A stretch of 37,181 bases of DNA from a virus. Shown piece by piece: positions 1 to 37,181 of the stretch. The stretch is from positions 1 through 37,181 of the IMG/VR virus record IMGVR_UViG_3300030101_002057; one strand, given 5' to 3'. Both the position numbers and the translations under genes were made by a program. The stretch's first letter is position 1. Each line of letters starts with the position of its first letter. The notes beneath the pieces were generated by a model. It made no database searches and had not been told where the DNA came from. It saw nothing but the letters and a program-made list of their open reading frames with translations.

Positions 1-1377
1 TTATCTGTGGACACAGTAACCAACTCAACAGTTGACTTAGATAAATTTTTAGTTATTGATTCTGGTAACAGAATTTATTATAGAACTGGAGCAGAATCGC
101 TTTTAGATATTGGTGGTGTTGCTAAGTCAGGTGATACGATGACAGGAGATTTAACAATAAGTAGCACTGCTCCAAATTTAATTCTTGAAGATACAAATGG
201 TAGATCTATTGAGATGGATGTTAATGGTAATACTTTTAGAATAGATGACGTTGGCAATAATGCAGCTATATTTACCGCAGATCTTTCAGCAAACCCTGTT
301 CAAACAACTTTTGGTGGTCCTCTTTCTGCTGGTAGTTATTCTTTAACAGGTGGTAGCTTAGACATTAATGGTAACGCTGATATAAGTGGGGCTTTAACTT
401 TAGGTGGTAGTGTAACAGTAACAGGTAATGTAGTTGCTAATGGTACTACGTTAACTGGTGATCAAGATTTAAGTAGCTTACAGCCAAAGCCATCAGAAGG
501 AGCTTTTGCTAACGGTGACAAAACTAAACTAGATGGCATAGCTACTAGTGCTACTGCAAACTCTGATGATGAAACGTTGTTAACTAGATCAAACCACACG
601 GGTACACAAGCTGCTAGTACAATATCAGATTTTGATACTGAGGTTTCAAATAATACTACTGTAGTAAGTAATCAAGAACTAGCTAGTGGTGCTTTACAAA
701 AAGACGGTGGAACAATGACAGGCGCTTTAACTCTATCAGGTGCTCCAACTTCAAATTTACACGCTGCAACAAAAGCTTATGTAGATGCTAATGCTGGTGG
801 TGGTGGTGGTAGTAGTTTTACAGATATAAATGTTGCTGGAAATATAATACATACAGGTGATACTGATACTAAAATAACTTTTGGAACAAATACCATAACT
901 ATAGGTACTGCTGGTAATGCTCAATTAGGTTTAAGTAGCGATGATGTTACTGTTAAAGATAATTTATTATTTACTAGTGCAGCTGGACAACTACAATTTA
1001 CAGGTACTAACGGTGGTGGTAACGAAGGTATAACATATAAAGATTCTACTGGTAGTAATAAGTATGCTATGTTGTTCCCAGGTTCAAACCGTGTTGCTAT
1101 TACCAATAGAGCTTCTAGTGGTAAGGTTCAAATAAGAGCAAATAATTCTACAGCTGGAGCTAGTGGTGAAGTTACGGTAGTACAGTTTGAACATGATAAA
1201 ATTGATTTTCAAAAACCAATACATTTAACAGCTGGCGCAACACCTAGTGATCCAGATTCTGGTAAAGCTGTAATATATTTAGATAGTAGTGGTAATGTAA
1301 AAGTAAAAATAAGCGGTGAAGAAGGTACTGTAACTAGAACGCTAGCGGCCTTTGAACAAGCAGAAGGAGGAGGATAA
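1..1377 (+). CDS. Tail fibre protein, C-terminal part (5' end outside window)
   Basis: The frame is open from the first base, so the true start lies upstream; the GTG at 7 is only the first start-like codon in view. The visible ~458 residues are Gly/Ser/Thr/Asn-rich and carry phage-fibre signatures: GDTMTGDLTIS near residue 44, a GDKTKLDGIATSATAN-type segment near 175-185, and GTMTGALTLSGAP followed by an ATKAYVDA stretch near 237-260. A poly-Gly hinge (~264-270) separates this from a more beta-rich C-terminal part ending GTVTRTLAAFE. Such repeats are known from trimeric fibres of marine and enteric phages that bind the host surface. No C-terminal intramolecular chaperone is recognisable. A 63-bp gap separates it from the next gene. 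Receptor identity cannot be read from the sequence. Confidence 0.82.
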   Translation, partial: LSVDTVTNSTVDLDKFLVIDSGNRIYYRTGAESLLDIGGVAKSGDTMTGDLTISSTAPNLILEDTNGRSIEMDVNGNTFRIDDVGNNAAIFTADLSANPVQTTFGGPLSAGSYSLTGGSLDINGNADISGALTLGGSVTVTGNVVANGTTLTGDQDLSSLQPKPSEGAFANGDKTKLDGIATSATANSDDETLLTRSNHTGTQAASTISDFDTEVSNNTTVVSNQELASGALQKDGGTMTGALTLSGAPTSNLHAATKAYVDANAGGGGGSSFTDINVAGNIIHTGDTDTKITFGTNTITIGTAGNAQLGLSSDDVTVKDNLLFTSAAGQLQFTGTNGGGNEGITYKDSTGSNKYAMLFPGSNRVAITNRASSGKVQIRANNSTAGASGEVTVVQFEHDKIDFQKPIHLTAGATPSDPDSGKAVIYLDSSGNVKVKISGEEGTVTRTLAAFEQAEGGG

Positions 1378-1440
1378 CAAGTGTAATTACTCGTTATTAT
1401 ATGTGATATTATAAATAGAAATTAACTAAAATAAAATAAA

Positions 1441-1719
1441 ATGGCAAAAAAAGAAGAGGTGGTGGACCTTAAACCACAAAAACTAACTGAAGAAGAATTA
1501 AAAAGCTTACAAGAACTTGTAACTCAAATAGAGATGCATCAAAGAGAAATTGGCGCTTTAGAGCAAAGAAAACATAACTCTTTACACGCTCTTGTTACTC
1601 TTCAAAATCAAGTTACTGAAATGCAAGGAGAACTTGAAAAAGCTTACGGTAAAGCAGATGTTGACGTAAGAGATGGTTCATTAAAATATCATGAAGATAA
1701 TGGACAAGCTGATTCGTAA
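1441..1719 (+). CDS. Small coiled-coil phage protein of unknown function
   Basis: This is a 92-residue, mostly helical protein. Residues ~16-70 show heptad-like spacing (LTEEELKSLQELVTQI, then a run rich in Gln/Glu/Leu), suggesting one long coiled coil. The tail (~70-92) is acidic and polar. From memory, proteins of this shape sit upstream of the terminase in many marine phages, but I know of no assigned function. It is the first gene after the fibre, starts at an ATG behind the A-rich leader aactaaaataaaataaa, and its 3' end overlaps the next gene by about 20 bp in another frame. A role in assembly or as a small structural partner is only a guess. Confidence 0.65.
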   Translation: MAKKEEVVDLKPQKLTEEELKSLQELVTQIEMHQREIGALEQRKHNSLHALVTLQNQVTEMQGELEKAYGKADVDVRDGSLKYHEDNGQADS

Positions 1720-1921
1720 AATTAGCGTAGGTAAAGACTATAAAAACGATGCAATGCATTATGCAGTTGGTCAAGAAGTTTATGGTGGACACACGATATG
1801 TGATATAATAGAAGAGGTAGATAAATATTCTATTTATATTAAAAAAAACAAAGAGGTTATACCTTGGAAAGATTTTAATAAAAACATGGCTGTGTCTGTA
1901 GAATACAACTTGCAGTATTGA
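1700..1921 (+). CDS. Small conserved phage protein of unknown function
   Basis: The protein has 73 residues from ATG 1700; an in-frame ATG at 1691 would add three residues and deepen the overlap with the upstream gene. I prefer 1700 because the recognisable sequence begins MDKLIRKISVGKDYKN. The fold looks small and beta-rich: GQEVYGGHTICDIIEE, then SIYIKKNKEVIPWKDFN, ending VSVEYNLQY. No catalytic motif, Cys pair or membrane segment is visible. Its stop (TGA 1919-1921) lies just ahead of the GroES-like gene, so the two are probably translationally coupled. I recall similar short proteins in uncultured marine phages next to the terminase; the role is unknown. Confidence 0.6.
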   Translation: MDKLIRKISVGKDYKNDAMHYAVGQEVYGGHTICDIIEEVDKYSIYIKKNKEVIPWKDFNKNMAVSVEYNLQY

Positions 1922-1929
1922 AAAAAGAA

Positions 1930-2526
1930 ATGCTAAGGCAAATGAAAAGTATCTATAATTTTATTGTAGAGCCTATTGGGAATAGATATAACAACGTAAA
2001 AAAATTAGGTGAAAAAGAATTAGTTTTAAACACAGATATATTCAATCACAAATTTATAAATAGAAAAGCACGTGTTGTATCTAATCCTATACTAGAAAAT
2101 AACACAGGTGTAAAAAAAGGCGATGAAATTATAATACACCACAATGTATTTAGAAGGTGGCACGATGTGCAGGGTAATGAAAGAAATAGCTCTAATTTTA
2201 TTAGCGAAAACTTATACTCTGTATATCATGACCAAATATACGCTGTAAAACAAAATAATACCTGGAAACCTTTAAAAGGTTATATATTTTTACAACCATT
2301 AAAACAAGACGATAAGTTTTCAAATGAAAAAGAAAAATTTATTGGTAAAGTTGTTTACGGCAACGACGAGTATAAAAAAGGTGATATACTTGGTTTTGCT
2401 CAAAAAGGAGCTAGGTATGAGTTTGTTATAGATGGACAAAGACTTTATAAAGTCAACTTAAATTTAATTACAATAAAATATGAATGTCAAGGAAACGAAG
2501 AAACGTATAATCCAAGCTGGGCATAG
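1930..2526 (+). CDS. Tandem GroES-like co-chaperonin protein (two fused domains)
   Basis: The 198-residue protein reads as two GroES-type beta-barrels in tandem. Repeat 1 (~8-107): a strand IYNFIVEPI, a long loop at 17-47 containing L31-V32-L33 where GroES has its GroEL-binding IVL, then a VVSNP strand, GVKKGDEIII (60-69) and a C-terminal QIYAVK strand. Repeat 2 (~115-185): GYIFLQPL, a short loop without an IVL-like triplet, GKVVYGN, EYKKGDILGF (147-156), FVIDGQRLYKV and the closing ITIKYE. GroES itself is ~97 residues with the order strand, mobile loop, GxVxxVG, VKxGDxVxF, IDxExxLI, ILAIVE. Phages are known to carry co-chaperonins (T4 gp31, CocO). Function is inferred: capping the host GroEL to fold a phage protein. 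I chose ATG 1930 over an upstream in-frame TTG (1918); ATG 1942 is also possible. The last ~13 residues overlap the next gene and lie outside the fold. Confidence 0.62.
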   Translation: MLRQMKSIYNFIVEPIGNRYNNVKKLGEKELVLNTDIFNHKFINRKARVVSNPILENNTGVKKGDEIIIHHNVFRRWHDVQGNERNSSNFISENLYSVYHDQIYAVKQNNTWKPLKGYIFLQPLKQDDKFSNEKEKFIGKVVYGNDEYKKGDILGFAQKGARYEFVIDGQRLYKVNLNLITIKYECQGNEETYNPSWA

Positions 2527-2755
2527 AGCTGTTGAAGAGTTAATAAAAGTAGCTAAAGAAGACATTGTTGACTCTGGAGATGATATATCAGCTGATAGAC
2601 TTAAAAATGCCGCAGCTACTAAAAAACTAGCTATATTTGACGCATTTGAGATACTTAACAGAATACAGGAAGAAGAAAACATACTTGAGGGGAAAAATAC
2701 CGAAGAAAAAAAAGAAAGAGTATTTAAAGGCTTTGCAGAAGGAAGATCAAAATGA
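2480..2755 (+). CDS. Small terminase subunit candidate
   Basis: The protein has 91 residues, is helical, strongly charged and without Cys. The N-terminal segment KKRIIQAGHRAVEELIKVA (~7-25) could form a helix pair. A central stretch, DISADRLKNAAATKKLAIFD (~36-55), resembles a helix-turn-helix-type region, and an oligomerising helix rich in Glu/Lys follows. It sits directly before the large terminase and overlaps it by 4 bp (ATGA at 2752-2755), the usual place for the small terminase that recognises the packaging site. The assignment rests mainly on position and size; no diagnostic TerS motif is evident. It overlaps the GroES-like gene by 47 bp in another frame. Confidence 0.5.
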   Translation: MNVKETKKRIIQAGHRAVEELIKVAKEDIVDSGDDISADRLKNAAATKKLAIFDAFEILNRIQEEENILEGKNTEEKKERVFKGFAEGRSK

Positions 2756-4968
2756 GTTACGAGCAAACACTGTACAAAATAGTACAACCTGTTAAAAGCA
2801 ATACTTTAAAAAGGTTTAACAGAAATAAAAAATGGGAATATGGATATAATAAAGAGCATGATATTATCATTATATCAAAAGATGGTACTATTGGTGAAAT
2901 ATATGAAATACAAGGGTTGCAAATTGCTTTACCAATGCAACCAAAAAATGTGTACTTGCATGAAGAAAATAAATGGCAGCAAATAGCCTACCCAAAAGAA
3001 TTATCAAAACTTAAAAATATATTTGACTGGAGATCATATCCTGAAGAGTCTAAAGACAAATGGTATGATTATATAGACGAAGAGTTTAAAAGAAGAGAAG
3101 AAGGTTTTTGGTTTAGCAATAATAAAAAACCAACATATATAACAGGAACACACTACATGTATTTACAATGGAGTAAAATTGATGTAGGCGCACCAGATTT
3201 TAGAGAAGCAAACAGATTGTTTTATATATTCTGGGAAGCTTGTAAGGCTGACAAAAGATGCTATGGTATGTGTTATCTTAAAAACAGACGATCTGGCTTT
3301 TCTTTTATGTCTTCATCTGAAACAGTTAACCAAGCTACAATATCTAGTGATGCAAGGTTTGGTGTATTATCAAAAACTGGAGCTGATGCTAAGAAAATGT
3401 TTACAGATAAAATTGTACCAATATCGGTTAATTACCCGTTCTTTTTTAAACCGATACAAGATGGTATGGATAGACCTAAGTCTGAGCTTGCTTACCGTGT
3501 ACCTGCGAGTAAGTTTACTCGTAAAAAAATTACTGCTAACGAAAAGCAGGAAGACTTGGTTGGACTTGATACTACTATTGATTGGAAAAATACAGGTGAC
3601 AACAGTTATGATGGAGAAAAGCTTCAGCTGCTAGTACATGATGAAAGCGGTAAATGGGAAAGGCCTGATAACATATTAAACAACTGGCGTGTTACAAAAA
3701 CATGTTTACGATTAGGTAGTAGAATTATAGGTAAGTGTATGATGGGTTCAACATCTAACGCGTTAGATAAAGGAGGTGATAACTTTAAAAAACTATACAA
3801 TGCATCAGACGTTACTCAAAGAAATAGGAATGGACAAACAAAGTCTGGCTTGTATTCTCTCTTTATCCCAATGGAATGGAACTACGAAGGCTTTATTGAC
3901 GAATACGGACGTCCTGTTTTTGATACGCCTAGTGATGATGTCTTCGCCCCAGACGGAGAGTTAATAGACATAGGAGTAATAGATCATTGGCAAAACGAAG
4001 CTGATGGTTTAAAAAACGATCAAGACGCGTTAAACGAGTTTTACAGGCAGTTTCCAAGAACTACAGAACACGCGTTTAGAGATGAGGCTCAAAACAGTAT
4101 ATTTAATCTTATTAAAATATACGAGCAAATAGATTATAACGAAGAATTAGGTAGAACTTTAGGTGTTAGTCAAGGAAGTTTTCAATGGTTAAACGGTATT
4201 AAAGACTCAAGAGTTATTTTTTACCCTGATGCTAACGGTAGGTTTAAAATAACTTGGGTACCACCTACACACCTACAAAATAACATAATAATAAAAAATG
4301 GCATTAAATATCCGGGCAACGATCATATGGGTGCTTTTGGTTGCGATAGCTACGATATTAGTGGCACGGTAGACGGTAAAGGTTCAAAAGGCGCTTTACA
4401 TGGTTTAACTAAGTTTAGCATGGAAGACTGTCCACCTAGTCAATTTTTTTTAGAATACGTAGCTAGACCACAAACAGCTGAAATATTTTTTGAAGACGTA
4501 TTAATGGCTTTAATTTTTTATGGCATGCCTATGCTTGCTGAAAACAACAAACCTAGGCTGTTATATCATTTAAGGCGTAGAGGTTATAGAGGTTTTAGCA
4601 TGAACAGACCTGATAAAGTTTGGAACAAACTGTCTACAACAGAAAAAGAAATAGGTGGTATACCAAACACTAGCGAAGATATAAAGCAAGCGCACGCTGC
4701 TGCTATTGAAATGTATATACAAGAAAAAGTTGGACAAACTAAAAACGGCTTTGGTAATATGTATTTTAATTCTACGTTAAATGACTGGAGTAGATTTGAT
4801 ATAAATAAAAGAACAAAATACGATGCAACTATTAGTTCTGGTTTAGCTATAATGGCCTGTAATAGACACTTATACAAACCAAACCCACTAATGAAAAAGG
4901 CACCGGTAAATATAAAAATTGCTAAGTATAGCAATAAAGGAACAAATTCAAAAATAATTAAACAATAA
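2752..4968 (+). CDS. terL: Terminase large subunit (packaging ATPase-nuclease)
   Basis: At 738 residues this is the packaging motor that pumps DNA through the portal and cuts it. The N-terminal ATPase half shows a degenerate Walker A, KNRRSGFSF (~177-185), comparable to the R-rich P-loops of many TerL, and a clear Walker B, LLVHDES (~292-298), whose DE is the usual Mg/catalytic pair. The coupling motif is MGSTSN (~330). The C-terminal RNase H-like nuclease half begins near GAFGCDSYDISG (metal-ligand Asp at ~532) and ends with DINKRTKYDATISSGLA, which supplies late Asp residues at ~683 and ~691. The ~170-residue N-terminal extension before the ATPase makes it longer than the usual 450-600. It overlaps the TerS candidate by 4 bp and is followed immediately by the portal gene. 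Confidence 0.92.
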   Translation: MSYEQTLYKIVQPVKSNTLKRFNRNKKWEYGYNKEHDIIIISKDGTIGEIYEIQGLQIALPMQPKNVYLHEENKWQQIAYPKELSKLKNIFDWRSYPEESKDKWYDYIDEEFKRREEGFWFSNNKKPTYITGTHYMYLQWSKIDVGAPDFREANRLFYIFWEACKADKRCYGMCYLKNRRSGFSFMSSSETVNQATISSDARFGVLSKTGADAKKMFTDKIVPISVNYPFFFKPIQDGMDRPKSELAYRVPASKFTRKKITANEKQEDLVGLDTTIDWKNTGDNSYDGEKLQLLVHDESGKWERPDNILNNWRVTKTCLRLGSRIIGKCMMGSTSNALDKGGDNFKKLYNASDVTQRNRNGQTKSGLYSLFIPMEWNYEGFIDEYGRPVFDTPSDDVFAPDGELIDIGVIDHWQNEADGLKNDQDALNEFYRQFPRTTEHAFRDEAQNSIFNLIKIYEQIDYNEELGRTLGVSQGSFQWLNGIKDSRVIFYPDANGRFKITWVPPTHLQNNIIIKNGIKYPGNDHMGAFGCDSYDISGTVDGKGSKGALHGLTKFSMEDCPPSQFFLEYVARPQTAEIFFEDVLMALIFYGMPMLAENNKPRLLYHLRRRGYRGFSMNRPDKVWNKLSTTEKEIGGIPNTSEDIKQAHAAAIEMYIQEKVGQTKNGFGNMYFNSTLNDWSRFDINKRTKYDATISSGLAIMACNRHLYKPNPLMKKAPVNIKIAKYSNKGTNSKIIKQ

Positions 4969-4969
4969 C

Positions 4970-7312
4970 ATGGCAGATTCTCTATATAAAGAATTTCCTT
5001 CTCAAGTTGTTAGTGACTTAGAAAAAGTTTCTGACAAGTACGGGTTAAAAGTAGCTAGAGCTATTGAGCTAGAGTGGTTTGATGGTCCTGCTTCTAACCG
5101 ATATTCTCAAACGCAGAGAAAGTTTCATAATCTTAGATTATACGCGAGAGGTGAACAATCAATACAAAAATACAAAGACGAGTTGTCTATAAATGGTGAT
5201 TTGTCTTATCTTAATTTAGACTGGACGCCAGTACCTATTATACCTAAGTTTGTTGATATAGTTGTCAACGGTATGGCAAATAGAAGTTTTGATATAAAAG
5301 CATATTCTCAAGACCAGTATGGTATGGCAAAGAGAACAGAGTACATGGAAGACTTGTTAAAAGACATGCGTACAAAAGATTTTAACAATCAAGCTAAACA
5401 GCAGTTTAATATGGATTTATCTAAAACAGATCCTGAGCAGCTGCCAGAAACATTAGAAGAGTTAAGGCTTCATATGCAATTAACTTACAAACAAGAAGTT
5501 GAAATGGCAAATGAACAAGCTATAAATGTTTTGCTAGAAGGTAGTAAGTATGATTTAGTACGAAGAAGATGTTTAGAAGATTTAACTGTACTAGGTATTG
5601 GTTGTGTAAAAACAACTTTTGATTGGTCTGAAGGGGCTAGAGTACAGTATGTTGATCCGGCAAATATAGTTTATTCACACAGTGACTCTCCTTATTTTGA
5701 AGACATATATTATATAGGTGAAGTTAAATACATACCTATAAATGAACTTGTAAAAGAGTTTCCTCAATTAACAGAAGCTGATCTCGAAAGTATAGATAAA
5801 AGATATACTAGAATGGCAGATAATAGGATGCAAAGCTATAATAGAGATAGAAATAAAATATCTGTGTTGTATTTTAATTATAAAACATATATGAACGATG
5901 TTTATAAAATTAAAACAACTAGTACTGGCGGAGAAAAAGCTATAAAAAAAGATGACACGTTTAATCCTCCAGCAGAAAAACAAGTTGATTTTGTAAGAAC
6001 ACAAAAAGCTTGTGAGGTTTTGTTTGAAGGCGCTAAAATATTAGGTACAGATATTATGTTGAAGTGGCAAAAAGCAGACAACATGATGAGAGATAAGAGT
6101 GATTTTAATAAAGTAAAAATGAATTATTCTTTAGTTGCACCTAAAATGTATAGAGGTAAAATAGAATCAGTTGTTAGTAGAATAACTGGTTTTGCTGATA
6201 TGATACAGCTAACTCATTTAAAAATACAACAAGTATTATCACGTATGGTACCAGACGGTGTTTATTTAGATATTGATGGTTTAGCAGAAGTTGATCTTGG
6301 TAACGGAACAAATTATAATCCGCAAGAAGCATTAAACATGTTTTTCCAAACAGGTAGTGTTATTGGTAGATCGTTTACTCAAGACGGTGATGGTAATCCT
6401 GGTAAAATACCAATACAAGAAATATCAAATGGTCAAGGTGCTGGTGGTAAATTACAATCATTAATAGGTAATTATAATTATTACTTACAAATGATTAGAG
6501 ATGTAACCGGTTTAAATGAGGCTAGAGATGCTTCTACACCTGATTCAAGATCGTTAGTAGGTATACAAAAAATAGCAGCTGCTAATTCTAATGTAGCAAC
6601 AAGGCATATACTAGATGCTAGTTTATTTTTAACAGTAGAAGCTGCAGAACAGTTATCATTAAGAATATCTGATATTATAGAATATTCACCAACTAAAGAA
6701 GCGTTTATACAAGCTATAGGAGCTCACAATGTAGCTACGTTAAAAGAATTAGCAGAATTACACTTGTATGACTTTGGTATATTTATACAGCTAATGCCAG
6801 ATGAAGAAGAAAAACAAGTGTTAGAAAACAACATACAAATGGCTTTACAAGCTAAGTTAATAGATTTAGATGATGCTATTGATTTACGCGAGGTGAAAAA
6901 TATAAAAATGGCTAATCAGTTGTTAAAACTACGTAGAAAAAAGAAAGCTGAAAAAGATCAACAAGCAGCTGAAAGAAACATGAAAATGCAGTCACAAACA
7001 AATCAACAAGCTGCACAAGCTGCCTCACAAGCTAAAATGCAAGAAGAACAAGCTAGAACTCAGTCTCAAATGGATATGGCTAAAACTCAAAATGATTTAA
7101 AAATGCAATACATGAGAGAAGAGGCTAGGCTTAAAAAAGAATTAATGGATCATGAGTTTGAAATAAATAGAAAACTCAAAGGTATGGAAGCAGATGCTAA
7201 AGTACAGCAAGACAGTATGAAAGAAGATCGTAAAGATCAAAGAGAAAGTCCAGAAAAGTTTGAGTCATCAGGTAATGACGTGATGGGTCAAGGCTTGGAT
7301 ATGGACGTTTAA
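4970..7312 (+). CDS. Portal protein
   Basis: At 780 residues it would form the dodecameric head vertex through which DNA enters and leaves. It begins one base after the terL stop. The N-terminal third includes NLDWTPVPIIPKFVDIVVNG (~83-102) followed by a RSFDIKA motif, a layout familiar from portals of marine short-tailed phages. Alternating helices continue to DVTGLNEARDAST (~510-522), a conserved element of portal stem/crown regions. The C-terminal ~110 residues (~650-760) are a very Gln/Met/Lys-rich, Ala-rich coiled coil, like the barrel-type extensions of long podovirus portals. The order TerL-portal-scaffold-capsid supports the call. No protease or MuF domain is fused. Confidence 0.9.
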   Translation: MADSLYKEFPSQVVSDLEKVSDKYGLKVARAIELEWFDGPASNRYSQTQRKFHNLRLYARGEQSIQKYKDELSINGDLSYLNLDWTPVPIIPKFVDIVVNGMANRSFDIKAYSQDQYGMAKRTEYMEDLLKDMRTKDFNNQAKQQFNMDLSKTDPEQLPETLEELRLHMQLTYKQEVEMANEQAINVLLEGSKYDLVRRRCLEDLTVLGIGCVKTTFDWSEGARVQYVDPANIVYSHSDSPYFEDIYYIGEVKYIPINELVKEFPQLTEADLESIDKRYTRMADNRMQSYNRDRNKISVLYFNYKTYMNDVYKIKTTSTGGEKAIKKDDTFNPPAEKQVDFVRTQKACEVLFEGAKILGTDIMLKWQKADNMMRDKSDFNKVKMNYSLVAPKMYRGKIESVVSRITGFADMIQLTHLKIQQVLSRMVPDGVYLDIDGLAEVDLGNGTNYNPQEALNMFFQTGSVIGRSFTQDGDGNPGKIPIQEISNGQGAGGKLQSLIGNYNYYLQMIRDVTGLNEARDASTPDSRSLVGIQKIAAANSNVATRHILDASLFLTVEAAEQLSLRISDIIEYSPTKEAFIQAIGAHNVATLKELAELHLYDFGIFIQLMPDEEEKQVLENNIQMALQAKLIDLDDAIDLREVKNIKMANQLLKLRRKKKAEKDQQAAERNMKMQSQTNQQAAQAASQAKMQEEQARTQSQMDMAKTQNDLKMQYMREEARLKKELMDHEFEINRKLKGMEADAKVQQDSMKEDRKDQRESPEKFESSGNDVMGQGLDMDV

Positions 7313-7336
7313 CTAATTATTTAATATTATTATATC

Positions 7337-8443
7337 ATGGAAGAAAACAAAGAAGTAGTTGAAGAAACTACACAACAACCTGTAGACGAAACTACAGAAC
7401 AAGAATCACCAGTATCGGTAAACGAAGATGGTGATTATAAAATAGATTTAACAAAAGTAAAACAAGAAGATGCCGTTCAAGAACCAGAAACAAATGATAG
7501 CGATGCTGTTGTCGGACAACCCGAAAACGAAGAAAGTAGCGAAGAAGTGGTTGAAGAAGTACAAAGCGCCGTTTCAGATGAGGAGCAACCAGTTGAACAA
7601 CCAGTTCAAGAAGAAGAAGTAACACAGGACGACTTAGCAAAGCTAAAACAGTTTATGGAAGAAACTGGTGGTAGCTTAGATGATTATGTAAAACTTAATA
7701 CAGATGTTAATGAGTTAGATGACTCAGAAGTTTTACAAGATTATTACAAAAGAACTAAACCGCATCTTAATAACGAAGAAATTAATTTTATGTTAGAAGA
7801 TCAGTTTTCATACGATGAAGACGAAGCTGATGACAAAGAAATAAGAAGAAAAAAATTAGCCTTAAAAGAGCAAGTTGCTGAGGCTAAAGCCTACTTAGAC
7901 GGGCAAAAGTCTAAATACTATGAAGAAATTAAAGGTAATTCTGCAAAGCTTACGAGCGAGCAAGAAGAAGCAATTGATTTCTACAATAACTACACGCAGG
8001 AAGAAGAGCAACAAGCTAAAATTGTACAGATGCAAGCTGATGTATTCTTAGATAAAACCGAAAAGGTTTTTAACAACGATTTCAAAGGTTTTGAATTTAA
8101 AGTTGGTGACAAGCAGGTAACATACAATGTTAGTAACATAGACAAAGTGAAGCAACAACAAAGTGACATAAATAACTTTATCGAAAAGTTTTTGAATAAA
8201 GACAGTGTTATGGAAGATGCTGCTGGTTATCACAAAGGTTTATTTACGGCAATGAATCCTGATGCAATTGCAAATCATTTTTATGAGCAAGGTAAAGCTG
8301 ATGCTATAAAAACATCGGTTGCTGAAGCCAAAAACATTAATACTTCTAGACAGTCACACACAGTGACAAAAGACGGTATAACTGTTAAGGTTTTAGGAGA
8401 TAGCTCTGATGATATGAAATTGCGTATTAAAACACGAAACTAA
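7337..8443 (+). CDS. Scaffold-like acidic protein
   Basis: The protein has 368 residues. The first ~100 are extremely acidic and low in complexity (Glu/Val/Gln/Thr), followed by helical, charged sequence (~100-290) with coiled-coil propensity, and a basic C-terminus ending DDMKLRIKTRN. This acidic-head, basic-tail design, without Cys and directly upstream of the capsid gene, matches capsid scaffolding proteins, whose basic C-terminus binds coat protein inside the procapsid. The assignment depends on composition and position; there is no catalytic protease triad in view. A 24-bp AT-only leader precedes the ATG. Confidence 0.75.
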   Translation: MEENKEVVEETTQQPVDETTEQESPVSVNEDGDYKIDLTKVKQEDAVQEPETNDSDAVVGQPENEESSEEVVEEVQSAVSDEEQPVEQPVQEEEVTQDDLAKLKQFMEETGGSLDDYVKLNTDVNELDDSEVLQDYYKRTKPHLNNEEINFMLEDQFSYDEDEADDKEIRRKKLALKEQVAEAKAYLDGQKSKYYEEIKGNSAKLTSEQEEAIDFYNNYTQEEEQQAKIVQMQADVFLDKTEKVFNNDFKGFEFKVGDKQVTYNVSNIDKVKQQQSDINNFIEKFLNKDSVMEDAAGYHKGLFTAMNPDAIANHFYEQGKADAIKTSVAEAKNINTSRQSHTVTKDGITVKVLGDSSDDMKLRIKTRN

Positions 8444-8468
8444 TAATTAATTTAAAAACAATTTTAAA

Positions 8469-9923
8469 ATGGCGATAAATTTTCAAGGAACTGGTAAAAT
8501 GACACCAGCTCCTATAAAACAAACGCTGGCAACAAACTATATTGATTTTACCTCAGCTGATGAAAAAGGCTGGGCACAACAATATTTGCCAGACTTAATT
8601 GAAAAAGAAGCTGAGATATTTGGTAATAGAACTATCTCTGGTTTCTTATCAAGAGTAGGTGCAGAAGAGTCTATGTCTGCAGATCAAGTTATTTGGTCAG
8701 AGCAAGGTAGATTACACCTAACTTATACTAACTGTACAGTTGCTAATGTATCTTCTGGTTCGCTTGATGGTGATGTAACAATTACTATGTCAGCGGCTAA
8801 AGATGTTGATGGTAACACAATAGGTAATAACCACGGCGTAAGACCTGGTGACATGCTTTTAGTTAGAAAAACTACAGTTGTTAAGAAGTTCTTCGTAAAC
8901 GCAGTAACTACTGGTACAATAACTGCATTTGCTTATGACACTAATGCAGCTGACATGTCAACTGGTTTAACAGGTTCTGAAGCAGCAACTATTATGGTTT
9001 TTGGTTCTGAGTATGTAAAAGGTTCTGTAGGTAGAGTTGGTGCTAACAAGCCACAATTCCAAACTAGAACTAACAAGCCAATCATATTAAAAGACAAGTA
9101 TGAGATCTCTGGATCTGATGCTGCTCAAATAGGTTGGGTTGAAATTTCTGGTGAAGACGGACAAAACGGTTACTACTGGTACTTAAAAGCTTCTGGTGAT
9201 ACTAAAGCTCGTTTCAACGATTACTTAGAAATGGCTATGCTTGAGTCAGAAAAGTCAACTGCTAATGCAGGTTCAAACCCAATGGTACCTTCAACTATTA
9301 CTGGTGCAGCTGGTAAAATTACTGGTACTGAAGGTTTGTTTGCAGCTATCACTGATAGAGGTCATGTAACATCTGACTTTAACAATGGTGTTGTAACTTC
9401 TGAAGTTGATGACTTAATCGCTAAGTTAGATGAGCAAGGTGCTATTGAAGAAAACATGATGTTCTTAAATAGAGCTGTAACTCTTAACTTTGACGACTGG
9501 TTAGCTTCTTTAAACGCTTACCATTCAAATGGTACTTCTTGGGGAGTATTTAACAACTCAGAAGAAATGGCGTTAAACTTAGGCTTTACTGGTTTCAGAA
9601 GAGGTTCTTATGACTTCTACAAGTCTGACTTTAAATACCTAAACGACAAAGGTACTAGAGGTGTTATAGATAACATTACTGGTGTTATGATACCAGCTGG
9701 TGTTTCTACTGTATATGATGAGGTATTAGGTAAAAACCTAAAAAGACCTTTCTTACACGTAAGATTCAGAGCTTCTAACATGGAAAGCAGAAAGTACAAA
9801 ACATGGACTACTGGTTCAGTTGGTGCTACTACTTCTGACTTAGATGCGATGGAAATGCACTTCTTATCAGAAAGATGTTTAGTAGTTCAAGGAGCAAACA
9901 ACTTCTTATTAATGACTACGTAA
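8469..9923 (+). CDS. Major capsid protein (HK97-fold type)
   Basis: The protein has 484 residues. Features that mark it as a capsid subunit are an N-terminal helix region, a beta-rich segment with WSEQGRLHLTY (~77-87), GSEYVKGSVGR (~179-189), PIILKDKYEISGSDAAQIGW (~204-223) followed by a GYYWYLK strand, and a C-terminal block with LNLGFTGFRRGSYDFYKSD (~367-385), GKNLKRPFLHVRF and LDAMEMHFLSERCLVVQGAN. From memory this pattern is well conserved in marine podovirus-like phages and related to Bacteroidota phage capsids. Codons look more selected than in neighbours, for example frequent AAC/TTC and many Ala GCT/GCA, consistent with high expression. A strong hairpin terminator follows the stop by 12 bp. 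Confidence 0.9.
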   Translation: MAINFQGTGKMTPAPIKQTLATNYIDFTSADEKGWAQQYLPDLIEKEAEIFGNRTISGFLSRVGAEESMSADQVIWSEQGRLHLTYTNCTVANVSSGSLDGDVTITMSAAKDVDGNTIGNNHGVRPGDMLLVRKTTVVKKFFVNAVTTGTITAFAYDTNAADMSTGLTGSEAATIMVFGSEYVKGSVGRVGANKPQFQTRTNKPIILKDKYEISGSDAAQIGWVEISGEDGQNGYYWYLKASGDTKARFNDYLEMAMLESEKSTANAGSNPMVPSTITGAAGKITGTEGLFAAITDRGHVTSDFNNGVVTSEVDDLIAKLDEQGAIEENMMFLNRAVTLNFDDWLASLNAYHSNGTSWGVFNNSEEMALNLGFTGFRRGSYDFYKSDFKYLNDKGTRGVIDNITGVMIPAGVSTVYDEVLGKNLKRPFLHVRFRASNMESRKYKTWTTGSVGATTSDLDAMEMHFLSERCLVVQGANNFLLMTT

Positions 9924-9935
9924 TCATTATTTATT

Positions 9936-9969
9936 AAGGATCGAGGCTTCGGCCTCGACCCTTTCTTTT
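9936..9969 (+). terminator. Intrinsic terminator after the capsid gene
   Basis: A GC-rich hairpin stands out in an AT-only gap: left arm 9936-9947 (aaggatcgaggc), loop ttcg, right arm 9952-9963 (gcctcgacccttt minus the last t), with one A/C mismatch (9940/9959). A T-rich tail ttctttta follows. The UUCG tetraloop makes the stem unusually stable. It lies 12 bp after the capsid stop and 24 bp before the next start, so it probably ends or attenuates the head operon transcript, or protects the capsid mRNA 3' end. Confidence 0.85.
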
Positions 9970-9992
9970 ATTAACTTATATTATATTATATT

Positions 9993-10811
9993 ATGGCAAA
10001 AAAAATAGAAAAGGCAGAGATGCCTGTAGTTGAAACAGTTGTTGAAACTACAAAACCAAAAAGAAAAGAACCAACTAAAAATATAGTTGGGGGTTGGGAA
10101 ATTAAAGATAGAGTTTACAAGCTAACAGAAAATAAATCTCCTTTAACATTTACCGTAAAATCAAGAGGTCAATATTACTTTGATAGAGAAGCTGGTTATG
10201 AGAGAGAAATAAAATACTGTAAAAATCAAAAAACAGTTTTTGTTGATGAAATGAAAGGCGATCAAATACTTGGTTCTATAGTTTTTAGAAACGGAGTTTT
10301 AGCAGTACCTGCAAATGAAGTTATTTTGCAAAAGTATTTATCTTTATATTCACCATCAAAAGATGTACATTACTTTGAAATTAAACCTCAAGAAAGAGCG
10401 ATAAACGAGTTAGAAGAAATAGAATTAGAAGTTGATGCTTTAGTAGCAGCAAGAACTCTTGATATAGATATGACTGAAGCAATAATGCGTGTAGAATTAG
10501 GTTCTAGCGTTGCTAAGATGTCATCTAAGGAACTTAAAAGAGATTTACTTGTATTTGCTAAAAGAAATCCAAAACTGTTCTTAGATTTAATGAATGACGA
10601 TAATATACACTTAAGAAATGTAGGTATAAAAGCTACAGAACTTGGTATATTATCATTATCGCCTGACAATAGGATGTTTTCATGGACTTCAAACAATAGA
10701 AAACTAATGAATGTTCCATTTGATGAGCACCCATATTCAGCTTTAGCCGCTTGGTTTAAAACTGACGAAGGTATGGAGGTTTTAACTTCAATTGAAAAAC
10801 AATTAAAGTAA
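9993..10811 (+). CDS. Conserved phage protein of unknown function (capsid-adjacent)
   Basis: The protein has 272 residues. The N-terminal ~30 residues are Lys/Val/Thr-rich and probably disordered. A beta-rich part follows: IVGGWEIKDRVYKLTE, PLTFTVKSRGQYYFDREAGY, then KTVFVDEM and a VFRNGVLAVPANEVI strand (~30-125). The C-terminal half (~130-272) is helical and charged, with LGSSVAKMSSKELKRDLLVF (~170-189). No enzyme motif, Cys cluster or membrane segment appears. It is isolated by a terminator-type hairpin on each side, an unusual single-gene unit between capsid and adaptor genes. Position suggests a head-associated or decoration protein, but nothing in the sequence proves it. Confidence 0.65.
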   Translation: MAKKIEKAEMPVVETVVETTKPKRKEPTKNIVGGWEIKDRVYKLTENKSPLTFTVKSRGQYYFDREAGYEREIKYCKNQKTVFVDEMKGDQILGSIVFRNGVLAVPANEVILQKYLSLYSPSKDVHYFEIKPQERAINELEEIELEVDALVAARTLDIDMTEAIMRVELGSSVAKMSSKELKRDLLVFAKRNPKLFLDLMNDDNIHLRNVGIKATELGILSLSPDNRMFSWTSNNRKLMNVPFDEHPYSALAAWFKTDEGMEVLTSIEKQLK

Positions 10812-10820
10812 AACAATAAT

Positions 10821-10857
10821 ATGTAATCACCCTTATATAGGGTGGTTACATTATTTT
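10821..10857 (+). terminator. Intrinsic terminator after the 272-residue protein gene
   Basis: Thirteen base pairs pair 10821-10833 (atgtaatcaccct) with 10839-10851 (agggtggttacat), with one G/T wobble (10827/10845) and a five-base AT loop. The trailing ttatttt serves as a weak U-tract. It lies 10 bp after the stop and 18 bp before the next ATG. Together with the hairpin at 9936 it brackets a single gene. Confidence 0.75.
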
Positions 10858-10869
10858 AAAAAAATATAT

Positions 10870-11691
10870 ATGGCATTAATAATAGCTGGTCAAACGACCA
10901 TAAGTATAAATACAGTTTACCAAAGAGTATTAGCTTTAGCTAACAAAGAGCAAAGAGGCTATATTACGCCACAAGAATTTAACTTGCATGCTAATCAAGC
11001 TCAACTAGATATATTTGAGCAATACTTTTATGATTTAGCTGCTATGGTTAATTTAAATAAAAGAGCAGAAGCACCTCAACTAAACCCTGGAGCTAACAAC
11101 CCATTAGAACCAGACTTTGGTGATACTGTAAATATTCTAAGAGAAAAAATATCTATATACAAAGGTACAGATGTAGCTTTAACATACAACGCTACTAATG
11201 GTAGTTTTAGCTTACCACCTTTGTCATCATCTATATATAGAACTGGCCGAATGTATTACTCTGGCACAGGCGGTTCTAGTATTCCATTACAACTTGTTGA
11301 CTACTACCATTTAGATCATATAAAATCTTTATATGATGCTAAAACTAATTCAAGGTGGCACACTAATAATCAAGAAAACTTTTATTACACAGAAAACACA
11401 GACGGTACTTTTTCTTTATATAGAGAAAGCACGGGTAAAACTCCTTTAACAACAGGTTTAAAAATAGAAGTTGTAGCTGAAGTACCTAGAGCCGTTGAGT
11501 GGGGTTATGTTGTTGTAAACGAACAAGCATTATATAACGCTTCAACTTCAGTAGATTTTAATTTACATAGATCAGAAGAAACTAATTTAGTTATAAAAAT
11601 ATTAGAGCTTGCTGGTATTACAATAAACAAGCCAGGTTTAGTACAAATAGCTTCAGGTGAAGAACAACAAAACGACGCACAAACAAAATAA
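10870..11691 (+). CDS. Head-tail adaptor/connector-type protein
   Basis: The protein has 273 residues. The N-terminus has the pattern VYQRVLALANKEQRGYITPQ followed by EFNLHANQAQLDIFEQYFYD (~16-56), a helical block I recall from connector-region proteins of many marine phages. The middle (~90-220) is beta-rich, with repeated short strands such as TGRMYYSGTGG and LQLVDYYHLDHIKSLYDA. The C-terminus is helical (TNLVIKILELAGITINKPG) with a Gln/Glu tail. It lies between the capsid region and a second adaptor-like gene, the usual place for the ring proteins that fill the gap between portal and tail. Oligomeric state and exact partner are inferred. Confidence 0.62.
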   Translation: MALIIAGQTTISINTVYQRVLALANKEQRGYITPQEFNLHANQAQLDIFEQYFYDLAAMVNLNKRAEAPQLNPGANNPLEPDFGDTVNILREKISIYKGTDVALTYNATNGSFSLPPLSSSIYRTGRMYYSGTGGSSIPLQLVDYYHLDHIKSLYDAKTNSRWHTNNQENFYYTENTDGTFSLYRESTGKTPLTTGLKIEVVAEVPRAVEWGYVVVNEQALYNASTSVDFNLHRSEETNLVIKILELAGITINKPGLVQIASGEEQQNDAQTK

Positions 11692-11697
11692 TATAAC

Positions 11698-12693
11698 ATG
11701 TCAGTAAACTTAATAACATTAACAGAAAAACAATATTTTGAAGGAAAAGACGGGCTGCAGTTAACCGGTGATGACAGACAATATGGTAATTATCAGTTTT
11801 ATAAAGTAAGCGACGTTATAAACGACGTGTTAGCAACTTATTGTCAAAAAGATCAAATACTTGAAGGCGTAAGAAAATCAGATGTAACATACCATGCTCA
11901 TAGATCTTTACAAGAATTAAGCTTTGATACGTTTAGATCTGTAAAATCTATGGAGATAGAAATACCACCATCACTTATAATGGCTTTACCTATTGATTTT
12001 GTAGGTTATACTAAAGTTACTTACAAAGGTGATGACGGTATTGAAAGAACTTTAATGCCAGCGATAGTAACTAGCAACCCAACGCCTTATCAGCAAGATA
12101 ATGATTACAAGCTAGAGTTTGATAGTGATGGCGCTGCTACTCATGCTAGTGATTCAAACACTTGGTTTGATTATCATGGTAATACAGTTAACACTGGTGT
12201 TTTAAGTGGTAATACCGGTGTAGCTACTCCACATCAAAACGACGCTGATCAGTATGACATTTATGATTTGCAAGAAGGTCAAAGATTTGGTTCTGAGCCT
12301 AGACACATGAATGCTCATGGATCTTTTTATATAGATTACTTAAAAGGTAGATTACATTTATCTGGTAATTTAGTAGGTAAAGTTATAACATTAAAATATA
12401 TAAGTGACGGCGTTGGAGCTTTACAAACAGGTGTGCATAGTGACCCTCCTTTTAACAACGAAATACATACTGAGCAAGATTTTATTGTACATAAGTTTGC
12501 TCAAGAAGCTATGATAAAGCACGTGCTGTATGGTTGTATGCAAGCTAGAATGCAGCAGCCACCAGGCATGTTAGCGTTACTTAAAAAAGAAAAGTTTGCA
12601 GAAACTAGAAAAGCAAAAATAAGATTATCAAATATAAAGATAGAAGAAATAGCTCAAATAATGAGAGGTAAATCTAAATGGATTAAACACTAA
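11698..12693 (+). CDS. Head-tail connector / ring protein
   Basis: The protein has 331 residues. A characteristic stretch, HRSLQELSFDTFRSVKSMEI (~68-87), is followed by EIPPSLIMALPIDFVGYTKV (~88-107); this pairing of a helix with a Pro-rich strand is recalled from connector proteins of cyanophage-, pelagiphage- and other marine podovirus-type genomes. The centre is polar and loop-rich (~140-205). The C-terminal helices contain TEQDFIVHKFAQEAMIKHVL (~258-277) and a basic tail ending RGKSKWIKH. Six bases separate it from the upstream adaptor gene and three from the giant tail gene, so the three are likely one transcriptional unit. Tubular-protein (T7 gp11-like) function is an inference. Confidence 0.66.
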   Translation: MSVNLITLTEKQYFEGKDGLQLTGDDRQYGNYQFYKVSDVINDVLATYCQKDQILEGVRKSDVTYHAHRSLQELSFDTFRSVKSMEIEIPPSLIMALPIDFVGYTKVTYKGDDGIERTLMPAIVTSNPTPYQQDNDYKLEFDSDGAATHASDSNTWFDYHGNTVNTGVLSGNTGVATPHQNDADQYDIYDLQEGQRFGSEPRHMNAHGSFYIDYLKGRLHLSGNLVGKVITLKYISDGVGALQTGVHSDPPFNNEIHTEQDFIVHKFAQEAMIKHVLYGCMQARMQQPPGMLALLKKEKFAETRKAKIRLSNIKIEEIAQIMRGKSKWIKH

Positions 12694-12696
12694 TTA

Positions 12697-15600
12697 ATGG
12701 CAGAACTAAAAAGAAATTTTGGGCAAGCGAAAATGAATAAAGACCGCGATGAAAGACTCGTGGAGCCTGGTCAGTATCGTGACGCTAACAATGTACAAAT
12801 AGCAACTTCTGATGAGTCTGACGCTGGTTCAGTACAAACTGTTTTAGGAAATACAGAAGTAACAACTAATGTAGTTCTTAATGATTATTCTACTTGTGTT
12901 GGCGTACATGAATTACCTGAAAAAGATTTTATATATTATTTTGTACATAGCGGTGGACATCCTAAACTTCAAAGCTTTCAACCATTAATATACAAAGACT
13001 GTATTGTACAATACGATACAATAAACCAAACATCAACATATGTTTTTGTAGATATATATAAAGTAAAACAAACGCTTAATCAAGCTCTTAATAGTAACAA
13101 AGTTAGAGTACCATCAGGATCAAGCAATGTTTACAACTACACTGGTATAAGAAGAGGTATGGTTATGACAGGTACTTTTACTAACAATACTGGTGGTAAT
13201 ATAACAGCGCCTAATGGAAATACTGTAACTAATGGTAATGATTATTTTATAAGTGAAAATGATAACGTAACAGTTGAAGATGTTATTAGAGATGGTTCAA
13301 ATGGTTGGCATATAGTATTATCAGAAGGTGTTGCTAGCTCAGTTGGTGATAACGTAACTTTTTCTGCAAAAAGAGTTTTAGAATTTGATCCTTTTATAAA
13401 AATTACAGCTATAGATGATATTGATGGTTTATTGCTTTGGACTGATGGTAATAATGAGCCTAAAAAAATAAATATTCAAAGATCTATACAAGGTACAGGT
13501 GGTAATGCAAGGGTTAGAGACTGGGATAACACTCAAGCAAGATCTGCTGCAACAAACTTAGCTTCAGGCAATCCAAACCGTAGATTAGTATTTTCTGGAG
13601 ATAACTCAAATTTTCATACTAGAATATCTTTAAAAAATGAGTTAGCAATGTCAAGAACAGATAACGAACCTGTGTTTTCTGAACTTAGTGACATTACAGT
13701 AATAAAACCTTCACCAAAGTTTCCTCTTAGACTTGAAATGTCAGAGACAGTATTAAAAAGAATACCTGTCTTGTCTAGTGGTAATTTAGGAGATGCTAAT
13801 GCTACTAGTGGTTTTTTATCTGCTCAAACAAAGTTTAGAGACAGTAGCGGTGATGTTTTTGAGCCTGGTCATATTGTTAGTAATATTAATTTTGTAAGTC
13901 CTATTGATTTAAGAGTAGGTGATATAGTTATATTAACAGATGACATAACTTCTGATATAGATGATTTAGATGGTAGTGACGCTTTAGTAAGAGCTACAGT
14001 GTCAGATGCTCCTGGTGGTATGCCAAACAACGGTGGTTCAACAGGTCCTTATGAATTAACAATAAACTCTGTAAGTGAAGATGTTCAAAACGTAGATACT
14101 GATTTTGCATTGAGATTAGAAAGTGATGCTAATTTATTTGAATTTAAGTTTCCTAGATTTTCATATAGATACAAATACGTAGATGGTGAGTATTCTGCTT
14201 ATGCACCTTGGACACAAGTAGCTTTTATACCAGGTGATTTTGACTACGTATGTAAAAAAGGTTTTAACATAGGTATGACAAATAGAGTTAAATTTATAAC
14301 TCTAAAAGATTATTTTCATGAGTTTAGTTTAGTGCCTGCAGAAGTTGTAGCTATAGACTTATTATACAAAGAAGAGTCATCACCAGCTATTTACACTGTA
14401 AAAACTTTAACATCAAAAAACGACAATCCAGAGTGGCCAGATAGAACTAATAATAGAAACAGAGGTGCTTATACCATAACGTCTGAAATGATACACGCTC
14501 TTGTTGAGTCTAATCAATTATTAAGACCTTATGATAACGTACCTAAAAGCGCTAAAGCTTTAGCTATAACAGGTAACAGACTTGTTTTTGGTAACTACAA
14601 ACAAAATTACAGCTTGTCTGGCGATATTGACTTAGGAGTTTCTTTTTATCACGGTTTTGGAGAAAACTATAAACAGCCTAGCGCAAACGGTTTACCTTCT
14701 ATTAAAACACTTAGAACATATCAATTAGGTGTAGTTTTTGGTGATAAGTGCGGTAGAGAAACACCAGTGCTTGTTCCTAAGAAAAGTAGTAGTATAACGT
14801 TAGATAAAAAATGGTCTGTTAATTTAAACCAAATAAGAACTAGATTAGACTATACTGGTACTACTGTTCCTAGTTGGGCTAAGTATTTAAAGTATTATAT
14901 AAAAGAAACTTCTAACGAGTATTACAATTTAGCGATGGACCGTTGGTACGATGCTGAAGATGGTAACGTTTGGATTAGCTTTCCATCAGCTGAAAGAAAT
15001 AAAGTAGATATAGATACTTACTTAATACTTAAAAAACAACACGACTCAGATATTCCTGTGTTAGAAAGAGCTAGATATAAAATTATAGCTATTGAAAACG
15101 ACGCGCCTGATTATATAAAAACTAAAAAAGTTAGTCATGGTTCAATTGTTATGGACTCGCAAGTTGCGTCGGTAAATAAAAATGCTGTTAATTTTATATT
15201 TTCTAAAGCTAATTTTGAAGCTGGTTTTGGCGATAGAGATAAGTTTTTAGCAGATACTTGGTCAAAAATATCTAGTGGTTTTGGTTATGCTAGAATAGTA
15301 GGATCTTCAGGTGGTAATACAGCAACAACTGACTGGGTTCAAGTTGTTAGTATAAAAGGACTTGCTAGTAATAATGGTAACGACACTAGTATAAGAATTG
15401 CTACTAAGTTTGGTGATGAAGCAGACATGTCTTCTATATTGTCTGGTACTATTAATTATTCTTTAGAGTTAAGAGAAGATGTTGTTACTAACAGACCAGA
15501 ATTTAACGGTAGGTTTTTTGTAAAAATTTACAAAGACCTATTATTAAAAGACGCTGTAATGGTAGATCAAGATCCTTCAATAGCTTTAAGTATACAAGAC

Positions 15601-18600
15601 TCTTTTGACATAAGGCTTTTAGTTGGTCCAAGAAATAGAAATAATCAAAACTTTCAAAAACACCCTACAAGAACAGCTACAAGTACAGCTGGCCATACTC
15701 ACCCTTTTAATAGATCAGGTAACGTAACATACTCAGGTCAAAGCGGTCAAAGCACAAAGTTTAACGCAAACTTTTTCAGTGGTGGTGGTTTTGCTAGCTT
15801 CACGGCTGGTGGAGGACATGAGTTTGGCCATTGTGGTAATAACAACTCTAACAGCAGAACAAAAGATTGGTGGGAGTCTTTTAGCGGTGATAGACTTTAT
15901 ATAGAAGGTATAAAAGTAAATGGATATAATTGGAAGTCATCAGGACATCCTCACCATAACAATAGAAATGGTGTTCACTTCACACACAGTGGAGATCCAG
16001 CAACACCGGGAAGTGGTTATGGTACTCAAGGAGGTGATGACTGTGGTGGTATAAGACATTACTCTAGTTATAGTAGAATATACTTTGGCTTTATGGGTTG
16101 GTTTGCAGATCACAGCGCTGCACAGTCAAGAATACACAAGTTTTACGAGTTAATGAAAACATCTGGAACTATATTTAGGTTTAGAGATGACCCAACACAA
16201 ACAGCTTATAAAGTTATAGACAGAGGTGGTGCAGCTGAAGTTTATAATTTTGCAAGAACTAGTGGTTGTAAAAACTGTAAACCTCATAAAACTGGTTGTA
16301 AAAGTAGTTTCTTTAATGTTATGTTTGAAAAACTTGATGGTGGTGGACCAATGGACCCAAAAGAGTTTGACGTATTAAGCTTAATGAGACATGATGGTGG
16401 TAGCACAACTGCTATAGATATTTTAAGAGAAGACTACGTTTCAGAAAGCGGTGGCTCTGAATTATCTACAGAAAACCCTGCTATATGGGAAACTGAACCA
16501 AAAGAAGATATAGGACTAGATATTTATTACGAAGCTACAGGTTGTTTACCTCTTGATGTTGATGCTGACAACAATGAGTTGTTAATACCTCTTGGCTCTA
16601 CATTTAAAGTTAGAAATCCATCTGGCAATTTTCATTTAGCAGCTGATGGTATTACAGATGTAATATATGAAGTAACAGCTGTAAATCAAGATGGCAACAA
16701 AGATATTACCAACTTAACTGTTAGAAATACTATTGACAATACAATGGGCTTAACTGACGCTATTAACCACAATCAAATAGTAGCAATTGATAGGTACGAC
16801 GGTTCATGTATATCTTTGTACATTGTAAAAGAGTCTGGCAACTACGCTGCTGGTGCTACAGCTGTAGGAATATTAACAGGTAAGTCGCCTACAGATCCTC
16901 AAGGAGGCCCTGTACCATGGAGAGCTCCACATTTTAATCCTTTAAAATTAGGTTGGAGTAATTGTTTTGCTTTTGGTAACGGTATAGAGTCAGATAGAGT
17001 TAGAGATGGTTTTGCTTTAACGCAAATAGCAAACGGTGTAAAAGCATCTTCTGTAGCCGCTCAGGAATATGCCGAAGAGCATAGAGCTAGTGGTTTTATA
17101 TGGTCTGGTATATTTAACTCTATTAGTGGTACTAATAATTTAAACCAGTTTATACAAGCAGAGCCAATAACAAAAGACTTAAACCCAAGTCATGGTAGCA
17201 TACAAAAAATTGTAGCTAGAAATACTAACACTTTAGCTTTTTGTGAAGATAAAATATTAAGTATATTAACAAATAAAGACGCTTTATTTAATGCTGATGG
17301 TGGTGCTAACGTTTCTGCTAGCAATAAAGTTTTAGGTAACGCAACACCAATACCTGGTGACTACGGTATATCTACAAACCCAGAGTCTGTGTCTGTTACA
17401 TCTGACGCTATATACTGGTGTGATCAAATGAGAAGCCAGGTTCTTAAACTACAAGGTGGATCTAGCATAAGTGTAATATCTGAAGCTGGTATGAAAGATT
17501 ATTTTAACGATAATTTAAAAGATATAAACTTTGCTATAGGTAGTTACGATGATAAAAAATCAGAGTATAATTTAACGCTGGCCCAAATGAACGGCAGGTA
17601 TCAATATAGACCTACTACAACAACTATTAGTTGGTCTGATAGAGCTCAAGGTTGGACAAGCTTTAAGGACTTTAATGGTTTAGAGTTTGGTGTTAGTTTA
17701 AATAATGAGTATTACACATTTAGACAAGGTTCAATGTGGAAACATCATACTAACAACACTGTTAACAATTTTTACGGCGTTCAATATTTTTCTGATATTA
17801 CAATGATATTTAACGAGATGCCTAGCTCTGTAAAAAGTTTTAACTTAATAAACTACGAAGGCACGCAGGCTAGAATAACTGAGTTTTCAACCGTAACTCA
17901 AGGCGGTGTTAATTATACAGATGGTGAGTATTACAACTTAAACGCCAAAGCTGGTTGGTACTTAGACAATTTAAAAACAGATTTACAAGACGCTGAAAAC
18001 ATAGAGTTTAAAGAAAAAGAAGGCAAGTGGTTTGCTAGTTTAAAAGGAGTTACATCTACAGACGCTAACTTAGACCAAAGAGAGTTTTCTGTTCAAGGCT
18101 TAGGTGTTGCTTCTATAAGCTCAAGTGGTAGTACAGGTAGAATATTTAAAATAACAGTAAAAGTTAATAGCACAGCTTCTGATGGTACTAACTGGGACTC
18201 TAGCGGCGCTGATCCTTCTACATTTAGGTTCCTTGGTCCTAGCTCAACACCTACAATGACAGAGCAACAACCAACAGGTAACGGCATTGTAACTGATACT
18301 ATAAGTAACATGGTTTTAAACTCACAACAAGTTGCTCAATACTCTGGTTTTGATTTAGACGCTGCAGACTTTGAAGTTCCAGGTGGTACGCTTACAACTA
18401 GCGGCTCTGGTAATTCAACAATTTATATTTACACTAAGGCCTCGGGTTGGAACGCAGATCCTGAAGTTAGTCAAGTTGAATTTTTTAATCAAGGTATAGC
18501 TGGTGATCCTGGTAACAGAGTTTCTGTAAGAATATCTTACAACTCTTTTACAATGCCTAGTTCTGATAAAACTATATTTGTAGATGTTGATTTAAAGAGT

Positions 18601-20058
18601 TCTGCTTCAACACCACCTATAGTAGCTAATACACCTAACAGAACTTCTGTTTTTAGAGTTAGCTTTACACCTCAAAACAACTCTTCAGTTTCTGTTGGTG
18701 GTAGTAGTATTTCACACGTTTCTGCTAACGGCTATTCTTCAATGTCTAACACTAACAAACACTCTGGTGTTGTAGCAGGTAATCAATCTACAATAGTTGC
18801 TACGTATACAGTTACTTCAACAAACGATAGTCATTTAAGCCCTTTACAAGGTAGTGACAAAGGTGTTAATGTATTTTGGAACCCTTTAACAGCAAACTTA
18901 GGTTATGAAAATCAATATGCTTTTAATGTTATAAACACAATGCATACTGCAACTGGACAAACAAACAGAATAAAAAGCTCTACAATAGAAATATCTTATA
19001 CACCTCCAGTTGGTATATCAGGTCTAGACCCAGATCCTTCTGACTTTGACGCATTGTTACATGACATTAGATTTACTTACGAAGTAAAAGCATTGCCTAC
19101 TGTAAGCAATAGAATAACAAACGTTTTAACTAGTCCTAATGCTATTTTGTCTAGTAGTAAGGGTATATTAGTAAGATCAAACGCAACTGGTAACTTTGGT
19201 TTACAAGTAGCTAAATTAAACGCAGCTGGTAATGCAGTTGATTCAACTTATAATTTTTCAAACCAAACTTTTGAAGCGCTAGAAGGAAGTGGTAACGTAT
19301 TAACCTCAACCTTTGCTACTTCAGATCAAACTAGTGTTGTTGGCGTATTTCAAAAAGATTTTACTGTTGCAATACCTAGCAATGGCGCTGGTACATATAG
19401 TATTATATGCTCTGCTGGTAGTTTAGCTTTAGACAGTAGCGTGCCTAATGCTATAAACGAGTTAAACTTTACAGTTTTAGAAGAAACAGGTAATCAAACT
19501 TTTACACCTACAACTAAAACAAACTTAAATGCAAGTGGTAGTACAACTATACATAGTGCTACTGAGTTAACACAGTTAGGTGAAACTTCTGGTGAAAGAG
19601 CTTTTACATTTACTTATACAAAATCATCAGGTACAATGACACTTGATAGACAACCTACAGTAAGAGATTTCAAAGGTTCTTTAACAAAAGCTAAACCTAT
19701 ATCTGATGAAAACTCTAATGTTAACACTATACATATAGCAGATACAGCGGGTATAAAGGTTGGTATGGTAGCTTCTCACGAAGCAATACCTGTAGGTACA
19801 ACAGTAATTACTGTTACAACTAACGATAGCGTTACTTTAAGTGCGAATACAACAGCTGCTATTCCTCAAGAAGAAACAATAGAATTTACTAGTGACTACG
19901 ATTATACTTTAAAAAGCGCTGTAGCAACTATAAATGAAGCGGCTACAGTTGTAACTGTAACAGGTGTAATAAAAGTAAATAGCTATGGTAGAAAGTCTAC
20001 AGCTTCAATACCTGACGGTAACGTAATACTACAACCTAATTTTATAACAATAACATAA
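12697..20058 (+). CDS. Giant tail/muzzle-like structural protein (P22 gp10-type N-terminus, Ig-like C-terminus)
   Basis: The protein has 2453 residues. It opens with LVEPGQYRDANNVQIATSDE (~21-40) and a SVQTVLGN segment, the pattern of P22 gp10-like stabilisation and crAss-type muzzle proteins that close the short tail. A long beta-rich, propeller-like part continues, interrupted at ~985-1160 by a Gly/His/Asn/Trp-rich insert (DWWESFSGDRLYIEGIKVNG around 1058-1077, then a His cluster). At 1191-1201 lies C-x2-C-x2-H-x3-C, a possible metal knuckle. Then NPAIWETEPKEDIGLDIYYE (~1261-1280) and GMKDYFNDNLKD to GWTSFKDF (~1597-1657), both recognisable from related phage tail proteins. The last ~650 residues are Ser/Thr/Asn-rich repeats of Ig-like or bulb type. 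It is far longer than gp10 (~470), so it may combine tail closure with a host-binding fibre-like part. Confidence 0.75.
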   Translation: MAELKRNFGQAKMNKDRDERLVEPGQYRDANNVQIATSDESDAGSVQTVLGNTEVTTNVVLNDYSTCVGVHELPEKDFIYYFVHSGGHPKLQSFQPLIYKDCIVQYDTINQTSTYVFVDIYKVKQTLNQALNSNKVRVPSGSSNVYNYTGIRRGMVMTGTFTNNTGGNITAPNGNTVTNGNDYFISENDNVTVEDVIRDGSNGWHIVLSEGVASSVGDNVTFSAKRVLEFDPFIKITAIDDIDGLLLWTDGNNEPKKINIQRSIQGTGGNARVRDWDNTQARSAATNLASGNPNRRLVFSGDNSNFHTRISLKNELAMSRTDNEPVFSELSDITVIKPSPKFPLRLEMSETVLKRIPVLSSGNLGDANATSGFLSAQTKFRDSSGDVFEPGHIVSNINFVSPIDLRVGDIVILTDDITSDIDDLDGSDALVRATVSDAPGGMPNNGGSTGPYELTINSVSEDVQNVDTDFALRLESDANLFEFKFPRFSYRYKYVDGEYSAYAPWTQVAFIPGDFDYVCKKGFNIGMTNRVKFITLKDYFHEFSLVPAEVVAIDLLYKEESSPAIYTVKTLTSKNDNPEWPDRTNNRNRGAYTITSEMIHALVESNQLLRPYDNVPKSAKALAITGNRLVFGNYKQNYSLSGDIDLGVSFYHGFGENYKQPSANGLPSIKTLRTYQLGVVFGDKCGRETPVLVPKKSSSITLDKKWSVNLNQIRTRLDYTGTTVPSWAKYLKYYIKETSNEYYNLAMDRWYDAEDGNVWISFPSAERNKVDIDTYLILKKQHDSDIPVLERARYKIIAIENDAPDYIKTKKVSHGSIVMDSQVASVNKNAVNFIFSKANFEAGFGDRDKFLADTWSKISSGFGYARIVGSSGGNTATTDWVQVVSIKGLASNNGNDTSIRIATKFGDEADMSSILSGTINYSLELREDVVTNRPEFNGRFFVKIYKDLLLKDAVMVDQDPSIALSIQDSFDIRLLVGPRNRNNQNFQKHPTRTATSTAGHTHPFNRSGNVTYSGQSGQSTKFNANFFSGGGFASFTAGGGHEFGHCGNNNSNSRTKDWWESFSGDRLYIEGIKVNGYNWKSSGHPHHNNRNGVHFTHSGDPATPGSGYGTQGGDDCGGIRHYSSYSRIYFGFMGWFADHSAAQSRIHKFYELMKTSGTIFRFRDDPTQTAYKVIDRGGAAEVYNFARTSGCKNCKPHKTGCKSSFFNVMFEKLDGGGPMDPKEFDVLSLMRHDGGSTTAIDILREDYVSESGGSELSTENPAIWETEPKEDIGLDIYYEATGCLPLDVDADNNELLIPLGSTFKVRNPSGNFHLAADGITDVIYEVTAVNQDGNKDITNLTVRNTIDNTMGLTDAINHNQIVAIDRYDGSCISLYIVKESGNYAAGATAVGILTGKSPTDPQGGPVPWRAPHFNPLKLGWSNCFAFGNGIESDRVRDGFALTQIANGVKASSVAAQEYAEEHRASGFIWSGIFNSISGTNNLNQFIQAEPITKDLNPSHGSIQKIVARNTNTLAFCEDKILSILTNKDALFNADGGANVSASNKVLGNATPIPGDYGISTNPESVSVTSDAIYWCDQMRSQVLKLQGGSSISVISEAGMKDYFNDNLKDINFAIGSYDDKKSEYNLTLAQMNGRYQYRPTTTTISWSDRAQGWTSFKDFNGLEFGVSLNNEYYTFRQGSMWKHHTNNTVNNFYGVQYFSDITMIFNEMPSSVKSFNLINYEGTQARITEFSTVTQGGVNYTDGEYYNLNAKAGWYLDNLKTDLQDAENIEFKEKEGKWFASLKGVTSTDANLDQREFSVQGLGVASISSSGSTGRIFKITVKVNSTASDGTNWDSSGADPSTFRFLGPSSTPTMTEQQPTGNGIVTDTISNMVLNSQQVAQYSGFDLDAADFEVPGGTLTTSGSGNSTIYIYTKASGWNADPEVSQVEFFNQGIAGDPGNRVSVRISYNSFTMPSSDKTIFVDVDLKSSASTPPIVANTPNRTSVFRVSFTPQNNSSVSVGGSSISHVSANGYSSMSNTNKHSGVVAGNQSTIVATYTVTSTNDSHLSPLQGSDKGVNVFWNPLTANLGYENQYAFNVINTMHTATGQTNRIKSSTIEISYTPPVGISGLDPDPSDFDALLHDIRFTYEVKALPTVSNRITNVLTSPNAILSSSKGILVRSNATGNFGLQVAKLNAAGNAVDSTYNFSNQTFEALEGSGNVLTSTFATSDQTSVVGVFQKDFTVAIPSNGAGTYSIICSAGSLALDSSVPNAINELNFTVLEETGNQTFTPTTKTNLNASGSTTIHSATELTQLGETSGERAFTFTYTKSSGTMTLDRQPTVRDFKGSLTKAKPISDENSNVNTIHIADTAGIKVGMVASHEAIPVGTTVITVTTNDSVTLSANTTAAIPQEETIEFTSDYDYTLKSAVATINEAATVVTVTGVIKVNSYGRKSTASIPDGNVILQPNFITIT

Positions 20059-20059
20059 C

Positions 20060-20401
20060 ATGCCAGTAACATTAACATTTAGCCAACCATTAAACGTATC
20101 TTGCCAAGTAGGTGATTTTGCATACTACGTGCCAACTAGTTCTTCTGGTAGTTTTTCAATAGCTACACAGTCTAATATAGTTAGTATTGGTACAATAACA
20201 GGTATAAGTGGTAACGCCATAACTATACAAAACCATTTAGCAGTACCACCTAGTGGGTCTTTTATATTTTTTATGAAAGATAATAAGGCTAATTTAAGTA
20301 GTATTTTAGGTTATTTTGCAGAAGTAAAAATGAAAAACACAAGTACAATAAAATCTGAACTGTTTGGAGTTGCTGTAGATATGTTTGAAAGTAGTAAATA
20401 A
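20060..20401 (+). CDS. Small conserved virion-region protein
   Basis: The protein has 113 residues, is beta-rich and low in charge. The order is LNVSCQVGDFAYYVP (~10-24), VSIGTITGISGNAITI (~41-56), then SFIFFMKDNKANLSSILGYF (~67-86) and a closing strand VKMKNTSTIKSELFGVAVD before ESSK. I recall this NxxxQVGD…FFxKDNxxNLSSxLGYxAxVKxxN…ELF pattern in many marine phages directly after the giant tail gene. It starts one base after that gene's stop, so co-translation is likely. It may be a small tail accessory or decoration subunit; no known catalytic motif is present. Confidence 0.62.
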   Translation: MPVTLTFSQPLNVSCQVGDFAYYVPTSSSGSFSIATQSNIVSIGTITGISGNAITIQNHLAVPPSGSFIFFMKDNKANLSSILGYFAEVKMKNTSTIKSELFGVAVDMFESSK

Positions 20402-20419
20402 TGTAAAAAAAGTGTGATT

Positions 20420-20437
20420 ATTTAATTATAATTAAAT
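20420..20437. repeat. 18-bp perfect AT palindrome in intergenic gap
   Basis: ATTTAATTATAATTAAAT reads the same on both strands and lies 6-23 bp before the cupin start, in the only gap of this stretch (20402-20442). It could be an operator or part of a promoter region, but an all-AT palindrome in AT-rich DNA can arise by chance and no G/C pairs support a stable hairpin. Confidence 0.35.
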
Positions 20438-20442
20438 TAAAT

Positions 20443-20895
20443 ATGAATAAAGATGTAAAATTATCTACTCGTGAGAAAATTTTAAATTTTCAAACGGCAT
20501 TGATAAATAAAGCTGATGAGGTAGATATTGTAACTCATCAAGATTCTAAACACTTTCCTTTAAAACATACTTTTGCAGACGGTATATATGTTAGACAAAT
20601 GTCAATGGAAAAAGGCTCTGTTGTAGTAGGAGCTATACATAAACACTTACATGTATGGTTTTTATTGTCAGGTCACATATCAGTAGCTACAGAAAAAGGT
20701 ATAGAAGATTATGTTGCGCCTTGTTATGTGGTTGCAAAACCAGGTACTAAAAGAGTTATATATGCAAATGATAATAGCATATTTGTTAACATACATAAAA
20801 ACCCAACAAACACACAAGATATACAACAATTAGAAAAAGACATTGTTGCAAAAGATATAAAAGAATATGAAGAATACATTAATCAAAATAAATAA
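20443..20895 (+). CDS. Cupin-fold protein
   Basis: The protein has 150 residues. The single cupin barrel (~47-125) has motif 1 as VGAIHKHLHVWFLLSGHISV (~62-81), with H66, H68 and H70 as candidate metal ligands and G77 closing the strand. Motif 2 is degenerate: VVAKPGTKRVIYANDNSIFV carries the Pro-Gly turn but Lys/Arg where the third His usually sits. The N-terminal ~40 residues (STREKILNFQTALINKA) are helical; the C-terminal ~30 are a charged helix (DIQQLEKDIVAKDIKEYEEY). Cupins bind metals, sugars or small acids. Among tail genes, it could be a tail-associated sugar-binding or modifying protein. The 41-bp gap upstream contains the AT palindrome. Substrate unknown. Confidence 0.72.
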   Translation: MNKDVKLSTREKILNFQTALINKADEVDIVTHQDSKHFPLKHTFADGIYVRQMSMEKGSVVVGAIHKHLHVWFLLSGHISVATEKGIEDYVAPCYVVAKPGTKRVIYANDNSIFVNIHKNPTNTQDIQQLEKDIVAKDIKEYEEYINQNK

Positions 20896-20898
20896 ACT

Positions 20899-21555
20899 AT
20901 GAGTTTTTTACTAGTCGGTGCTGCTGCTGTATCTGTTGGTGCTGGTGTAGCTAAAGCTATTGGTGCAAATAAAAGAAGAAAAGCTGCTGAAGCTGAAGCT
21001 GCTGAAGCAAAAGCATCAATGATGAAAAGAAAAGCAGATTTTGCAGCTTTAGATACTAGCAATCCTTACATGAACATGGAAAATAAAATGGAGGACTTAA
21101 CAGTTAACCAGCAAGAAGCAGAGTTTATAAAAGAACAACAGCAACAAAGCCAAGCAAATATATTAAACCAAATGAAACAATCAGCAGGTAGTTCTGGTAT
21201 AGCGGCGTTAGCACAAACACTAGCTAATCAAGGTGCTATGGACGCTAAGACTGCTTCTATATCTATTGGTAAACAAGAGCAAGCTAATCAACAATTAGAA
21301 AGAGCTGAGGCTAGTAGAATACAAGACATGCAAATAGGAGGTGAAATGCAAAAGAGACAAGCTGAAGAAAACAAAATATCTACACTTATGGGTATGGACG
21401 CTGCCGATATGCAAGCTGCAAATATGAAAGAGCAAGTTGCTAATCAACAAATGTACGACGGAATATCGCAAGCAGCTGGAGGTGTTACTAGTGCTTTAAC
21501 TGGTGGTGTAGGAGGTAAAATGGATTTCCAAAATCCTTTCTGGAAAAAACAATAA
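20899..21555 (+). CDS. Internal virion (ejection) protein, T7 gp14-like in character
   Basis: The protein has 218 residues. An N-terminal hydrophobic helix (FLLVGAAAVSVGAGVAKAIG, ~3-22) is followed by a basic stop KRRK and a long Ala/Glu/Gln/Met-rich helical region (~30-190) containing GSSGIAALAQTLANQGAMDA (~93-112), a segment recalled from gp14-type channel proteins of podoviruses. The C-terminus is Gly-rich (~195-208) and ends DFQNPFWKKQ. T7 gp14 (~196 residues) is ejected first and forms a pore in the outer membrane. Size, N-terminal membrane helix and position ahead of two larger internal proteins all fit. Direct homology to T7 cannot be claimed from inspection. Confidence 0.66.
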   Translation: MSFLLVGAAAVSVGAGVAKAIGANKRRKAAEAEAAEAKASMMKRKADFAALDTSNPYMNMENKMEDLTVNQQEAEFIKEQQQQSQANILNQMKQSAGSSGIAALAQTLANQGAMDAKTASISIGKQEQANQQLERAEASRIQDMQIGGEMQKRQAEENKISTLMGMDAADMQAANMKEQVANQQMYDGISQAAGGVTSALTGGVGGKMDFQNPFWKKQ

Positions 21556-21562
21556 TAAAGAT

Positions 21563-22708
21563 ATGAATGTAAATTTAGTAAACGCATATAAAGCTGCTAA
21601 AATGTCTGAAGCACAAAAAAGCTTTGGTCAAAGAGGAGTAGATGTTATTGGTAAAATTGGTAAAGACCTTAATAAGTTAGGTACTGATTTAGCTAATAAA
21701 AGAGAGACTGATGCTAAAACAGAAGCTAAAAGAATATCTGATGGTAAAAAAACAGGACAAGATCTTGCTACAAAAGTATTAGATAGAAGCGGCGCTTTAA
21801 ACGAAAATTATTTAAACGCTTATAGACCTCAAGTAGAAGATTTACAAGCCAAATACGACAAAGCTGTTCAAGACGGAAACAAAGAAGAAGAGCAAAAGTT
21901 ATTAGGCCAATTAAATAACCTTAGCTCAGACACTGCAACATGGGTAGATTTTAGAAAAGAAGTAGCTCAAACTATAGATACAAAAAGTGTTGATGGTAAA
22001 GCTTTGCCAAACTTAATAAAAGGTTTAGATTCAGATACACAAAACCTATTAAACTCTATACTAGACTCTAATACTGAAGTTGTGTTTGAAGACGGTGTAT
22101 CTAAAATAAAAGGTCCTGATGGCAAGCTATATAGCAAAGGTGATCTTGAAAAAATATTAGATGACTCAAAAAGAGATGTTAAAACTCATAATGATTTATT
22201 AGGTATAAACGAGGTTTTAATGAATGAAGCTGCTATAAACGAAGGTTTAAGTACAGACAATGATAAATATAAAGAATTTAATAAAGACGAAACAAACAGA
22301 AAAGTAATGCAAGTTTTAGAAACAGCAAACATACAGTCTATATTAAATGACAACGTATTTACTGGTGAAGCTACTATGGCTGAAAATATTAAAGATTACA
22401 TTGGTGGTTTGTCATATCAAGCGCTAGGCATAGATACTGTGTCGTCTAGCGGTCAGGTTTACGATACAGATGGTAATGGTAAAATATCTATGGAAGAAGC
22501 TAAACTTATATCACAAGAAGATAGTGACAAAATATTTGATGCGTTAGTTAATCCTAAAAATGATTATTATGAAGAAAGTATCACTAAAAAAGCTGTTGGT
22601 AATTACTATACATCTATACTAGAAAAAAACTATGGCGGCGCAAGAGCAGACATAGCTCAAGCTTATAAAAAAGAATCTGGTCAACTAAACACTTACGGTT
22701 TAATTTAA
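21563..22708 (+). CDS. Probable internal virion protein with an EF-hand
   Basis: The protein has 381 residues, mostly helical and highly charged, with no signal peptide. The N-terminus (MNVNLVNAYKAAKMSEAQKS) and Lys/Ala-rich coils (~45-60, 95-120) resemble gp15-like ejected core proteins. Residues 301-312 are DTDGNGKISMEE, a textbook EF-hand loop with acidic or polar ligands at positions 1, 3, 5, 9 and 12, followed by helix AKLISQEDSDKIFDALV. A single EF-hand or dockerin-like loop may bind Ca2+ and stabilise the protein in sea water, or trigger a change between capsid and host. It lies between the gp14-like and the giant protein genes with 1-8 bp spacing, matching the T7 order gp14-gp15-gp16. 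Confidence 0.6.
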   Translation: MNVNLVNAYKAAKMSEAQKSFGQRGVDVIGKIGKDLNKLGTDLANKRETDAKTEAKRISDGKKTGQDLATKVLDRSGALNENYLNAYRPQVEDLQAKYDKAVQDGNKEEEQKLLGQLNNLSSDTATWVDFRKEVAQTIDTKSVDGKALPNLIKGLDSDTQNLLNSILDSNTEVVFEDGVSKIKGPDGKLYSKGDLEKILDDSKRDVKTHNDLLGINEVLMNEAAINEGLSTDNDKYKEFNKDETNRKVMQVLETANIQSILNDNVFTGEATMAENIKDYIGGLSYQALGIDTVSSSGQVYDTDGNGKISMEEAKLISQEDSDKIFDALVNPKNDYYEESITKKAVGNYYTSILEKNYGGARADIAQAYKKESGQLNTYGLI

Positions 22709-22709
22709 T

Positions 22710-25700
22710 ATGTATTTAAATCCTCAAGATAAACAAAAACTTAAAGATGCGGTAGCTCAAATGAAAGCTGATAGGGTTCCTGTGCAGCGAGCTCAAGCTT
22801 TAATTGATACTTTTATAAAAAACAGACAATCTGTGTATGCTCAGCAAAAAGCTCAGGAAATAGAAAGGCAAAAGCTGGCTAATCAAAAAATTGAAGAAGA
22901 TAAAAAGCAAGCGGCACAAGACGAAAAAGATAGAAAAGAAGCAGAAGCAAAAGAGGTTGCTGCAATGAATAAAAACAGTGATTTTGATTGGCGTAACTCT
23001 GTAACTTGGGCTTCAAAAAATAATGATGACATTGTAGCTAGGTTTAAACAAGAATACGGTTCTGTAAATTTTGGTATTGAGCCAACAACAGGTGATAGAG
23101 TTGTTGTTAGGAGGCCTGATGGATCAGAAGAGACTATAACTCTTGATGGCAGTAAAGAAACTATTGCTCAGTTAAACATGTTAAAAGTAGATTTAGATAG
23201 AGCAAAAGAAAATGTTATTAAAGAAGGAGTTGGCTATAACGTTTTAATTGGTGCTGATACACGCGCTAGAGGTACTAGCACGAAAAGATTTGAAAATGAT
23301 GACTTAAAAAGAGCTAATTTAGCCTATAAAAATATAGGTTTAGAAATTAAAGCAACAGGCAGAAAAGATCCGAAGCAAGGTATGGCCTTAACATACGAAA
23401 TTAAAAAGGAAGGTGAGCCTACATTTACAGGCACTGTCGCTGAAATACAAGAGTATTTATCAAATAGAAAAAACTTTAGTTTAGAAGATAGAGAGCAATT
23501 AGAAAAAGACGGTTTAAAAGCTGCCGAAAAAGAGCAAGAAATATACAAGCAAATACAGAACTCGACTGGTTATACAATACCAAAAGAAACATCTGAAAGT
23601 AATTATCACAATAGCAAACAAGCTGTTCGTGACGCTCAAATATTATTTGAAGGAGTTTCTGACGATGGTATAAAAATGATTGAGTCGTTTTTAAATTTAC
23701 CTATAGAGGGTGATGAAAATTACAAATCAACTAGGTTTAAAAATTTATTTTCAGATGAAGTTAAAAACAGATTAAGCGAGGAAGATCAAAAAATATTTGA
23801 TCAAGCTGTAATTAAAAGTGGAGAAAAAGATGAAAATGGTAAAACTATATTTGACAGGTCATTAGATAGACAAATAAATAATGATAACCAAAAAATATGG
23901 AACGCTAAGTATACTGAAAGGTTAAACAGTGGAGACGCTAAACTGCTAGTTCAATACGGTACTAAAGTAAAATCTAGAGAGTTACAAATTAATTTAGCAG
24001 AAGAAGAAAAAGAAATACAAGCTAATGTTGAGGAAATAAAGTCAGATTACAAGAAAAATTCTCAACAAAATATTCAAAACATTAGATCTGTAATGAACGA
24101 GGCTAAAAGTGATGGCGTAACTATTACACCTAAAAAAGATTCTAATGGAAAAACTTTATATGTAGCAAAAGGTGACTTAGCTAGTAAGTACCAACCACTG
24201 TTAAATACTTATACTCAAAAACAAAACAGTCTTGACAAAAAGTATAATACACAGCTAACAATAGAATCTAATAGATATAAAAACTGGTTTACAAACAATC
24301 AAGATAACGAAAGAATATCTACATTTGCAAATCAAGAAAATGATCTTTCTGATATTATGCTTGATCAATTTGGCGATGCCGTTAGAGGTATAGGCGCTAC
24401 TGTACCTATTTTATTTGGTAGCGAAAGCGCTATAGCAATGCACAAAAGTAGACAAGATGGCGCAGCTGCTTATACAGAAGCTTTAGATTTTAAAACAGCT
24501 AAAGCAACAGGTCAAGGTGGTAGATATTCTCTTATAACCTTAGCTCAACAAGCACCAAACATAATGCTGGCCGTCGCTACCCAGGGTGTTGGTACCGCTT
24601 TTGGTGCTAGCGCCACTGTGGCCAGCGCTTTAACAGCAACTTCTTTTGGTTTAAACTCTGGTACATCTAAATACGCTGACTTAACAATACAGCATAACGC
24701 GGCTATAGCTGCTGATGAAAAATTAAAAGAGCTAGAAGAAAACAAAGACTTTATGTCTTATGAAGACTACATAAACCAAAGAGCCGCGCTAGAAGAACAG
24801 TCAGCTTTAAAAGACATGTCTAGAGAGCAAATAGTTGGGCAGTCTATAGTTACAGGTTTAATTGAAGGTGGTGTTGCCTTTACTCTTGGTACAATACCTA
24901 ACGCTAGTAAATTAGTTAAAGGTGTTATAAAAGGTCCTGGCGATGATATAATAAACGCTATAACACAAAAGAATTTACAGTATTATGCTGGTGCTGGTCT
25001 TGAGTTTGGTAAAAGAACATTAGGTGAGGTCTTAGAAGAAAGTATAATACATTTTGGTGATGTAGCCTCAGAGTCTGCAATACTAGGTAAAGATGCTGAC
25101 TTTGATGGTTGGGAAGATGTTGTTGCTAGTTCAATTATAACTGGTGGTGCAATGAACGGTCCTGGTATAGCTTATACTTCTATAATGAACAGAATGCATA
25201 CTAAGTCTGATAGAGGTAGGTTTAATGATATAAAAAACCAAATTAATTCATACAAGCAAGAATTAGCTTTACTTCCTAATGATGGTAGTAATGATACTCA
25301 AATACAAAGAGAGTCTTTAATAACAGGTATACAGCAAGAGTATCAAAAATCTGTTGGTATACAAAATGAAATGGAGGTTGGTGCTATGCTGCTTGGTGGT
25401 GAGGGTACTAGAAAATTACTAAGAAACGGTATTGTATTAGATAATATATATAACGAAGCTAAAGTTATACCTGGTGATTCTCAAAATGTAATTGATGAAA
25501 AGCTAGAGAAACATAGAGAAACACTAGGTAAAAGCGAGTTAAAATCGTTTAACAACAGATTAAAAATAGCTACTGATACAAGAAATAAACTTTTAAATAG
25601 TGTAGACTATACAGATGGTCATAGAGTTTGGGGTAAAGTAGGTGAGTTAGCTCATAAAAAATTATTAAAAACAGATCCTGCTTATAAAAAAATGGACGAC

Positions 25701-28700
25701 AAAGCTAGAGCAGCTAAGGTTCATGAGACAGTTAAAAAGCAAGTAGATCAAAAAATGATTAAAGAAGCTAAATCAGATCCTAGTATTAAAGCTTTAGTTG
25801 AGCAGCAAATTTATACAGCGGCAGGTGTAGAAATAGTTAGAGATAAAAGAAAAAGAACAAAGGCACAAAGAGAAGCTGAAAACGAAGCTTACCTACGTTT
25901 TGGTAGATTAATGGGTGGTTTAAAAGCAGAAGCTATATCAGTTAATAGAAAAGAAGAGGTAAATGCTAAGTCTGTTATAGGTGATAAAAGATTAGAAGGA
26001 TTACAAATAGTAGAAGTTGCAAAAGACGGTTTTGTAGATACTATACGTGAGATGGAGGCTAACGGCGAGATGAGAGAGGGTGAAAGCGCTGATGACTTAA
26101 TAGCAGAGCTTAAAAACGGAGATACGTTTGGTGTTATTGTTGGTGGTAAATACATAGTAACAGATGCTAAAGCTGCTGCTAAAAATTTAGCTGAAGGTAA
26201 ATTATATCAAGGCACAGTATTCTCACACGAAGTAAAACACGCTGCAGATTTAAAAGCTTTTACACCAGACGAAATGAAAGTTTATTCTACAAACTTACAG
26301 GAGTGGACAAAACAAAATGCACCACCTATACACGCTGAAGCTGTAGCTAGACTTGTTGGTAATGTTAAGTATAGTGGTTATGATACTAAAAAGCCATTTG
26401 AAGAGCAAAGTGAAATAGTACATGCTGAATACGGAAACTACGTTCAAGACGCTTTAAAAAGAAGGCAATACAAAAAATTTAGAGACAAGTTATATAAAAA
26501 CAAAGCTGGTATAACATCTTATCTACCTGGAGATTTTAAAACAGACACTCCACAAAAAGCAGCTACATACTTGTCAGATCATATGCAAGCTTTTGATAGA
26601 GGTGACATGGGTAGATTAACTAAGAAAAGAATAGACGCTAGAAAGAGAGATATTACTTTACCTGATGGTACTAAAGTTAGAAGATCTAGTAATTTACAAG
26701 AAAGATTAGTAAGAGAATATAAAGGTAGTAAATCAACAAGAGCACAAGTTGGTGCGTTAATAGATAGCATGCTAGCAGTTGATTTTGATGGTAATCCAAT
26801 TACTGGTGATAGAAACCAAATAACTCAGTTAGAATATGAGATAGGTGGTATAATGAACAACATAATAAAAAGATTATACGATCCTATTAAAGCAGATAAT
26901 AGAAGAGGTGTTACAAGAGATGATTTTAAAAACAGTTTATTTACAGAAGCTGTTACGTTAATAAAACAAGAATACGATCCAGCTGTACAAGATCTTGATA
27001 AGTTTTTAAGTAGTAGATTAAATTTAAGAGCTAACAGCTTGGCTAAAAGATTAGGTATTCAACAAGTGTTTACATCAGACTTAGATAATGCTAAAAACGT
27101 ATTGTTTGATGATGATACTGATGTTGAAATTGATGACGATGGTAATGTTATTGAAGGTTCTACAGAGTTTACTGATGGTATGAACTTTACACCAGAGCAA
27201 TTAAAAGCTATAGAGTCTGAAGTTGAATTAGTATTAGGTGGTATACTTCCTAGCATTACAGCTGAAAAAGGAAAAAATCAAGTAGTAAGTCCTTTGGTTA
27301 GTGATTTAAAGAAAAAGTTTTATGAAGAAAAAAATCCTATACAGCAAGCTATAGAAGCTACTATGGGTAAAACACCTCAAGAAATAGAGATGTGGTTAAA
27401 AGATCCAAAAAATAAAGCTTTAATACTTAAAAAAATGCCAACTACTTGGTTAGCTAAAAACATGCCTAAAGCTGTAGAAAAACTAGTTATACAAGAAGAC
27501 GGCACAAAACAGTGGACAACAGATCATATCGGTAGAAAGAAAGGTACAAAACCTGGTCAAGTAGATTTTTATAAATCAACAGAAGAAGGTCCTTATAAAG
27601 GTATGACCGATGGTAAACAAAAAATTAGACGTAATCCTAAGGCTGTAACTGATATAACCTCTGTAGATATTATTAAAAAGTTTTTTAATGGTAACACAAT
27701 GACGCAGCTTAGAAGAGGTGGTCTTGATACGTTAACTAGAGCTATGGCTCAAGAAATAGGTTTAGAACAGTTTAGAGCTAATTTAGAAAACGATAGTGAT
27801 ATAGCTAAAATGTTTAGGTCTAGACAAGAGCTTTTGTATGGTGAGCTTGGAGATGCTGTTGTTGCTAAAGCTATAGATCAGTATGAAAGAGGTAATGTAT
27901 TAAAAAGTAGTGCAGGAAACTTTGATCCAGCAAAAGCACAGCTTGACATGGTTTACGCTAGAGGCGCTGTTCAAGTTGGTTTAGAGTTTGGTAAAGAGTC
28001 AGGTGAGTACCGTTCGATAATTGCAGGAATAGAGGCTGAGTCACCTGGTTCGTCACGTTTTGTGGAAGCTATGATGGACAAAGTTGCAGGTGCTGGATAT
28101 AGTTATGAAAGCGCTGGGTTTTTAAAACTAATGAAAGATCTAGATCCCGATGGTAAAATATCTAAACTAATAGATGAAGGCAAACATAGAGTTCAAAACG
28201 ATAAAGGTATTATAGAAGACAATGCTAATGATTATGCTGATGATATTTTAGAATATTTAGCGCCACTTTTAGATAAAGATACTTTTAACAGTAACCTTCT
28301 TGACACGTTCTTTCACTACAGATCTCTTAAAGCTGCAGAAAAAAACAAAAAAGGTGTTGCAGATCCTTACTATCAGACTAAACAAGATTTTATAAGTAAA
28401 ATGACAAGCAAAGGTGGTGAAGCTGGATTTATTATAAATAAAGGTAATAGTAAGTTTAGAACTCAATACGCACCAATGCTTCACACAAAAGATAGCTTAC
28501 AGCAAAAGCTTAAGTATTTATCAGAGCAAGATTTTAAAACAGTTGGCGACAATAATATAAAAATTTTAAAAAATTTATATAGAGCATTAAGACAGGCTAA
28601 TGTAAAGCCTGAAACCGTTTTAAAAGTATTACAAACACAATCAAACATAGTTAACGGCCCAAGAGGTTTAAGCGGTGTTGAGTATTTTATGTTTGGTAAC

Positions 28701-31700
28701 TTTATTGATGGTACAAAGTTTAATCAATTATACGAAGGTGATGTTGATGGTAATAATGCTGTTACTTCTGTTGAAGATAGCAGGTATCAACAGTTTATAA
28801 AAGATTTATCAGAATATGATTTTGCTGAAGAAAGATTAGCAGCTAATACAGAGTATTATTCAAAGCAAAGATATACAAAGGCTGGTAAACCCGCTAAAAA
28901 TGGTGAGCCACTTACTGGTGACAAGCTTGCTATGGCTGCAGCAAGAAAAACATACACAGATCTTTTAATCAAAGGCGAGCACGTTGGTCCAATGGCTAGA
29001 ACAAATGCTAAGATTGGCGCCGCAATACTTAATAAAAAATTAACAGACGATCAATTTAATACAGAGCTTGATAATATTTTAGAAGACCACGTACAGTTTA
29101 TGGGACCTAACTTTGTAATGGACATGCTTGACAAAGAGCTTGGGCCTACAAGTTCAGAGGGTATTACTAGAATAACAAAAGGTTTACCTAATGAAATTAC
29201 AAAAAATATATATCACACTAGCGGTAAGCTTGCTACAGATGTTATTGTAGAAAAACAAAAAATTACAGATCTAATAGAAGATAGAACTGTACTAGCTAGT
29301 AATGGCAAAAACTCTAAACAGATATTAGGTGAAGCTGCTACGCAAAAATACTTAGATGCAGAAAACAAAGGTATAAGTGTTTTAGATTTTGATGACACGT
29401 TAGCCACTAGCAAATCGCTAGTTGAGTTTACAAGACCAGATGGCACGACAGGTACGCTAACACCAGCACAGTACGCCGCTGAATATGAAAGTTTAGCTGA
29501 CCTTGGTTATAAGTTTGATTTTTCACAATTTAACAAGGTTGTTGATGGTAAAATTGCACCGCTATTTAAAAAAGCTAAAAAGCTTGCTAACAAGTTTGGT
29601 ACTAACGATATATTTATATTAACAGCTAGACCGCCTGCAGCTCAAAAAGCTATACACAAGTTTTTAAAAGATAACGGTTTAAACATACCTATACAAAACA
29701 TAACTGGGCTTGGTAATTCTACAGCTGAGGCTAAAGCGCTTTGGGTTGCTGATAAAGCTGCCGAAGGTTACAATGATTTTTACTTTGCTGATGACGCGTT
29801 AAAAAATGTACAAGCAGTAAAAAATGTATTAGATCAGTTTGATGTTAAGTCTAAAGTAAGACAAGCTATACCTACTTTAAAAAGCTCAGACGCTGGTAAA
29901 ACAGTTAATGAAATGATAGCAAGAAACCTTGGTATTGCGGAGTTTAAAGAATATTCAGCTGCTAAAGCAAAACTTGTTGGCGATAAAAAAGGTAAGTATA
30001 AATTTTTTATACCGCCTAGCGCAGAAGACTTTAAAGGCTTAATATATCCATTGCTAGGTAAAGGAGCTAAAGGCGATGCTGATATGAAGTTTTTTAAAGA
30101 TTTTCTTTTTGATCCATATTCAAGAGGTATGCAACAAATAAACAATATGGCTCAAGGATTATCTGTTGATTTTAAAAACTTAAATAAAGCTTTACCTAAC
30201 GTTAAGAAAAAACTAAAGCAAAAAATGCCTGGTCAAGAATTTACTTACGATCAAGGATTAAGGGTTTATATGTGGGATAAAGCTGGTGTTGAAATACCTG
30301 GTATATCTAAGGCAGACAAAAAAGCTATATTAAAAGAAATAACTGGTGATACAGAGCTTACTCAATACGCTGATACATTGACCAAAATAGTTAAGTCGCC
30401 AAGCTATATAGAACCTACAGATGCTTGGTTAACTAGCTCAATACCTCAAGATCTCCACAGTATAACTATGGGTGAGAATAGAACTGGCATGCTTACTGAG
30501 TTTATTGAAAATAGAAAAAAGATATTTGGCGAGTGGCAAGGTGATAGACTAAATGGACCTTTAATGAATAAGCTAGAAGCTGCTCTTGGTACTAACTGGA
30601 GAGACGCTATGGAAGATATATTGTGGCGTATGGAAAACGGTACTAATAGAAACTTTGGTACTAACAAACTTACAAACAGATTTACAAACTGGGTTAATAA
30701 CTCTGTTGGTGCTATTATGTTCTTTAACGGTAGATCAGCTGTGCTACAAACACTATCAACAGTAAACTTTATAAACTGGTCAGACAATAATCCAGCTAAA
30801 GCAGCTGCAGCGTTTGCTAATCAAAAACAATTTTGGAGAGACTTTTCTTACTTGTTTAACTCAGACATGCTTAAACAAAGACGATCTGGTAACAGAAGGT
30901 CTGTTAGTGAAAGCGAAATAGCGCAAGCGTATCAAAGAGGTGGTGTTAGCGGGTTGTTACAAAAATTATTAGAGTTTGGTTTTTTACCTACACAAATAGC
31001 TGATAGCTTTGCTATTGCCTCTGGTGGTGCTACGTTTTATAGAAATAGAGTTGAGTCATTAGTAAAACAAGGTATGTCAAGAGTTGAAGCTGAAAAACAA
31101 GCTTTTACAGACTTTCAAAAGATAACTGAAGAAACTCAGCAGTCTTCTAGACCTGATATGATTTCATCACAACAAGCTTCACCGCTTGGTAGATTAATAC
31201 TTGCTTTTCAAAATACACCAATGCAGTATGCTAGATTAACTAAAAAAGCTTTTCTTGATTTAAAAAATGGTAGAGGCGATGCTAAAACAAACATATCAAA
31301 AATAGTATATTATGGCGCTGCTCAGAATCTAATATTTGGTGCGCTACAACAAGCATTGTTTAGATTTATGTTTGATGATGATGAAGAAAAAACTGAAGGT
31401 GAAAAAGCTGCAGAAAAAGAAAGAGCTACGTTTAGATTATTAAACGGATCAATAGACTCTATATTACGTGGTATTGGTGTTGCTGGTGCTATTGCTTCTA
31501 CGCTTAAAAATATGATTATTAAATTTGCTGAAGAAGATAAAAAAGGTTTCCGCATGGACACGGCTGCTATAATAATGGAAATGTTACAGCTATCACCACC
31601 TGTTGGTAGTAAAGTTAGAAAAGTAAATACTGGTCTTAGAACTTATAAGTTTAAACGTAGAGAAATAGATCACATGAACACTTGGGATATAGACAACCCA

Positions 31701-32081
31701 GTATGGTCTCCTGTTACTCAAACAATATCAGCATTAACAAACATACCTACAGACAGGCTGTATAAAAAAATAATGAATTTACGAGAAGCTGGTAATAGTA
31801 ACAATGAGGCTTGGCAACGTATAGCATTATTGCTTGGTTGGAACACTTGGGATGTTGGCGTAAGAAACCAAGAAGTTATAAACGCTAGAGGTGAAATTGA
31901 AGAGCTAAGACAACAAGCAAAAGAAAAAGAAAAAGAAGAAAAAAGAAAAGAAAAAGAAAGATTAAGAAAAGAAAGAGAAGCAAGAGAAGTTCAGTGTTCT
32001 GCACGTACTAGAAAAGGTAAAGGACCAAGATGTAAAAATAGAACTGAAAACAAATCTGGTAAGTGCTATGCTCACCAGTAA
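22710..32081 (+). CDS. Giant multi-domain internal virion / polyvalent protein (zincin-like + HAD + Cys/His finger)
   Basis: The protein has 3123 residues. In order: a charged coiled-coil N-terminus (~1-100); helical sequence; hydrophobic Ala/Gly/Thr segments (~611-655 and ~710-740) that could insert into membrane; HEVKH at 1173-1177, a zincin-type HExxH with later acidic residues (EQSEIVHAEY, ~1230); LIKQEYDPAVQDLDKFLSSR (~1417-1436), loosely like sigma-factor region 2; a full HAD set (DFDDT 2226-2230, LTAR 2304-2307, FADDA 2359-2363); a conserved C-terminal block with NTPMQYARLTKKAF (~2835) and SILRGIGVAGAIAS; a KEKEK coil; and C3096/C3108/C3119/H3122. The length, helical nature and location after two internal proteins fit a T7 gp16- or DarB-like ejected protein; multiple enzyme domains recall the 'polyvalent proteins' described by Iyer and Aravind. 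Zinc and phosphatase activities are inferred from motifs. Confidence 0.74.
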   Translation: MYLNPQDKQKLKDAVAQMKADRVPVQRAQALIDTFIKNRQSVYAQQKAQEIERQKLANQKIEEDKKQAAQDEKDRKEAEAKEVAAMNKNSDFDWRNSVTWASKNNDDIVARFKQEYGSVNFGIEPTTGDRVVVRRPDGSEETITLDGSKETIAQLNMLKVDLDRAKENVIKEGVGYNVLIGADTRARGTSTKRFENDDLKRANLAYKNIGLEIKATGRKDPKQGMALTYEIKKEGEPTFTGTVAEIQEYLSNRKNFSLEDREQLEKDGLKAAEKEQEIYKQIQNSTGYTIPKETSESNYHNSKQAVRDAQILFEGVSDDGIKMIESFLNLPIEGDENYKSTRFKNLFSDEVKNRLSEEDQKIFDQAVIKSGEKDENGKTIFDRSLDRQINNDNQKIWNAKYTERLNSGDAKLLVQYGTKVKSRELQINLAEEEKEIQANVEEIKSDYKKNSQQNIQNIRSVMNEAKSDGVTITPKKDSNGKTLYVAKGDLASKYQPLLNTYTQKQNSLDKKYNTQLTIESNRYKNWFTNNQDNERISTFANQENDLSDIMLDQFGDAVRGIGATVPILFGSESAIAMHKSRQDGAAAYTEALDFKTAKATGQGGRYSLITLAQQAPNIMLAVATQGVGTAFGASATVASALTATSFGLNSGTSKYADLTIQHNAAIAADEKLKELEENKDFMSYEDYINQRAALEEQSALKDMSREQIVGQSIVTGLIEGGVAFTLGTIPNASKLVKGVIKGPGDDIINAITQKNLQYYAGAGLEFGKRTLGEVLEESIIHFGDVASESAILGKDADFDGWEDVVASSIITGGAMNGPGIAYTSIMNRMHTKSDRGRFNDIKNQINSYKQELALLPNDGSNDTQIQRESLITGIQQEYQKSVGIQNEMEVGAMLLGGEGTRKLLRNGIVLDNIYNEAKVIPGDSQNVIDEKLEKHRETLGKSELKSFNNRLKIATDTRNKLLNSVDYTDGHRVWGKVGELAHKKLLKTDPAYKKMDDKARAAKVHETVKKQVDQKMIKEAKSDPSIKALVEQQIYTAAGVEIVRDKRKRTKAQREAENEAYLRFGRLMGGLKAEAISVNRKEEVNAKSVIGDKRLEGLQIVEVAKDGFVDTIREMEANGEMREGESADDLIAELKNGDTFGVIVGGKYIVTDAKAAAKNLAEGKLYQGTVFSHEVKHAADLKAFTPDEMKVYSTNLQEWTKQNAPPIHAEAVARLVGNVKYSGYDTKKPFEEQSEIVHAEYGNYVQDALKRRQYKKFRDKLYKNKAGITSYLPGDFKTDTPQKAATYLSDHMQAFDRGDMGRLTKKRIDARKRDITLPDGTKVRRSSNLQERLVREYKGSKSTRAQVGALIDSMLAVDFDGNPITGDRNQITQLEYEIGGIMNNIIKRLYDPIKADNRRGVTRDDFKNSLFTEAVTLIKQEYDPAVQDLDKFLSSRLNLRANSLAKRLGIQQVFTSDLDNAKNVLFDDDTDVEIDDDGNVIEGSTEFTDGMNFTPEQLKAIESEVELVLGGILPSITAEKGKNQVVSPLVSDLKKKFYEEKNPIQQAIEATMGKTPQEIEMWLKDPKNKALILKKMPTTWLAKNMPKAVEKLVIQEDGTKQWTTDHIGRKKGTKPGQVDFYKSTEEGPYKGMTDGKQKIRRNPKAVTDITSVDIIKKFFNGNTMTQLRRGGLDTLTRAMAQEIGLEQFRANLENDSDIAKMFRSRQELLYGELGDAVVAKAIDQYERGNVLKSSAGNFDPAKAQLDMVYARGAVQVGLEFGKESGEYRSIIAGIEAESPGSSRFVEAMMDKVAGAGYSYESAGFLKLMKDLDPDGKISKLIDEGKHRVQNDKGIIEDNANDYADDILEYLAPLLDKDTFNSNLLDTFFHYRSLKAAEKNKKGVADPYYQTKQDFISKMTSKGGEAGFIINKGNSKFRTQYAPMLHTKDSLQQKLKYLSEQDFKTVGDNNIKILKNLYRALRQANVKPETVLKVLQTQSNIVNGPRGLSGVEYFMFGNFIDGTKFNQLYEGDVDGNNAVTSVEDSRYQQFIKDLSEYDFAEERLAANTEYYSKQRYTKAGKPAKNGEPLTGDKLAMAAARKTYTDLLIKGEHVGPMARTNAKIGAAILNKKLTDDQFNTELDNILEDHVQFMGPNFVMDMLDKELGPTSSEGITRITKGLPNEITKNIYHTSGKLATDVIVEKQKITDLIEDRTVLASNGKNSKQILGEAATQKYLDAENKGISVLDFDDTLATSKSLVEFTRPDGTTGTLTPAQYAAEYESLADLGYKFDFSQFNKVVDGKIAPLFKKAKKLANKFGTNDIFILTARPPAAQKAIHKFLKDNGLNIPIQNITGLGNSTAEAKALWVADKAAEGYNDFYFADDALKNVQAVKNVLDQFDVKSKVRQAIPTLKSSDAGKTVNEMIARNLGIAEFKEYSAAKAKLVGDKKGKYKFFIPPSAEDFKGLIYPLLGKGAKGDADMKFFKDFLFDPYSRGMQQINNMAQGLSVDFKNLNKALPNVKKKLKQKMPGQEFTYDQGLRVYMWDKAGVEIPGISKADKKAILKEITGDTELTQYADTLTKIVKSPSYIEPTDAWLTSSIPQDLHSITMGENRTGMLTEFIENRKKIFGEWQGDRLNGPLMNKLEAALGTNWRDAMEDILWRMENGTNRNFGTNKLTNRFTNWVNNSVGAIMFFNGRSAVLQTLSTVNFINWSDNNPAKAAAAFANQKQFWRDFSYLFNSDMLKQRRSGNRRSVSESEIAQAYQRGGVSGLLQKLLEFGFLPTQIADSFAIASGGATFYRNRVESLVKQGMSRVEAEKQAFTDFQKITEETQQSSRPDMISSQQASPLGRLILAFQNTPMQYARLTKKAFLDLKNGRGDAKTNISKIVYYGAAQNLIFGALQQALFRFMFDDDEEKTEGEKAAEKERATFRLLNGSIDSILRGIGVAGAIASTLKNMIIKFAEEDKKGFRMDTAAIIMEMLQLSPPVGSKVRKVNTGLRTYKFKRREIDHMNTWDIDNPVWSPVTQTISALTNIPTDRLYKKIMNLREAGNSNNEAWQRIALLLGWNTWDVGVRNQEVINARGEIEELRQQAKEKEKEEKRKEKERLRKEREAREVQCSARTRKGKGPRCKNRTENKSGKCYAHQ

Positions 32082-32111
32082 AATTTAAAATTTACAAGTG
32101 ACTTATAAACT

Positions 32112-33200
32112 ATGAAGAAACTACTAATATTACTATTAATAATAATAACATCTTGCTCTACACCAAAGACTTGTTGTGCACAAGATATAGACATACAATC
32201 ATTATTAAAGTTTTCTACTTTTTATGCGGCTGTTAACGGTGGTACGTCATTATCAGATGTCGAAGTATTTTCTGTAGACAATGGCTTGTCAACAAGTACA
32301 ATATCAACACCATATGACTATAACTTTACAGTTGGTCTTCGTAAAATAGCTAGGTTTGGTTATGAAAGCAAAGGTAAATCTTTTTACGATGGTACTGAAA
32401 CTAATTACAGCGACGCTGCTACCGTAGGTAAAGTAAGAGGTTTAGAGTATTTATTTGAAGTAGATTATAAAAGACAAGAAGGCATAGACTATATGGATCA
32501 ACATCATTTTTTAAGATGGAGTTCTGATGACGGTTGCCAAGACGAAGTGTGTATAAACTTTTTTGCTTTAAAGCTAGAATACTTAGAAGATGGTTTTGCT
32601 GATGTAAAATACTTTGAAGCTTCTGAAAGATATAGATATAGAAAACACAAAAACTTATCTTGGAATATAGGTTTAGCCCACAGGTTAGCTGAGCCATATG
32701 GTTACGACCCGCTAGCAGAGTGGATGTTGAGCAATGGAAACATACACTACACATATTTAGCTTTACAAGAAGGTTACAATGTAGACGTAGCTAATTCAGT
32801 GTATACAGATCCAAATGGTGAAGTTGTTGCTACAAGCGCAGATGTTTGGGAAAGTGTTGTTATACCTCAAGTGCTATCTGACTATGTAGATAGAAAACAA
32901 GATGAGCTTGAAAGAATAATGCAACACTCTATAGTAATTGGTTTTGATTATTATAAATACAGTAAAAAAACTTGGTTACACGCATGGGGTAACTTAATGC
33001 CATATCACTACGATAGTGGTAATGAGTTTTCTTATCATAACTTTAACGATGGTGATCAGTGGTATGATTACAGTGGTGGTTTAATATACGGTATAAAAGT
33101 AAATAAAAACTTAGGTTATTTTATTGAAAGCAAATACTACAAGTACTGGAACAGAGAGTGGTATGATTTTAAACTTGGCGTAAACTATACAATATTTTAA
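32112..33200 (+). CDS. Phage-encoded envelope lipoprotein, outer-membrane type
   Basis: The protein has 362 residues. MKKLLILLLIIITSC is a lipoprotein signal with lipobox I12-T13-S14-C15; residues +2 to +5 (STPK) lack the acidic tag for surface export, so the mature protein would probably face the periplasm. The body alternates short amphipathic strands rich in Tyr/Trp/Asp (YNFTVGLRKIARFGYES, VRGLEYLFEVDYKR, KLEYLEDGFADVKYFEAS, WNIGLAHRLAEPYGYDPLAE, HSIVIGFDYYKYSKKTWLHA) and ends in an aromatic-rich strand with Phe last (FKLGVNYTIF), the outer-membrane beta-barrel signature. I recall close relatives in uncultured marine phages but no function. It opens the envelope cassette after a 30-bp gap. 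Superinfection exclusion, receptor masking or virion release are possible roles. Confidence 0.7.
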   Translation: MKKLLILLLIIITSCSTPKTCCAQDIDIQSLLKFSTFYAAVNGGTSLSDVEVFSVDNGLSTSTISTPYDYNFTVGLRKIARFGYESKGKSFYDGTETNYSDAATVGKVRGLEYLFEVDYKRQEGIDYMDQHHFLRWSSDDGCQDEVCINFFALKLEYLEDGFADVKYFEASERYRYRKHKNLSWNIGLAHRLAEPYGYDPLAEWMLSNGNIHYTYLALQEGYNVDVANSVYTDPNGEVVATSADVWESVVIPQVLSDYVDRKQDELERIMQHSIVIGFDYYKYSKKTWLHAWGNLMPYHYDSGNEFSYHNFNDGDQWYDYSGGLIYGIKVNKNLGYFIESKYYKYWNREWYDFKLGVNYTIF

Positions 33201-33202
33201 TT

Positions 33203-33481
33203 ATGGCAAAAGAATTAAACGAAGATACTAGCTTTAAAGTAAGTATAAAAACGTTAACAGCAATAGGTTTTGCAATAGCAACAATAGCTGGTATGTGGTT
33301 TACTTTACAAGCAGATATAGCTGAAGCAAAAGAATTACCGGTTGTTGAGCCTGAAGTTACACGTATGGAGTTTGATATGAAAGATCAAATGATACGCAAC
33401 ACTATCATGGACACTCAAAAAGATGTTGAAGAAATAAAGAAAACATTAGAAAAAATAGAAGATAAATTATACGATAGATGA
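33203..33481 (+). CDS. Small single-pass membrane protein with coiled coil
   Basis: The protein has 92 residues: a polar N-terminus (~1-12), one hydrophobic segment TLTAIGFAIATIAGMWFTLQ (~17-36), then an acidic and Lys-rich helix ending VEEIKKTLEKIEDKLYDR (~75-92) with heptad spacing. This is consistent with an inner-membrane protein exposing a coiled coil, as in some spanins or holin-like proteins, but size and topology alone do not decide. It starts two bases after the outer-membrane-type gene and overlaps the thioredoxin-like gene by ATGA (33478-33481), so it is part of the envelope set. A lysis role is possible because no other holin or spanin is obvious in the window. Confidence 0.58.
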   Translation: MAKELNEDTSFKVSIKTLTAIGFAIATIAGMWFTLQADIAEAKELPVVEPEVTRMEFDMKDQMIRNTIMDTQKDVEEIKKTLEKIEDKLYDR

Positions 33482-33831
33482 AAAGAATAGACCTATCTCC
33501 TGCCATTTACATTTTAATATTAATTTTTGTTTTTATTACATCAGTGGCCTTTGGTCAAATACAAGTATCACAGTTTAATGCTGAGTGGAATAAAAATAAC
33601 CATGTACCTTGGGTTATGGAATTAAAAGACTGCAGAACAATATCATATGTAGATATAGCTAAAAATTCTGATTTAGCTAAAAAGCATAAAATTGCAGTTA
33701 TACCTACTATAATTATATTTAAAGATGGAGAAGAAGTTGCTAGGTTTCAAGCTGATCTTAGTTTTAAAATGGTAGCAACTCGTAAAGAAATACAAGAAGA
33801 AATAGATAATCAATTAATGAGCGACTTTTAA
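33478..33831 (+). CDS. Exported thioredoxin-fold protein lacking CXXC
   Basis: The protein has 117 residues. The N-terminal hydrophobic segment (~10-26) ends SVAFG before Q27, a plausible Bacteroidota signal-peptidase site. The mature part follows the thioredoxin order: a strand with VSQFNAEWN, a short helix, then YVDIAKNSDLAKKHKIAVIP (~57-76), where P76 is the conserved cis-Pro, IIIFKDGEEVARF (beta hairpin) and a C-terminal helix. The WCGPC site is absent: only one Cys (C52, in ELKDCRT) lies near where it should be. So it is a redox-inactive or single-thiol thioredoxin-fold protein, probably periplasmic. The ATG overlaps the previous stop by 4 bp. Role unknown; it may chaperone or tether a neighbouring envelope protein. 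Confidence 0.7.
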   Translation: MKRIDLSPAIYILILIFVFITSVAFGQIQVSQFNAEWNKNNHVPWVMELKDCRTISYVDIAKNSDLAKKHKIAVIPTIIIFKDGEEVARFQADLSFKMVATRKEIQEEIDNQLMSDF

Positions 33832-33832
33832 A

Positions 33833-34465
33833 ATGAGCAAAACAAAGAAAAAAATGGGAGATTTTAAGCATTCAGACGCACCTGATGCTGAAGGTAAGTT
33901 TACTAGCTTATCACCATCTGCCCTTGCTAGCTGGCTAATTAAAACTCGTAAAGGTAATTTATCAAAAATTATTAGTAGCTTAAACCAACAAATAGTTTTT
34001 AATAAAAAGAAAAAGCCGAGTTATGCCGCTAAAATGAAAACAACACAGAACATAGTTAGAAAACGTTTAAACAAAGGTAAATCAGCTGTTACATACAAAT
34101 CTCCTTTAGAAAAGAAAGATTGCAACTGTTGGCCTGGTTTTAAAAGAGTTAAAGGTAAAGCGCCTTGTGCTCCTAATAGTTGTGAAAAATCAAGTGTTAA
34201 AATAACAGAAGAAGCTTACGAAAGAAGAAATAAAAAAATGAGATCTAAGCACAAGTCTGAAACAGGCAAAACGCTAGGATCAAGACAGACTACTGGTAAA
34301 AACAAACGTAGAATTAGTTTTGCTTGTAGATTTGCTGGTATGAAAGGTAGTATGAAAAAACCAAACGGTCAACCAACACCTTACGCTATGGCTTTAAAAA
34401 AATGGGGCTTTGGTAGTAGAGAAGCGGCAGCATCGTTTTGTAGAAATAATAAAAACAAAGCATAA
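33833..34465 (+). CDS. Basic Cys-containing phage protein with SFxxRxxGMKGxMK domain
   Basis: The protein has 210 residues and is very Lys/Arg-rich. N-terminal part (~12-80): FKHSDAPDAEGKFTSLSPSA, then helices SWLIKTRKGNLSKIISSLNQ and MKTTQNIVRKRL, loosely like the DUF3175 layout. Middle (~88-120): TYKSPLEKKDCNCWPGFKRV then APCAPNSCEK, four Cys that could bind zinc. C-terminus (~160-206): RRISFACRFAGMKGSMKKPN then a PTPYAMALKKWGFGSREAAA stretch, a motif I recall as a small standalone domain in many marine phages and some giant viruses. High basicity suggests DNA or capsid association. It is followed two bases later by two more small basic proteins; together they may be virion cargo. Function unproven. 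Confidence 0.62.
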   Translation: MSKTKKKMGDFKHSDAPDAEGKFTSLSPSALASWLIKTRKGNLSKIISSLNQQIVFNKKKKPSYAAKMKTTQNIVRKRLNKGKSAVTYKSPLEKKDCNCWPGFKRVKGKAPCAPNSCEKSSVKITEEAYERRNKKMRSKHKSETGKTLGSRQTTGKNKRRISFACRFAGMKGSMKKPNGQPTPYAMALKKWGFGSREAAASFCRNNKNKA

Positions 34466-34467
34466 AT

Positions 34468-34722
34468 ATGGGATTTAAAATGAAAGGTCCATCAATGTAC
34501 ATGAACTGTGGTTGTGGACAAATGCCGTGTAAAACATACGGTTATAAAATGAGCTCTCCTTTAGACTCTCACTGTACTAGTAAACCCGCTAAGTATAGTT
34601 CACCGGCTAAAAAGAAAGACGCGTGCTATCGTAAAGCTAAAGCTAAGTATGATGTTTTTCCATCTGCTTATGCTAGCGGTTATATAGCTAAGTGTAGAAA
34701 AAGAGGAGGTAATATAGGTTAA
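34468..34722 (+). CDS. Small basic Cys-rich protein (MGFxMKGPS family)
   Basis: The protein has 84 residues. It begins MGFKMKGPSMYMNCGCGQMP, with Cys residues clustered in CGCGQMPC near 14-21. A second short element, GYKMSSPLDSHC (~25-36), precedes the C-terminal core KKDACYRKAKAKYDVFPSAY then ASGYIAKCRKRGG (~49-81), a motif I recall as very widespread in marine phages and giant viruses, usually as ACYxKVKxRYKVWPSAYASGxxVKCRK. The two Cys of this core may bind metal. No function is established to my knowledge. It overlaps the next gene by one base (TAATG at 34720-34724) and shares its N-terminal tag. Confidence 0.62.
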   Translation: MGFKMKGPSMYMNCGCGQMPCKTYGYKMSSPLDSHCTSKPAKYSSPAKKKDACYRKAKAKYDVFPSAYASGYIAKCRKRGGNIG

Positions 34723-35009
34723 TGGGTTTTGTAATGAAAGGCCCTAGTGCCTTAAAAAGCGTACGTAAAACTCAAGCTGGTTTAAACCTAAAACGTTGGT
34801 TTAAAGAAGAGTGGAAAGACAACAAAGGTAACGTTTGTGGATCAGACAAAAACAAATCAACAAAAGTATGTAGGCCATCAAAGTCTGTAAATAGCAAATC
34901 ACCTAAAACTTGGGGTCAAATGAGTAGTGGTGAAAAAAGAAAAGTAGTAACTGCAAAGAACAAAGTCGGTATGGGTAGACGTAGAGATTCTAGCAGTAAT
35001 GTTGCGTAG
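34722..35009 (+). CDS. Small basic protein (MGFxMKGPS family, KWFKEEW/CRPSK domain)
   Basis: The protein has 95 residues and is strongly basic. The N-terminal MGFVMKGPSALK repeats the tag of the preceding gene. The core AGLNLKRWFKEEWKDNKGNV (~19-38), then CGSDKNKSTKVCRPSK (~39-54), KTPKTW-like SPKTWGQMSSGEKRK (~59-73) and a KKVGMGRRR-like tail match a small domain I recall from marine phages and giant viruses (possibly the DUF5872 type). Two Cys (39 and 50) may bind metal. Its last 11 bp overlap the lipoprotein gene in another frame. Likely nucleic-acid-binding or structural; function unknown. Confidence 0.6.
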   Translation: MGFVMKGPSALKSVRKTQAGLNLKRWFKEEWKDNKGNVCGSDKNKSTKVCRPSKSVNSKSPKTWGQMSSGEKRKVVTAKNKVGMGRRRDSSSNVA

Positions 35010-35550
35010 ACTATTACTAATATTATTTTTTGTTTCTTGCAGTAAAGATGTTGATGATCTAGGGTTTAGAACATATGTTATACCAGAAGGTGAGCATAGC
35101 TCTGGTACTTTTGTAAACCACCCAGACAACTCAAGAATTACATTTGACTTTATTCTTGATGAATCAGCAATATATTATACTGAAGTGCCTGAAAACCAGC
35201 ACGATGTTAATAAAATTTACGGTATGAGTGACTTCGGTAAGCTTCATCAAAAATACTCTATAAGATTAGGTTGGAGATATATAAATGGAAAAATTGAGTT
35301 GTGCTGGTTAAGACACGAAGAAGGTAGACATAGCTCTGCTACAATAAGAATTATAGAACCAAACGAAATATACAACGCTTCAATAGATATAACTACGTTT
35401 TATTATATTATAGTTATAAATGGTGACACTACAGAGGTTAGGCGTAGGCCAGAAGGTTATTGGGGTTTGGTTAGAAGATATTATTTATACCCATATTTTG
35501 GTGGCAACGAATATGCGCCACATGACATAACGATTAAAATAAGAGAATGA
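34999..35550 (+). CDS. Host-type lipoprotein with possible surface-export tag
   Basis: The protein has 183 residues. MLRRLLLILFFVSC is a short lipoprotein signal (C14). The mature start CSKDVDD resembles the Bacteroidota lipoprotein export signal (Lys at +3 then acidic residues), which sends lipoproteins to the cell surface. The body is a beta-rich domain: FDFILDESAIYYTEVPENQH, NKIYGMSDFGKLHQ, SIRLGWRYINGKIEL, and a C-terminal signature YLYPYFGGNEYAPHDITIKI (~160-180) that I recall from many Bacteroidota lipoproteins. No CXXC or enzyme motif is visible. The gene is nested between the basic cargo-type genes and the secreted repeat gene, overlapping both by 4-11 bp. It was probably acquired from the host; surface decoration or exclusion is a plausible role. 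Confidence 0.68.
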   Translation: MLRRLLLILFFVSCSKDVDDLGFRTYVIPEGEHSSGTFVNHPDNSRITFDFILDESAIYYTEVPENQHDVNKIYGMSDFGKLHQKYSIRLGWRYINGKIELCWLRHEEGRHSSATIRIIEPNEIYNASIDITTFYYIIVINGDTTEVRRRPEGYWGLVRRYYLYPYFGGNEYAPHDITIKIRE

Positions 35551-37181
35551 AAAAATTATTAATATTATTACTATTACCGCTAAGTATATTAGCACAAAAA
35601 CAAGCTGTTATACACGTAACTACAGATCAATATCCTACAGAGACTTATTGGACTTTGTTTGCTGATAGCTTATATGGCGATACTATTTGTAACGTGCCAG
35701 CTGGTTATTACACTTCACCAAATACAACGTACACAGATACTTGTTATATAAACGACAGTATTACTGATATAACATTTTTAATGAGAGACACATATGGTGA
35801 TGGTATGAATGGTAGTTATTATGTATCAATATGTGGTGATACTATAATAAACTATGCTACGCCAAGTTTTCAAAGCGGTATATACTCTAACAGACAAGTA
35901 CCAAACTGCTTGCCACCTCCACCACCTCCACCGCCAGGCGCTTGTGTACCAACGCTTGTTAATATAAACTTAGATCAATACCCAGAAGAAACTAGTTGGG
36001 ATATAAAAGATAGTTTAGGCAATGTAGTATTTTCAGGTGGCACATATCCTAACGTGCCAGATTATCAACCACAATTTAAGTTTAAGTGTTTACCTGTAGG
36101 TGAATTAACTTTTACTATATACGATACTTACGGTGATGGTATAGCTGGTAGTTTATGGGGTGGACAAGACGGTTCATACTACGTTATGCAATGTGGTGAT
36201 ACAGTAGTCTATGGTACAGTTGCTAACTTTGGTAATGATACAAGTCACGTTTGGCAAGCTGACACTTGCATACCACCGCCACCTGTATATGGTTGCATGG
36301 ACGATGATTATGTAGAGTATAATCCGCTAGCTACAATAGATGACAGTAGCTGTGTAACTCTAAAAATATACGGCTGTACTGATAGCACAATGTATAACTA
36401 CGATCCTGTAGCAAACACAATGGAAGATATAGACTCTTGCGGTTATACTTTAATACTACATGATCTTATAGGTAACGGTTGGGTAGGTACAAGACTAGAG
36501 ATATGGCAAGATGCTGATACGTTAGAATTTTTTATGGACCAACAAATATTTAACCAGTCTTTTGATTTAGGTCTATATGCGCCAGCAAAAGTATATGCTA
36601 AACTTTTTGTAAGCCAACAAGCGCAGCACACAGCATTAGAGTGTGGCTTTACTTTACTAAATCCATTTGGTGATACTACATTAAGCGTGCAACCGCCTTT
36701 TATAGTACCTTTTAAAACTTATCAGTCAAATACATACTGTGGTAATATATGTGAAGAAAAAGTTTTTGGCTGCTTAGATACTTTAGCTTTTAATTATGTT
36801 GATAGCGCTAACACGGCTTTACCTTGTTATTATTATCCTGGTTGTATATCACCAGCATATTTAGAATATCACATAGATACCGCTAACGGTTATTATACAG
36901 ATATTAATATACAAGATAGTTGTGTAACACTAGCTGTTTTTGGTTGTACTGATTCACTAGCTTTAAACTATGATTCATTAGCTAATACTAACAACGGTTC
37001 TTGTATAGCTGTAGTTGAAGGTTGTATGGATATTAATGCATACAACTATAATATAGAAGCAAATACTAATGATTCATTGTCTTGTTTATATGCTGCTAAC
37101 TGCATTACAGGACCTGGTAATCCATATTGGTTAAATGATCCATGCTATGCTTGGGTTATAAGTATAGATGATTATTGTTGT
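35547..37181 (+). CDS. Secreted multi-repeat protein (3' end outside window)
   Basis: The frame is open from ATG 35547 to the last base: 545 residues visible, no stop. MKKLLILLLLPLSILA before Q17 is a signal peptide. Two copies of a module follow: DQYP(T/E)ET/W… DTYGDGMNGSYYV…CGDT (~25-110) and DQYPEETSWD… DTYGDGIAGS… SYYVMQCGDT (~140-225), joined by an eight-Pro linker (123-130). D-x-Y-G-D-G looks like a Ca-binding turn. Then five Cys repeats of the type G-C-x-D-x8-NY-x-A-x…-S-C (249-269, 276-298, 408-427, 466-486, 492-513), with a third degenerate turn DLIGNGWVG (~306-314) between the second and third. This architecture is typical of secreted proteins of marine Bacteroidota, often exported by type IX secretion; the C-terminus with any sorting signal is out of view. 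It overlaps the lipoprotein gene by 4 bp. Confidence 0.78.
   Translation, partial: MKKLLILLLLPLSILAQKQAVIHVTTDQYPTETYWTLFADSLYGDTICNVPAGYYTSPNTTYTDTCYINDSITDITFLMRDTYGDGMNGSYYVSICGDTIINYATPSFQSGIYSNRQVPNCLPPPPPPPPGACVPTLVNINLDQYPEETSWDIKDSLGNVVFSGGTYPNVPDYQPQFKFKCLPVGELTFTIYDTYGDGIAGSLWGGQDGSYYVMQCGDTVVYGTVANFGNDTSHVWQADTCIPPPPVYGCMDDDYVEYNPLATIDDSSCVTLKIYGCTDSTMYNYDPVANTMEDIDSCGYTLILHDLIGNGWVGTRLEIWQDADTLEFFMDQQIFNQSFDLGLYAPAKVYAKLFVSQQAQHTALECGFTLLNPFGDTTLSVQPPFIVPFKTYQSNTYCGNICEEKVFGCLDTLAFNYVDSANTALPCYYYPGCISPAYLEYHIDTANGYYTDINIQDSCVTLAVFGCTDSLALNYDSLANTNNGSCIAVVEGCMDINAYNYNIEANTNDSLSCLYAANCITGPGNPYWLNDPCYAWVISIDDYCC
36291..37085 (+). repeat. Five imperfect Cys-flanked protein repeats
   Basis: Within the secreted protein, five units of ~20-23 codons each begin Gly-Cys and end Cys (starts at 36291, 36372, 36768, 36942 and 37020). 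They share the skeleton GC-x-D-x4-x-(Y/N)-Y-x3-A-x…-S-C, with aromatic/Asn in the middle. Units 1-2 and 4-5 are closely spaced; a beta-rich insert separates 2 from 3. They diverge at DNA level, so they are old repeats rather than recent tandem copies. Confidence 0.72.

Follow-up and report, generated by a model that had tools for sequence, protein, structure and literature searches.

A phage-encoded exported thioredoxin-fold protein with asparagines at the active-site cysteine positions, paired with a small predicted membrane protein and possibly used at host lysis

Thioredoxin (PF00085, with TrxA of Escherichia coli as its example) is the described protein with which the phage protein analyzed here has most in common: the fold, the cis-Pro-Thr, and the position of the active-site loop with its tryptophan. 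The phage protein differs in that it carries N-x-x-N, not C-x-x-C, in that it is exported, and in that it ends with a conserved C-terminal tail whose final residue is Phe. Judged from the alignment, its mature form also begins with the strand that precedes the active site and would thus lack the first strand and helix of thioredoxin. Since the defining CxxC is absent, the protein, as read from its sequence, does not qualify as a thioredoxin enzyme. Use of the fold by phages as a binding part and not as an enzyme has precedent, as host thioredoxin is a redox-independent factor in T7 DNA polymerase processivity and in filamentous phage assembly. Here, in contrast, the protein is encoded by the phage and secreted, and its cysteines have been lost for good. 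ERp29, CnoX/YbbN, phosducin, and Dim1, which we compare by fold only, have likewise kept the fold, lost catalysis, and taken on a binding role; we know of none of them as a phage periplasmic protein.

Two-component spanins (lambda Rz/Rz1 and T4 PseT.3/PseT.2), as described in the available parts of the sources, combine a small inner-membrane coiled-coil-like protein with an exported partner, a layout that the predicted pair described below would share, and are often encoded near the holin and endolysin. In the locus described here, however, the exported partner has a thioredoxin fold, is soluble, and carries no lipobox, and the outer-membrane part would be a separate predicted barrel. The window protein lacks a Cys in the vicinity of its signal peptide and so differs from o-spanins, which are lipoproteins; the system could therefore be termed spanin-like at most. 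The T4 antiholin RI and holin T, again within the available part of the source, similarly pair a secreted small domain with a membrane protein having one transmembrane helix; the predicted 92-residue membrane protein found here, in contrast to T, appears too short for a large globular periplasmic domain, and RI is not known to us as a thioredoxin fold. To our knowledge, outer-membrane breakage by Bacteroidota phages has been little studied. The available portion of a 2025 survey states that Bacteroidetes phages use only unimolecular spanins (PMC12596118), and the spanins named in the available portion of a flavophage paper are unimolecular (PMC8776804).

The window, by which we mean the whole stretch of DNA analyzed, is an IMG/VR virus record of 37181 bases whose terminase and portal are akin to those of Elemovirus, Cellulophaga phi38:1-like, and Maribacter phages. 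The thioredoxin-like ORF is situated at the end of the late gene block of the window. The features considered are given below, with counts out of 81 referring to close relatives, counts out of 145 to the diverse relatives of alignment A3, and counts out of 171 to loci flanked on either side by 3.5 kb or more.

33478..33831, plus strand: exported thioredoxin-fold protein of 117 residues, terminated by a stop codon, with NxxN for CxxC (ORF, PF00085, alignments, and model).
33478..33555, plus strand: signal peptide, codons 1-26, with predicted signal peptidase I cleavage after AFG and before Q27 (from sequence; Q27 invariant, 81/81).
33589..33600, plus strand: codons 38-41, N-K-N-N replacing C-G-P-C (N38 and N41, 81/81; NxxN, 125/145).
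33631..33633, plus strand: codon 52, the sole Cys, not an active-site residue (C in 77/145; most others have A, V, Y, or I).
33703..33708, plus strand: codons 76-77, cis-Pro-Thr of the thioredoxin substrate groove (P in 145/145, T in 143/145).
33817..33828, plus strand: codons 114-117, conserved C-terminal tail with Phe as last residue (F117 in 138/145; Y in 2, gap in 5).
33203..33481, plus strand: partner gene cl2, 92 residues, whose last 4 nt are shared with the beginning of the thioredoxin-like gene (gene pairing, alignment A2, and hydrophobicity).
32112..33200, plus strand: third gene, cl3, 362 residues, with a signal peptide, a lipobox-like ITSC, and a predicted outer-membrane beta-barrel (in 165/171 loci; sequence examined by eye).

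A preliminary description of this DNA had named VDIAKNSDLAKKHKI, IPT, and FKDGEEV as markers of a thioredoxin fold behind a signal peptide, and all of these are present in the ORF at 33478-33831, the signal peptide ending in a likely signal peptidase I site. The corresponding pattern before Gln, which is a permissive one, fitted 190 of 191 relatives, and the mature window protein was taken as starting at Q27. Searched against Pfam, the window protein scored 28.6 bits with PF00085 Thioredoxin (gathering cut-off 23.5) across residues 49-93 only, and PF00085 matched all 25 members of alignment A1 (E<=0.01). Residues 27-117 were then modeled by AlphaFold2 with alignment A3, which consists of 145 of 158 nonredundant rows (13 were left out), the 158 having been drawn from 273 proteins. 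The resulting model had a pLDDT of 95.2 and a pTM of 0.86, and nearly all of the 50 matches listed by Foldseek against the PDB were thioredoxins. By VIA, the matches listed to solved thioredoxins had Z values of 10.2-12.9 and rmsd values of 1.4-2.0, the best being to 6mos (Z 12.9, rmsd 1.6 across 83 residues). The same method placed model residues 1..88 on residues 21..108 of E. coli Trx, with model residues 12 and 15 falling on C32 and C35 if the alignment is ungapped there; from these ranges, N38 and N41 would occupy the places of the two cysteines provided that no gap precedes them. The preliminary description of an exported thioredoxin-fold protein without CxxC was thereby confirmed. The beta-alpha-beta/beta-beta-alpha core, together with the predicted cis-proline before strand beta4 (P76, in all 145 relatives), places the protein within the thioredoxin fold superfamily. 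An earlier model made with close relatives only (A1) had a pLDDT of 65 and Foldseek TM scores near 0.3, with a weak Foldseek row to YbbN 3qou, and was replaced by the A3 model.

Examination of the former cysteine site revealed W-N-x-x-N in all 81 close relatives. The residues invariant in this set comprise F33, N34, A35, W37, N38, N41, W45, L49, D59, K71, and P76-G84, and the C-terminal part is also largely fixed. The codons for N38 differ (51 AAT and 30 AAC among the 81 sequences), and identity of the residue in 81 of 81 sequences whose codons vary indicates that the invariance is not due to chance. At the codon level, the median dN/dS for these sequences was 0.21 in the mature part, 0.09 in residues 76-117, and 0.54 in the signal peptide; purifying selection at 0.21 argues that the loss of the cysteines does not represent decay.

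Baits chosen from distant members widened the family to subfamilies at 22-40% identity. The active-site pair was N,N in 125 of the 145 rows of A3. In the other 20, the first position is taken by L, V, T, A, N, or a gap, and the second by N, S, A, K, or a gap. Relatives bearing CXXC, which according to the preliminary description would have made the loss a recent decay, were sought, and a Cys was found at either position in none of the 145. One distant subfamily has a full-length thioredoxin domain that reads FWAKFNEAN where FWAxWCGPC would be expected. In the most divergent subfamily (L356 and part of L441-L478), Phe replaces Trp, the first Asn is largely lost, and some members lack the second as well; the proline is kept, as is the C-terminal Phe in most, often as ESKF. 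Retention of the proline despite erosion of NxxN is more readily explained by a binding role than by a novel NxxN chemistry. From these sequences, the redox death of the family appears well supported.

We also examined 39 viral records, hand-picked for length and spread. A separate leaderless WCxxC thioredoxin is encoded elsewhere in nine of them (two of the nine proteins being identical), which argues that the exported copy is more than a decayed version of the phage's own thioredoxin. A3 matched in all 39 records, while PF00085 was silent (E<=0.001) in six because distant family members score below it. Selection has maintained the fold beyond the loss of its chemistry, and a thioredoxin that looks functional is encoded elsewhere by some of these phages.

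The collection scans covered the best 80 of 143, 373, 125, and at least 581 loci, so that distant relatives without the partner gene could have been missed. From a scan of genome contigs giving 61 loci, only L160, L161, and L167 were in the family, and the other 58 were dropped; 55 of these (all but L214, L217, and L218) encode thioredoxins, nearly all with CxxC, L206 reading WCVHS. Loci L082-L159 lie largely on the same contigs as L001-L080 and were excluded from gene-order counts, and all 16 of them that were read have NxxN.

Rather than a broken gene, the thioredoxin-like gene is one member of a conserved pair, the other being cl2, which encodes a small predicted membrane protein. Among the matches listed, 220 of 221 loci had cl2 upstream at a distance of no more than 700 nt, and in the sole locus without it the thioredoxin-like gene starts 49 nt from the contig end. 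With cl2 as the reverse bait, the thioredoxin-like gene followed within 900 nt in 116 of 118 loci, again among the matches listed; the two exceptions stop at a contig edge, and all three exceptions to the pairing are thus contig ends. These 116 loci added 84 gene sequences unseen with the first bait, bringing the two baited sets to at least 280 distinct thioredoxin-like gene sequences. The commonest spacing within the pair is an overlap of 1 or 4 nt (78 and 35 loci, respectively). Where an immediate upstream neighbor was called, it was cl2 in 210 of 219 loci; an antisense ORF was called over cl2 in six, and another gene intervenes in three (L227, L236, and L238). All 171 loci with sufficient flanks contained cl2. 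The pairing of the two genes is well supported by these observations.

The 92-residue product of cl2 has one predicted transmembrane helix at about residues 17-35, followed by about 57 residues that form a charged, coiled-coil-like tail (alignment A2, by eye). The positive-inside count favored an N-in/C-out orientation in only 99 of 143 sequences, with a borderline hydrophobicity of the helix (1.65), and a profile of the protein retrieved no convincing solved structure. The constancy of this partner bears on the preliminary description, which suggested for the redox-dead protein a structural or scavenging use, for example holding a neighboring Cys-rich secreted protein or inhibiting a host thioredoxin. 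Retention by selection was borne out, and since the protein is exported, free of the active-site cysteines, and selected in that state, a binding use is a sensible reading. The proposed partner did not fare as well, as the secreted repeat protein gene was near 106 of 171 loci only, versus all 171 for the 92-residue protein, and none of the results pointed toward inhibition of a host thioredoxin. The repeat gene and a giant gene, near 62 of 171 loci, serve as rough internal controls, short flanks lowering both figures. In the window, the secreted Cys-rich repeat protein is encoded at 35547-37181 and is interrupted by the window end.

The third gene, cl3, was located within 6.5 kb of the pair in 165 of 171 loci, upstream in 134 and downstream in 31. 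Its product in the window has amphipathic strands and a C-terminal YTIF, from which a barrel was predicted by eye. Lipobox-like sites were present in 54 of 239 proteins of this gene.

Many marine phages related to known Flavobacteria viruses carry this module, with the cysteines nearly always replaced by asparagines. PHROGs held no useful family for the thioredoxin-like proteins. When searched against named phages, these proteins gave either nothing or weak matches to canonical thioredoxins or unrelated sequence, with Elemovirus, Cellulophaga phi38:1-like, Maribacter, and Tenacibaculum phages and MW202828, which are relatives by terminase or portal, absent among those matches; tblastn of the 92-residue protein against named phages gave no match. 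From these searches, no named phage is known to us to carry the pair. In literature searches, no title or abstract was found that describes this system, whether as a thioredoxin in the lysis cassette of a phage or as a phage thioredoxin without redox activity.

We then examined the position of the module relative to recognizable lysis genes. A PF08291 peptidase was detected in 12 of the 39 viral records, in every case on the same strand and 0.5-7.3 kb downstream. Amidase_2 was detected in nine, eight of them on the same strand and no farther than 5.1 kb away, with four on the downstream and four on the upstream side, and the ninth, in record G023, 40 kb away on the other strand. The PF05105 holin was found in two records, both times on the same strand 0.4 kb downstream. 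DUF5675, which has weak similarity to Tlde1, was found in five, always on the same strand within 8.2 kb downstream; being a family of unknown function, it was left out of the count of wall hydrolases, which reduced that count from 25 to 20 of 39. A known wall hydrolase (PF08291 or Amidase_2) is therefore encoded on the same strand as the module and no more than 7.4 kb from it in 20 of the 39 records and at a distance in one, neither being detected in the other 18. Among the 171 flank-limited loci, an M15 peptidase was near 57, an amidase near seven, and PF05105 near five, so that most flanks show none of these. Structural genes are also found in the late region, and nearness to lysis genes could be loose for that reason; moreover, the loci are mutually related and the counts not independent, so that the value of 1.3e-15 obtained for random placement of the endolysin overstates the significance.

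No lysis gene was recognized inside the window, which ends 3.35 kb downstream of the module. In L003 and L004, relatives of the window at 88% and 86% identity, the order on one strand is the thioredoxin-like gene, a basic protein gene, the secreted repeat protein gene, one further gene, and an M15 peptidase gene. Given this order and the end of the window inside the secreted repeat gene, an endolysin gene is expected past the window end.

In the module-free relative MW202828, which is metagenome-derived, a PF05105 holin, a 207-residue protein, and an M15 peptidase are encoded in a row. By eye, the 207-residue protein has an N-terminal transmembrane segment and a beta-rich end, and the role of the module may be taken in MW202828 by such a protein, spanning the envelope in one piece. 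Comparable proteins are encoded in the module-free loci L359 and L360. In L359, a protein with an N-terminal transmembrane segment and a beta-rich, barrel-like C-terminus (by eye) is encoded at 35390-36013 on the minus strand, between a holin gene and an M15 peptidase gene. In L360, a like protein is encoded at 10605-11159 on the plus strand, a few genes after an annotated D-Ala-D-Ala carboxypeptidase. Neither protein had a Pfam match, and each is possibly a one-piece spanin. A crude pattern search beside the module for one-piece proteins with a transmembrane segment and beta-rich part gave no consistent candidate.

Taken with the fold and the gene pairing, this linkage leads us to propose, at just short of an even chance, that the thioredoxin-fold protein serves an envelope complex as a binding module without enzymatic activity, most likely used at lysis in the outer-membrane step. 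The protein would be exported by the host Sec system and freed into the periplasm by signal peptidase. There, the groove formed by the cis-proline and W-N-x-x-N, together with the C-terminal helix and terminal Phe, would grip a protein partner without disulfide chemistry. Its near-constant partner would be the 92-residue predicted inner-membrane protein with its putatively periplasmic coiled-coil-like tail, and with the predicted outer-membrane barrel the two would probably form a complex reaching from the inner membrane through the periplasm to the outer membrane. Host lysis would be its most likely use, breaking or bridging the outer membrane as spanins do, since the wall hydrolase, where found, is mostly encoded close by on the same strand. 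A more specific form of this proposal, which we regard as possible if doubtful, is an undescribed spanin-like lysis system of Bacteroidota phages in which the barrel and the inner-membrane coiled coil are joined by the NxxN thioredoxin-fold protein acting as linker and permanent non-covalent clamp. For marine phages, the pair offers a concrete candidate where a lysis or envelope function is missing. As to the terminal Phe (33817-33828), it is the last residue of the model and has a pLDDT of 62 despite its conservation in 138 of 145 relatives; speculatively, it may dock into the partner or into a PDZ-type host protein.

The linkage to lysis genes would also accommodate a pair that times lysis, with the 92-residue protein as a holin having one transmembrane helix and the thioredoxin-fold protein as its periplasmic antiholin, comparable to T4 T and RI. 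The adjoining and often overlapping genes are in keeping with this, as is the combination of a tailed, predicted membrane protein with a small secreted one. Binding of T to RI goes through the periplasmic domain of T, and this domain is globular in the available part of the source (PMC12162936), whereas the 92-residue protein has a short tail only. In addition, a PF05105 holin is encoded just downstream in some loci, so that a further holin is not obviously needed, and we consider this reading improbable.

The predicted outer-membrane protein gene beside the pair in 165 of 171 loci suggested a different function, superinfection exclusion or surface remodeling, in which the barrel would alter the host outer membrane and the pair would act as its periplasmic chaperone or anchor. 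Redox-dead thioredoxin folds do serve as chaperones in other systems, CnoX/YbbN and ERp29 being examples that lend this idea a precedent. The pair is constant, however, while the barrel gene switches sides (134 upstream, 31 downstream), and linkage to wall hydrolases would not be expected of an exclusion system. This explanation, too, is unlikely.

There is a slim chance that the module is a component of the virion or of genome delivery that enters the periplasm with the particle. It is the location in the window, where the module follows the giant 3123-residue gene that closes the late structural block, that raises this idea, but the secreted partners bear signal peptides, and the giant gene was detected near no more than 62 of the 171 loci, although short flanks may have reduced this number.

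Residual redox activity through C52, or a decoy function toward host periplasmic thioredoxins of the TlpA/DsbD type, is very unlikely. The thioredoxin groove is kept, and C52 is frequent in the window's own clade, with Cys in 79 of 81. The preliminary description had placed this lone Cys near the active site, yet it falls 11-14 residues past NxxN, where the model passes from helix alpha2 to strand beta3. Nor is it a conserved relic of the site: in A3 the position is Cys in 77 of 145 relatives, and 63 have A, V, Y, or I there, Cys being missing from 68 in total (one of these a gap). The position looks like a buried structural one. Moreover, the constant partner is encoded by the phage, which speaks against a host target. 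Decay of an ordinary thioredoxin into a pseudogene has a negligible chance in view of the at least 280 distinct gene sequences, the lack of a site Cys in all 145 aligned relatives, and the dN/dS of 0.21, and nothing was found in its favor.

Other genes surround the proposed binding module in the window. Those at 33833-34465 and 34722-35009, after the module, encode small basic proteins with Pfam matches to DUF6321 and DUF5872. Cluster cl0 (314 ORFs in 131 loci) forms tandem ORFs near the module in several mapped loci. The giant late protein of 3123 residues, encoded at 22710-32081, contains a weak polynucleotide-kinase-like stretch at residues 2217-2380 (phrog_415, E 6e-4). At 12697-20058, a structural protein of 2453 residues matches the C-terminal domain of the crAssvirus muzzle protein (PF25729, E 8e-8), hinting at a tail part in common with crAss-like phages.
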